Part shown: piece by piece, positions 1 through 39,007 of the stretch
How the letters are laid out: the number at the start of each line of letters is the position of its first letter
Position numbering within the stretch: position 1 is the first letter of the stretch
Virus record (IMG/VR): IMGVR_UViG_3300009537_000065
Span: 1-39,007 of that record
Strand: one strand, 5' to 3'
Length of the DNA: 39,007 nucleotides
Origin: a virus
Notes under the pieces: model-generated
Told to the model about the DNA's origin: nothing
Databases searched by the model: none
Seen by the model: only the letters and a program-made list of their open reading frames with translations
Position numbers and translations under genes: made by a program

Positions 1-1373
1 GGCAATGTAATTATCGGAACAGACCCAGGTGGGAGTGCTAAACTGCGTGTCGGCGGAGGTGCCGCGTTCAATGACCAGGTGACAATAACAAGAACGTCTG
101 AGCCGCTTCGCCTTGCTTACGACGAATCGAATTCTGTGTCGCTTGCGCCAAATTCGCAAGGCAAGCTCATCATTACACCTACGACCTCTGACATAATCCT
201 TCAGGGAACAGGGGGCACAGGTGATGTGGTAATCTCAAATTCTGGCATCTGGCCTGGGTCTTCCATCGCAACTAGTGCCCCACACGCACTAAATCTCAAC
301 CCAACTGGCAATCTGGTTTTTGTCGGGTATTTCAGCCCGGCATGGTACGCGCAGTTGTCCATTCGGCAGGCAGGCTCAAACGACATTTTAAGCGTTGAGA
401 ATGCTGCCGGTAGCGTCCGACACTTCGCCGTTCTGAACGGCGGGTCGGCCATATTTTCCAGCAATGTAATTATCGGAACAGACCCAGGTGGGGGTCAACT
501 TTTAAGAGTAGGAGGAAATGCTAAGTTTGGTCTTTATGGTGCAGTAACAATCATAGATTCTGAAGGTGGAAACGGAGGATTTTATATACCAAATATCGGT
601 GGCACAGATTCTAGCCAATATATTTTTAGAAACGCGGCGGGAACTGTAATTCGGATGAGATTCAACAATGTTGCCCAAGACGAAGTTATTATAGACACAA
701 CCCTTCGTGTTGGCACTGAATCAAATGCAGACAATAGTGCTGCCTTTAAGATGGCAGTGTTTATTCCGGAGAGTACGATTGCTGGCGGCGCGTTATTGTT
801 GACATCAAATCACGCGCTGGATTCTGGGAAGGGATTCTTGGCCATAGGCAACTACCTTACAAACAATGCAGGTGGGACAACGCACAAGAGTAGCATATCT
901 ATTCGCTCCACCATCAATCAGTCGTCGGGTTCCCTTTCGTTGACCGGCGGTTCAATCTCGAATATTGTCGAGCCGACAGTCACAAATATGACGGTAATTG
1001 GGACTAACACTTATCTGTTGGCGCATACGTCAAACAACACATCTGGGGAGTACATCGGATACAACGCTTCGATTTATGCACAGAAACCTGCCGGTGCACT
1101 GAACATCAACAAGTGGACGGCATACAGGAGCTTCGGCTTATTTATCATCGGCGGTGAAACTGCCACTGATATTTACGATTTCCACGCTTCTTCGTGGCAG
1201 GACTCAGGCGGAACAATAGTCAACCGATACGGCCTTTTCATTGATTTTACCAATAGTGGTATCACCAATGCCTATGGTATCTATCAAACGAGTACTACGT
1301 TAAATAATTTGTTGGCAGGAACCACTATCATTGGGTCAGACCCCGGTGGAAGTGCTAAACTGCGTGTCAACGG
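1..1373 (+). repeat. Three dispersed copies of a fibre-gene repeat
   Basis: Bases 2-33 and 461-492 are identical over 32 nt and encode NVIIGTDPGG. A third, diverged copy at 1321-1373 (TIIGSDPGG) again matches the first copy closely over its second half (AGTGCTAAACTGCGTGTC). The copies lie in the same reading frame, so recombination between them would remove or add whole fibre segments without a frameshift. Confidence 0.8.
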
Positions 1374-1797
1374 CACCCTATATTGTAATAACACGATTGG
1401 ATTTGGAGCAGCACCGACATCCAATGCCGCAATTAGTATAGGGCTAACCTCTCTTAGTGGGGTAACACAATATGGCCTCTTTGTTGATCCTGTCTTCTCC
1501 TCGTCAGCAACAACTAGTTGCATTGGAACTCATATTCGTGTGCAGTTGGCAGCGGCATCATTTAATACCGTGACCGCTATAGGTCTAGCCGTCGAACCCC
1601 CGTTCAAGGGCACAGGATCTACAATAGACAACGTAATTGGAATTAGGGTGTATGCCCAGACAGGTGGATCAGTAGTAAACTACGCGATTAAAACTGACGG
1701 AGGACGAATTGGGTTTGTCGGACTACCAACATCAGCAACAGGATTGGCGTCTGGAGATTTATGGAGTGATAGTGGAACAATTAAAATTGTAGCATAA
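1..1797 (+). CDS. Tail-fibre-like structural protein, 5'-truncated by window
   Basis: The frame is open from base 1, so the true start lies upstream; 598 C-terminal residues are visible. The protein is rich in G, S, T, N and I, as in beta-structured phage fibres. It carries three copies of a motif of the form (V/T)IIG(T/S)DPGG...LRV(G/N)G, at about residues 3-18, 156-172 and 441-457. Between them are segments with repeated YGL(F)-type strands. The C-terminus (GLPTSATGLASGDLW, then a short hydrophobic end) is a tail often seen on phage fibre and virion proteins. It sits upstream of the neck genes, where marine T4-like phages commonly keep fibre or structural genes. Family knowledge supports a virion fibre or fibre-like role; the receptor and exact position are unknown. 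It could instead be a head or whisker fibre. Confidence 0.6.
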   Translation, partial: GNVIIGTDPGGSAKLRVGGGAAFNDQVTITRTSEPLRLAYDESNSVSLAPNSQGKLIITPTTSDIILQGTGGTGDVVISNSGIWPGSSIATSAPHALNLNPTGNLVFVGYFSPAWYAQLSIRQAGSNDILSVENAAGSVRHFAVLNGGSAIFSSNVIIGTDPGGGQLLRVGGNAKFGLYGAVTIIDSEGGNGGFYIPNIGGTDSSQYIFRNAAGTVIRMRFNNVAQDEVIIDTTLRVGTESNADNSAAFKMAVFIPESTIAGGALLLTSNHALDSGKGFLAIGNYLTNNAGGTTHKSSISIRSTINQSSGSLSLTGGSISNIVEPTVTNMTVIGTNTYLLAHTSNNTSGEYIGYNASIYAQKPAGALNINKWTAYRSFGLFIIGGETATDIYDFHASSWQDSGGTIVNRYGLFIDFTNSGITNAYGIYQTSTTLNNLLAGTTIIGSDPGGSAKLRVNGTLYCNNTIGFGAAPTSNAAISIGLTSLSGVTQYGLFVDPVFSSSATTSCIGTHIRVQLAAASFNTVTAIGLAVEPPFKGTGSTIDNVIGIRVYAQTGGSVVNYAIKTDGGRIGFVGLPTSATGLASGDLWSDSGTIKIVA

Positions 1798-1908
1798 TAA
1801 ACACCCCACACCTATATCTACGAAAAATGACTTCCCGAAAAGAATCTGCCGCAATCAAGTATCGCAATTTATTACAACATTCAGAAACGCCTAAAAGGAG
1901 AATTACAG

Positions 1909-2190
1909 ATGGCAAAGATTTATAAAGCAATTATTGATTTTAATTCAAAGGAAGTTCATACTTATTATACGGAGCAGGCAACTGCACCATCTGGTATAAA
2001 GAGCATTGAGGGTTATACATTGTTCAGAGATGGTGAGGGACATCTTTCGGGTGATTGGGGGAATGAAGACCTAGCCCTAGCTTTAGAGGATTTTTTGGGT
2101 ACACAGTGTGAGGTTGTCGACCCCCCTCATTTGGTGCTAGCCGAATCATCCACCGAGGAGCCCATCGAAGCCCCAATCGAAGATAAATAA
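1909..2190 (+). CDS. Small protein of unknown function (93 aa)
   Basis: Not recognised. A strong AAGGAG ribosome binding site lies about 12 nt before the ATG. The N-terminal two thirds look like a compact alpha/beta domain (KIYKAIIDF, a GYTLFRDGEGHLSGDW segment). The last 25 residues are acidic and proline-rich (repeated EEPIEAPIED) and probably disordered. It lies between the fibre-like gene and the next small gene on the same strand, so an accessory or tail-associated role is possible. That is only an inference from position. Confidence 0.7.
   Translation: MAKIYKAIIDFNSKEVHTYYTEQATAPSGIKSIEGYTLFRDGEGHLSGDWGNEDLALALEDFLGTQCEVVDPPHLVLAESSTEEPIEAPIEDK
2182..2189 (+). promoter_or_regulatory. 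Possible late promoter (GATAAATA, 7/8 match)
   Basis: GATAAATA differs at one base from the T4 late consensus TATAAATA. It overlaps the stop codon of the 1909-2190 gene and lies 37 nt before the next start. Weak on its own; it gains some support because better late elements in this window also overlap upstream stop codons. Confidence 0.3.
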
Positions 2191-2225
2191 CATTATAGGT
2201 AACACACACCACGCCAAGGAGAATT

Positions 2226-2630
2226 ATGAAACTAACTAATGCGCAGGTACTTGAAGTTATGAACGGGCTAGACCTATTGGGAAAGGAAAAGATTGCAATG
2301 AAACTAGTCTGGAAAATTGAAACGGCTCGCAGATCCTTGGAGCCGTTTCATAAAGGAATTCTTGATACCTTAGGAAAGATTCAATCCGAATGGGCCGAAA
2401 AGGATGCTGCAGGAAATATTGTTTTTGCTAAAGACGAGAAGGGTAAGACCATCCCCAATGCACTTCTCATACCAGTTGAAAATATTCCAAAATTCAACTC
2501 TGACGTTGAAGACCTGTTGGTGCCAGAGATTGAAGTGCAAAATATAGAGTTTAGACTATCAGATTTTCCAGAAACTATGGAACTTTCACCCGATATCATA
2601 AAGACGCTTCGCCCGTTGTTTGTAGACTAA
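2226..2630 (+). CDS. Phage protein resembling DUF1617 (134 aa)
   Basis: Start is supported by AAGGAG 7 nt upstream. It opens with a helical segment of the form KLTNAQVLEVMNGLDLLGKE followed by KLVWKIETARRSLEP. A central EKDAAGNIVF region follows, then an acidic end (FNSDVEDLLVPEIEV, then a short strand and helix). This order and spacing resemble phage DUF1617 proteins as I remember them, which have no known function. A profile search was not possible here. It lies immediately before the neck gene, consistent with a morphogenesis role. Confidence 0.65.
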   Translation: MKLTNAQVLEVMNGLDLLGKEKIAMKLVWKIETARRSLEPFHKGILDTLGKIQSEWAEKDAAGNIVFAKDEKGKTIPNALLIPVENIPKFNSDVEDLLVPEIEVQNIEFRLSDFPETMELSPDIIKTLRPLFVD

Positions 2631-2654
2631 CGATTAATTTAATTGGATGGCAAA

Positions 2655-3623
2655 ATGCCAATAACAACTAGAGAAGGACTAAAGGATTATTGTCTGCGAC
2701 GGCTGGGGTATCCTGTAATAGAAATCAACGTTGACGATGAACAAGTTGAGGATCGAATACAGGATGCGTTAGAGTTCTGGAATGAATACCACTTTGATGG
2801 TGTCGAGAAGGTATATCTACGAGACAAGATTACAGCAAGCACTATAACATTTGTTGATGATATTTCTGCCTTTCAAATTGGTGAACTAATTATCGGCGAA
2901 ACATCAGGTGCAAATGCGCTGATTTATAGCATAGACACAACAACTAACACCGCAGCCCTTCGTAACCTCAGCGGAACGTTTGCAGATGACGAGGTTGTTA
3001 CTGGGCAGTCAAGTGCAATCTCCAAGTCAACTATCGCAACAGATGCGTTTGTTCTGGGCAACTGGGACTCACAGTATTTCGAAGTGTCTGACGCAGTTAC
3101 GGGTGTTGTCCGGATCTTTCCAATCGGAGCTATGTCGGGCAGCAGTTCAACTAGAAATCTCTTTGATGTCATATACCAATTTAGATTGAATGACCTCTGG
3201 TCAATGATGTCTGCGGACCTAATCTATTATTCTCAGGTTAAGACATATATCTCGCAGTTGGACTTTATGTTTGCTGGGGCGAGGTCCTTTCGATTCAATC
3301 GCAAACAAAATAGAATCTTCATTGATGTTCAGTGGAAAGATACTTTCAAGCCAGGTGATTGGGTTGTAGTTGAGGCCTATCGAATTCTTGACCCTGAAAC
3401 TTGGAAGGCTGTCTATAATGACATTTTCCTCAAGCGGTATGCTACTGCTCTTATCAAGAGACAATGGGGAAACAATATGAAGAAGTTTGCTGGGATTCAG
3501 CTTCCAGGTGGTGTCACCCTTAACGGAGCTGAAATCTACGGTGAGGCAGAAACAGAGATACAGAAGATAGAGGAAGAAATGCAAATGAGGTACGAGTTGC
3601 CCCCGGATTTTCAAGTAGGCTAA
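2655..3623 (+). CDS. 13: Neck protein gp13 (head-tail connection)
   Basis: 322 aa from ATG 2655; a TTG 12 nt upstream is in frame, but family members begin at the MPxTTRE-like segment. T4 gp13 (309 aa) joins gp14 at the neck and completes the DNA-filled head before tail attachment. The N-terminus (LKDYCLRRLGYPVIEINVDDEQVEDRIQDALEFW split over residues 9-42, then HFDGV) is typical of gp13 in T4-like phages, and the part from about residue 141 (YFEVSDAVTGVVRIF) continues the family pattern. Residues about 64-128 look like an inserted beta domain with GETSGANA and GQSSA turns, otherwise seen in phage fibre proteins. Position directly before gp14, gp15 and the terminase genes fits. High confidence in the family. 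Confidence 0.9.
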   Translation: MPITTREGLKDYCLRRLGYPVIEINVDDEQVEDRIQDALEFWNEYHFDGVEKVYLRDKITASTITFVDDISAFQIGELIIGETSGANALIYSIDTTTNTAALRNLSGTFADDEVVTGQSSAISKSTIATDAFVLGNWDSQYFEVSDAVTGVVRIFPIGAMSGSSSTRNLFDVIYQFRLNDLWSMMSADLIYYSQVKTYISQLDFMFAGARSFRFNRKQNRIFIDVQWKDTFKPGDWVVVEAYRILDPETWKAVYNDIFLKRYATALIKRQWGNNMKKFAGIQLPGGVTLNGAEIYGEAETEIQKIEEEMQMRYELPPDFQVG

Positions 3624-3626
3624 ATA

Positions 3627-4370
3627 ATGGCCACAAATTTTTACTTTCAGGAAGGTAACACTTCCGGTACTACCAATGAACAGCGTTTGGTTGAAGACCT
3701 GATTATTGAGAGCCTGAAGATTTACGGTCACGATATCTATTATCTGCCAAGAACCTCAGTTAACCCCGATAAACTTCTGGGAGAGGACGTGCTTGCTCAG
3801 TTCACACAAGCATATCCCATTGAAATGTATTTGTCCAATGTTCAAGGTTGGGAGGGTGGCGGAGAAATTCTTTCTAAGTTTGGCATTCAGCTAACCCACC
3901 AAGCAACCTTTGTTGTTGCCAAACGCAGATGGGAGGAAGCCGTTGCGTTGATGACGGATAACCTGCAACTGCCCACTAGACCTGCTGAAGGCGACCTGTT
4001 GTATTTTTCTAGAACAAAAGCATTTTTTGAAATCAAGTTTGTTGACCATTTAGACCCGTTCTTTCAATTGGGGAAATTCTATGTTTATTCTTTACAATGC
4101 GAGATGTATCAATATGGTTCAGAACACGTTGTTACGGGGGTCGAGGAAATTGATTCAAGGGCGCAGGCTTCTTCTCTCAATCTGTTTGACCATCAAATTG
4201 CATTGCAGAATGGAGGAAATCTTCTTCTTCAAAGCGGGTTCTCGTTGATTAAGGCAACTACTACGGGTACACCACCAGATTCGACATTCAGCGATAACGC
4301 GAAGTTTGAGACGGAAGGACGAGATATTCTAGACTTTGGCATTCGCAATCCATTCGGCGAAATTCTTTAA
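3627..4370 (+). CDS. 14: Neck protein gp14
   Basis: 247 aa (T4 gp14 is 256). It begins MATNFYFQ and continues with EQRLVEDLIIESLKIYGHD, then IYYLPRT and DKLLGEDVLAQF, which are hallmark segments of gp14 neck proteins in T4-like phages. gp14 forms the lower neck ring with gp13 and docks onto the tail terminator gp15. It starts 3 nt after gp13 stops and is followed 11 nt later by gp15, so the neck and tail-completion genes appear to be one late transcription unit. No unusual features. Confidence 0.93.
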   Translation: MATNFYFQEGNTSGTTNEQRLVEDLIIESLKIYGHDIYYLPRTSVNPDKLLGEDVLAQFTQAYPIEMYLSNVQGWEGGGEILSKFGIQLTHQATFVVAKRRWEEAVALMTDNLQLPTRPAEGDLLYFSRTKAFFEIKFVDHLDPFFQLGKFYVYSLQCEMYQYGSEHVVTGVEEIDSRAQASSLNLFDHQIALQNGGNLLLQSGFSLIKATTTGTPPDSTFSDNAKFETEGRDILDFGIRNPFGEIL

Positions 4371-4381
4371 TTAGGTAAGAT

Positions 4382-5173
4382 ATGTTTAAAGGCAAATATC
4401 ATTATCACGAACACATAAGAAAGGCTATTATTGCTTTTGGGGTCGTGTTTAATAACATACAGATTAGAAGAAAGAATGCCGATGGCGAAGTTGTTCAGAG
4501 CTTGCGAGTTCCACTATCCTACGGACCCAAGCAGAAGTTCATCGCGAGGATTGAGCAGAATCCAAATCTGTCCAATACGCCTGCGTTTGAGTCAGTGGTG
4601 CCGAGAATAGGTTTTGAAATGACTTCGTTCTCATATGACTCGCATCGTAAACTATCAGTTACACAAAAGGTTCGTGCGATTGACACGGACAACAAAAGCA
4701 TCAGGAGTGCATATACTAGCACCCCGTACAATATGGGGATTACTCTGAGCATTCTCACCAAGAATCAAGAAGATGGGTTGCAAATTGTTGAGCAGATTCT
4801 CCCAAACTTCAATCCCGATTTCAATGTAACTATTAACGAAATTCCAGAGTTGGGAGTAAAGAGAGATTTGCAAATTATCTTAGATAGCATTTCCTATAGT
4901 GATGAGTATTCGGGAGATTTCTCTCAGAGATTAGTTATCGGGTGGGACCTAGAGTTCACAATCAAGATGAATATGTTTGGTTATGTTGAAACTGCAAACG
5001 TAATCAAGAAGTCAATACAGAACATCTATACTGACGGTGGTCCGCTGGGAGCACCGGTAGCAACCGAAGGCGTAATTGGGCGCAAGATAACAACAACTCC
5101 GGACCCAATAGATGCGGACCCAGCAAGCAACTATAATTATATACAGGAGTTTGATGATATATTTGGAGGTTAA
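4382..5173 (+). CDS. 15: Tail sheath stabilizer / tail completion protein gp15
   Basis: 263 aa (T4 gp15 is 272). The N-terminus (YHYHEHIRKAIIAFGVVFNNI, within the first 30 residues) and the following VPLSYGPKQKFIARI are diagnostic of gp15, the hexameric tail terminator that caps tube and sheath and receives the neck. T4 gp3 is distantly related, but length and position between gp14 and the terminase favour gp15. The C-terminal 30 residues are proline and acid rich and end in an FDDIFGG tail, probably flexible. It is followed after 2 nt by the small terminase gene. Confidence 0.93.
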   Translation: MFKGKYHYHEHIRKAIIAFGVVFNNIQIRRKNADGEVVQSLRVPLSYGPKQKFIARIEQNPNLSNTPAFESVVPRIGFEMTSFSYDSHRKLSVTQKVRAIDTDNKSIRSAYTSTPYNMGITLSILTKNQEDGLQIVEQILPNFNPDFNVTINEIPELGVKRDLQIILDSISYSDEYSGDFSQRLVIGWDLEFTIKMNMFGYVETANVIKKSIQNIYTDGGPLGAPVATEGVIGRKITTTPDPIDADPASNYNYIQEFDDIFGG

Positions 5174-5175
5174 CT

Positions 5176-5613
5176 GTGAATACATTTGATGAGCTTAACA
5201 AAAAATTTGAAATGGAACCTGAAGAACCGAAAGAAACTTCAGTGGTTCCTGCTACACCTGTGACTGAAATCACTTCAATTGAAACAGACACCGAAACTGC
5301 AAGACTAACAATGCACGGTCTGTTGTCCCAGGGCAACGAAGCAATAGAGGGGATTCTTAACATTGCGAAAAATAGCGACCACCCCAGGGCATATGAAGTT
5401 GCAGGACAGCTAATCAAAACGGTGTCTGAAGTTGCGAAAGATTTACTTGAGGTTCAAAAGAGAAAGAAGGACCTGAACAAAGGAACCGAAGAATCCTCTG
5501 ACACGAAACAGAACATCCAAACACAAAACAATTTGTTTGTCGGTTCAACGACAGACCTTCTGAAGGCACTGAAACATCATAATATGGAAATTCTCCCAGC
5601 CAGGGAGGAGTAG
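5176..5613 (+). CDS. 16: Small terminase subunit gp16
   Basis: 145 aa with a GTG start preceded by GGAGG (5166-5170); T4 gp16 is 164 aa. gp16 forms rings that regulate the packaging motor and recognise DNA. The N-terminal 40 residues are acidic and probably disordered. The core (ARLTMHGLLSQGNEAIEGIL, then HPRAYEVAGQLIKTVSEVAKDLL) gives the central helical oligomerisation hairpin. The C-terminus (NNLFVGSTTDLLKALK) is the typical large-subunit-interacting tail. Its stop shares bases with the GTG of the large subunit, indicating translational coupling. Confidence 0.88.
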   Translation: MNTFDELNKKFEMEPEEPKETSVVPATPVTEITSIETDTETARLTMHGLLSQGNEAIEGILNIAKNSDHPRAYEVAGQLIKTVSEVAKDLLEVQKRKKDLNKGTEESSDTKQNIQTQNNLFVGSTTDLLKALKHHNMEILPAREE

Positions 5614-7250
5614 TGGTGCAAGAAGAACTCACCTCATATCACGGAAATCCCAACCTTAAACGAGTTGCACACCAACACGATTTCACTGCCGAGCAGATAA
5701 GTGAAATTATGAGGTGCAAAGATGACCCAATTTATTTCATTGAGAATTATTGCTACATCGTGACCCTTGACCAGGGGTTGAAGCTGTTTAACCTTTATTC
5801 TTGCCAAAAGAAAAAGGTTGATATCATCCTCAACAATCGTAAGGTTGTTCTAATGGAGGGGCGGCAGCAGGGGAAGACGGTTACCGCAGCCGCGTGTATT
5901 CTTTGGTATACAATCTTTCAGGATAGCAAGACTGTAGCAATTCTTGCTAACAAGGGTGCAGCGGCAAGAGAAGTTATGTCTAGATATCAGATTATGTATG
6001 AGAATCTTCCGATATGGATGCAACAGGGAGTTAAAACTTGGAACAAGGGTGATGTTGAGTTGGAAAATGGTAGTCGAGTTTTTACATCGGCAACTACCGC
6101 TAGCGGTATTCGTGGTAAATCTGTCAATTGGCTATACATCGACGAAGCTGCGATTATTCCAAATACAGTTGCAGACCAATTCTTTGCGTCTGTTTATCCC
6201 ACGATTTCAGCAGGTACAACAACAAAGATTCTTCTAACTTCAACTCCTCTGGGGTACAATCACTTCTGGAAGTTCTGGAATGAAGCGGAGAAGGGGCAGA
6301 ACGGGTTTATTTCACATTTCATTCCGTATTGGGAAATCCCAGGAAGAGATGAGGCGTGGGCAGCAGAGCAACTTCGAATGCTCGGTGAGATTAAATTCAA
6401 TCAGGAAGTTCTTTGCCAATTCTTGGGGTCTAGCAATACTCTCATTTCAGCAAGAGCCTTGGGGGAGATGTCATCTGTTGACCCAATTTATCGAAATATG
6501 AATTTGGATGTTTATGATAATCCTGTTCCAGGAAAAACATATGTGTTGACGGTGGACGTAGCCCATGGTATAGGTGGAGACTACTCTGCATTTACAGTAA
6601 TTGACGCTACACAATCCCCATACAAATTGGTAGCCAAATACAGAGACAACACAGTAGCACCGATGCTTTACCCATCTATAATTCATAAGGTTGCCCGGGA
6701 TTATAATGACGCATATGTTCTAGTTGAAACCAATGATATTGGGCAACAAATTGTGGACATTCTCTATACTGAACTAGAGTATGAGAATGTTGTTTCAACG
6801 CTAAAAGTTAAACACAAGACCTTTGCATCTGCTGGATTTTCTAGGCAAACTATGCTGGGGGTCAGAACCACAAAGACTGTCAAGAGAACTGGATGTTTTG
6901 CGCTTAAGAGTATGATAGACGAGGGTAAATTGCTTGTTTTTGATGTTGATGTTATTAGTGAACTTTCAACATTTATCGAAAAAGCTGGAACCTATGCTGC
7001 GGATGATGGTTATACAGACGACTTAGTTATGTCTTTGGTTCTTTTTTCTTGGCTCACAACCAACAAATTCTTCAGGGAACTAACCGATCTAAATATCAGA
7101 GAGAGAGTTTATCAACAACAAATGGACCAAATTGAAGATGAATTGACACCGTTTGGGGCGATAGATACCGGAATACAAAAAACTGAATTTGTTGAGGACG
7201 GAGTAGTCTGGTCTACTGACAAATCTCTCCCATGGAAAGATACGTTCTGA
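5613..7250 (+). CDS. 17: Large terminase subunit gp17 (packaging ATPase and nuclease)
   Basis: 545 aa (T4 gp17 is 610). GTG 5613 or GTG 5616 could be used; GGGAGGAG lies just before both. The ATPase domain has Walker A EGRQQGKT (about 82-89) and Walker B WLYIDEA (about 173-178, catalytic Glu). A TSTP coupling motif follows near residue 210. The RNase H-like nuclease domain shows three acidic positions: Asp in TVDVAHG (about 315), Glu in LVETND (about 371) and Asp in YTDDLVMS (about 470). gp17 translocates DNA into the prohead and cuts the concatemer. Shortening relative to T4 is mainly at the N-terminus, as in other distant T4-like phages. Confidence 0.96.
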   Translation: MVQEELTSYHGNPNLKRVAHQHDFTAEQISEIMRCKDDPIYFIENYCYIVTLDQGLKLFNLYSCQKKKVDIILNNRKVVLMEGRQQGKTVTAAACILWYTIFQDSKTVAILANKGAAAREVMSRYQIMYENLPIWMQQGVKTWNKGDVELENGSRVFTSATTASGIRGKSVNWLYIDEAAIIPNTVADQFFASVYPTISAGTTTKILLTSTPLGYNHFWKFWNEAEKGQNGFISHFIPYWEIPGRDEAWAAEQLRMLGEIKFNQEVLCQFLGSSNTLISARALGEMSSVDPIYRNMNLDVYDNPVPGKTYVLTVDVAHGIGGDYSAFTVIDATQSPYKLVAKYRDNTVAPMLYPSIIHKVARDYNDAYVLVETNDIGQQIVDILYTELEYENVVSTLKVKHKTFASAGFSRQTMLGVRTTKTVKRTGCFALKSMIDEGKLLVFDVDVISELSTFIEKAGTYAADDGYTDDLVMSLVLFSWLTTNKFFRELTDLNIRERVYQQQMDQIEDELTPFGAIDTGIQKTEFVEDGVVWSTDKSLPWKDTF

Positions 7251-7262
7251 AAGTGGGAAACT

Positions 7263-7270
7263 TATAAATA
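7263..7270 (+). promoter_or_regulatory. Late promoter TATAAATA before gene 18
   Basis: Perfect match to the T4 late -10 element recognised by gp55-loaded host polymerase. It is 65 nt before the gp18 start, in the 84-nt gap after gene 17, followed by CTTAG. Known biology: late transcription in T4-like phages uses this 8-mer without a -35 element. Confidence 0.85.
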
Positions 7271-7334
7271 CTTAGAAAGTGTATTAGAAACAAGATTTGT
7301 TGTAACATATAATCATCAATAATAGGAGAGTAGA

Positions 7335-8984
7335 ATGCCATTTCAATTATCACCAGGCGTCCTTGTTACTGAGAGGGATCTGACAAATGTTGTCCCCGCC
7401 GTGTCTACCTCGATTGGTGGATATGCTGGGCAGTTTGTGTGGGGGCCCGCTGAGGAAATAACGACTGTAGGATCAGAACAAGAGTTAATCAGAACTTTCG
7501 GAAAACCCAATACGGCAATTGCTGCTAGCTGGTTCTCGGCTGCAAACTTCTTATCATATAGCAACAATCTTAAGGTTGTGCGAGTCCTAGGAACCGGCGC
7601 CCTAAATGCTGCGGTTAGCGGAACACCCATTGCTATTAAGAATATGGCCGACTGGGAAGAGAATTTTTCCACAGGTCAAGGAAGTGTTGGTCTAGTTGCT
7701 GCAAAATTCCCCGGTGCTCTCGGAAATTCTCTTAGGGTTATTATCGTAGATTCTGCAACGTATGACGAGTTGCCACCTGAATTTGCAGGATTCTTACCGC
7801 AAGAGCCCGGAACATCCGCATTTGCTGAACTTGTCGGTGTCAGCGATGATGAACTCCACCTACTAGTCATTGACGAAGATGGTCTGTGGACAGGAACAGC
7901 CAATACCGTTCTAGAAACATTCCAGTTTATGTCCAAGATGGGCAATGCAAAGACAGAGGCGGGTGCAAGCAATTACTGGAGAGACCGTCTAATCGAATCA
8001 CGATATATTGTTTGGATGGACAATGCTGATATTTCTTGGGGTGGCAATGCAAATGCTCCAGTAGATCCGCTGGATGCAGCCGTTGATGCGTCCTTGTTAG
8101 GGGGAGCGGATGGTAGTGCACCAAGCGCAGGTGCAGTTGAGCTTGGATACGGACTATTCATCAACTCAGAATCGGTTGACGTTAATCTTCTTTTTGCCGG
8201 TCCGCACCCATTATCAGTTGGTGCATTTCTAATAGAATCTGTTGCTGAAGTTAGAAAGGATGCAATTGCATTTGTTTCACCCCTTCTAGCCTCAATTACA
8301 ACATCTGCAATACTTGCAGATAGAGTGACGCTCGGAGTCAATTCATCTTATGGATTTATGGATTCGGGTTGGAAATATCAATATGACAAATATAATGACG
8401 TTTATCGTTGGGTTCCGCTCAATGGCGATATTGCAGGCCTCTGCGCCAGAACAGACCAAGTTTCTGACTCCTGGTTCTCGCCAGGTGGGCTGACACGCGG
8501 CCAAATCAAAAATGTTGTTAAACTGCGCTTCTCGCCCAACAAAACTGAGCGCGACACTCTGTATGTCAAGGGCGTCAACCCGGTTGTTTCATTCCCAGGT
8601 GAGGGAACAGTTCTCTTCGGAGACAAGACACTTCTTGCGAAGCCGAGCGCATTCGATCGAATCAATGTCCGCAGACTGTTCATCACACTTGAGAAGGCGA
8701 TTGCAGTTGCAGGCAGACAGCAATTGTTTGAGTTCAACGACGAGTTCACACGCGCACAGTTCCGCAATATGGTCGAACCGTTCCTCCGAGATGTTCAGGG
8801 TCGCAGAGGAGTTACTGATTTCAAGGTAATTTGCGACGAAACAAATAATACAGGCGAAGTCATTGACCGTAATGAATTCGTTGCAGATATCTACATCAAG
8901 CCTGCTCGTTCAATCAATTTCATTCAGTTGAACTTCATTGCAACAAGAACTGGCATTTCATTCGAAGAAATCGCTGGCGCCTAA
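7335..8984 (+). CDS. 18: Tail sheath protein gp18
   Basis: 549 aa (T4 gp18 is 659), with ribosome site AGGAGAG. It starts with the conserved FQLSPGVLVTERDLT segment, then STSIGGYAGQFVWGPAEE. The C-terminal domain (INVRRLFITLEKAI, FEFNDEFTRAQFRNMVEPFL, GVTDFKVICDETNN) is the conserved contractile-sheath core that interlocks neighbouring subunits. The central part is shorter than in T4, meaning fewer surface insertions. It polymerises around the tube and contracts on infection. It has its own late promoter and is followed by the tube gene. Confidence 0.97.
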   Translation: MPFQLSPGVLVTERDLTNVVPAVSTSIGGYAGQFVWGPAEEITTVGSEQELIRTFGKPNTAIAASWFSAANFLSYSNNLKVVRVLGTGALNAAVSGTPIAIKNMADWEENFSTGQGSVGLVAAKFPGALGNSLRVIIVDSATYDELPPEFAGFLPQEPGTSAFAELVGVSDDELHLLVIDEDGLWTGTANTVLETFQFMSKMGNAKTEAGASNYWRDRLIESRYIVWMDNADISWGGNANAPVDPLDAAVDASLLGGADGSAPSAGAVELGYGLFINSESVDVNLLFAGPHPLSVGAFLIESVAEVRKDAIAFVSPLLASITTSAILADRVTLGVNSSYGFMDSGWKYQYDKYNDVYRWVPLNGDIAGLCARTDQVSDSWFSPGGLTRGQIKNVVKLRFSPNKTERDTLYVKGVNPVVSFPGEGTVLFGDKTLLAKPSAFDRINVRRLFITLEKAIAVAGRQQLFEFNDEFTRAQFRNMVEPFLRDVQGRRGVTDFKVICDETNNTGEVIDRNEFVADIYIKPARSINFIQLNFIATRTGISFEEIAGA

Positions 8985-8992
8985 ATCTTTTC

Positions 8993-9000
8993 TATAAAAA
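8993..9000 (+). promoter_or_regulatory. Weak late-promoter-like TATAAAAA before gene 19
   Basis: TATAAAAA in the 32-nt gap between gp18 and gp19 differs from TATAAATA at position 7. It may give extra tube transcripts, or be only an AT-rich spacer. Confidence 0.2.
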
Positions 9001-9016
9001 CAATTAGGAGAACAAA

Positions 9017-9532
9017 ATGAACATTACGCAATTCCGAAATAAATTGGGCGCAGGTGGGTCAAGACCAAATCAATTTTTAGTAACGCTGAATTTCCCTTTA
9101 CTGACAGGTTTCCAAGCAGGAGAACAGTCATTACTGGTAACAGCAGCCGCACTACCTGCATCTAACGTCAATCCAACGATTATTCAATACCGCGGCAGAG
9201 AAATCAAGCTCGCAGGCGAAAGAATCTTTGATCCGTGGACAATTACAATGGTCAACGACACTTCAATGAATCTTCGTAAGGGGTTTGAGCGTTGGTCAAA
9301 CCTGATGAATGAGCGCACAAATAACGGTGGAGCCACTCAGCCGCTAGCATATTTGGCAGATTTGCACGTTGCACAGCTAGACCGCAATGATGTAAAGCTC
9401 CGCGAATACCAGATTTTCAATGCATTCCCAATGAATATTTCTGAAGTTGCTCTGGCCTATAGTCAGAACGATGTTATTTCAGAATTCACCGTAACACTAC
9501 AGTATTCGCATTTTGAAGTAACACCTAGTTAA
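9017..9532 (+). CDS. 19: Tail tube protein gp19
   Basis: 171 aa (T4 gp19 is 163), with AGGAG 6 nt before the ATG. Hallmarks are FRNKLGAGGSRPNQFLVTL near the N-terminus, the ALPASNVNPTIIQYRGREIKLAGERIFDPW region (residues about 50-78) and the WTITMVNDTSMNLRKGFERW strand-helix. It makes the hexameric inner tube through which DNA passes. The sheath-tube order matches T4. No anomalies. Confidence 0.95.
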   Translation: MNITQFRNKLGAGGSRPNQFLVTLNFPLLTGFQAGEQSLLVTAAALPASNVNPTIIQYRGREIKLAGERIFDPWTITMVNDTSMNLRKGFERWSNLMNERTNNGGATQPLAYLADLHVAQLDRNDVKLREYQIFNAFPMNISEVALAYSQNDVISEFTVTLQYSHFEVTPS

Positions 9533-9553
9533 TTAACAGATAGGTAAAATATA

Positions 9554-11185
9554 ATGGACTTATTTGGATTTAATATTTCTCGGAAGGGGCACGCGGAAAC
9601 AGAAAAAAGTTTCGTTCCCCCTTCCGAGGACGGTGCGATTGACACTTACCGCGCGGTAGGGGGCCACTACGGCACCTACCTGGATTTAGACGGTGTTGTC
9701 AAAAACGAAGCAGACCTCATCAGACGATATCGTGAGATATCAATGTTTGCTGATGTTGATTCTGCCATTGATGATGTTGTCAATGAGGCAATTGCCAATA
9801 TTGACAGCGAAGATCCTGTAACGCTGTGTCTGGATGAAGTGAAGGGATTCTCGGTTAGCATCAAGAGTGCAATAGAGGAAGAATTCGAAGATATATTGAC
9901 AATGATGGATTTTTATAATAAAGGTCAAGAATACTTTAGGCGTTGGTATATTGATGGTAGAGTCTATTTTCATAAGGTCATTGACACTAAGTTTCCCAAA
10001 AAGGGTATAACAGACATTCGTTATGTTGACCCTAGAAAAATTCGCAAAGTTCGAGAAGTTCTGCGCGAACGGGATCCGGCTACAGGTGTTGAGTTTGTCA
10101 AATCAACTAACGAATTTTTCGTGTTTACTGAAAGAGGATTGCTCCCGGGAAAGAATATTGGTACTCTCGGAGCGTCACATCAAACAATACGAATCAACAA
10201 GGATTCAATTACATTCGTTCCGTCTGGTCTTATTGACCAAGACACGAATATGGTGCTTAGTTATATGCACAAGGCTATCAAGCCGGCAAATCAGTTGCGG
10301 ATGATGGAGAATGCATTGGTCATTTATCGTCTAGCAAGAGCACCAGAAAGAAGAATATTTTACATTGATGTCGGAAATCTTCCAAAGCAAAAGGCCGAGC
10401 AGTATCTAAAGGACATAATGGCTCGTTATCGCAACAAGCTCGTTTATGACGCAGAGACCGGCGAGATTCGGGATGACAAGAAGTATATGAGTATGTTGGA
10501 GGATTTTTGGCTTCCTCGTAGAGAAGGTGGTCGAGGTACGCAAATTGAAACTCTACCGGGCGGGCAGAATCTAGGAGAGATTGCTGATATTGACTATTTC
10601 CAAAGAAAGTTGTATCAGGCTCTCAATGTTCCTATGTCGCGCCTTCAACAGCAAGGTGGGTTGAACTTTGGGCGTGCCGCAGAAATTACCAGAGATGAGT
10701 TGAAGTTCACTAAGTTTATTGGAAAACTTCGTAGAAAGTTCTCTACTGTATTTTTAGATATCCTCAAGTCACAACTCCTGCTCAAAGGCATTGTTACTGA
10801 AGTTGATTGGGAAAAGATTCGCGAAGATATCAAGTTCAATTTTGCTCAGGATGCATACTACACCGAAAGCAAACAGCAAGAGCTTCATCGCACAAGAATG
10901 GAATTGCTCGGGATGGCAGCACCGTTTGATGGTAAGTATTTCAGCACCCAGTACATTCAGAAGGAAGTATTGCATTTGACCGATGCTGAAATGTCATCCA
11001 TTGAGAAGGAGAACAAGAAAAATCTCTCAGAGAATCCTCCAATGGATCCGAATGCAGGTCCTCTTCCAAGTGCAGGTCCGCCTCGCGGTGAACCAAAGCC
11101 CGACGAATCTAAGCCAGAGTTAAAACCAGAATCGAAGCCAGATAAACCCAAGCTGGTCGCATCTAACGTAAGGAATACAAGATGA
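9554..11185 (+). CDS. 20: Portal vertex protein gp20
   Basis: 543 aa (T4 gp20 is 524). The dodecameric portal nucleates prohead assembly and is the DNA channel used by gp17. Conserved segments: YRAVGGHYGTYLDLDG (about 33-48), ADVDSAIDDVVNEAI (about 73-87), DIRYVDPRKIRKVREV, ENALVIYRLARAPERRIFYIDVGNLP (about 256-281) and MSRLQQQGGLNFGRAAEITRDELKF (about 361-385). The last 50 residues are a proline/lysine-rich tail with EPKPDE, KPELKP and ESKPDKPK units, probably disordered. Its stop overlaps the next gene by 4 nt (ATGA). Confidence 0.96.
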   Translation: MDLFGFNISRKGHAETEKSFVPPSEDGAIDTYRAVGGHYGTYLDLDGVVKNEADLIRRYREISMFADVDSAIDDVVNEAIANIDSEDPVTLCLDEVKGFSVSIKSAIEEEFEDILTMMDFYNKGQEYFRRWYIDGRVYFHKVIDTKFPKKGITDIRYVDPRKIRKVREVLRERDPATGVEFVKSTNEFFVFTERGLLPGKNIGTLGASHQTIRINKDSITFVPSGLIDQDTNMVLSYMHKAIKPANQLRMMENALVIYRLARAPERRIFYIDVGNLPKQKAEQYLKDIMARYRNKLVYDAETGEIRDDKKYMSMLEDFWLPRREGGRGTQIETLPGGQNLGEIADIDYFQRKLYQALNVPMSRLQQQGGLNFGRAAEITRDELKFTKFIGKLRRKFSTVFLDILKSQLLLKGIVTEVDWEKIREDIKFNFAQDAYYTESKQQELHRTRMELLGMAAPFDGKYFSTQYIQKEVLHLTDAEMSSIEKENKKNLSENPPMDPNAGPLPSAGPPRGEPKPDESKPELKPESKPDKPKLVASNVRNTR

Positions 11186-11772
11186 GTAAACTAGACGAAC
11201 TTAAACAGAGTACGCTTAAGTCTTATGTTAAAAAGGCCACTGCGGACATTGCGCACCAAGAAAAGAATTATCAGGATGACCTTAAGAAACCACAAGATTT
11301 AGTTAAGCATCCTGGAAAATATGTCGCATCTCGCGAAAGAATGGGCGCGGCGCGCAAACAAATTCGCAAACGAATAATAGGGGTAATGTCCGCAGAAAAA
11401 AAACTCAAGGAGAATAATATGAACACCGAAGAAACTCCAACCGAAGTTTCAGAAGCAAAAAAGCCTGCCCTTAAGGCGTATCTTGATCGGCTGCGACACG
11501 CGAGAAAGAGAGCATTAAAGAAAATGCGAAAAGGATCTAAGCCGTTTCGCAAAGAAGAAGCAGATTTGCCGATATCTACAAATAAGGTTATGACCGAAGA
11601 ATATTCGTCTGCACTTCGCGATTTAATTGCCAACGTAGAGTCTGACAATTTAATAGATGCCAATGCAAACTTTATTTCGGCCATCAATCAGAAGATTGAG
11701 TATAGTTTAAATTTAGCAAAGGATGCTCTGGCTCAACGAATTTATTCGGCACCTGAATCTACAGAGAACTAA
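11182..11772 (+). CDS. 67: Prohead core protein, gp67-like at C-terminus
   Basis: 196 aa, translationally coupled to the portal gene. The N-terminus has a LDELKQSTLKSYVKKA motif shared with the next gene. A basic middle region follows (RLRHARKRALKKMRKGSK). Residues about 143-187 (SALRDLIANVESDNLIDANANF, then a helix ending ALAQRIYS) match the pattern of T4 gp67: a GLIEAIKSNDL-like start, then a helix with alternating charges. The place between portal and protease is that of genes 67/68. The T4 acidic tail is absent. Family knowledge: gp67 is an internal core protein degraded by gp21. A second in-frame start (ATG 11419, AAGGAG at 11407) could make a 117-aa short form. Confidence 0.6.
   Translation: MSKLDELKQSTLKSYVKKATADIAHQEKNYQDDLKKPQDLVKHPGKYVASRERMGAARKQIRKRIIGVMSAEKKLKENNMNTEETPTEVSEAKKPALKAYLDRLRHARKRALKKMRKGSKPFRKEEADLPISTNKVMTEEYSSALRDLIANVESDNLIDANANFISAINQKIEYSLNLAKDALAQRIYSAPESTEN
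11407..11421 (+). promoter_or_regulatory. Internal ribosome site and in-frame ATG
   Basis: AAGGAG at 11407-11412 is 6 nt before ATG 11419, which is codon 80 of the 11182 gene. It is as good as the ribosome sites used by real starts here. The product would lack the LDELKQ motif but keep the basic stretch and the gp67-like helix. Confidence 0.45.
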
Positions 11773-11773
11773 A

Positions 11774-12619
11774 ATGACCACGGACACTTCGGCTCCTGAA
11801 AATATAACCGAATTAGATGCTAAGACCTTGAAAAGTTATATTGCCAAGGCCAAGGCATCCAAGAAGAAGGCCGCGGATAAGGCACAAGATTATTATAGGG
11901 CAGTCAAGGGCGGAGATGAGAAAGAAATTGAGACGGCGTATTCTTCGGCCAAAAAGAATGCCAGAGTGTCTGCCAAAAGAACACTCGGTATAGGTGATGC
12001 TAAGTATAAGTTAAAATCTAAAGGTGTTGCAGAAGAATTCGAGGACTTGCCTTCGGATGAATTAAACGAACTCAATAAAGAAACTCTGATTGTATATAGA
12101 AAGAAAGCAGCCGATTCTCATTTTAATGCCGTAGAACGTAGAGGTAACTTAGGAGACAAGTCTACTCCTAGGGCGCAAGCTCTGTTAAAAAAGATACAGA
12201 AACGCAGAAAGGGATATCAGGCAGCAACAATGAATCTGTCAAAAAGTGCTTATGAGGAAACAGAAAGGAATACAGAAAATTCGCTGTCAGAGGAAGACTA
12301 TGATAGAGCGCGGGATGCTAAGTTCAGCGACGATGCTCCCGAGTATCGGTACAAAAAGACTCGCAAACCGCATCTTCGCCGTACTCCCCAATCTTCAGGA
12401 TCTGGGTCGCACGCGGTTCACGTTGACGGGAAAAAGTGGAAGTCGTTTTCTTCAGCCAAACACGCAACTAATGTGGCATTGAAACTGCAAGCTAAAGATA
12501 AGAATAAAAAATTCAGTATTCACAAAGAAGAAACTGAGTTGTCCGAACTAGATAATACTACTCTCAAGTCCTACGTTAAGAAGGCAAAGACAGAAGAAAC
12601 CAAAACCGGATATAAATAA
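11774..12619 (+). CDS. Prohead core/internal protein in gene 68 position, repeat-bearing
   Basis: 281 aa from ATG 11774, just after the previous stop; an upstream in-frame start at 11723 would overlap the preceding gene by 50 nt and is less likely. It is very rich in K, A, S and E. Three copies of an (I/L)xELxxxTL(K/I)xY motif occur: ITELDAKTLKSYIAKA near the N-terminus, LNELNKETLIVYRKKA mid-protein (about 96-111) and LSELDNTTLKSYVKKA near the C-terminus. A basic SGSGSHAVHVDGKKWKSFSS segment precedes the last copy. T4 gene 68 (141 aa) sits here, but I see no direct gp68 similarity. The reading frame appears to be cut short: the +1 frame continues with KTDALRARLILAVADKKN and a stop at 12674. 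Confidence 0.65.
   Translation: MTTDTSAPENITELDAKTLKSYIAKAKASKKKAADKAQDYYRAVKGGDEKEIETAYSSAKKNARVSAKRTLGIGDAKYKLKSKGVAEEFEDLPSDELNELNKETLIVYRKKAADSHFNAVERRGNLGDKSTPRAQALLKKIQKRRKGYQAATMNLSKSAYEETERNTENSLSEEDYDRARDAKFSDDAPEYRYKKTRKPHLRRTPQSSGSGSHAVHVDGKKWKSFSSAKHATNVALKLQAKDKNKKFSIHKEETELSELDNTTLKSYVKKAKTEETKTGYK
12611..12618 (+). promoter_or_regulatory. Late promoter TATAAATA overlapping a stop codon
   Basis: Perfect 8-mer formed by the last codons (TAT AAA TAA) of the 11774-12619 gene, 89 nt before the next start. It would drive the 12707 gene and the prohead protease gene. Confidence 0.7.
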
Positions 12620-12706
12620 AACAGATGCACTTCGGGCCAGATTGATATTGGCAGTAGCCGACAAGAAGAACTAAGTTCACAAACCATCTAAGTAGAGAGC
12701 AATACA

Positions 12707-13090
12707 ATGGCTTTAACCATTCTTAAAAATACACCAACGCACGCCGTTGTTAAAGTATATGATGATACAGACACCATTGAACTAACTGCGCTTGCACTTG
12801 AATCTCAAAGTGCGGATGCTCCGTTAGTTAACATTAAGTCGATTTATTGGATGTCAGGCAGCGAATCGTCTGCTATAAGTATTACTAGAGATGAAACTGT
12901 CCTTTATACTCTGCCCGCAAATGATGAGGGAATGGTTGACTTTATCGGATTTGTCGATAATGAACTAAACAATGAGGACATTGTGGTTTCGGCAACTAAT
13001 GGTGCAGTTGTCATTCTAGTTCTTATTAAGGTTACAGGATATGGAGATGAAGAACATCCATATCAGTCGTTGCCTGCAGAAGAGGAATAA
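12707..13090 (+). CDS. Small beta-rich protein between core and protease genes (127 aa)
   Basis: Not recognised by name. Alternating hydrophobic strands (HAVVKVYDDTDTIEL, VNIKSIYWMSG, AISITRDETVLYTLPAN, GAVVILVLIKVTGYG) suggest a single beta-sandwich domain with a short acidic tail. It lies between prohead core genes and gene 21 and is 3 nt from gene 21, so it is probably made late with the prohead proteins. A head decoration or minor virion protein is plausible; nothing in the sequence proves it. Confidence 0.7.
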   Translation: MALTILKNTPTHAVVKVYDDTDTIELTALALESQSADAPLVNIKSIYWMSGSESSAISITRDETVLYTLPANDEGMVDFIGFVDNELNNEDIVVSATNGAVVILVLIKVTGYGDEEHPYQSLPAEEE

Positions 13091-13093
13091 TCA

Positions 13094-13750
13094 ATGAAAC
13101 TTATTAAAGAGTTAGTAGAAGATGTTCAGATTATTTGTGAACAGACAGCCGCTTCTAAGAATTATTTTATAGAAGGTGTCTTTTTACAGAGCGATATAAC
13201 AAATAGAAATTCCAGAATGTATCCGAAAAATGTTCTTCAAAAAGAAGTGTCAAGGTATGTCAGGGAGTATGTTGATGCTAAGAGGGCATTTGGGGAGCTG
13301 GGACACCCAGAAGGACCAACTATCAATTTGGATCGTGTTTCCCATATGATAGTTTCGCTTAAGGAAGACGGCAAGAATTACGTAGGTCGCGCAAAGATTA
13401 TGGATACACCGATGGGTAAGATTGCAAAGAATCTTTTGGACGAGGGTGCTAAGTTGGGTGTTTCGTCTAGGGGGCTAGGAACAGTTCGTGTAACTAAGGA
13501 AGGAATCAACGAAGTTCAGAGTGACTTCTATCTAGCAACAGCCGCAGATATTGTTGCAGATCCTTCTGCGCCGGATGCGTTTGTTCAGGGCATTATGGAG
13601 AATGCAGAGTGGATGTTTGTCGAAGGTGTTTGGACATATCAAAAGATGGATGAGACGAAAAGACTCCTTGAACAAACACGCCGAAAACAGCTAGAAGAAA
13701 TTAAGATGCGAGTGTTTGAATCGTTTCTTTCCGAAATTTCAAAGAAGTAA
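13094..13750 (+). CDS. 21: Prohead core protease gp21
   Basis: 218 aa (T4 gp21 is 212). Serine protease of the T4 prohead (peptidase family S80). The His-containing segment GELGHPEGPTINLDRVSHMI (residues 68-87; His71 or His84) and the Ser segment LGVSSRGLGTV (residues 121-131; Ser124 or Ser125) are present in the usual order and spacing. The N-terminus YFIEGVFLQSDITNRNSRMYP is also characteristic. gp21 cleaves core and shell proteins after (L/I)xE sites and is itself destroyed, leaving room for DNA. It sits immediately before the scaffold gene as in T4. Confidence 0.95.
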   Translation: MKLIKELVEDVQIICEQTAASKNYFIEGVFLQSDITNRNSRMYPKNVLQKEVSRYVREYVDAKRAFGELGHPEGPTINLDRVSHMIVSLKEDGKNYVGRAKIMDTPMGKIAKNLLDEGAKLGVSSRGLGTVRVTKEGINEVQSDFYLATAADIVADPSAPDAFVQGIMENAEWMFVEGVWTYQKMDETKRLLEQTRRKQLEEIKMRVFESFLSEISKK

Positions 13751-13754
13751 TTGT

Positions 13755-13762
13755 AATAAATA
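13755..13762 (+). promoter_or_regulatory. Candidate late promoter AATAAATA before gene 22
   Basis: Differs from TATAAATA only at the first base and is followed by C, as in the 7263, 16729 and 18085 elements. It is 29 nt before the scaffold start. Confidence 0.45.
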
Positions 13763-13790
13763 CTAGAAACACTAATTTAGGAGATTTTCA

Positions 13791-15284
13791 ATGTCAGTAG
13801 AGAAAAAGATACGGGAGATGATGAATGCTCCCAAGGTACTAGAAGAAGGGTATCCTGGAGCAGGAAAGAACAAAGAGGAAAAGGCAATGGCACAGGGGTC
13901 ATCTTCAACCGAAACTCCAACAGTCGTTGCCAAGGGCCCCAATGCAGATGAGACTGCCAGGTCAGGTGCAGCCGCTTCTCTTGCGCCGGGTTCTTCACAG
14001 AAGGAAAACTCACCTGCCAAACAGGGGGCTTCAAAGGATGCTGAAGTTGAAGAATTGGACAAAGATGCTGTCGGCAAGTCCGCGGCAGCGAAGGCAACTA
14101 AAGCACCGACTCTCACGGCTAAAGGCGCTGGTCCTGCGATTAATTTCAAGGCGGTAGCCGAAGCCAAGGACGAGAAAGAGGACGAGGACGAGGACGAGGA
14201 CGAGGATGAGGACGAGGACGGGGAAGAGAAGGAAGAAAAGAAGGACAAGAAAGAATTCCCATTCGAAAAGAAAGAAAAGAAAGAGATGAAAGAAACTCTT
14301 ACGCAAGATGAATTCGATTCTCTTAGCGAAGAGGAACAGGCAGAGTATGAGGAAGTAATCTCAGAAGATGTAGGGAACGAACTCACGGAAGAAGAGTACA
14401 ACGGGCTTTCTGAGGAAGATAAGGCCGGTTATGAACTAACCGAATATAGCCTTTGGCGTCCGAAGGAGAGCGGGTTCACAGGTAGAGGTCACGAACCCAA
14501 GAAGAAGGGTAAGGCGAAGGCTTCCCCGAAGGCTTCCCCGAAGGCAGAAGCTAAGCCTGAAACAAAGAAGGAAGACTTCGTTCCTGAGATTAATGCTCTT
14601 TTCTCAGAAGAAGCTGACCTTTCCGAAGAATTCAAGACTAAGGCAGCGTCACTTTTCGAAGCCGTTGTTGCCGCTAGAGTTGCAGATATTCGTTCTGAGC
14701 TAGAGAACTCTCTTGCCGAAGAAACAACCGCAGTGATTGCGGAGCAGCGGGCTGAATTGGTTGAAAAGCTCGACAGCTATCTTTCATATGTGGTTGAGAA
14801 TTGGATGAGAGAGAATGAAGTTGCAATTGAGAACGGTCTCAGAACAGAGATTACCGAAGGCTTCATCGCCGGACTGAAGAATCTTTTTGAGGAAAACTTC
14901 ATTGAGATTCCCGAAGAAAAGCTGGATGTCATCGGTTCGATGGATACTGAGATTTCACAACTGAAGGAGGAAGTAAATGCTCGTATGGAAGAGGTAGTTT
15001 CTCTCAACAAGCAGTTAATTGTAGCTAAACGGGAAAGCATATTCCGAACTGTAACCGAAGATTTAGCTAAGACTGAAGTTGAAAAATTCGCATCGCTTAT
15101 CGAAGAAGTCTCATACGAGTCAGATGAACTTTTTGAAGAAAAGCTCAAAGTTATTAAGGAAACATATTTTCCTAAGGCAGTAAATTCAGGAACGGATTCA
15201 TATGAGTCCTCATCTGATTTGTTAGCAGAGGCTTCGCCTGCTGTTGCCGCTTATGCTAATGCAATTGGTCGCACACAGTTCTAA
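13791..15284 (+). CDS. 22: Prohead scaffold (core) protein gp22, enlarged
   Basis: 497 aa against 269 in T4. The C-terminal half is clearly gp22: long acidic coiled coil with KLDSYLSYVVENWMRENEVA (about 324-343), an ITEGFIAGLKNLFEENFIEIPEE stretch, then helices to the end. The N-terminal 280 residues are extra: low-complexity A/K/E/S segments, a run of about ten Asp-Glu pairs near residues 125-145, two copies of LTxxExxxLSEE(E/D)xAxYE near 190-225, and SPKASPKAEAK. gp22 forms the inner core on which gp23 assembles and is then chopped by gp21. The acidic run recalls the T4 gp67 tail, missing from the gp67-like protein here. AGGAG precedes the start. Confidence 0.92.
   Translation: MSVEKKIREMMNAPKVLEEGYPGAGKNKEEKAMAQGSSSTETPTVVAKGPNADETARSGAAASLAPGSSQKENSPAKQGASKDAEVEELDKDAVGKSAAAKATKAPTLTAKGAGPAINFKAVAEAKDEKEDEDEDEDEDEDEDGEEKEEKKDKKEFPFEKKEKKEMKETLTQDEFDSLSEEEQAEYEEVISEDVGNELTEEEYNGLSEEDKAGYELTEYSLWRPKESGFTGRGHEPKKKGKAKASPKASPKAEAKPETKKEDFVPEINALFSEEADLSEEFKTKAASLFEAVVAARVADIRSELENSLAEETTAVIAEQRAELVEKLDSYLSYVVENWMRENEVAIENGLRTEITEGFIAGLKNLFEENFIEIPEEKLDVIGSMDTEISQLKEEVNARMEEVVSLNKQLIVAKRESIFRTVTEDLAKTEVEKFASLIEEVSYESDELFEEKLKVIKETYFPKAVNSGTDSYESSSDLLAEASPAVAAYANAIGRTQF
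14178..14220 (+). repeat. Short tandem repeat of GAC/GAT-GAG codons in gene 22
   Basis: Consecutive GAGGAC/GAGGAT hexamers encode an alternating Glu-Asp run in the scaffold protein. Such tracts can change length by slippage in 6-nt steps while keeping the frame. Confidence 0.85.
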
Positions 15285-15297
15285 AAAGTTCCATTTG

Positions 15298-15305
15298 TAT
15301 AAATA
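15298..15305 (+). promoter_or_regulatory. Late promoter TATAAATA before gene 23
   Basis: Perfect 8-mer 40 nt before the capsid start, inside the 60-nt gap after gene 22. A strong AAGGAG ribosome site follows. This is the expected arrangement for the most abundant late protein. Confidence 0.88.
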
Positions 15306-15344
15306 ATAGTAAAGGTTTAACACAATAACACAAGGAGATAGTAA

Positions 15345-16658
15345 ATGTTTTTATCAGAGAAGCTACAAGAGAAGTGGGCACCGGTTCTGGATCACCCTGA
15401 ACTTTCGCAAATTAAGGATGCCTACAAGAGAGCAGTCACCGCAGTAGTTCTTGAGAACCAAGAAAGGGCTCTCCGGGAAGAGAAGCAAGCTATGTTCTCC
15501 GAAGATGCTCCCGCTAATAGCGGATTCGGCAGCGCAGGAACACTTGATAAGTATGACCCCATTCTTATCAGCCTAGTTCGTCGGTCACTCCCGAACCTTA
15601 TGGCCTATGATATTGCTGGCGTCCAGCCAATGACTGGTCCGACTGGCCTTATCTTCGCTATGAAGTCACGTTACACGAACAAGTCGGGTGCAGAAGCTCT
15701 GTTCAACGAAGCTGACACCGGATTCTCAGGATATCAGGGTTCACACGCAGGTTCAAACCCGACAACATCGGCAATTGACGGTGGCACATACAAGACAGGT
15801 AAGGGTATCACCACTGACGAAGCTGAAGCTCTCGGAACAGGTGGGTCAAGTGGTGAGTTCGGAGAGATGGCTTTCTCAATCGAAAAGACAACTGTTACAG
15901 CCAAGTCACGCGCACTCAAGGCCGAATACACAGTTGAGCTTGCACAGGACCTCAAGGCAATTCACGGGCTTGATGCTGAATCAGAACTCAGCAACATTCT
16001 CTCACAAGAAATTCTTGCTGAAATCAACCGTGAAGTTGTTCGTACAATCTATCACGTTGCTAAGAAGGGTGCACAATCAACTTCGACACCTGGAACATTC
16101 GACCTTGACGTTGATTCAAACGGACGTTGGTCAGTTGAGCGTTTCAAGGGTCTTCTGTTCCAAGTTGAGCGCGATGCTAACGTAATCGCACAAGAGACTC
16201 GTCGTGGGCGTGGTAACTTCATCATCTGCTCGTCAGATGTTGCAGCCGCACTCGCAATGACAGGCAAGCTCGACTATACGCCTGCTCTTGGCTCAAATGC
16301 AGGAATCTCGTCTGATGATACCGGCAACACATTCGCTGGCACACTCAATGGTCGTTACAAGGTCTTCATTGATCCCTACACAGCCAATATCGGAGCAGCT
16401 TCACAGTTCCTCGTAGTCGGTTATAAGGGAGCATCAGCTTATGACGCTGGTATCTTCTATTGCCCATACGTTCCGCTTCAGATGGTTCGTGCAATGGATC
16501 CGAATTCATTCCAACCGAAGATTGGTTTCAAGACACGTTATGGGATGGTAGCTAATCCGTTCATCACAACAACTGATAACGGTGCAACGGATGCGGACAC
16601 ATTCACGAAGTACCGCAATCACTACTATCGCAGAATTCAAGTAACAAATCTCCTGTAA
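15345..16658 (+). CDS. 23: Major capsid protein gp23
   Basis: 437 aa (T4 gp23 is 521). The diagnostic stretch KYDPILISLVRRSLPNLMAYD (about 67-87), followed by IAGVQPMTGPTGLIFAM, is nearly universal in T4-like capsids. The HK97-fold body follows, with GMVANPF near the C-terminus and an RRIQVTNLL end. The first 55-60 residues (helix, ending near MFSEDAPANSG) correspond to the delta domain removed by gp21. Relative to T4 it is shorter, like capsids of distant marine relatives; a separate vertex protein gp24 is not encoded next to it. Many GC-richer codons reflect high expression. Confidence 0.97.
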   Translation: MFLSEKLQEKWAPVLDHPELSQIKDAYKRAVTAVVLENQERALREEKQAMFSEDAPANSGFGSAGTLDKYDPILISLVRRSLPNLMAYDIAGVQPMTGPTGLIFAMKSRYTNKSGAEALFNEADTGFSGYQGSHAGSNPTTSAIDGGTYKTGKGITTDEAEALGTGGSSGEFGEMAFSIEKTTVTAKSRALKAEYTVELAQDLKAIHGLDAESELSNILSQEILAEINREVVRTIYHVAKKGAQSTSTPGTFDLDVDSNGRWSVERFKGLLFQVERDANVIAQETRRGRGNFIICSSDVAAALAMTGKLDYTPALGSNAGISSDDTGNTFAGTLNGRYKVFIDPYTANIGAASQFLVVGYKGASAYDAGIFYCPYVPLQMVRAMDPNSFQPKIGFKTRYGMVANPFITTTDNGATDADTFTKYRNHYYRRIQVTNLL

Positions 16659-16691
16659 TCTATTATAATTACGGAGAGTACGAATTACAGC

Positions 16692-16713
16692 AGGGAGTAC
16701 GAAAGTGCTCCCT
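16692..16713 (+). terminator. Terminator after the capsid gene
   Basis: Stem of 9 bp (AGGGAGTAC / GTGCTCCCT, one G-T wobble) with a GAAA tetraloop, then TCTGTTT. It lies 34 nt after the gp23 stop and separates capsid transcription from the inserted endonuclease gene. Confidence 0.7.
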
Positions 16714-16728
16714 TCTGTTTGACTAGAC

Positions 16729-16737
16729 TATAAATAC
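16729..16737 (+). promoter_or_regulatory. Late promoter TATAAATAC before the homing endonuclease
   Basis: Perfect late 8-mer plus C, just downstream of the terminator and 38 nt before the TTG start of the endonuclease gene. Confidence 0.75.
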
Positions 16738-16766
16738 ATATGTCTTGAAACCAATGGAGAGCAATT

Positions 16767-18089
16767 TTGTCTAGAGCTAAAGCTAATTACGAAAAAAGCA
16801 AGTTTGTTCTTATCAATGGAACTAAGTTGCCATTTACTGAGGCAATGAAACAGTGTGGGTTGAACCACTATATGCTCACTAGGAACATTATAATGGGTGT
16901 CGACGGGTTTGTGGGATTCCCTGATTCAGAGACATTTTGTAAAAATGAATTGGCTCGGCTCTATGAAAAATTCCCAACAAGTCCTAGCAGAGAAGAAATA
17001 GTTATTGCCAAAGCAAATCGCCGTTCCCTCAAGAGTCTAGCCAAAGAACATAAAATAACCTATAATACTTTGGGTTCTATATGCCTGTTGCAGGGCGTTG
17101 ACACGAAGTTCGACCAGGTTCCGCGCGAAATTCATACTAAACTGTCTAAGGAGTGTTTAGAAACACATTTATCCCTGAGACATTCTGCTGAGTTTATGGC
17201 AAAGAAATATAATGTTTCTCCGTCATTCATATTACAGAAACTTCACACCCACGGATTAAACGTGCAGCCTTCATTTACATCCGTAGGAGAACTTGAATTG
17301 AAATCCTTTATTGAATCGTTGGGGTTTAAACCGACTAAGCACAAAACTAAGAAGTATGAAATAGACGTTTTTGTCCCAGAACTTAATATTGGATTTGAAT
17401 ACAATGGTATATATTGGCATTCAAAGTTCCCCAGAAAGTATCACCAGGAAAAGTATCTTATGGCCAAAGAAGATGGGATAAGACTAATCCAAATTTGGGA
17501 CATAGATTGGATAAACAAGAGGACCCTGATAGAAAGAAAGGTGTCCCATGTTCTAGGGAAAAATGTCGGCGAGAGGATATTTGCCAGAAACACTTTTATT
17601 GATACGGTTTCTTCGACGGAGCTAAGATCCTTTTACGAGGAGAACCATATACAGGGGTACAAGTATGTCAAACACAACTTTGTTTTGAGAACAGATTCTG
17701 GTATCGTTGCTGCAATTTCCTTTCAGAGGAACAAGATAGAACGGTATGCCACATCATCTCCTGTGATAGGAGGGTTTTCGAAATTGCTAAAACATTCCGT
17801 TAATGCGCTGTCACTTGAGACCGTGGAAACTTTTGCGGACTTATTCTGGTCCGATCACCTAGCTAATCAATATGTTAAGATGGGATTCAAGCTAGTTTCT
17901 ATAACACCCCCGAATTACTTCTGGTGCAAGGGGGGAGAAAAGCATTCTAGAATCAAGTTCCAGAAGCACAAACTGAAATCTCTTCCCAACTATTGCGATG
18001 CAAAGACTGAGGAAATGATGATGTATGAGAACAAATACATCCGAGTCTTTGACGCAGGGAATGCTAAGTTTGTTTTAGACATTGTATAA
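16767..18089 (+). CDS. Free-standing Vsr-like (EDxHD) homing endonuclease
   Basis: 440 aa with a TTG start, chosen because GGAGAG lies 5 nt upstream; the next in-frame ATG is 26 codons on. The N-terminal 165 residues contain helix-turn-helix-like segments (LAKEHKITYNTL, FMAKKYNVSPSFIL). The nuclease core spans about 174-245: GELELKSFIESLGF (Glu), KYEIDVFVPELNIGFEYNG (Asp, Glu), YWHSK (His) and GIRLIQIWDIDW. This is the very-short-patch-repair-like fold of EDxHD homing endonucleases such as I-Bth0305I. The C-terminal 150 residues look like a second DNA-recognition domain. It interrupts the usual gene order downstream of gene 23, so it is probably a mobile, selfish gene. Its exact target is not visible. 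Confidence 0.8.
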   Translation: MSRAKANYEKSKFVLINGTKLPFTEAMKQCGLNHYMLTRNIIMGVDGFVGFPDSETFCKNELARLYEKFPTSPSREEIVIAKANRRSLKSLAKEHKITYNTLGSICLLQGVDTKFDQVPREIHTKLSKECLETHLSLRHSAEFMAKKYNVSPSFILQKLHTHGLNVQPSFTSVGELELKSFIESLGFKPTKHKTKKYEIDVFVPELNIGFEYNGIYWHSKFPRKYHQEKYLMAKEDGIRLIQIWDIDWINKRTLIERKVSHVLGKNVGERIFARNTFIDTVSSTELRSFYEENHIQGYKYVKHNFVLRTDSGIVAAISFQRNKIERYATSSPVIGGFSKLLKHSVNALSLETVETFADLFWSDHLANQYVKMGFKLVSITPPNYFWCKGGEKHSRIKFQKHKLKSLPNYCDAKTEEMMMYENKYIRVFDAGNAKFVLDIV

Positions 18090-18092
18090 ATA
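18085..18092 (+). promoter_or_regulatory. Late promoter TATAAATA overlapping the endonuclease stop
   Basis: Perfect 8-mer covering the stop of the endonuclease gene and followed by CTT, as at 7263. It is 111 nt before the next virion gene. Confidence 0.75.
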
Positions 18093-18202
18093 CTTCTATT
18101 AAGTATCACTACAACGCTGTAGAAGGCATCATTAATGCCCACATAGTATATTAACATATCTGTCAAGTGTTTGCAAGGCTTTAAACGGACGAGGTTAGCC
18201 AA

Positions 18203-18814
18203 ATGTCAGAATATTATGATGAGGAAGAAGAAGCCGAGGAAGAAACAGTTCGTGAGTCTTGGGTCAATCGGCAACAGCCAAGCGAGCTAGATTATCTTCG
18301 GCCCAATGGCTTTAGGTTGTCTATTCGTAGTTTACCTAAGGTAACCTATTTCTGCCAAAGTGCCAACATACCGTATATTTCACTGGGTGCTGTCTCCCAG
18401 AGTACACCTCTGACAGATTATTATTTGCCTGGTGAAAAAATCAACTATAGTGATTTGGTTGTCCGCTTTATGATTCAAGAAGATATGTCCAATTATATCG
18501 AATTGTATGATTGGATGATGGGGCTTGGCTTCCCGGTAGACCACGCACAGCATAGAAAGTTGGGTCGCATCCGCCACAACCATAATGTGGGTGATGCAAC
18601 TAGGACTGACGCCTGGCAATATAGCGATGCTTCATTGTTGGTTCTGGGGTCTAGCTACAACCCGATAATGAAAGTCAATTTCTATGATTGCTTCCCTGTG
18701 TCTTTGGAAGGTCTAGACTTTGATGTATCTTCTGGGAATCACCAACATTTCTTCGGGTCTGTCGTTTTTAAGTATCGCCATTTTGATTTTGAGAGATTGG
18801 CCAAAGAGACTTGA
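18203..18814 (+). CDS. Tail-tube-fold virion protein in the gene 3 position
   Basis: 203 aa. The first 20 residues are an acidic tail (YYDEEEEAEEE). The body has FRLSIRSLPKVTYFCQSANIP, a TPLTDYYLPGEKINYSDLVVRF segment (split around residue 75), EDMSNYIELYDWMMGLGFP and a C-terminal strand region (DVSSGNHQHFFGSVVFKYRHF). This strand order (strand, loop, pGxxLxYxxLxVxFxxxEdxxNYxEixxWmxgLG) resembles gp19/gp54-type tube proteins. In marine T4-like phages, as I recall, the gene between 23 and uvsY is usually annotated gp3 (tail completion). I see tube-fold likeness rather than clear similarity to T4 gp3, so I leave the symbol empty. GAGG lies 9 nt before the start. Confidence 0.7.
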   Translation: MSEYYDEEEEAEEETVRESWVNRQQPSELDYLRPNGFRLSIRSLPKVTYFCQSANIPYISLGAVSQSTPLTDYYLPGEKINYSDLVVRFMIQEDMSNYIELYDWMMGLGFPVDHAQHRKLGRIRHNHNVGDATRTDAWQYSDASLLVLGSSYNPIMKVNFYDCFPVSLEGLDFDVSSGNHQHFFGSVVFKYRHFDFERLAKET

Positions 18815-18839
18815 CATAACAGCCTGTTTGTATTAGATT
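18811..18839 (+). promoter_or_regulatory. Host-type sigma70 promoter before uvsY
   Basis: TTGACA (18811-18816), 17-nt spacer, TAGATT (18834-18839). The -35 overlaps the stop of the preceding virion gene, so it begins the early/middle recombination operon exactly at the end of the late module. The same hexamer pair recurs at 32732. Confidence 0.75.
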
Positions 18840-18872
18840 GCATAATGCACACAAACAGGAGAAAAGGCTGTT
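18818..18872 (+). promoter_or_regulatory. Inverted repeat covering promoter and uvsY ribosome site
   Basis: Left arm AACAGCCTGTTTGT (18818-18831) lies in the promoter spacer. Its complement is split into ACAAACAGG (18851-18859) and GGCTGTT (18866-18872), ending at the uvsY ATG. The right half holds the AGGAG/AAGG ribosome site. Only RNA read through from upstream contains both arms; RNA begun at the local promoter (start near 18846) lacks the left arm. Confidence 0.6.
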
Positions 18873-19313
18873 ATGAAACTGTCAGAAATACAGGATATGT
18901 GGGGCCAGGATGCAAAAGTGGATATGACCAATTTAGGTCAGTCTGCGGCTAGAGTTCCCGAATTGCATTCCAAATATTTAAAACTTCTCACCAACACTAA
19001 GCTACAGGTCAGAAAGATTGAGAGCGAGTTCCTACGTTTAAAGAGAGCCAAAACTAGTTATTATCGCGGAGAGCTTTCGCAGGAAGAACTGCAAGAGCTT
19101 GGTTGGGACCAGTATTTGCGTAATCGCCCCCTGAAGAATGAAATGGAGGATGTTTTGAATAGTGACGAAGATATTATTGCCAGTTTAGATAAATTGGAAT
19201 ATCTCAAGACAGTTCATTATCAGCTAGAACAAATATTAAAGTCTATTAACAGTCGAACGTGGGACATTAAGACCGCGGTGCAGTGGCACACATTCACGCA
19301 GGGTAATTACTAA
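18873..19313 (+). CDS. uvsY: UvsY recombination mediator
   Basis: 146 aa (T4 UvsY is 137). UvsY loads the RecA-like UvsX onto gp32-coated single-stranded DNA in recombination-dependent replication. Hallmarks: LSEIQDMWGQDAKVD at the N-terminus, PELHSKYLKL (about 29-38), then a long charged helix and YLKTVHYQLEQILKSINSR (about 109-127) before TWDIKTAVQWHTF, which mirrors the T4 ending. The start is fixed by similarity and by a ribosome site within the upstream inverted repeat. The stop TAA shares a base with the next ATG, so the downstream glycosyltransferase is coupled to it. Confidence 0.92.
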   Translation: MKLSEIQDMWGQDAKVDMTNLGQSAARVPELHSKYLKLLTNTKLQVRKIESEFLRLKRAKTSYYRGELSQEELQELGWDQYLRNRPLKNEMEDVLNSDEDIIASLDKLEYLKTVHYQLEQILKSINSRTWDIKTAVQWHTFTQGNY

Positions 19314-20701
19314 TGAAATCGCATCTGTATCTTAGACGAATTGCCTTTATGATAGGCGACCAACATTTAGTGCCTCACGGCGGAGTCGGGCAGTTTGCCA
19401 AAGGCATTATTGAAATTGCCCAAACGTTAAACTGGAAAGTTGATATCATAAGTGATAAACCCCCAACCAAGAAGACGGGAGAATTTCACGAAGTATTAAA
19501 ATCACTTGGGGCTTCTTTTGTTTATCCGAAGACCCCGATTTCATATAAAGACCACGCAAATGTATTTGCATTTTCAGATTCGATGAATTTTGAAAAGATG
19601 GTCAATTTTCGCAATTCAATAATGGGTGCATTTGAGAAGAACATATATGATGCCATTATTTGTAACACGCTTGAAACATTTCCAGTTGCATATGGTTTGA
19701 ATCTTCATCCATATATCCCTGTTATATTCTATACTCACAATGAGAGTATGATTTTTCGTGAATCTCGAACCTTGAAGAATGTATTTTCTGAGAGCTTTAA
19801 CCAGTTCTTCAATCAAGTTGTTGGATGTGCAGGCGTGGTTGTCGGAACGCAGTCAGAACGTAATGCTCAGGAATTGGTCAAGAATGTTCACGGGAGGTGT
19901 GTTCATTTGCAGATGCCGATTCCAGAAACAGCATTACTGGCACCAAATTTTAATGAGCGTGAGGGAGTTTTGTTTATTGGCCGTTGGGAGAAGGGGAAGA
20001 ACCCCGAAGAATATTTGCGAGTAATAAAAGAAACGGGGCTCCCTGCAAAAATACTTACTAACTCAAATGGTGCTAGAAAGTTTCGAGATTGGTTCAAAGA
20101 ACACAATATAACAAATTATACGATTGGTGAGTCGTTAATTGGTCAAGAAAAGGTAGAATTTATAACAAGCGCAAGACTGCACTTGAATACGAGTTTGCGC
20201 GAGTCTTATGGGTTTGCAATGTTTGAGTGCATAGGCCATATGCCCTGCGTAGTATTAGAAGGTGCAGATTGGCGCAACAATTTCAATTCGTTGTTCTATA
20301 GGACAGCAACCAAATCTTCACTTGTTTCTGTTGTGGATGACTTATATCATAGGTATGCTTCACCCAATTTGTGGTATGCTAGCGGTTCACTAGAATATGT
20401 GCGCTCATTGCATTCAAGTGCGGGGCCAGCTTGGAATGGGCTTATTTCAAATTACAAGAGCAAAGAATCCTTAAATACTTCTGCAAAGATAAATACCTAT
20501 GATTCAGTGACATACTCTGAATATATTGCAGGATTGGGCCGAAGTCAAATATCAATTGAGGATGTGCAGTCGGTGTTGTCCAATCGGTCCAAATTCAATG
20601 TTAGATATAGTGATGGTGACACATATTTGTATCGCGGTGATGCTCCTATGCTATTAGATACTACTGCAGGCTCAACAAGTTTAGAGGAGTTATTCGCATA
20701 A
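19313..20701 (+). CDS. GT-B glycosyltransferase between uvsY and uvsW
   Basis: 462 aa. N-terminal Rossmann domain begins RRIAFMIGDQHLVPHGGVGQF (residues 8-28), a glycine-rich opening as in GT4-type enzymes and, in layout, T4 alpha-glucosyltransferase. The C-terminal nucleotide-sugar domain has VLFIGRWEKGKNPEEYLRVI (about 219-238; Arg and Lys for diphosphate binding) and LNTSLRESYGFAMFECIGHMP (about 291-311; the E-x7-E-like region). About 80 C-terminal residues beyond the fold end in SLEELFA. Substrate unknown. Candidates are a modified base in phage DNA or a host surface glycan; coupling to uvsY and uvsW by one-base overlaps favours a DNA-metabolism role. Family confident, function inferred. 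Confidence 0.8.
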   Translation: MKSHLYLRRIAFMIGDQHLVPHGGVGQFAKGIIEIAQTLNWKVDIISDKPPTKKTGEFHEVLKSLGASFVYPKTPISYKDHANVFAFSDSMNFEKMVNFRNSIMGAFEKNIYDAIICNTLETFPVAYGLNLHPYIPVIFYTHNESMIFRESRTLKNVFSESFNQFFNQVVGCAGVVVGTQSERNAQELVKNVHGRCVHLQMPIPETALLAPNFNEREGVLFIGRWEKGKNPEEYLRVIKETGLPAKILTNSNGARKFRDWFKEHNITNYTIGESLIGQEKVEFITSARLHLNTSLRESYGFAMFECIGHMPCVVLEGADWRNNFNSLFYRTATKSSLVSVVDDLYHRYASPNLWYASGSLEYVRSLHSSAGPAWNGLISNYKSKESLNTSAKINTYDSVTYSEYIAGLGRSQISIEDVQSVLSNRSKFNVRYSDGDTYLYRGDAPMLLDTTAGSTSLEELFA

Positions 20702-22194
20702 TGACTTTTGATATCACGCTAGAGAAAACGGATGAAGTGTTTATGAGCGTCTATTCCGAGGCGGATATTGCTATGGAGTTGTCGGAGTTTTTTACCTTTG
20801 AAGTGCCGGGTGCAAGATTCACCCCGCAGTATCGGGCAAAAATGTGGGATGGGAAGTTGCGTCTATTTAATGCATTTACCAAACAATTGTATTTGGGTCT
20901 CATTCCATATATTGAAGAATTTTGCAAAGGTCGAAATTACAGTTTGGACAACAAGTGCCCCTCTGTTGGGGAGAAGGTAACGGATTTTGATTTGGGTAGC
21001 TTCATTGCAGACCTGAAGATTCATTCACGTGGCACACCAATTGAAGTGCGTGATTACCAACAGGACGCAGTTAGACACGCCTTAGCTGAAGGTCGGACGC
21101 TGTTGCTCTCCCCCACTGCGTCTGGAAAGAGCCTAATCATTTATTTGTTGGTTCGCTGGTATCAAAATAAAGGTTATCGGCAATTGATTGTTGTTCCGAC
21201 AACATCGTTGGTTGACCAACTCAGTAGTGATTTTGGTGACTATGCTTCTGAGTTGGAGTGGACACCGCAGGATAACATTGCTAAAATTTACGGCGGCCAA
21301 GAAAAGCATACTGAGTACCCAATTGTGATTTCTACCTGGCAGAGTATCTTTAGAATGCCGAAATCATTCTTCAATGAGTTTGATGTTATCTATGGAGACG
21401 AGTGCCACCTTTTTAAGGCGAAGTCTCTAGTTGGAATTCTCACTAAATCTAATTCTGCTAAACACCGGATCGGTACTACAGGAACTCTAGACGGAACCAA
21501 AACACACCGATTAGTGTTAGAGGGATTGTTTGGTTCAGTTCACAAAGTAACTACGACAAAGAAGTTGATGGATGCTAAACAATTGGCGACTTTGAACATC
21601 AAAACAATACTTCTAACGTATCCTGATGTTGAAAGGAAACTTGTCAAGAAGATGACCTATGCAGAGGAGCTTGATTTCATAGTTACTCATCCAAAGAGAA
21701 ACAAGTTCATCCGAAACTTATCATTAGATTTAAAGGGCAATACTCTGATTCTTTTTCAGTTTGTTGAGAAGCACGGAAAGACGCTTTATGAAATGCTCAA
21801 AGAAAAGAACCTAGATGGGCGCAAAATCTTCTTTGTTCACGGGGGTGTAGGAAGCACAGACCGAGAGGCAGTGCGAGCCATAGTAGAAGGAGAAACGAAC
21901 GCGATTATTGTGGCGAGTGTTGGGGTGTTTTCTACTGGCGTGAACATTCGGAATCTTCACAACATTGTCTTTGCGTCCCCCTCTAAAGCCAGAATACGCA
22001 CACTGCAATCCATTGGACGCGGTCTTAGAACAGATACAGGAAAGACTATTTGTAACCTTTATGATATCGGTGATGACTTTGCTTGGAAAAGCACAACCAA
22101 CTATACTCTAACACATATGAAAGAGAGAATCAAAATATACAATCAAGAGGGTTTCAATTATAAAATCATAACGATTCCTCTTTATGGAAACTAG
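20701..22194 (+). CDS. uvsW: UvsW-like DNA/RNA helicase
   Basis: 497 aa (T4 UvsW is 587). Superfamily 2 helicase that remodels branched DNA and R-loops and shifts T4 from origin- to recombination-dependent replication. Motif Q/I: VRDYQQDAVRHALAEG, then LLLSPTASGKSLI (Walker A about 138-145). Motif II is DECH (about 233-236) in VIYGDECHLF. Motif III TGTLDG, motif V ASVGVFSTGVNIRNLHN, motif VI QSIGRGLRT. The N-terminal small domain (PGARFTPQYRAKMWDGKLRLF) is a UvsW hallmark. ATG overlaps the glycosyltransferase stop. Confidence 0.93.
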   Translation: MTFDITLEKTDEVFMSVYSEADIAMELSEFFTFEVPGARFTPQYRAKMWDGKLRLFNAFTKQLYLGLIPYIEEFCKGRNYSLDNKCPSVGEKVTDFDLGSFIADLKIHSRGTPIEVRDYQQDAVRHALAEGRTLLLSPTASGKSLIIYLLVRWYQNKGYRQLIVVPTTSLVDQLSSDFGDYASELEWTPQDNIAKIYGGQEKHTEYPIVISTWQSIFRMPKSFFNEFDVIYGDECHLFKAKSLVGILTKSNSAKHRIGTTGTLDGTKTHRLVLEGLFGSVHKVTTTKKLMDAKQLATLNIKTILLTYPDVERKLVKKMTYAEELDFIVTHPKRNKFIRNLSLDLKGNTLILFQFVEKHGKTLYEMLKEKNLDGRKIFFVHGGVGSTDREAVRAIVEGETNAIIVASVGVFSTGVNIRNLHNIVFASPSKARIRTLQSIGRGLRTDTGKTICNLYDIGDDFAWKSTTNYTLTHMKERIKIYNQEGFNYKIITIPLYGN

Positions 22195-22621
22195 ACATTA
22201 CAAGGTAGTAAAGCTAAAGACAGGGGAAACCCTAATATGTTGGCTGCCTCGGGAGCTTCGACCGGGGTCGTCAGACGCATTTCTGACACTCAACGACCCA
22301 GTTCAGGTTGTGTCGATGAAGGAAATGCGACGATTGGATGGTGTAGTATCGGCGGAGACTTTTATGTTGCGGCCGTGGGTTGGGTTGAGTGATTCATCTG
22401 AATTTTCAATTTCTATGGATATCATCTTGACGATTGGAAATGCCAAGAGGGGCGTTCAGAAGCAGTATGAAACGTTTCTGACCTATAGTGCGGAGGCGGA
22501 AGACTATTACCGCGAACAAGAAGAAAGTCGTTTGCGGTCAGACGCAGCCGAAATGCTTATTCGGGAATTGAGTCCCAACAAATTTTACAGGATTGTTGAC
22601 GATCCATACGGGGAGGGTTGA
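22184..22621 (+). CDS. Small Sm/Lsm-like phage protein (145 aa)
   Basis: Overlaps the end of uvsW by 11 nt. The first 75 residues (YKVVKLKTGETLICWLP, then LTLNDPVQVVSM, then TFMLRPWVGLSD) follow the strand pattern of Sm-like small beta barrels found in many T4-like phages next to gene 55. The C-terminal half is a charged helix (YSAEAEDYYREQEESRLRSDAAEM) and a short tail. Function unknown; RNA binding is possible from the fold but nothing tests it here. Coupled on both sides: its TGA overlaps the gp55 ATG. Confidence 0.7.
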   Translation: METRHYKVVKLKTGETLICWLPRELRPGSSDAFLTLNDPVQVVSMKEMRRLDGVVSAETFMLRPWVGLSDSSEFSISMDIILTIGNAKRGVQKQYETFLTYSAEAEDYYREQEESRLRSDAAEMLIRELSPNKFYRIVDDPYGEG

Positions 22622-23229
22622 TGAAATCTGAAAATCATTATATTGACAATAAGGTGTTTTTGGCGGCATTAATTGAGTATCGTGTTGGACTGGAACAGGC
22701 CAAGATTTGCGGGGAAGAGTTGCCGCGAGTGCCAGAATACATAGGTGAGTGTTTCATAAAGATTGCAGACCACTTAGCGCATAAGTCCAATTTTGTGAAT
22801 TACAGTTTTAGAGAAGATATGATTTTAGATGCAATTGAAAATTGTTTGATTTACGCACACAATTTTGATCCAGCTAAGTCTAGCAATCCCTTTGCGTATT
22901 TTACACAAATTGCCTATTATGCATTTATTCGTAGAATACAAAAAGAAAAGCGGCATATGAGTACCAAAAATCGGTATGTGCAGTCTTTAGATATTGATAC
23001 ATTAATAAGACAGGCGAGTGATGATGGTGATTATGGCAGTTGGTTTGTTAGCTATCTTCAAGCGCAAGTGGATGATGCTGAAAGGGAAAATGACCCCAAA
23101 CCACCTCAGAAGATGAAGCGAATGCCGAAATATTTACAAAAGGCTAAACTGAGCATCCTGGATGACTTCGCCGTCCAGATTGATGAAACCGAACACATTG
23201 ATTTGCCAATAGTAATGGCAGACGATTGA
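22621..23229 (+). CDS. 55: Late-transcription sigma factor gp55
   Basis: 202 aa from ATG 22621; the upstream TTG 22618 is less likely (T4 gp55 is 185). gp55 binds host RNA polymerase and recognises TATAAATA. Hallmarks: VPEYIGECFIKIADHLAHKSNF (about 38-59), YSFREDMILDAIENCLIYAHNF and the near-invariant SSNPFAYFTQIAYYAFIRRIQKEK region (about 86-110), corresponding to sigma region 2. The C-terminal end (SILDDFAVQIDE) is in the position of the sliding-clamp-binding tail. Its presence agrees with the perfect late elements in the structural module. Confidence 0.95.
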   Translation: MKSENHYIDNKVFLAALIEYRVGLEQAKICGEELPRVPEYIGECFIKIADHLAHKSNFVNYSFREDMILDAIENCLIYAHNFDPAKSSNPFAYFTQIAYYAFIRRIQKEKRHMSTKNRYVQSLDIDTLIRQASDDGDYGSWFVSYLQAQVDDAERENDPKPPQKMKRMPKYLQKAKLSILDDFAVQIDETEHIDLPIVMADD

Positions 23230-23277
23230 CCCTCTGCTAGAAAATACGGGACGCGGCGAAAAAATGCAAATTAGAAC

Positions 23278-23306
23278 TTGACACCGTGCAGTAGTTGTGT
23301 TAGTTT
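23278..23306 (+). promoter_or_regulatory. Host-type promoter before queE
   Basis: TTGACA (23278-23283), 17-nt spacer, TAGTTT (23301-23306), in the 119-nt gap after gene 55. The -10 is poor against TATAAT but matches the TAG(A/T)TT form of the other early promoters here. It would start the modification operon, which has no other obvious promoter. Confidence 0.55.
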
Positions 23307-23348
23307 ACATCATAAGCTATGTGATAACAAAAATTATGGGGGTGGGGT

Positions 23349-24254
23349 ATGACAATCCGATATTCGGAAATTTTTTTTTCGTTTCAGGGGGAGGCTGAAC
23401 TCGCAGGTGTTCCTGCAGTTTGGTTGAGATTTTTTGGCTGTAACTTAAATTGTAATGGTTTTGGTCAAGCAAATCCGACAGACCCATCTACTTACATTCT
23501 GCCATACAAAGATGCAGATTTAAGTAATGTGCAGACACTTAAGGATTTGCCTGTTTGGAAATATGGTTGTGATTCGTCTTATTCTTGGTCTGCTAAGTAT
23601 AAGCATCTCGCGCAAACGTGTACGGTTGATGTTGTTGTTGACCGCTTAGTTGATGCTAACCGGTCTGAACACAACCCAGAAGGGAAGTTTATTCACCCAA
23701 AAACACACCAACCAATAATGCTATGTTTCACTGGTGGCGAACCGATGCTTCAGCAGCCAAACATTATTGCGATTTTGCAGGAGTTGCGGCGTCGGGGGAA
23801 TCTGCCGACTATTGTTACCGTAGAGACAAATGCAACCGTGCCACTTTCTGAGGCTCTTCGGGAGTTTATCAATACTGAATTCTTTGCGCGTGTTTCTGGT
23901 GGTGAGCGTTGGCACTGGGCTATGAGTCCCAAGTTGTTTAATGTTTCAGGTGAAGCTAATGCGATAAAGCCGGATATAATATATTCGTATGCTGTGACTA
24001 CGAGAAACACCTCGGTGTTGAAGTTTGTTTGTCGAGGTGGCAAGGCAGACTGGGATGAGCTTGATGGATCTATTGAAAAGATATTACAGAAGTTTGATAT
24101 TTTGAAGATTCCCCCAATCTGGATTATGCCCGTGGGTGCAACGCAAGAAGCACAATCAGATATCGCAGATTTGTGTATGGAGGCAATGCATCGCGGATAC
24201 AACGTAGCAACACGAAATCAATGTGCAGTTTTTGGAAATAAAATCGGATTCTAG
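23349..24254 (+). CDS. queE: QueE-like 7-carboxy-7-deazaguanine synthase (radical SAM)
   Basis: 301 aa. QueE converts 6-carboxy-tetrahydropterin to 7-carboxy-7-deazaguanine. It begins RYSEIFFSFQGEAELAGVPAVW (residues 4-25), the QueE signature. Cluster cysteines appear to be C31, C35 and C74 (GCNLNC ... YGCDSSYSW), that is C-x3-C-x38-C, with a 38-residue insertion in place of the short loop of bacterial enzymes. GGEP (about 128-131) binds SAM. VETNAT and WHWAMSPKLF continue the family pattern, and the C-terminus NQCAVFGNKIGF is typical. First gene of the deazaguanine operon; 9 nt before folE. Confidence 0.9.
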   Translation: MTIRYSEIFFSFQGEAELAGVPAVWLRFFGCNLNCNGFGQANPTDPSTYILPYKDADLSNVQTLKDLPVWKYGCDSSYSWSAKYKHLAQTCTVDVVVDRLVDANRSEHNPEGKFIHPKTHQPIMLCFTGGEPMLQQPNIIAILQELRRRGNLPTIVTVETNATVPLSEALREFINTEFFARVSGGERWHWAMSPKLFNVSGEANAIKPDIIYSYAVTTRNTSVLKFVCRGGKADWDELDGSIEKILQKFDILKIPPIWIMPVGATQEAQSDIADLCMEAMHRGYNVATRNQCAVFGNKIGF

Positions 24255-24263
24255 GAGAACATA

Positions 24264-24944
24264 ATGGACAAACTTGGGAAATATTCAAAGACGGACGTTG
24301 AGTTGGGAATGCGCGTTCACGCCTATCTCAAGGAAGTTGGTGTAGAGACTCCGACTGTTGCGGGCAGCCATCAGTCTATGGACGCTCGTATTAAGAAGAT
24401 TGAGAAGCATTTTCGAGCAATTATGGAAACTCTTTGCTTGGATATGGCAGACGACTCTCTTGCCGATAGCCCTCGTCGGGTGGCCAAGATGTATGTTCGT
24501 GAAATGTTTTGGGGGCTCGACCCGTCTGCCTTCCCAAAATGCACAACAATCGAAAACAAGATGGGATATGATGAAATGGTTCTTGAAAAGGACATCACGG
24601 TAATGTCTTGTTGCGAGCATCATTTTGTTACCATTGATGGTGTCGCGCACGTTGCATATATTCCTTCTACTAAGGTTATTGGGCTGTCGAAGCTCAATCG
24701 TGTGGTTGAATATTTCTCACGCAGACCTCAAGTTCAGGAGAGACTGACTGAGCAGGTCTATCACGCGCTGTCGTTGATTCTAGAGTCCCCGAATGTTGCG
24801 GTTGTCATTGATGCTTCGCATTTCTGTGTTAAGGCTCGCGGAGTGCAAGATCCGCAGTCAACAACGACTACCTCTAAGTTGGGTGGTGTATTCAAGACAG
24901 ACGCCGCGCTTCGTGCTGAGTTTATGCACCTTATCAAGAAGTAG
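24264..24944 (+). CDS. folE: GTP cyclohydrolase I
   Basis: 226 aa, close to E. coli FolE (222). It opens GTP to 7,8-dihydroneopterin triphosphate, the first step to 7-deazaguanines. Zinc ligands C117 and H120 in MSCCEHHFVTIDG, and C188 in SHFCVKARGV. HVAYIPSTKVIGLSKLNRVVE (residues 129-149) and QSTTTTSKLGG are the active-site signature segments. The N-terminal 45 residues are a helical extension. Ribosome site AGGAG at 24254-24258. Folate supply is an alternative use, but the neighbours queE, dpdA and queD point to DNA modification. Confidence 0.95.
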   Translation: MDKLGKYSKTDVELGMRVHAYLKEVGVETPTVAGSHQSMDARIKKIEKHFRAIMETLCLDMADDSLADSPRRVAKMYVREMFWGLDPSAFPKCTTIENKMGYDEMVLEKDITVMSCCEHHFVTIDGVAHVAYIPSTKVIGLSKLNRVVEYFSRRPQVQERLTEQVYHALSLILESPNVAVVIDASHFCVKARGVQDPQSTTTTSKLGGVFKTDAALRAEFMHLIKK

Positions 24945-24952
24945 GAGAAAAT

Positions 24953-25465
24953 ATGAGTTCAGACTGGTGTATGCTCGACCTCGAAACAATGAGTACGGAA
25001 TCTAATGCCGCAATATGTTCCATTGGGGCGGTTAAGTTTAATCTGGCCGAGGGAATAACGGATAGTTTTTACATTACAGTTGATGTTGCAGACTGCAAGA
25101 GATGCGGCTTAGATGTTTCGCTGAGTACAGTAAAGTGGTGGAGCAAGCAGCCCAAATCTACCCTTGATGCATTGCGTGAAAATTGTGTTCCTCTCAAAGA
25201 TGCTCTAACTGCATTTTCTAAGTGGTACGGGTCGGTACCGATGGAGACTTGGGGCTGCGGTGCAAACTTTGATAACGTCATTATTGAGAATGCATACAAA
25301 GCTGTCGGTATGGTTCGTCCTTGGAATGCATGGAAGGATCGGTGTTATCGGACAGTTCGTGAATTGATTAAGATGCCTGAAAACGAGCGGTTGGGTACAT
25401 ATCACAATGCATTAGATGATGCCAAGCATCAAGCGGCGCACTTGCTAAAAATTCTGGGGAGCTAA
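24953..25465 (+). CDS. dexA: DexA/Rv2179c-like DEDDh 3'-5' exonuclease
   Basis: 170 aa. DEDDh residues: D9 and E11 in MLDLETMST, D107 in ANFDNVIIENAY, then H151 and D155/D156 in YHNALDDAKHQA. The short length and the CSIGAVKF strand match the Rv2179c-like exonuclease family that includes T4 exonuclease A (DexA, 227 aa), but this protein is shorter, so the symbol is tentative. It would degrade single-stranded nucleic acid from 3' ends. It is placed between folE and dpdA with gaps of 8 and 4 nt, so it is co-expressed with the modification genes. It could process host DNA or RNA to salvage nucleotides. Confidence 0.82.
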   Translation: MSSDWCMLDLETMSTESNAAICSIGAVKFNLAEGITDSFYITVDVADCKRCGLDVSLSTVKWWSKQPKSTLDALRENCVPLKDALTAFSKWYGSVPMETWGCGANFDNVIIENAYKAVGMVRPWNAWKDRCYRTVRELIKMPENERLGTYHNALDDAKHQAAHLLKILGS

Positions 25466-25469
25466 CAAT

Positions 25470-26717
25470 ATGATGCTTGAATATGTTGCGTCTGGTCTGT
25501 CTTTTTTGCGGTTACGATTCCCAGAAACACGGGTTGGTGCATTGCGTGATGAATTGAACTCTCTTTGGCGCCGTGTTCGCGGGCAGCACGGGCACGAATT
25601 ATCATTCCTCTTTAATGCTCACGTTGAGAAGATTTTTGCCGAGCCATTCAAGGAATGTTTTCGGGGTGAGGGGATCCACCAAGTCTATGCCGATTCGGGT
25701 GGTCTTCAAATGGTTACGTTGGGGATGAAAATTACACCTCAGTTAAAGGATGACGTTTACGAGTTTCAGGGGAAGTATTCAGATTGTGCTATGTCATTTG
25801 ATGAAATTCCTGTTTCTATTATTGGTGCTCGTGCTGTGCGCGGTGACACTTCGAATAAGTATTTTGATAAGGACAAGTTTGAATTCTGTGCGAAAGAGAC
25901 CGGTCGCAATGTAAGGCGTCAGATTGAAACTTTCGATAAGTTGAAGTCAGATGCGCGACCACTATTTATTGCGCAGGGGCACAATTGCGACACCTATATT
26001 AAGTGGACGGAGCTTGCATTTTCTGAAATACCCAAGGAGATGCATTCTCGCATCGGCGGAGTTGCTATGGGGTCTGCCGCATTGGGTAACGGAATGTTTG
26101 AGGACTGTAAGAGAGCATTCTATTACACTCAGTTGCCAATTGAAAGCACTCACTTGCACTTGCTCGGTGTGGGGGCTATCAGCAGATTGTTGCCGACCAC
26201 AGTATTTTTAGATAATGGATTGTATAAGGATTTGCATATCAGCTATGATAGTACCACACACACTTCAGGTGTACAGATGGGCCGGTACTATCATAGCAAT
26301 AGGGAGTGGGTAACACCCACTCGTAAGATGAATCCTGCATATACAAAGATTCGTGAAGATATTCAGAAGAATGTTCCTGGATATACTTGGACTGACGAGG
26401 ATTTCTATCAACTTATGCAAGTGACAGTAAGAACGCACGAACTGAAAACAGGTGACCCGGCTCCGCCAATTATCATCTTTAATGCTTATTTCGTATCTAC
26501 AATTTTGAATTTTATTCGTCATTGGGAAGCAATCAGAAACGATTTTACATTGGCACAAGATATAACCTCGCCTCTAGAATATGCGGCATTCAATTCGTTG
26601 AGAGCAGTAAAGACCAGAGAAGATTTTGATTTCTGGTGCAGTGAAGTTGGAAAGTTTTTACCCTCTATGCCAATTCGTGATGAAGCACCGGGTACACTTG
26701 ATGGTCTATTTGACTAG
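25470..26717 (+). CDS. dpdA: DpdA-like DNA 7-deazaguanine transglycosylase
   Basis: 415 aa; starts ATGATG, both possible. TGT-like barrel that swaps guanine for a 7-deazaguanine base. Seen: YADSGGLQM (D75, matching the DSGGFQ of tRNA transglycosylases), FDEIP (D111), GGVAMGSA (about 195-202) and the putative nucleophile Asp260 in HISYDSTTHTSG. The C-x-C-x2-C zinc site of tRNA-acting TGT is absent, as expected for DNA-acting phage DpdA enzymes. Residues about 300-415 are an extra helical region that may bind DNA. Gene neighbours supply its base substrate. The sequence does not say which 7-deazaguanine is used. Confidence 0.9.
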   Translation: MMLEYVASGLSFLRLRFPETRVGALRDELNSLWRRVRGQHGHELSFLFNAHVEKIFAEPFKECFRGEGIHQVYADSGGLQMVTLGMKITPQLKDDVYEFQGKYSDCAMSFDEIPVSIIGARAVRGDTSNKYFDKDKFEFCAKETGRNVRRQIETFDKLKSDARPLFIAQGHNCDTYIKWTELAFSEIPKEMHSRIGGVAMGSAALGNGMFEDCKRAFYYTQLPIESTHLHLLGVGAISRLLPTTVFLDNGLYKDLHISYDSTTHTSGVQMGRYYHSNREWVTPTRKMNPAYTKIREDIQKNVPGYTWTDEDFYQLMQVTVRTHELKTGDPAPPIIIFNAYFVSTILNFIRHWEAIRNDFTLAQDITSPLEYAAFNSLRAVKTREDFDFWCSEVGKFLPSMPIRDEAPGTLDGLFD

Positions 26718-26725
26718 GAGATATT

Positions 26726-27097
26726 ATGAATATAAAAAGGTGGATTGAAGTTGGATTTCAAAAGGAAGGCATTCATCGTTATCCCGCAGCCCTAGACGAC
26801 CCCAAGTTGGCAGATGTTTCGTTTCTGGGTCACCCTCATAGGCATATGTTTCACTTCACCGTTCGCGTGGAAGTGTTTCACAATGACCGCGATATCGAAT
26901 TCATTTTGTTTAAGCGCGAGCTAGAATCGCTATATACTAAGGGTCTTATGTATGTTGATTACAAGTCGTGTGAAATGCTTGCCCAAGAACTGATTGGTTA
27001 TATCACAACAGTTTACCCTGCGCGAGATATGCAGGTTCGTGTATTTGAAGATGCTGAGAATGGTGCTCAACTAGACTATACTTGGAGTAACTGCTAA
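26726..27097 (+). CDS. queD: QueD-like 6-carboxy-tetrahydropterin synthase, phage type
   Basis: 123 aa, as usual for QueD (about 120). It makes 6-carboxy-tetrahydropterin from dihydroneopterin triphosphate. Zinc ligands H17 (EGIHRYP), H38 and H40 (GHPHRHMF) are present. DRDIEF (54-59), SCEMLAQEL (81-89) and Glu in VFEDAENGAQLDY follow the family. The nucleophile Cys normally four residues before the first His of HxH is Leu34, so the canonical Cys is missing. The stop overlaps the next ATG by one base, coupling the glycosyltransferase directly to this biosynthetic gene. Confidence 0.85.
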   Translation: MNIKRWIEVGFQKEGIHRYPAALDDPKLADVSFLGHPHRHMFHFTVRVEVFHNDRDIEFILFKRELESLYTKGLMYVDYKSCEMLAQELIGYITTVYPARDMQVRVFEDAENGAQLDYTWSNC

Positions 27098-28257
27098 TGC
27101 GAAAATTATTCTATGTGGGACTGGAGCCCTACAACGAGCGTTATACCCTTCAGTTAACAGAGTGGATGACCCGCGCGTTGGACAGGCGGGGTGTAGATTA
27201 CACAATTGTTCCCGGGACAACGTTGAATAACAACGGAAAGATTGCTGTGGGACAAGTTCTTGATGCCCACGGCCGAAGCTATTTTGCTCTTAGTCAGACG
27301 ATGCATTTAGTTAACGCAATGCACAATGGCGACTGCACGGGAGATGATGCAATCTTTTTTGAGGATATGTTTCATCCGGGGATCGAGTCGTTACCATACA
27401 TAATGAACCAGGTTTCAGAAGATATGCGGCCTGAAGTTTATGTTCGGTGCCTAGCACAGAGCATTGACCCGGACGACTTCATCCACGTTCACGGGATGGA
27501 GAAGTGGATGGGCAAGTATGAAAAGATGGTGTGCGAGTTTGCAACTGTTCTTGCATCTAGCGAAGAAATGGTTGCTAATATGAAGATTGCAGGATGGGAT
27601 GCTCCTATCTATAATATCTCAGGTCTGACGTTTGATGCAGATGAGGTTAGGGAGCGGGTTCCTGAGATTATTCCGTTCGACAAACGAAGGCGGCGCGTAG
27701 CCTTTACTGCAAGATTTGACCAAGAAAAGCAACCAGACTTCTTTATGGATATTGTCGAGAAAATGGCGGAGACCGGGGTTGAGTTTGCAATTTTCTCGGG
27801 TGCTGAATTGAGGAGCAACAATCCTAGATTTGTAGAACGAGCCAGAGCATTGAACGATTCTGGAGCACTTAGTATCTACGAAAATCTGTCCAAGAATCAG
27901 TATTACAACCTCTTATCAGATACCCGAGTTGTCTTTAACTGTGCTTTGCAAGATTGGTTCAGCAACACAATTTCTGAGGCTGATGCTCTAGGAACAAACG
28001 TAGTGTATCCTGCGTATCGGTCTTTCCCAGAAGCACTTGCCAATGATGCTGACCGACTTTATATTCCTTGGTCACAGGATGATGCCATTAAGAAGATACA
28101 CTTAAATCTCAAGCGGGAGAGTCCCAATATGGGGGCTGTTTCAAAATGGACTTCACATACCGCGGACAGAATCATTGACATTATGCAGTTCAGGGGTGAG
28201 AAGTGGGCTCGTTACGGAAATCGCTACCGTGATTTAGTCGCACCCGCAAAATACTAG
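27097..28257 (+). CDS. GT-B glycosyltransferase coupled to queD
   Basis: 386 aa. N-terminal half (LFYVGLEPYNERYTLQLTEW at 4-23, TIVPGTTL) is an acceptor domain of unfamiliar type. The C-terminal half is GT4-like: RVAFTARFDQEKQPDFFMDI (200-219, Arg206 and Lys211), FAIFSGAE (230-237), NLSKNQYYNLLSDTRVVFNC, then DWFSNTISEADALGTNVVYP with Glu294 in the usual donor-binding place. The layout (R-E-K-P, then E-A-x-A-x-G, then FPEAL) recalls queuosine-tRNA mannosyltransferase, but GT4 enzymes share much of this. One-base overlap with queD and 1 nt gap to gene 47 tie it to DNA metabolism. I infer that it may glycosylate the 7-deazaguanine in phage DNA; a surface-glycan target is the alternative. Confidence 0.78.
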   Translation: MRKLFYVGLEPYNERYTLQLTEWMTRALDRRGVDYTIVPGTTLNNNGKIAVGQVLDAHGRSYFALSQTMHLVNAMHNGDCTGDDAIFFEDMFHPGIESLPYIMNQVSEDMRPEVYVRCLAQSIDPDDFIHVHGMEKWMGKYEKMVCEFATVLASSEEMVANMKIAGWDAPIYNISGLTFDADEVRERVPEIIPFDKRRRRVAFTARFDQEKQPDFFMDIVEKMAETGVEFAIFSGAELRSNNPRFVERARALNDSGALSIYENLSKNQYYNLLSDTRVVFNCALQDWFSNTISEADALGTNVVYPAYRSFPEALANDADRLYIPWSQDDAIKKIHLNLKRESPNMGAVSKWTSHTADRIIDIMQFRGEKWARYGNRYRDLVAPAKY

Positions 28258-28258
28258 G

Positions 28259-29308
28259 ATGAAGTTAGCAATCATAACAGATACCCATTTTGGGGGCCGT
28301 TCGGATTCAGCACAGTTTGACCAATATTTTAAACGATTTTATGATGAAGTGTTTTTTCCGTATTTGGATAAGACGCAGATAAAAACCGTTATACATCTTG
28401 GGGATGTGTTTGACCGACGCAAGTATATCAATTTCCAGATTCTGAAGTCTTGCCGAGAATACTTCTTTGACAAGCTCGCCTCTAGAGAAATTGATATGCT
28501 TGTTATCCCCGGGAATCACGATACATATTACAAGAACACAAATGAAGTGAATTCCTTGAATCTGTTGCTTGGTGGGTATTCCAATATTGAGTTGTTAGAA
28601 GAACCAACTGAGCGCACTTTCGGGTCATTGAAAACTTTATTTGTTCCCTGGATTTGTGCTGAGAATTATACAGAATGTCTAATTGCCTTAGCTACAAGTA
28701 ATGCTAGTGTTTGTATGGGACATCTAGAGATTGAAGGCTTTGAAATGCATCGTGGTATGGGAAACGAGGGTGGGATGAATGCTGAGGCTTTCAACCGATT
28801 CCCTATGGTTCTATCCGGGCACTTTCATCATAGAAGTTCAAGTGATGTCATTCATTATCTGGGCAGTCCGTATGAAATGACTTGGAGTGACTACGATGAC
28901 CCGCGCGGTTTTCATATTCTAGACACAGAAACAATGGAGTTAGAATTCATTGAGAACCCATTTACGATACATCGCAAGATTCTTTACAATGATTCAGAAA
29001 AGATGAACGTCAATCCGGCAGACTATGTGGGTGCATATGTTAAGATTGTTGTTGTGAGCAAAAAGAAGTATTCAGAATTTGACAAATTGATTGATTCGTT
29101 GTATATTAATAATGTAGCAGAGCTTAAAATTTTAGAAGATTTTTCAGAATTTGAACTTAACGCACTTGATGATAGTCCCGTTAATCTGGAAGACACGATG
29201 ACTCTTTTGTCTGAATACATTGATTCGTTTGAAACTGATTTAGATAAGAGTAGATTAAAGACTGTTATGAAGGCCCTTTATGTCGAAGCTCAAAACAGTG
29301 ACCAATGA
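28259..29308 (+). CDS. 47: Recombination nuclease subunit gp47 (SbcD/Mre11-like)
   Basis: 349 aa (T4 gp47 is 339). Calcineurin-type phosphoesterase with the usual metal motifs: D8 and H10 in ITDTHFGG, D49 in LGDVFDRR, N86-H87 in PGNHDTYY, a further His in MGHLEIEG and a GHFHHR motif near 188. With gp46 it resects DNA ends for phage recombination and helps degrade host DNA. The C-terminal 100 residues are the cap domain. ATG follows the glycosyltransferase stop by 1 nt; the TGA stop overlaps the gp46 start. Confidence 0.95.
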   Translation: MKLAIITDTHFGGRSDSAQFDQYFKRFYDEVFFPYLDKTQIKTVIHLGDVFDRRKYINFQILKSCREYFFDKLASREIDMLVIPGNHDTYYKNTNEVNSLNLLLGGYSNIELLEEPTERTFGSLKTLFVPWICAENYTECLIALATSNASVCMGHLEIEGFEMHRGMGNEGGMNAEAFNRFPMVLSGHFHHRSSSDVIHYLGSPYEMTWSDYDDPRGFHILDTETMELEFIENPFTIHRKILYNDSEKMNVNPADYVGAYVKIVVVSKKKYSEFDKLIDSLYINNVAELKILEDFSEFELNALDDSPVNLEDTMTLLSEYIDSFETDLDKSRLKTVMKALYVEAQNSDQ

Positions 29309-31020
29309 TAGTTTTCAAGACAATAAAATACAAGAATTTTCTTTCTTCGGGGAATGCATTCACTAAGCTGGTCTTAGATAAAAATCCTACTACTCTCGTT
29401 GTTGGTGAGAATGGTAGCGGCAAATCTACGATGCTTGATGCTATATGCTTTTCCTTATTCGGAAGACCATTTCGAAATATTAACAAACCCCAATTACTCA
29501 ACAGCATCAATAAGAAAAATTGTGTTGTTGAGATTGAGTTTGTTATTGGTGGGAAGGAGTATCGTATTGTTCGTGGAATAAAGCCCACCTTGTTTGAAAT
29601 CTATGTCAATGGCAAATTGCTCAACCAAGATGCGGCTGCGCGTGATTATCAGAAGTATCTGGAAGATGTTATCTTAAAGCTCAATTATAAGTCATTCACA
29701 CAGATTGTAATTTTGGGGTCAGCGTCATTCACTCCCTTTATGCAATTGCCTTTAGGTTTTCGGCGCAATATCATTGAGGACATTCTGGATATTCAGATAT
29801 TCACCTCAATGAACAATCTGTTGAAGCAGAAGCAAGTTGAAGCGAAAGAAAAGATGACAAACATAGAAACTACATTGACATTGGCACTGCACAAAGCCAA
29901 GATTCAGCAGGAGTATATCAAGTCTTTGCAGAATGACCGACAGACTAGAATTCACGAACTGACGGAGAAAATAACCGATACGCGAAATGCAATATCTCAG
30001 CAGGAGGACGAAAATTCTGGGTGGGAACAGAGCCGAGAAAATCTTCAGAATTCAGTTCTAGATTATGATGAGGTTCGTGCCGCACGCCGAGAGCTAGTAA
30101 AGAAGTATGAGAAGGTTGTTGCTGAATTGGATCAGCTAGAAGAAGATGTTGCCTTTTATCACAATACGAATGAATGTCCCACTTGCAAGCAGGGGTTGCA
30201 TTCGGAGTTTAAGGAGAAGGTTATTGCTGAAAAGGGACTTCGAACTTCTACTGTTCGGGGTCTTATACAGGAATTCAAGAATAAGAATGATGAGCTAGAA
30301 TCTCGCCTTGAGGAGATTCAAAAAATTCAGAAAAAGATTTCAGAATTGGGAGACAGGATTGTTCGTGGGCAGAGTGATATTATTTCAAACGAAAGATATA
30401 TTCAAGTTCTAGAGGTTGAAATTCACGAACTTTCAGGTAAAGTTGGAAATATTGAAGCCGAAAAGACTAAGCTGAAGGCACTTGCCAAAGAGGGGCTTCA
30501 AGCTGAAACTGAGAAGGCTGAGTTGGGGGAGGAGAAGTATTATTATGATATCGCCGCTTCTTTATTAAAAGATACTGGGATAAAAACAAAAATCATTCGT
30601 CAGTATCTTCCTGCAATCAATAAGTTAGTCAATCGTTTTTTGCAAGCGATGGATTTCTTTGTTCACTTTGAATTAGACGAACAGTTTAACGAAGTCATTC
30701 GGTCTAGGCATCGTGATGAATTCAGTTATGCTAGTTTTAGTGAAGGAGAGAAACAGAGAATCGACCTTGCTTTGGTGTTTACTTGGCGAACGATTGCCAA
30801 GATGAAAAATAGTGCCAGTACTAATCTGTTGCTTTTGGACGAAGTGTTTGATGGAAGTTTGGACACTACAGGTACAGAATATGTTATGACTCTACTAAAT
30901 ACTCTAGGGGAGCAGACCAACGTGTGGGTTATCTCACATAAGGGAGACCAGCTGTTCGACAAGTTTAGCAATGTTATTCGATTTGTGAAGAAGCGAAATT
31001 TTTCAACAATACAAACTTGA
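29305..31020 (+). CDS. 46: Recombination nuclease subunit gp46 (SbcC/Rad50-like)
   Basis: 571 aa (T4 gp46 is 560). ABC-type SMC-like ATPase: Walker A GENGSGKST (about 34-42), two coiled-coil arms (about 180-420), zinc hook CPTC (about 291-294), signature FSEGEKQRIDLAL (about 478-490) and Walker B LLLLDEVFDGSLD (about 508-520), then an SHKGD H-loop. Full length and intact. ATGA overlap with gene 47 gives coupled synthesis of the two subunits. Confidence 0.95.
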   Translation: MIVFKTIKYKNFLSSGNAFTKLVLDKNPTTLVVGENGSGKSTMLDAICFSLFGRPFRNINKPQLLNSINKKNCVVEIEFVIGGKEYRIVRGIKPTLFEIYVNGKLLNQDAAARDYQKYLEDVILKLNYKSFTQIVILGSASFTPFMQLPLGFRRNIIEDILDIQIFTSMNNLLKQKQVEAKEKMTNIETTLTLALHKAKIQQEYIKSLQNDRQTRIHELTEKITDTRNAISQQEDENSGWEQSRENLQNSVLDYDEVRAARRELVKKYEKVVAELDQLEEDVAFYHNTNECPTCKQGLHSEFKEKVIAEKGLRTSTVRGLIQEFKNKNDELESRLEEIQKIQKKISELGDRIVRGQSDIISNERYIQVLEVEIHELSGKVGNIEAEKTKLKALAKEGLQAETEKAELGEEKYYYDIAASLLKDTGIKTKIIRQYLPAINKLVNRFLQAMDFFVHFELDEQFNEVIRSRHRDEFSYASFSEGEKQRIDLALVFTWRTIAKMKNSASTNLLLLDEVFDGSLDTTGTEYVMTLLNTLGEQTNVWVISHKGDQLFDKFSNVIRFVKKRNFSTIQT

Positions 31021-31033
31021 GGAGGCACCTACT

Positions 31034-31411
31034 ATGGACTGGGATTTTGGGTTTACTGTTATAGCTGCACCAGAATCACCCATAACTGACCGTCCTGTAG
31101 GAGAACCTGCAGGCACTCCCGGTGAAATATTGGAGTTGCGTGACGCACTTTTGATTAAGTTGGCAGATATCGAACGCAAACTTGAAGTGCTTGAAGTTGG
31201 AGGCGATAGCTTTCGTTTGATGGAAGAACACCGGTTGTTAATCGCAGAGCAGGCGAAGGAAAAGTTGCACAATTTGGAGGTATTGATTCTACCTCTTCTT
31301 TATAATTTGCAGAAAAATTCGGAGAAAGAATATATCCATTGGCCGAATAGGGAGAAGATTATTCAAGCACAGATTGAGAAAATACTTTTAATAACGAGGT
31401 CCTATGATTGA
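31034..31411 (+). CDS. Conserved small phage protein after gene 46 (125 aa)
   Basis: Strong ribosome site GAGGAGG 8 nt upstream. The N-terminus is flexible (GFTVIAAPESPITDRPVGEP). Residues 30-90 are helical and coiled-coil-like (EILELRDALLIKLADIERKLE). The C-terminal part has EVLILPLLYNLQKNSEKEYI then HWPNREKII, a pattern I recall in unnamed genes beside 46 in other T4-like phages. Function unknown. It overlaps the ClpP-like gene by 8 nt. Confidence 0.75.
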   Translation: MDWDFGFTVIAAPESPITDRPVGEPAGTPGEILELRDALLIKLADIERKLEVLEVGGDSFRLMEEHRLLIAEQAKEKLHNLEVLILPLLYNLQKNSEKEYIHWPNREKIIQAQIEKILLITRSYD

Positions 31412-32057
31412 ATCTAATGGAAGCGGCGACAATATGAATAATGCCTTTGTTGACAGACCGATTTCTAGGTTGCACAAATTTTATCTAGTTGGGGATATCA
31501 AGCCGGCGACTGAATATGTTGGGTGGTTTGAGCAGATTCGCAATAGCTCAGACACCGATGTTGTCATGCTACACATCAATTCATATGGTGGGGACCTTTT
31601 TACAGCAATTCAATTTCTTCGGGTTTTGTCTGAGACTAAGGCGACAGTAGTTGCATCTGTGGAAGGTGCTTGTATGTCTGCGGCGACTATTATCTTTATG
31701 GCGGCGAAACATTTTGAGATTAGTTCACATTCAATGTTTATGTTTCACAATTATTCAGGCGTGTCGTTGGGCAAGGGTGGAGAAATGTATGACAATGTTA
31801 TTCATCAGCGCAAGTGGAGCGAAAACTTGTGGAAGGATGTTTATGCAGGATTTCTAACAGATGTCGAAATTACCGCAATGTTGCACAATAAGGACATTTG
31901 GATGACCGGCGAAGAAGTCACTAAGAGGTTGGTTGAAAAGCTGGGTCGTGACGTTGGCGTCCCAACACCTGCTCCAGAGGGACTGGAGATTCCAGTTAAG
32001 CGCAAGCCTAAGGCTATGGTGGCCAAGACAACGGTTAAGACCAAGAAGAGGAAGTAA
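31404..32057 (+). CDS. ClpP-like serine protease
   Basis: 217 aa, near the size of ClpP. Crotonase-like fold with FYLVGDI (strand), LHINSYGGDLFTAIQFL (about 57-73), catalytic Ser92 in VEGACMSAATIIFMAA, His115 in SMFMFHNYSG and Asp164 in NKDIWMTGEEV as the likely third residue. The Ser-His spacing is 23, close to ClpP (25). The last 30 residues are a Lys-rich tail (KRKPKAMVAKTTVKTKKRK), unusual for ClpP. No Clp ATPase partner is in the window. Phage ClpP proteins may act on host or phage proteins with the host chaperone; here this is inference. Confidence 0.85.
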   Translation: MIESNGSGDNMNNAFVDRPISRLHKFYLVGDIKPATEYVGWFEQIRNSSDTDVVMLHINSYGGDLFTAIQFLRVLSETKATVVASVEGACMSAATIIFMAAKHFEISSHSMFMFHNYSGVSLGKGGEMYDNVIHQRKWSENLWKDVYAGFLTDVEITAMLHNKDIWMTGEEVTKRLVEKLGRDVGVPTPAPEGLEIPVKRKPKAMVAKTTVKTKKRK

Positions 32058-32059
32058 CT

Positions 32060-32671
32060 TTGCTGAGTTTGACTGTAGAACCGGGTGGAGCGGGGCGTCC
32101 TGGATTAACCATATTTGATATGGACGAAACCTTGCTCCATACCTATTCTGAGGTTAAAGTAGTGAAGCACAATAAGGTAGTTAAAGTATTAAATAATCAA
32201 GAATTTAATACTTATAAATTAGAACACGGTGAGACGTTTGATTTTTCCGATTTTTCGGATGCTAGAAAATTTCGTGCAACGTCAAGGCCCATTCGTTCTA
32301 TGTTGGCTAAAGCCAAAGCAATCTTGGCCAATATCAAAAAGAGACCCGGCAGTAAGATGATTATCCTTACTGCCCGGTCTAACTTTGATGACCGTGATAT
32401 ATTTTTGAGCGTATTCAGGTCATTCAACTTTGACATTGACTCGGTGCGAGTTGAGCGCGCCGGGAATCTTAGTTCGGGGTCCGTCTTTAAAAACAAAGAA
32501 ATCATTATTAGGGAATATTTAGCTAAAACCGATTATGCTGTTGTCCGAATGTACGACGATGCCCTCGGTAACCTAGAAATGCTTCTAGACCTTCAAAACG
32601 ACTACCCCGACACCAGATTTGAGGCCTATCTGGTCAATTCTGGCGGAACTGTTAGGCGCTATAGACGCTAA
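32060..32671 (+). CDS. HAD-superfamily phosphatase
   Basis: 203 aa with a TTG start, supported by GAGGAAG 6 nt upstream and because the next ATG falls inside motif I. Motif I is FDMDETLLHT (D20 nucleophile, D22), motif II ILTARSNFDD (about 103-112), and the acidic motif MYDDALGNLEML lies near 164. It is an aspartate-nucleophile phosphatase; a small cap (HNKVVKVLNNQEFNTYKL) follows motif I. T4 PseT has a related phosphatase domain, but this protein has no kinase domain and no other PseT features. Substrate unknown, nucleotide or nucleic acid ends being plausible. Last gene before the next early promoter. Confidence 0.8.
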   Translation: MLSLTVEPGGAGRPGLTIFDMDETLLHTYSEVKVVKHNKVVKVLNNQEFNTYKLEHGETFDFSDFSDARKFRATSRPIRSMLAKAKAILANIKKRPGSKMIILTARSNFDDRDIFLSVFRSFNFDIDSVRVERAGNLSSGSVFKNKEIIIREYLAKTDYAVVRMYDDALGNLEMLLDLQNDYPDTRFEAYLVNSGGTVRRYRR

Positions 32672-32731
32672 CCCCTTTAAAATCAACAACTTAGAGTTCC
32701 ATAAAAAACCCTATTTTCTTTGGACTGGGGC

Positions 32732-32760
32732 TTGACAAATGCGGCACTTATGAGTAGATT
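32732..32760 (+). promoter_or_regulatory. Host-type sigma70 promoter before the secreted-protein/VWA operon
   Basis: TTGACA (32732-32737), 17-nt spacer, TAGATT (32755-32760). Identical hexamers and spacing to the uvsY promoter. The GGGGCTTGACAA context matches the 35465 promoter (AGGGCTTGACAA), and AATCAACAACTTA at 32681-32693 resembles a site upstream of that one. Confidence 0.75.
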
Positions 32761-32789
32761 TAGAGAGAATGAAAAACGACGGAGGAACG

Positions 32790-33113
32790 ATGAAATTGAT
32801 AGGAGCAGTCGTTGGGTTGCTGATGTTCGCGGGAGTCGCGGACGCACAATCTACGAAAGTTATCAAGGAGACGGTTGAGCGAGTAATTATAGGAACTACG
32901 CTCAATCAAGCAAAGTATCAGATTCAGTCGGATCTTTGGAGTATCGCGTACAAGACTATTGATGCACCGTTTCGCGATAACAACAATCGGTTGCCGAATA
33001 TTTCAATTAATCGAATTCCGCCCCCGAAGCAGATACCAAGCTCAACTATGAACTATGCAAAAATTGACAGCATTTACGCGGCAAAGGCAGATACAGCCAA
33101 AATTCGCAACTAA
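32790..33113 (+). CDS. Small exported protein with signal peptide (107 aa)
   Basis: ATG 32790 is preferred over ATG 32769 because GGAGGA lies 3 nt before it and the resulting N-terminus is a complete signal peptide: MKLIG, hydrophobic core AVVGLLMFAGV, then ADA|QS as a signal peptidase I site (after residue 19). The mature part of about 88 residues is polar, with a predicted helical start (STKVIKETVERVI) and a proline-rich IPPPKQIPSS segment; it has no cysteines. Not recognised. In a Gram-negative host it would go to the periplasm. First gene after a strong early promoter, so probably made early; superinfection exclusion or envelope modification is possible but unproven. Confidence 0.75.
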   Translation: MKLIGAVVGLLMFAGVADAQSTKVIKETVERVIIGTTLNQAKYQIQSDLWSIAYKTIDAPFRDNNNRLPNISINRIPPPKQIPSSTMNYAKIDSIYAAKADTAKIRN

Positions 33114-33131
33114 CCGAGGAATTACTTTATT

Positions 33132-35396
33132 ATGAGCAAGACTGTGAACGTAGCCGATATCAATACGCAAAAGCATACCTTGGGTAAGCTACTTGCGACA
33201 GAGGACATTCGGGTCGAACACAAGAAAGTGCCTGGCCCCTGTTTCGATGTTGTTAGTCGGGTTCTCACGCTCCCAACGTGGAAGGATATGGGGGCTGACC
33301 TCTATGACCTTATGATTGGACACGAAGTCGGGCACGCCCTTTACACACCGACTGAAGGTTGGGAGAGCGTGGTCAAGGAGCGAGGTCGCGGCTACAAGGG
33401 CTTTCTCAACATCGTTGAGGATGTGCGGATTGAGCGCAAGATGAAGCGCCGATACCCCGGACTTCGCAAGCCGATGTACGAGGGGTACACCATTCTCCTC
33501 GAACGAAATTTCTTCGGCACGCCTATCGCTGAAATGTCTAGGCTCCCCTTTATGGACAGGCTCAACGTGTACTTCAAGTTGGGTGCAAGGTCTGGTGTCA
33601 AATTCTCCGATAAGGAGCTCACCTACATCAATCGTTTGGAGGTGATTGAAACCTGGAACGAGGTTATGGCACTCACCGAGGAGCTTTGGGATTTCTGTGC
33701 CGAAGAGCGTGAGAAGATGCAAGAGGAGCAGGATGCTCAGGATTCGGCTGATGGTGAACCGAGGTGGGGTGATCCGGGCGACGGTGAGGCCGGAGAACCG
33801 GAGGAAAACGAAATGGGAGAAATGGATCCCGATTCTAAGCCCAATCGACGCCCCGACACACGGCCTAAGCCGTCGGAAGAGAAGACCGAGGAATCGGAGA
33901 AGCAATCGGAAGAGAAGACCGAGGAATCGGAGACGCAAGATGATGATGTTTCGGATTTGCTGGATGAGTGGCTAAACAAGAAAGAAAATTATTCAATCAC
34001 TCAGGAAAACTTTGAGCATATGGCGGGTAGCTTGATTGACCCAGATTCGTTGCCAGATTTCTACTGCAAGTGGCCCAAATTGAAGATTGCCGATTGGGTT
34101 ATCCCGGCTAAGGTCACTCACGACATTATGGCGGCTGAGTTTACTCAGAACCAGAGAGATTCGCGAGATTCGACATATGCTTCTTTTATGGCAACCAACA
34201 AGAAGTACATTGAGTGTATGGTTAAGGAATTTGAACTTAAGCGAAATGCTAAGCAGTTTGCTAAGGCTAAGGTCAGCAAGACAGGTGACCTCGATGCTAG
34301 CAAGGTGTGGAAGTATCGACTGTCAGACGACTTGTTCCTTCAGAGTACGGTTGTGCCAAATGGGAAAAATCACGGTATGATAATGCTCGTCGATTTCTCA
34401 TCCAGTATGACAGATTCGATGAAGGGAACGGTCGAGCAAATTGTTTCAATGTCAATGTTCTGTCGTAAGGTCAACATCCCCTTCGAGGTGTATGGGTTCA
34501 TTGACAACGACGGCTGGGAGAGGGAGTTGGGGGCGTCTGGTTCAAAGGTAAGATATACCAACTGGAGGTTACGCAACGACCAAACTCCCAGTGCGATACA
34601 GATTGAGTATGCGCAGGTTCGGTTGAAGCAGTTGCTTCACTCCGGTATGCGAGCGGCGGAGTTCAAGAAGTCGGTTGGGAATCTCTTGGTTCTGGCTGCA
34701 AGGTATGGGTACCGCTGGTATTACAATTCACCTGGAGTTCTTCCCACGTCAATGCAACTGGGCGGAACCCCGCTGAACGAGGCCATTCTCATACTTCGTG
34801 CGGTTGCTGATAATTTCAAGAAGGCTACTAAGGTTGAAGTCCTCAACACTATCATTCTTACTGATGGTGAAGCATCTAGTGGTATTAGTGCGCAGGATTC
34901 GTCTGGGAATACTCCAAGGTATAACGAAAACATTGTGGTTGAGGACAGCGTAACTAGGAAGAGCGTGAAGATACGGCCGGCTCGAAATTATAGCCGAGGG
35001 TCTAGCGATAGTACCAAGGGGTTGCTGGCTCTCTATGCCCAGATGACAGGTTCGCGGGTGTTTGGGTTCTACTTGGTAATGGGAAACAATCCGAAAAAGA
35101 TTATTTCTTCGATAGTTTCGGACTACTATCACCCAGACCCTAACTTTGATTCGAGGTATTCGGCTGAGTTTAGCAAGCATCAGTTCTACACCCACTCGAT
35201 GGTGGGGTATGATATGTTCTACTTTGTTCAGGGAAATAAGCTGGAAATTGAAGACCTGACCATGGATACTGTTCTCAGCAAGAAGCCGGCTAAGACTACA
35301 AATAAGGCGACCCTGCTGAGGGCTTTCAAGACGCTTCAAACGTCTAAAAAGGTGTCTAGGGTATTCGTTAATCGCTTTATTGCGAATATCAGCTAA
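33132..35396 (+). CDS. HExxH metallopeptidase-like + VWA (CobT-like) protein
   Basis: 754 aa. The N-terminal region has MIGHEVGHALYTP (H64, E65, H68), followed by NIVEDVRIERKMKRRYPG (93-110), in the place where a third zinc ligand is expected. Residues about 195-285 form an acidic, low-complexity linker with an 11-residue repeat. The C-terminal region is a von Willebrand A domain with MIDAS motif DFSSSM (about 420-425) and LTDGEAS later. This matches CobT-like VWA proteins that pair with MoxR/CobS AAA+ ATPases, and such an ATPase is the next gene. Cobalamin synthesis is unlikely, as no other genes for it are here. I infer a chaperone or protease machine remodelling a host or phage complex. 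Confidence 0.82.
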   Translation: MSKTVNVADINTQKHTLGKLLATEDIRVEHKKVPGPCFDVVSRVLTLPTWKDMGADLYDLMIGHEVGHALYTPTEGWESVVKERGRGYKGFLNIVEDVRIERKMKRRYPGLRKPMYEGYTILLERNFFGTPIAEMSRLPFMDRLNVYFKLGARSGVKFSDKELTYINRLEVIETWNEVMALTEELWDFCAEEREKMQEEQDAQDSADGEPRWGDPGDGEAGEPEENEMGEMDPDSKPNRRPDTRPKPSEEKTEESEKQSEEKTEESETQDDDVSDLLDEWLNKKENYSITQENFEHMAGSLIDPDSLPDFYCKWPKLKIADWVIPAKVTHDIMAAEFTQNQRDSRDSTYASFMATNKKYIECMVKEFELKRNAKQFAKAKVSKTGDLDASKVWKYRLSDDLFLQSTVVPNGKNHGMIMLVDFSSSMTDSMKGTVEQIVSMSMFCRKVNIPFEVYGFIDNDGWERELGASGSKVRYTNWRLRNDQTPSAIQIEYAQVRLKQLLHSGMRAAEFKKSVGNLLVLAARYGYRWYYNSPGVLPTSMQLGGTPLNEAILILRAVADNFKKATKVEVLNTIILTDGEASSGISAQDSSGNTPRYNENIVVEDSVTRKSVKIRPARNYSRGSSDSTKGLLALYAQMTGSRVFGFYLVMGNNPKKIISSIVSDYYHPDPNFDSRYSAEFSKHQFYTHSMVGYDMFYFVQGNKLEIEDLTMDTVLSKKPAKTTNKATLLRAFKTLQTSKKVSRVFVNRFIANIS
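33873..33933 (+). repeat. 28-bp direct repeat in the VWA-gene linker
   Basis: Identical 28-nt units at 33873-33900 and 33906-33933, period 33 nt, encode SEEKTEESE twice. It keeps the frame, so copy number can vary in 11-residue steps in the acidic linker. Confidence 0.85.
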
Positions 35397-35406
35397 ATCC
35401 TTCGGC

Positions 35407-35439
35407 CCTGTAAGTCATTGGAAATCAACGACTTACAGG
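35407..35439 (+). terminator. Strong hairpin after the VWA gene
   Basis: CCTGTAAGTC (35407-35416) pairs perfectly with GACTTACAGG (35430-35439), extended by an A/C mismatch and TTG/CAA pairs around a GAAAT loop. It begins 11 nt after the stop. No U-run follows, so it may be a weak terminator, an RNA processing site or an operator for the promoter 26 nt downstream. Confidence 0.5.
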
Positions 35440-35464
35440 CGCCCGGGGAGGGTGAAAATAGGGC

Positions 35465-35493
35465 TTGACAACCTGGCTGCAGGTGACTATATT
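35465..35493 (+). promoter_or_regulatory. Host-type sigma70 promoter before the MoxR-like ATPase
   Basis: TTGACA (35465-35470), 17-nt spacer, TATATT (35488-35493), 49 nt before the ATPase start. The best -35/-10 pair in the window, giving the ATPase its own early expression in addition to read-through. Confidence 0.8.
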
Positions 35494-35541
35494 TAAGAAG
35501 TAACGTGAGAAGTCAAACAACACTATGAGGAACCAAACATT

Positions 35542-36717
35542 ATGAATCAGGAACGGTCAGCGTTGCTGGAAGCACTTTCTGGAAAGACGGTCGTGAACCG
35601 CAAGGAAGTTCTCTCGGTATCGAATTCGTTGGGTCTCGCATTCCCTGCGTGGCTTCTGAACAACCCGAAGTACCGAGTCAGCCGAGGTGTGGTTGATATC
35701 AGTCGGGTTGGGGCCAAGGGCTCCCCGGCAAAACAGGTCTCAGTTCCGGAGACACAGGTGGAGATGGTAGTTCCTTCGTCTCAGGTTATGCTTCGCCAGC
35801 CGAAACTGATGACCGAAGTAAACCAGAGTCTTGTTCCTAGGAAGGATGGGACTTATGTTCCCTTCGGATTCCACAAGGATCTTGAACGGATTATCGGTTC
35901 CAATTCTTTCTACCCCGTCTTTATCGCAGGTCTGTCTGGAAACGGAAAGACTACGATGGTCGAGCAGGTTTGTTCTAAGCTCGGTCGCGAGGCGATTCGC
36001 GTCAACATCACGATTGAGACGGACGAGGACGATTTGATTGGAGGTAATACTCTGGTCGATGGGAACGTGGTATACCGCGAGGGCCCAGTAATTCTTGCAA
36101 TGCGTCGAGGCGCAGTCCTGATTCTCGACGAGTGTGACCGAGGAAGCAATAAGCTAATGTGCTTGCAGGGTGTTCTTGAAGGTAAGCCATACTTCAATAA
36201 GAAGACAGGCGAGACGGTTGAGGCTGTGTCTGGATTCAACATCATTGCAACTGCCAACACTAAGGGTCGCGGGTCCGATGACGGAAAGTATATGTCAGCA
36301 CAGATTCTGGACGATGCGTTCCTTGAGAGGTTCGCAGTCACAGTTGAGCAGGAGTTCCCGAGCAATCGGGTGGAAAAGAAAATCATCCTTAAGAAGATGG
36401 CGAGGGTGGATTGCATGGATGAAGAGTTTGCAGAGAATCTGGTGCAATGGGCGGAAATCATTCGCAAGACATTCCGCGAAGGTGCGATTGAGGAGCTTAT
36501 CTCAACGCGCCGGCTGGAGCACATTGTTAACGCATTCGCGATGTTTGGTGAGCGGATGAAGGCAATCAATCTCTGCATCAACAGGTTCGACAGCGAGACC
36601 AAGCTCTCATTCTTGGACTTGTATTCAAAGATTGATGCTAAGGTCTCTCTCCCGACAGCAGACGCTTCGGATGAGATTGGGGATGTGGACTCTAACGATA
36701 AGGATTTGTCCTTCTAA
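35542..36717 (+). CDS. MoxR/CobS-type AAA+ ATPase
   Basis: 391 aa; ribosome site GAGG 12 nt upstream. Residues 1-110 are an N-terminal domain with a helical start (QERSALLEALSGKTVVNRKEV). The AAA+ core has Walker A AGLSGNGKTTM (about 129-139), Walker B AVLILDECDR (about 191-200), sensor 1 FNIIATANT (about 233-241) and an arginine-finger-like FLERFAV. A helical lid follows (ISTRRLEHIVNAFAMFG). CobS-type ATPases in T4-like phages pair with VWA proteins, here the previous gene. Probable role: ATP-driven remodelling with the VWA protein as adaptor. Its stop overlaps the phosphoesterase ATG. Confidence 0.88.
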   Translation: MNQERSALLEALSGKTVVNRKEVLSVSNSLGLAFPAWLLNNPKYRVSRGVVDISRVGAKGSPAKQVSVPETQVEMVVPSSQVMLRQPKLMTEVNQSLVPRKDGTYVPFGFHKDLERIIGSNSFYPVFIAGLSGNGKTTMVEQVCSKLGREAIRVNITIETDEDDLIGGNTLVDGNVVYREGPVILAMRRGAVLILDECDRGSNKLMCLQGVLEGKPYFNKKTGETVEAVSGFNIIATANTKGRGSDDGKYMSAQILDDAFLERFAVTVEQEFPSNRVEKKIILKKMARVDCMDEEFAENLVQWAEIIRKTFREGAIEELISTRRLEHIVNAFAMFGERMKAINLCINRFDSETKLSFLDLYSKIDAKVSLPTADASDEIGDVDSNDKDLSF

Positions 36718-37382
36718 TGATTCTCTTTCTCGGTGACATTCACGGACAGTTTGAGGTGTTGGCCCGTGCCCAGGAGCTTGCGGCGCGAGTTGGTGCCAAA
36801 GCAATTGTTCAGATAGGAGACTTGGGGTTGTTTCCTGCTAACGAACATATTTTCCGTGAAATGATTAAAGCCTCAAATATCCCAATAAAGGCAATTGACG
36901 GGAATCACGACAACCACGAATATTGGTATCAGCGGGATGAGGTCTATCAGCTTTATCAGGACCGCCCATTGTTTATCGTTCCTCGTGGAACGGTTATGAC
37001 GCTTGACAACCGAACAATTGCTTTTATGGGAGGTGCAGCCTCGATTGACAAGGCCACCAGAATCCAATATAATTGGCACTGGGATCCTCGCGAAAATATT
37101 GTTCAGACTGATATTGATAGGTTGCGGAAAAATGTTGAAGGTAAATCGGTTGATATTTTTGTGACCCACGTTCCGCCTCAAATTGTTATTAAGGAAAACT
37201 TTGATAATGCCAATAAGATTGCATATGGAGTTGGCCCTGGATGGGAAGATCCCAATGCTTCAATTATTGAGGAGCTCTGGAAGCAGATGGATTATCCATA
37301 TCTGATTTGCGGGCATATGCACAAGCAGGTTCGTGGAACGACCTATCGTATTTTGGCAATAGATGAAATGGAAGGTGTATGA
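36717..37382 (+). CDS. Metallophosphoesterase
   Basis: 221 aa. Calcineurin-like metal motifs: GDIHGQF (6-12), IGDLGLFP (about 33-40), DGNHDNHEYW (about 61-70), THVPPQ (about 142-147) and CGHMHKQV (about 200-207). These are the five motifs of PPP/ApaH-like enzymes. The substrate is not visible; protein phosphatase, dinucleotide hydrolase or phosphodiesterase activity are all known in phage members. Coupled to the ATPase gene by a one-base overlap and overlaps the next gene by 4 nt. Confidence 0.88.
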   Translation: MILFLGDIHGQFEVLARAQELAARVGAKAIVQIGDLGLFPANEHIFREMIKASNIPIKAIDGNHDNHEYWYQRDEVYQLYQDRPLFIVPRGTVMTLDNRTIAFMGGAASIDKATRIQYNWHWDPRENIVQTDIDRLRKNVEGKSVDIFVTHVPPQIVIKENFDNANKIAYGVGPGWEDPNASIIEELWKQMDYPYLICGHMHKQVRGTTYRILAIDEMEGV

Positions 37383-37699
37383 AACCAGCCGAACTAGTTT
37401 CAATTCCTAGGCTGAATGCAGTCTTGTTAGTTGGTTCGGGTTGGAGTAAGATTGTCCACGAATTATACGATGGTATTGATGCTCTGGAGCACCCTGTTAA
37501 AATCATAAATGTAAAAGAAAAATGGGGTGCTCTGCGAGTATATACCGACCAGATACACACAGAAGTGGATGCGCTCATAAAGGTTGCGGGTGAAAGGAGT
37601 GTTTTAATCTGTGAGAAATGTGGTGCATCTGGAAAGATACGAAATCTAGATGGTCGGCTTGTGACATTGTGCAATCAACATAGCGGAGAGAGGGTATGA
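37379..37699 (+). CDS. Small zinc-ribbon-like phage protein (106 aa)
   Basis: Starts inside the phosphoesterase stop (ATGA). It has LLVGSGWSKIVHELYDGI, then VKEKWGALRVYTD, and a C-terminal ICEKCGASGKIRNLDGRLVTLCNQH with C-x2-C and C-x2-H spacing, a likely zinc ribbon. Proteins of this layout occur in many phages without known function. Coupled to the next gene by an ATGA overlap. Confidence 0.75.
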   Translation: MKPAELVSIPRLNAVLLVGSGWSKIVHELYDGIDALEHPVKIINVKEKWGALRVYTDQIHTEVDALIKVAGERSVLICEKCGASGKIRNLDGRLVTLCNQHSGERV

Positions 37700-37926
37700 C
37701 AATACTAATGGTGATAGTTGCGTACTTTTTAATTGGATTGTTGGTAGTTCTGGTGGGGATTCGCTTGCGCGAATTAACTCCCGACAGTGAGATGGTGGGA
37801 GGTTTTATATTTGCGTGGCCCTTGTTTGCGGGTCTTTACCTTGCTTATGCAATTGGGATTTCAGTATACAGGTTATTAGTTTGGTATCAACCCAAAGACG
37901 CCGAGGAAGGAGACTGCGATGAGTGA
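37696..37926 (+). CDS. Small membrane protein, two transmembrane segments (76 aa)
   Basis: Hydrophobic segments at residues 2-22 (ILMVIVAYFLIGLLVVLVGI) and about 35-62 (GGFIFAWPLFAGLYLAYAIG, then a short turn), separated by a charged loop (RLRELTPDSEM), with an acidic C-terminus. No family recognised. Overlaps the repeat gene by 8 nt. An inner-membrane accessory role, such as an effect on host physiology, is possible. Confidence 0.7.
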   Translation: MTILMVIVAYFLIGLLVVLVGIRLRELTPDSEMVGGFIFAWPLFAGLYLAYAIGISVYRLLVWYQPKDAEEGDCDE

Positions 37927-37963
37927 GAGCATTAAGCGGGACGAACGTGGCAATGTCATCTAC
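37916..37963 (+). repeat. Start of copy 1, nearly identical to 38912-38959
   Basis: 48 nt including the start codon and first 15 codons; one mismatch against 38912-38959. Indicates recent duplication of the repeat gene start. Confidence 0.9.
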
Positions 37964-38314
37964 CGCCGCGACAGCGACGGTTTCGAGTACTGGCGCGAGT
38001 ACGACGAGAATGGCAACCGTACCCACCACCGCGACAACGAGGGTTGCGAGTACTGGTACGAGTACGACGAGAACAACAACATCACCCACTACCGCGACAG
38101 CGGGGGTTACGAGGAGTGGAGCGAGTACGACGAGAACGGCGCCTGTACCCACTACCGCAGCAGCGCGGGCTACGAGTACTGGAGCGAGTACGACGAGAAC
38201 GGAGCTTGGGTCTACTACCGCGACAACGGGGGTCGCGAATGGGGAACACCGAGGAAGGGGAAGGCGATGAGTGACTACGAAGAACTCACAGACGAGGAGG
38301 ACTACGGTGAGTGA
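37919..38314 (+). CDS. YD/RHS-like repeat protein, copy 1 (131 aa)
   Basis: Begins MSESIKRDERGNVIYRRDS. Then four 21-residue units of the form G(F/Y/C)E(Y/E)W.EYDEN(G/N)...(H/Y)YR(D/S).(G/A/E), and an end GREWGTPRKGK with an acidic tail. The repeats resemble RHS/YD beta-hairpin repeats but are too few for a shell; a short beta-solenoid or binding surface is likely. Codons are strongly GAC/GAG/TAC/CGC, far GC-richer than the rest of the window, and antisense frames stay open as a by-product. Function unknown. Confidence 0.72.
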   Translation: MSESIKRDERGNVIYRRDSDGFEYWREYDENGNRTHHRDNEGCEYWYEYDENNNITHYRDSGGYEEWSEYDENGACTHYRSSAGYEYWSEYDENGAWVYYRDNGGREWGTPRKGKAMSDYEELTDEEDYGE

Positions 38315-38714
38315 GATAATCGAACGGTTCGACGAGATGGGCAACGTCATCTACTACCGCGACAGCGAGGGGAACGAGGAGTGGCGTGAGTACGACGAGA
38401 AGAACAACGTCACCCACTACCGCGACAGCGACAACGGGGGTTGCGAGGAGTGGTACGAGTATGACGAGGATGGCAACTGCACCCACTACCGCAACAGAGA
38501 GGGTTTCGAGATATGGCGCGAGTTCGACGCGAAGGGCAACTGCACTCACTTCCGCAACAACAAGGGGTACTCTTGGGGAACGCCGAGAGAGGAGAAGGGC
38601 GTGGAGCGACCGCGCCTCTACGTCCACGACAGGAACGGCGGGATCAAGGGCAGATTCAGGGCTGCTACGCCACACGAAATCCTGCTTGCGGCAAAGGAGG
38701 CCAGCGATGAGTGA
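38307..38714 (+). CDS. YD/RHS-like repeat protein, copy 2 (135 aa)
   Basis: GTG 38307 chosen over the in-frame ATG 38271: GAGGAGG lies 6 nt upstream and the product then begins MSEIIERFDEMGNVIYYRDSEG, parallel to copy 1. Three 21-23-residue repeats follow (EEWREYDEKNNVTHYRDSD, EEWYEYDEDGNCTHYRNRE, EIWREFDAKGNCTHFRNNK), then YSWGTPREEKG. A C-terminal extension absent from copy 1 (RPRLYVHDRNGGIKGRFRAA, then ATPHEILLAAKEASDE) looks like a separate small domain. Overlaps copy 1 by 8 nt. Confidence 0.72.
   Translation: MSEIIERFDEMGNVIYYRDSEGNEEWREYDEKNNVTHYRDSDNGGCEEWYEYDEDGNCTHYRNREGFEIWREFDAKGNCTHFRNNKGYSWGTPREEKGVERPRLYVHDRNGGIKGRFRAATPHEILLAAKEASDE
38693..38714 (+). repeat. 22-nt junction repeat, first copy
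   Basis: Identical to 38901-38922. Contains AAAGGAGG, the codons for EASDE, the stop and the next start (GATGAGTGA). It is a ready-made stop/ribosome-site/start junction duplicated with the genes. Confidence 0.9.
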
Positions 38715-38922
38715 CGAGCGAGATCTTCGACTAATTGCCCTTTGGATATTCGCCCTGGCAGCTTGGTTCGCATTCGGTGTCTCCCTCGGGAGGAGAAGAG
38801 CTACCGCGTTCTACGCCAACGGTTACTGCGCGGCACTCAACTCAACTCCCGTCGCTGACAGTCTCTGCGTCAGGAGCGACTCGGTTGTGGCGAGGGTGCA
38901 AAAGGAGGCCAGCGATGAGTGA
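38707..38922 (+). CDS. Small single-span membrane protein between repeat genes (71 aa)
   Basis: ATG 38707 overlaps the end of copy 2; AAGGAGG is 7 nt upstream. N-terminal MSDERDLRL, a hydrophobic segment about residues 9-27 (IALWIFALAAWFAFGVSLG), then RRR and a soluble part with two cysteines (YCAALNS ... LCVRSD), ending VQKEASDE. The positive RRR after the segment favours an N-out orientation, or a signal anchor if the context differs. Unknown function; its sandwiching between repeat genes by identical junctions suggests a cassette unit. Confidence 0.65.
   Translation: MSDERDLRLIALWIFALAAWFAFGVSLGRRRATAFYANGYCAALNSTPVADSLCVRSDSVVARVQKEASDE
38901..38922 (+). repeat. 22-nt junction repeat, second copy
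   Basis: Identical to 38693-38714; here it joins the membrane protein gene to repeat-gene copy 3. Confidence 0.9.
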
Positions 38923-38959
38923 GACCATTAAGCGGGACGAACGTGGCAATGTCATCTAC
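38912..38959 (+). repeat. Start of copy 3, nearly identical to 37916-37963
   Basis: 47 of 48 nt identical to the copy 1 start region; the one difference is G to C in codon 4. Confidence 0.9.
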
Positions 38960-39007
38960 GGTCGCAATAGCGACGGCTTCGAGTATTGGTACGAGTACGA
39001 CGAGAAC
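38915..39007 (+). CDS. YD/RHS-like repeat protein, copy 3, cut by window end
   Basis: ATG 38915 with AAGGAGG upstream; 31 codons visible: MSETIKRDERGNVIYGRNSDG, then FEYWYEYDEN. The first 16 residues match copy 1 except one substitution (Ser4 to Thr). Shows that the array continues beyond the window, with spacing 996 nt from copy 1 start to copy 3 start. Confidence 0.75.
   Translation, partial: MSETIKRDERGNVIYGRNSDGFEYWYEYDEN

Follow-up and report, generated by a model that had tools for sequence, protein, structure and literature searches.

Phages are known to play two tricks on their DNA, base replacement by DpdA and glycosylation. For the first, Cui et al. 2023 reportedly described further phage 7-deazaguanines, including dCDG and dDG, together with DpdL, DpdM and DpdN; to our knowledge none of these bases is glycosylated, and the products reported to arise without QueC (dCDG and dDG) fit the pathway proposed below. 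The phage DpdA systems treated in the parts of Hutinet et al. 2019 (PMC6884629) drawn on here comprise FolE, QueD, QueE and DpdA, as does the present one, and none of the bases described in those parts bears a sugar. The present system differs from them in that the 19 records found to carry its glycosyltransferase (GT) yielded neither QueC nor QueF, and in that a further protein of QueD fold is present, along with one or two glycosyltransferases.

For the second trick, T4 glucosylates 5-hydroxymethylcytosine, whereas DpdA would here supply a guanine analogue as the acceptor. The T4 alpha-glucosyltransferase (T4 AGT) has the same GT-B fold as our GT and, like it, is encoded between genes 55 and 47; in T4 the small gene 47.1 separates a-gt from gene 47, which comes after the GT here too. 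The T4 enzyme co-purifies with gp45 according to the sections of PMC13216743 used here, and this clamp association resembles the clamp-tailed set reported below. The arabinosyl-hydroxymethylcytosine of RB69 (PMC6024577) likewise involves a phage glycosyltransferase and candidate phage-encoded nucleotide-sugar genes, as in sets of the present type; the base is a cytosine there, and the sections of that paper used here describe no 7-deazaguanine genes.

We analysed a stretch of 39,007 nucleotides (positions 1-39,007 of the IMG/VR record IMGVR_UViG_3300009537_000065, an incomplete genome), called the window in what follows. It belongs to a bacterial virus which is kin to cyanobacterial phages.

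The cassette and its borders

The genes of interest are collected in Table 1.

Table 1. Cassette genes, bordering genes and the second glycosyltransferase-like gene of the window
Gene	Positions	Strand	Remarks
second glycosyltransferase-like gene (GTsec)	19313..20701	+	about 4.8 kb upstream of dpdA; C-terminus STSLEELFA
gp55-like late sigma factor	22618..23229	+	left cassette border; phrog_234, E 1e-56
queE (7-carboxy-7-deazaguanine synthase-like radical SAM)	23349..24254	+	PHROG QueE-like phrog_2076, E 5.7e-47
folE (GTP cyclohydrolase I)	24264..24944	+	Pfam E 1.2e-62; NCBIfam FolE equivalog 308 bits, cut-off 202
DEDDh / Rv2179c-like exonuclease	24953..25465	+	Pfam PF16473, E 2.2e-43; between folE and dpdA
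dpdA (DNA-guanine transglycosylase-like)	25470..26717	+	phrog_10773, E 8e-84; C-terminus GTLDGLFD
queDl (QueD-fold paralogue without the QueD cysteine)	26726..27097	+	phrog_17812; predicted fold
GT (GT-B, GT4-type glycosyltransferase)	27097..28257	+	Pfam Glycos_transf_1 E 7e-6, slightly below the cut-off; ATG begins on the last base of the queDl TAA
gp47 (SbcD-like)	28259..29308	+	right cassette border; phrog_100, E 7e-114

A first-pass annotation of this DNA had placed queE, folE, dpdA and queD next to one another. The first three were indeed recovered, but the exonuclease gene had been missed and the supposed queD is a non-canonical paralogue, which we call queDl. The queE product scores below the cut-offs of the NCBIfam QueE models and has a long insertion separating its second and third cysteines; C31, C35 and C74 are invariant across nine QueEs. 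A homologue of the exonuclease is found in 146 of 179 window-type DpdA loci (duplicates kept), directly upstream of dpdA in 102 of these 146 placements, and the sole match given by PADLOC was to a DEDDh exonuclease. Neither galE, gpt nor a true queD was found in the 39,007 nt of the window. The GT sits between the gp55-like and gp47 genes in all 67 distinct loci showing both.

The GT had been said to start inside the preceding stop codon, and this one-base overlap is confirmed. We rejected it as main evidence, since among 200 queDl-GT pairs (automatic start codons, duplicates kept) only 2 overlap by one base, 33 overlap by four bases and 136 lie at least 10 bases apart. The argument that the overlap makes a chance neighbour less likely thus keeps its conclusion, a link which is not due to chance, but this is judged by the relatives of the locus, the overlap itself being weak evidence. 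The single promoter formerly assigned to the genes was not confirmed: 22000-31100 holds 24 promoter-like sites, where shuffled sequences give 20.3 (sd 4.3), and the 119 bases that precede queE hold none.

DpdA, the GT and QueC across related loci

Relatives of the window DpdA come from 70 phage records; they adjoin queC and folE in KVP40, Ps15 and F86, and queE as well in Ps15. Over the aligned part, the window protein shares 28-35% identity with those of KVP40, Ps15, pf16 and F86; the name DpdA2 is given to the nt-1 protein in PMC6884629. The TGT-like stretches DSGGLQ, FDEIP, QG, HxLGxG and SYDS are invariant in six DpdA members, and DSGGLQ, FDxIP, QG, HxLG and SxDS are invariant in our alignment A8 of DpdAs. 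We take the latter to be TGT-type active-site stretches; the Pfam TGT model matched neither the window DpdA nor anything in eight records (including BUCT-ZZ01, PA5oct and Phosso). Judged by its sequence, the window DpdA is probably DpdA2-like, a putative enzyme exchanging guanine for a 7-deazaguanine in DNA. A second type of DpdA, of 500 residues, is not linked to the window type by profile searches at E up to 10, and the two can be aligned only profile to profile (probability 80). Sequence searches of the PDB with DpdA gave nothing useful, and a viral scan with the PA5oct DpdA gave no match, which means only that its peptides are absent.

For the first-pass annotation, GT homologues mainly in phages without dpdA would have spoken against its reading. 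DpdA is in fact nearby in each of the 72 GT-seeded loci whose upstream part exceeds 5 kb (the window, BUCT-ZZ01, ACP17 and 69 IMG/VR loci from the best 80 of at least 598 matches), a count which is free of DpdA seeding. It is also present in the three MAG contigs having a full GT. In a fourth, L099, the GT is a fragment and DpdA is missing within 6 kb; by eye, the sequence ahead of this fragment resembles bacterial DNA rich in GC, and the contig may therefore be chimeric. When all distinct GT loci are pooled, DpdA- and queDl-seeded ones included, DpdA is in view in 197 of 198, and the last one, phage Phosso, has it elsewhere in its genome. This association spans the two DpdA types and GTs both near (62-67% identical) and distant (21-25%), and it persists through several gene arrangements. 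Of the 120 distinct loci counted for the 500-residue DpdA, two (L200 and L213) have queDl and no GT in view. Many loci share ancestry, and the counts therefore overstate their independence. Duplicates, GTs below 250 residues (L099 among them), DpdAs below 300 residues and loci too short on either side were removed before counting; the IMG/VR scans kept the best 80 of at least 598, of 369, of at least 597 and of 383 matches.

Within the DNA in view, the GT and QueC exclude each other at window-type DpdA loci. Of the 85 distinct ones with sufficient sequence on each side (including two hand-picked controls, L092 and L095, and searched for QueC with a profile built from four control QueCs), 77 have the GT without QueC, 8 have QueC without the GT, and none has both or neither. 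In the 19 GT-carrying records, QueE is found in all (with a search profile that includes five of them) and a true QueD in 18, while no QueC passed the cut-off (11 of 14 control genomes did) and no QueF was found. Since QueE and QueD are present and QueC is absent, the pathway should stop at 7-carboxy-7-deazaguanine (CDG), although a host QueC could still act. A UDP-glucose 4-epimerase, GalE, over the NCBIfam galE cut-off, is encoded in 77 of the 84 loci of our first set, often directly downstream of the GT, with which it overlaps by four bases in 47.

Folds and C-terminal tails

The AlphaFold2 model of queDl (pLDDT 91.6) has the PTPS/T-fold. Its best PDB match is E. coli QueD, 4ntk (Foldseek E 9e-6, TM 0.69), to which VIA gives Z 11.1 and rmsd 2.9 over 109 residues, a result matched by rows for other PTPS proteins and for dihydroneopterin aldolase; the Pfam and NCBIfam PTPS models and a sequence search of the PDB gave no match. 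H17, L34, H38, H40, C82, E83 and E108 are invariant in 25 members. The three zinc-type histidines are thus there, and in 25/25 a leucine, Leu34, stands at the spacing of the QueD cysteine (the position being deduced from spacing), while true phage QueDs have C33-x3-H37 in 9/9. In QueD this cysteine, four residues ahead of the second zinc histidine, is catalytic. Hence, we ruled out queDl as the QueD of the pathway: it lacks the cysteine, and nearly all GT carriers have a true QueD in addition.

Possibly, queDl processes CDG. We take DpdL to be a CDG decarboxylase, and if queDl were a decarboxylase, C7 would be left without an obvious O or N handle, which would count against glycosylation. It may be what Cui et al. 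2023 call DpdL; we found no paper joining 7-deazaguanine, phage and DpdL in the open-licence literature. Some queDl-bearing phages lack the GT, and therefore queDl does not imply the GT: five of them (RHph_I1_18, Bakedbeans, phiST, D479 and Ahp1) showed neither DpdA type, the GT search having covered nine records with no positive control among them. The GT is out of view in 20 of the best 80 queDl-seeded loci; 15 of these are without either DpdA type (several full-length) and 5 have the 500-residue type, some being cut by a contig end. Phage D479 also has a QueC-family match over the cut-off, so that queDl alone does not mean a QueC-free pathway.

The model of the GT (AlphaFold2, pLDDT 80.4, pTM 0.81) consists of two Rossmann-like domains with the GT4 fold of sucrose-phosphate synthase, MshA and BshA (VIA Z 22-25). 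It has 351 PDB matches at E<=0.001, the top ones including MshA, BshA, PimA and glycogen and sucrose-phosphate synthases. R206, K211 and D286-x7-E294 are invariant in 25 members, with Glu in the D286 column in the GTs of ACP17, PA5oct, X1 and Phosso; we take this R, K, (D/E)x7E to be the GT4 donor-site motif. In the comparison of the predicted structure with T4 glucosyltransferases, proposed earlier as a check, the GT-B fold is shared, but DNA glycosyltransferases are not separated from small-molecule ones. T4 AGT (1xv5) gives Z 21.2 and rmsd 4.2 over 316 residues; the tetrahydrobiopterin glucosyltransferase of Synechococcus PCC 7942 (5zes) gives Z 21.9 and rmsd 3.4 over 309 residues, within 1 of T4 AGT and of many other rows. 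We rejected the fold search as a test of the acceptor for this lack of discrimination. Net charge as a test of DNA binding was dropped as well, because T4 AGT (-5) is acidic like the GT (-11; -3 to -17 in its family). At E up to 0.1, the window GT has no Pfam match to PF11440, the T4 AGT family, or to any T4 GT family, and the PDB sequence search with the GT profile A1 lists neither 5zes nor T4 AGT.

GTsec is 39% identical to a BUCT-ZZ01 protein (L001:9010-10353) whose gene overlaps dpdA, and many of its relatives adjoin dpdA on the upstream side. Pfam gave no match for the window GTsec; that of BUCT-ZZ01 and 6 of 7 relatives scanned have weak GT-family matches below cut-off. The C-terminal pattern [LFIM][DNE]x[LFM]F, which was defined after some tails had already been inspected, is carried by 38 of the 40 distinct second GTs and by 83 of the 112 DpdAs of the window type, against 1.7% of ORF frames. 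In the window, 2 of 43 ORFs have it, DpdA and GTsec; a looser pattern adds a third ORF, and the tail-sheath stabilizer has a near match, FDDIFGG. The motif is at the very end of only 12 of 121 DpdAs of the 500-residue type, and was found neither in the KVP40 DpdA nor in the GT family (0/214). T4 gp43, the DNA polymerase, ends in EKASLDFLFG, like the tails of DpdA and GTsec. This likeness suggests that DpdA and GTsec are tethered to the sliding clamp by their C-terminal peptides.

Proposed pathway and alternatives

From this gene content we infer the following reactions. FolE, QueE and a QueD presumed to be encoded elsewhere in the genome would make CDG, and the path would halt ahead of preQ0, QueC being absent. 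DpdA, held on the clamp by its C-terminal LDGLF peptide, would put CDG, or a product derived from it, in place of guanine in newly made DNA. The base would be prepared by queDl, most simply through removal or presentation of the carboxyl group, and the GT, made together with queDl, would transfer a hexose, glucose or galactose, from a UDP-sugar; a UDP-glucose 4-epimerase is supplied by many of the related loci themselves. The clamp-tethered GTsec would add the first or a second sugar. The product might be a glycosyl ester on the carboxylate or a C-glycoside at C7, and the glycosylated DNA would be hidden from host nucleases, like the glucosyl-hydroxymethylcytosine DNA of T4.

The best explanation as a whole is that the cassette furnishes phage DNA with a glycosylated 7-deazaguanine, and we give it a probability of about 0.62. 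The first-pass annotation had already suggested such a base; the idea gains support from the GT-dpdA linkage, the exclusion between the GT and QueC (77 to 8), the epimerase and the clamp-tailed second GT. Both the functional link of the GT to 7-deazaguanine DNA modification and the direction of that link have good support, short of proof. Most likely, DpdA inserts the 7-deazaguanine and one or two GTs then glycosylate it.

The order might be the other one, the GT glycosylating the free base or nucleotide and DpdA inserting the product; eukaryotic TGT does insert the bulky queuine. The GT is acidic, has no clamp-type tail, and is co-translated with queDl, whose solved structural relatives we take to be small-molecule enzymes. 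However, T4 AGT, a known DNA glycosyltransferase, is equally acidic and without that tail, and the second GT of the same clusters ends in a clamp-type peptide, so that we consider this order improbable.

Insertion followed by glycosylation must also be weighed against a GT which owes its place near dpdA to shared ancestry and acts on a glycan of the host surface, on a virion protein or on a 5-hydroxymethylpyrimidine. The GT4 fold alone says nothing of the acceptor, and a neighbourhood with polB and the clamp is common to most loci of the first set (67-68 of 84). Yet the GT stays linked to either DpdA type, in its close and its remote forms alike and under several gene arrangements, and loci with QueC in view show no GT. 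Hydroxymethyl bases need an enzyme of the thymidylate synthase/hydroxymethylase family, and only 3 of the 19 carriers have such a gene over cut-off. We regard this origin as quite unlikely.

Somewhat less likely still, the GT could glucosylate a pterin made by FolE and the PTPS-like protein. With FolE, a PTPS-fold protein and a GT4 enzyme, the cassette resembles the cyanobacterial tetrahydrobiopterin-glucoside pathway; 5zes of PCC 7942 is among the structural matches, and BUCT-ZZ01 infects PCC 7942. But biopterin synthesis needs neither QueE, which all GT carriers have, nor DpdA, which is linked throughout, the PTPS-like protein is without the cysteine, T4 AGT scores as high as 5zes, and relatives of the GT occur in phages of Acidovorax, Pseudomonas, Sinorhizobium and Xanthomonas.

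DpdA is homologous to TGT, and tRNA queuosine exists in mannosylated and galactosylated forms. That the set modifies host tRNA in a glycosyl-queuosine-like way, and not DNA, is nevertheless very improbable, as QueC and QueF are absent from the 19 carriers, DpdA has a polymerase-type tail, and QueA, QueG and QueH are reported as absent from the analysed viruses in the parts of Hutinet et al. (PMC6884629) drawn on here.

If a glycosylated 7-deazaguanine is indeed made, base replacement by DpdA and DNA glycosylation would be united in one pathway, roles would be predicted for the QueD-like family phrog_17812 and for two GT families, and DpdA would work at the replication fork via the sliding clamp. 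We found no such base in DNA in the open-licence literature, which left out Cui et al. 2023. More tentatively, and with less than even confidence, all the observations may be read jointly as a widespread DNA armour, a guanine analogue with one or two sugars: CDG made without QueC would be reshaped by a QueD-derived enzyme and inserted into nascent DNA by clamp-tethered DpdA, two GTs would attach a single sugar or a disaccharide to it, perhaps through a C-glycosidic bond at C7, and the GT-queDl module would move between distant DpdA types and fill the slot of T4 AGT.

Finally we must note that the proposal is directly testable, because carriers exist in culture. Relatives of the GT are common among environmental viruses (at least 598 matching stretches in IMG/VR) and rare in named phage genomes, where tblastn gave three records and a profile search of eight queDl-carrying loci added PA5oct, X1 and Phosso.

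Cassette layout and GT fold

By its gene content (head, tail, portal, terminase, UvsY, UvsW, a gp55-like sigma factor, gp47 and gp46), the window is a 39-kb piece of a T4-like phage genome related to cyanophages; it makes up the whole virus record (39,007 bases), and the rest of the genome lies outside view. Synechococcus phages show weak DNA similarity to it, and the GT-B glycosyltransferase (GT) of one of them, BUCT-ZZ01, is 63% identical to the window GT. Six genes on the same strand lie between the sigma gene and gp47 (see the table). The first-pass annotation had placed queE, folE, dpdA and queD next to one another: the first three are there, while a DEDDh exonuclease gene had been overlooked and the "queD" is a QueD-fold paralogue, queDl. 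The one-base overlap it described is real, the A of the GT ATG being the A of the upstream TAA stop. A simple promoter scan of the gap before queE gave no site for the single promoter behind which the first-pass annotation set these genes.

Along the coding strand T4 has genes 55, a-gt, 47 and 46 in succession, interspersed with small and homing genes; the window has 55-like, the cassette with GT last, 47 and 46. GT also lies between the 55-like and 47 borders in all 67 distinct loci with both borders in view; thus the cassette occupies the slot of the T4 DNA alpha-glucosyltransferase. The structure model of the GT (pLDDT 80.4, pTM 0.81) agrees with the annotated GT-B identity, model comparison giving a GT4-type GT-B fold, and the donor-site residues R206, K211 and D286-x7-E294 are invariant. 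In BFVD, the GT of phage ACP17 ranks first among the named viral matches. The acceptor cannot be named by fold alone: in the fold comparison, T4 alpha-glucosyltransferase, at Z 21.2, is level with a cyanobacterial tetrahydrobiopterin glucosyltransferase, at Z 21.9.

In the window and in BUCT-ZZ01, QueE has a long insertion separating its second cysteine (C35) from the third (C74). The exonuclease (Rv2179c-like) has homologues in 146 of the 179 loci with window-type DpdA (duplicates included), for the most part directly upstream of dpdA. Elsewhere in the window we noticed a homing endonuclease gene and a pair of tail-tube-like genes, one adjoining the sheath gene and the other UvsY.

Coordinates of the features discussed (L numbers are collected loci; L001 is BUCT-ZZ01, L002 is ACP17)
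Source	Position	Strand	Feature
Window	4382-5173		tail-sheath stabilizer, PHROG 227
Window	9017-9532		tail-tube-like, PHROG 45
Window	16767-18089		homing/HNH endonuclease, 3' of major head protein gene
Window	18203-18814		tail-tube-like, PHROG 45
Window	19313-20701		second GT (putative)
Window	22618-23229		sigma gene (55-like)
Window	23349-24254	+	queE
Window	24264-24944	+	folE
Window	24953-25465	+	DEDDh exonuclease
Window	25470-26717	+	dpdA
Window	26726-27097	+	queDl, small QueD-fold gene
Window	27097-28257	+	GT, GT-B gene
Window	28259		gp47
L001	6233-7093		QueE with long insertion
L001	7093-7554		phosphoribosyltransferase
L001	7884-8351		true QueD
L002	8801-9277		true QueD
L002	10326-10724		unnamed protein
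L005	5545-7068		~500-residue DpdA-like protein
L005	7283-7789		unnamed protein
L005	16840-17466		phosphoribosyltransferase
L085	7184-7618		phosphoribosyltransferase
L087	5212-6363		queDl fusion, Vibrio phage Bakedbeans
L088	6807-7586		TGT-like protein, Cellulophaga phage phiST
L265	6637-7992		second GT (putative)

Association of GT with DpdA

A tblastn search of named phage genomes found GT in only three records, BUCT-ZZ01 and ACP17 (twice), with dpdA and queDl alongside in both phages. Scanning IMG/VR with GT gave at least 598 matching stretches, the best 80 of which, together with the window, BUCT-ZZ01, ACP17 and one self copy, form our first set (n = 84). The coupling claimed by the first-pass annotation is borne out by this survey of other phages: in this set of best matches, the window, BUCT-ZZ01, ACP17 and 69 loci from IMG/VR extend more than 5 kb upstream of GT, and all 72 have a DpdA within about 5 kb of it. 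In the four first-set loci without DpdA, the DNA upstream of GT is no longer than 2.1 kb. In a separate MAG collection, the GT sequence occurs on four contigs: the three with a full-length GT all carry phage polymerase and clamp genes, DpdA and queDl, and the fourth (L099) has a C-terminal GT fragment and no DpdA within 6 kb. Profile searches added the cultured phages PA5oct, Xanthomonas X1 and Sinorhizobium Phosso, with queDl near GT in each; the DpdA of Phosso is elsewhere in the genome, away from GT.

A polB-clamp neighbourhood is common to 67-68 of the 84 first-set loci, and therefore the raw linkage counts overstate independence. There are, however, two types of DpdA: a window-type profile, searched at E up to 10, misses the ~500-residue type, and the two align profile to profile only (probability 80, E 1.4e-5), with DSGGxQ, QG, HxLG and S(Y/F)D in common. 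Identity to the window GT is 62-67% for 24 aligned GTs, drawn from loci of either type, and only 21-25% for the GTs of two phages with window-type DpdA, ACP17 and X1, and two with the 500-residue type, PA5oct and Phosso; thus near and distant GTs each accompany each DpdA type, and they do so in several gene orders. Given these types, distances and orders, we infer that the link between GT and DpdA goes beyond shared ancestry. Against it, 2 of 120 distinct loci of the 500-residue type show queDl with no GT in view.

A scanned member of the DpdA-like family of ~500 residues (the L005 protein and its relatives) has no Pfam or PHROG match. An unnamed protein of ~130-170 residues is present in 74 of the 84 first-set loci, mostly between dpdA and queDl; Pfam, PHROG and PADLOC gave no match for its L005 member, nor did PHROG for its ACP17 member. 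In phiST, a 259-residue protein close to queDl contains stretches (HFLGAG, STDS) that on visual inspection resemble TGT; neither DpdA profile matches this protein, which possibly represents a third type of DpdA.

Exclusion of QueC and the nature of queDl

KVP40, F86, Ps15 and pf16 have window-type DpdA and QueC, and both GT and queDl are absent from them. Among 41 distinct IMG/VR loci seeded by window-type DpdA, with at least 2.5 kb downstream, GT was found in 40 and QueC in one. After a broader scan, 85 distinct loci had enough flanking DNA on either side, a count which takes in two hand-picked controls: in the DNA in view, 77 have GT and no QueC, 8 have QueC and no GT, and none has both or neither. 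No locus among all those examined has GT together with QueC. This distribution indicates that GT replaces QueC.

Nineteen records carrying GT were searched, 5 of them phage genomes and 14 of them IMG/VR contigs of 80-353 kb: QueE was found in all 19, QueF in none, and QueC over the cut-off in none (two sub-threshold matches; the QueC control was positive in 11 of 14 genomes). By the pathway given in PMC6884629, FolE, QueD and QueE lead no further than 7-carboxy-7-deazaguanine (CDG) when QueC is missing. A host QueC could act on the phage pathway; Synechococcus elongatus, in our control list, has one. Phage D479 has queDl and a QueC-family match but no GT, and therefore queDl alone is no proof of a QueC-free path.

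The identity of queDl as queD did not survive. Its 123-residue product matches no PTPS model of Pfam or NCBIfam and belongs to PHROG 17812, annotated as of unknown function. Its AlphaFold2 model (pLDDT 91.6) has E. coli QueD and further PTPS proteins as best Foldseek matches. In 25 sequences, all three histidines, spaced as in the zinc site, are invariant, and where QueD has its cysteine, four residues ahead of the second histidine, there is an invariant leucine; the true QueDs of these phages retain C-x3-H, and one accompanies GT and queDl in 18 of the 19 records. In nine true QueDs C-x3-H-G-Y is invariant; E. coli QueD has HGH where these show HGY. The queDl of Bakedbeans is preceded by a long fused N-terminal region with no assigned function (383 residues in total).

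A putative second GT, clamp-type tails and a predicted route

Outside the stretch covered by the first-pass annotation, the window encodes a protein 39% identical to a GT-like protein of BUCT-ZZ01 whose gene overlaps dpdA. This family occurs in 49 of the 80 loci of the broad scan with window-type DpdA (the best 80 of 383), in contact with the upstream end of dpdA in 46 and ~0.95 kb off in 3; the full cluster of one locus, L265, reads queE-gpt-folE-second GT-dpdA-queDl-GT-galE-queD. Pfam gives no match for the window member and sub-threshold GT matches for that of BUCT-ZZ01 and 6 of 7 relatives, which hints weakly at a glycosyltransferase. Distant homologues (22-26%) occur in Erwinia jumbo phages and in X1, there ~40 kb from dpdA.

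The second GT ends in SLE(D/S)LFA or similar in 38 of 40 distinct sequences. The T4 DNA polymerase ends in EKASLDFLFG and gp55 in PSLDFLYEAND, and these tails bind gp45. A clamp-type pattern, set after some tails had been inspected, fits the C-terminus of 83 of 112 window-type DpdAs, 71 of 116 phage polymerases and 12 of 121 DpdAs of the 500-residue type, over a background of 1.7% of ORF frames; 75 of these 121 have such a stretch inside the last 60 residues, mostly short of the very end. No such tail was found in the folE, queE, gpt, galE, queDl, true QueD and first-GT sets. Among 43 window ORFs, only DpdA and the second GT fit; the tail-sheath stabilizer ends in FDDIFGG, a near match fitting a looser pattern. 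The T4 alpha-glucosyltransferase tail is without the motif; this enzyme co-purifies with gp45, according to PMC13216743.

GalE is present in 77 of the 84 first-set loci (which include the best 80 of at least 598 IMG/VR stretches), overlapping GT by four bases in 47; of the 193 distinct GT loci that extend 1.5 kb or more downstream, 110 have it in view. None is in view in the window, BUCT-ZZ01, ACP17 or the collected locus L004. One member barely passes the NCBI UDP-glucose 4-epimerase cut-off (263.0 vs 262.3).

The most likely route, as predicted from these genes, is that FolE, QueD and QueE would yield CDG, which queDl would prepare; DpdA, riding on the sliding clamp, would exchange guanine for the prepared CDG, and GT and the second GT would attach one or two sugars from UDP-hexoses. 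Cui et al. in 2023 reportedly described dCDG and dDG in phages together with DpdL, a CDG decarboxylase. Should queDl be DpdL, either C7 (in a C-glycoside) or another ring position would have to carry the sugar; with the carboxylate retained, a glycosyl ester is possible. The earlier proposal that GT glycosylates a 7-deazaguanine in phage DNA is thus upheld, as a predicted product, by gene content and linkage, and its reach is wider: the loci that carry GT would form a conserved QueC-free branch of 7-deazaguanine DNA modification, with a putative second GT outside the first-pass coordinates. Base exchange by DpdA and DNA glycosylation, each already known separately, would here be joined in one gene set.

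Counting duplicates, 101 of the 286 GT loci have a gpt phosphoribosyltransferase in view, which may recycle the guanine freed by DpdA. Phosphoribosyltransferases recur in BUCT-ZZ01, L005 and L085, and the annotation of Ps15, a phage of the QueC type, includes one as well.

Follow-up and report, generated by a model that had tools for sequence, protein, structure and literature searches.

Ring ATPases that work with a VWA/MIDAS domain are known from NorQ-NorD, CbbQ-CbbO and Rea1/Midasin, which gave the best fold matches to the gene pair described here. In Rea1, the ring and the MIDAS lie within a single chain; NorQ-linked VWA proteins, unlike the 754-aa protein of our pair, lack an HExxH motif. 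Within phages, the closest described systems are those of the T4-like cyanophages S-TIM4, S-PM2 and Syn9, which share the gene order uvsW, gp55, gp47, gp46, peptidase, cobS, gp45, gp44. CobS has been reported in more than 90% of T4-like cyanophages (PMC10665884), and marine virus surveys list it among the auxiliary metabolic genes for vitamin B12. The initial annotation held the phage role of such a pair to be unknown, but two published proposals exist and they conflict: Liu 2021 named the cyanophage genes CobST and considered "peptidase" a misannotation (PMC8651126), whereas Iyer 2021 described jumbo phages with MoxR and a vWA domain fused to an N-terminal metallopeptidase and proposed a role in virion assembly (PMC7824862). 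Going by that paper's description, the group 2.2 jumbo phages (for example ASV44728/ASV44729) resemble our locus in both architecture and pairing, although the promoters here look early. We found no published experiment on any family member in the literature.

The stretch of DNA that we analyzed (the window) comes from a virus record of 39,007 bases and is a fragment of a T4-like myovirus, in which we identified the T4-like terminase, portal, sheath, tube, scaffold, UvsW-type helicase, gp47 and gp46 families (Table 1). Judged by its sequence matches, the pair is the already known cyanophage "peptidase" (phrog_459) and "cobS" (phrog_249) and is not new; what we add is a conservation test, a promoter test and a contrast with cellular CobT. 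As in the relatives, gp47 and gp46 lie upstream and the cobS-type gene is adjacent to the 754-aa gene, and the pair shares its full-length family and strand with the T4-like cyanophage pair, yet identity to the latter is below 60% throughout. In addition, a small ORF and genes for a ClpP-like peptidase, a HAD-type protein and a secreted-type protein separate gp46 from the pair in the window, whereas in S-TIM4, S-PM2 and Syn9 the peptidase directly follows gp46; downstream, the window has a phosphoesterase where these three phages have gp45.

Table 1. Features of the locus, with positions in the window.
Feature	Position	Strand	Evidence
ClpP-like serine peptidase	31404..32057	+	Clp protease 8.5e-9, phrog_1827 2.6e-56
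Sigma-70-like promoter TTGACA-17-TAGATT	32732..32760	+	consensus scan; upstream of secreted ORF and 754-aa gene
107-aa ORF, signal-peptide-like start (MKLIGAVVGLLMFAGVADA)	32790..33113	+	GGAGG ahead of start; no homologue in relatives
754-aa HExxH-VWA protein, cyanophage "peptidase" family	33132..35396	+	phrog_459, AlphaFold pLDDT 77.6
HEVGH putative zinc-site motif, residues 64-68	33321..33335	+	invariance of H64, E65, H68
E96-D97 of NxxEDxRIE; E96 = candidate third zinc ligand	33417..33422	+	invariant, 81/81 aligned sequences
Acidic disordered linker, about residues 207-290	33750..34001	+	36% D/E; pLDDT <50 at 208-270
MIDAS DFSSS, residues 421-425, with T546 and D578	34392..34406	+	invariant; VWA fold matches
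Perfect 10-bp inverted repeat CCTGTAAGTC...GACTTACAGG	35407..35439	+	directly after 754-aa gene; read from sequence
Sigma-70-like promoter TTGACA-17-TATATT	35465..35493	+	consensus scan; upstream of ATPase gene
391-aa MoxR/CobS-type AAA+ ATPase, cyanophage cobS	35542..36717	+	phrog_249 7e-109; AAA_5 1.9e-15; CbbQ/NorQ fold

Using peptide patterns, we collected 80 viral relatives of the 754-aa protein with 28-41% identity. Because these patterns exclude the HExxH stretch, the conservation of the putative ligands could be tested without circularity. The ATPase gene lies on the same strand in all 72 of the 80 viral-contig loci where it was found (71 downstream, 1 upstream), and in the other 8 the first gene lies no more than 308 bases from the end of the sequence. 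Thus the two genes were not found apart within the family, a separation that would have spoken against the initial annotation; outside the family, more distant phage AAA+ relatives also exist that are paired with other VWA proteins or have no VWA partner. A tblastn search recovered 463 phage records with a relative of the 754-aa protein. By name, 450 of these fall into three groups, Synechococcus (365), Cyanophage (61) and Prochlorococcus (24), for which the ATPase gave the same counts. Together with the full-length match to phrog_459 (residues 12-754 against 5-736 of 736, 5e-176), this shows that the finding is not due to chance. Matches on genome contigs, which might have represented cellular members, came mostly from metagenome bins and had a phage-type ATPase where checked, and are therefore probably phage or prophage contigs. 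DUF2201_N (PF13203) was considered as a cellular parent, but one member matched weakly (0.13) and a profile search of a few cellular examples came back empty; no meaningful PADLOC match to known defence systems was obtained.

All parts that the initial annotation had read into the 754-aa ORF, namely a zinc-peptidase-like motif, an acidic linker and a VWA domain with intact MIDAS, are present. In the AlphaFold model (mean pLDDT 77.6), a confidently predicted N-terminal domain is followed by an acidic linker, which is disordered and less rich in D/E than the family median of 43%, and by a VWA domain in which the MIDAS comprises D421-x-S423-x-S425, T546 and D578. PDB matches of the model are the VWA domains of NorD in NorQ complexes and MDN1-MIDAS; a PDB sequence search with the protein gave acidic low-complexity matches only. 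The modelled N-terminal domain runs from strands to the HExxH helix and the ED helix. The PDB matches listed for the model do not include a zincin, which counts against a peptidase; we therefore base the zincin assignment on the motif, its conservation and the secondary structure.

All 80 aligned sequences that cover the site have H64, E65 and H68, and N93, E96, D97 and R99 (within NIVEDVRIE, residues 93-101) and the five MIDAS residues are likewise invariant wherever aligned. The protein thus combines a conserved HExxH with a conserved downstream glutamate as putative ligand (H64, E65, H68 and E96), as in gluzincins, and the loss of zinc ligands that would have spoken against the initial annotation was not seen in any of the 80 viral relatives covering them. 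Both the HExxH and the ED motif are kept in Syn9, S-PM2, S-TIM4 and P-SSM2, as well as in Pelagibacter phage HTVC008M, where the ATPase gene again lies beside the 754-aa homologue. CobT-like proteins of Gordonia phages (Lidong, Woes group) also have HExxH, ED-R, a VWA domain and a neighbouring AAA+ gene, but they are distant in sequence, the AAA+ gene comes first and the phages are not T4-like; HExxH and ED-R are kept in 11 out of 11 of these and in the Ochrobactrum OC protein. The two motifs are not kept in hairong-type phage CobT proteins, and no relatives came up when we scanned with the CobT proteins of Ochrobactrum OC and ICP2. Based on the sequence, we consider the "peptidase" label of the phrog_459-type protein justified at the level of active-site residues and proteolysis by the pair plausible. 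The host takeover that the initial annotation also suggested gained no direct support.

The partner gene encodes a complete AAA+ protein with Walker A (residues 130-136), Walker B (D196-E197), N239, R263 and R323/R324, all of which are invariant in the relatives and correspond to the MoxR-type Walker motifs, sensor 1, arginine finger and sensor 2. It passes Pfam AAA_5 (57.5 vs 22) and narrowly misses the gathering score of AAA_3 (MoxR; 25 bits vs 27). The sequence profile matches Midasin and CobS, and the model matches the folds of CbbQ, NorQ and Rea1, all ring remodellers. The annotation of phrog_249 itself is "porphyrin biosynthesis" (cobS).

The initial annotation also placed an extra promoter before the ATPase gene and called the machine early, and our promoter analysis agrees with both. 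The candidate promoter of the ATPase gene matches 11 of 12 consensus positions and sits in the 145-base gap between the two genes. Among relatives, the 150 bases upstream of the first gene contain a sigma-70-type site in 38 of 74 cases (3.3% of random stretches) and those ahead of the ATPase gene in 29 of 72 (3.8% of random stretches), while the late motif was seen in 4 of 74 and 0 of 72, respectively, vs about 2% at random. In the virion half of the window, ATAAATA, which forms the core of the late promoter published for cyanophages (NATAAATA), occurs at seven sites that lie between genes or at gene ends, some directly before sheath, scaffold and capsid-position genes; neither the core nor the full promoter was present near the pair. 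Middle cyanophage genes may have both promoter types, a point against assigning the pair to an early machine on this basis, and the published expression studies that we consulted yielded no transcript timing for cobS. The promoter data support early or middle expression of the pair, as predicted from promoters and gene order.

Regarding the neighbourhood, the initial annotation set the machine next to a secreted protein. An ORF with a signal-peptide-like start does begin at position 32790, but none of the 80 related loci has a homologue, so that it is probably an incidental neighbour and not part of the machine. In 10 loci of close relatives, the ClpP-like gene lies upstream of the pair, and its positions for Ser, His and Asp are conserved. 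This is a lead toward a proteolytic role and a functional link is possible, although the position could be coincidental.

With the CobS/CobT of Alphaproteobacteria, the pair shares an AAA+ ring, a VWA protein with acidic linker and weak collinear profile similarity. Unlike the phage protein, however, cellular CobT lacks HExxH (0 out of 31 sequences), and the phage pair misses both family cut-offs: the ATPase scores 73 bits against the 558.55 required for CobS (TIGR01650), and up to E = 1 the 754-aa protein has no NCBIfam match to CobT (TIGR01651). Profile comparison with cellular CobT gave two weak collinear matches, in the N-terminal region (P = 1.4e-4) and the VWA region (P = 6e-4). As controls, NorQ-linked VWA proteins, which we had considered as whole-protein relatives, gave no match (P = 0.82), whereas reversed CobT reached 1.2e-3; the N-terminal score exceeded all 150 column shuffles and was reached by 1 of 150 block shuffles. 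Given these mixed controls, common descent of the 754-aa protein with cellular CobT is likely from the profiles but not proven.

We propose, with a probability of about 50%, that the two genes encode an ATP-driven machine for protein remodelling, probably with a proteolytic activity of its own, which is made in early or mid-infection. The 391-aa protein would form a MoxR/CobS-type AAA+ ring onto which the VWA-MIDAS domain of the 754-aa protein would dock, while the flexible acidic linker would keep the N-terminal zincin-like domain close to the ring. ATP hydrolysis would then pull or loosen a target, and the zinc site would cut it. We infer complex formation, zinc binding, cleavage and the order of events, as well as the target, which would be a protein of the host or the phage that belongs to the phase before assembly. 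The remodelling part of this proposal is supported by the fold matches of both proteins, and the proteolytic part by the invariant catalytic-type E65 and zinc-site residues in the 80 relatives and by the ClpP-like peptidase of close relatives. Early action is supported by the position beside gp46/gp47 and, in relatives, gp45/gp44, and the proposal as a whole by the same-strand adjacency in every testable locus, the early-type promoters, the near-absent late motif and the presence of ATAAATA before virion genes.

We weighed two published alternatives. Were the pair a viral cobaltochelatase helper, CobS and CobT would join host CobN, insert cobalt and raise vitamin B12 for nucleotide synthesis (PMC8651126). 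The ATPase is indeed closest to CobS among single-ring solved families (PDB 9ujv, 2e-34), the weak CobT profile matches are collinear, and a predicted-structure search connects the full-length 754-aa protein with phage proteins whose names read CobT-like or cobalamin biosynthesis protein. Yet the CobS score falls far under the curated cut-off, a chelatase role offers no reason for an HExxH that phage members keep without exception and cellular CobT lacks, and cobN is absent from the 39-kb fragment. Moreover, HTVC008M has the pair although its Pelagibacter host is thought to scavenge B12 and not to make it, and we regard this explanation as improbable. Somewhat better placed, but still unlikely, is a late virion-assembly chaperone with a peptidase that processes structural proteins, as proposed for the same architecture in jumbo phages by analogy with Acidianus two-tailed virus (PMC7824862). 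Some phage peptidases are known to process virions, and a VWA/MoxR pair is reported to have a role in tail development of the Acidianus virus. The early-type promoters and the scarcity of the late motif at the pair and in relatives argue against it, as does a location among recombination and replication genes, outside the virion block; CobS and peptidase are also unnamed among the listed virion proteins of cyanophage S-SZBM1, although a chaperone does not have to be a virion component.

The zinc site could also be structural or regulatory, in which case the machine would just unfold or loosen a complex, by analogy with RavA-ViaA, NorQD and CbbQO. Cellular CobT, NorQ-linked VWA proteins and hairong-type phage CobT have no HExxH and nevertheless work or persist, which means that this type of machine does not need the motif and weighs against built-in proteolysis. 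On the other hand, E65 is required for catalysis and not for holding zinc and is nevertheless invariant, and the motifs persist in all of the Gordonia phage relatives, so that we give a pure remodeller the smallest share. Overall, early-type promoters and conservation make a B12 enzyme or a late chaperone of the virion less likely than a protease or remodeller that runs on ATP early in infection. A further step, which we put forward tentatively and hold to be doubtful, is that cyanophage "cobS" is not a B12 gene but the motor of an early phage metalloprotease (a MoxR ring, a zincin-VWA adaptor and sometimes a ClpP-like neighbour), with cellular CobT as a relative whose peptidase site is dead. 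If the pair is an early protease-chaperone, the ecological reading of CobS in terms of B12 would be wrong, and very abundant phages would carry a proteolytic machine.

The two predicted sigma-70-like promoters of the peptidase-cobS region are each preceded by a copy of the 14-mer AAATCAACRACTTA. Its distance to the downstream GGGCTTGACA is 48 bases at the first promoter and 39 at the second, and no third copy was found elsewhere within the window. The copy before the ATPase gene is overlapped by a perfect 10-bp inverted repeat. AAATCAACRACTTA is a possible shared control element of both promoters.

Features of the window and their coordinates
Feature	Position	Remark
Late-type ATAAATA motif	16730	upstream of homing endonuclease gene
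Homing endonuclease gene	16767-18089	behind the capsid-position gene
QueE-like radical SAM protein gene, then GTP cyclohydrolase I gene	23349-24944	
ClpP-like serine peptidase gene	31404-32057	between gp46 and the peptidase-cobS pair
AAATCAACRACTTA	32680-32693	
Inverted repeat	35407-35439	
AAATCAACRACTTA	35422-35435	
63-base tandem repeats	37962-38233	within an Rhs-repeat-like ORF; two more ORFs of similar type toward the right end

The catalytic positions of the ClpP-like peptidase are kept in all 11 sequences compared, and in 10 close relatives its gene likewise lies upstream of the pair. Elsewhere, the QueE-like and GTP cyclohydrolase I genes suggest a 7-deazaguanine-type pathway, which perhaps serves DNA modification.

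Both the HExxH zinc-site motif and the downstream ED-R motif are retained by every readable CobT-like protein of the Gordonia phage loci L178-L189 (11/11), indicating that peptidase-type CobT occurs beyond T4-like phages.
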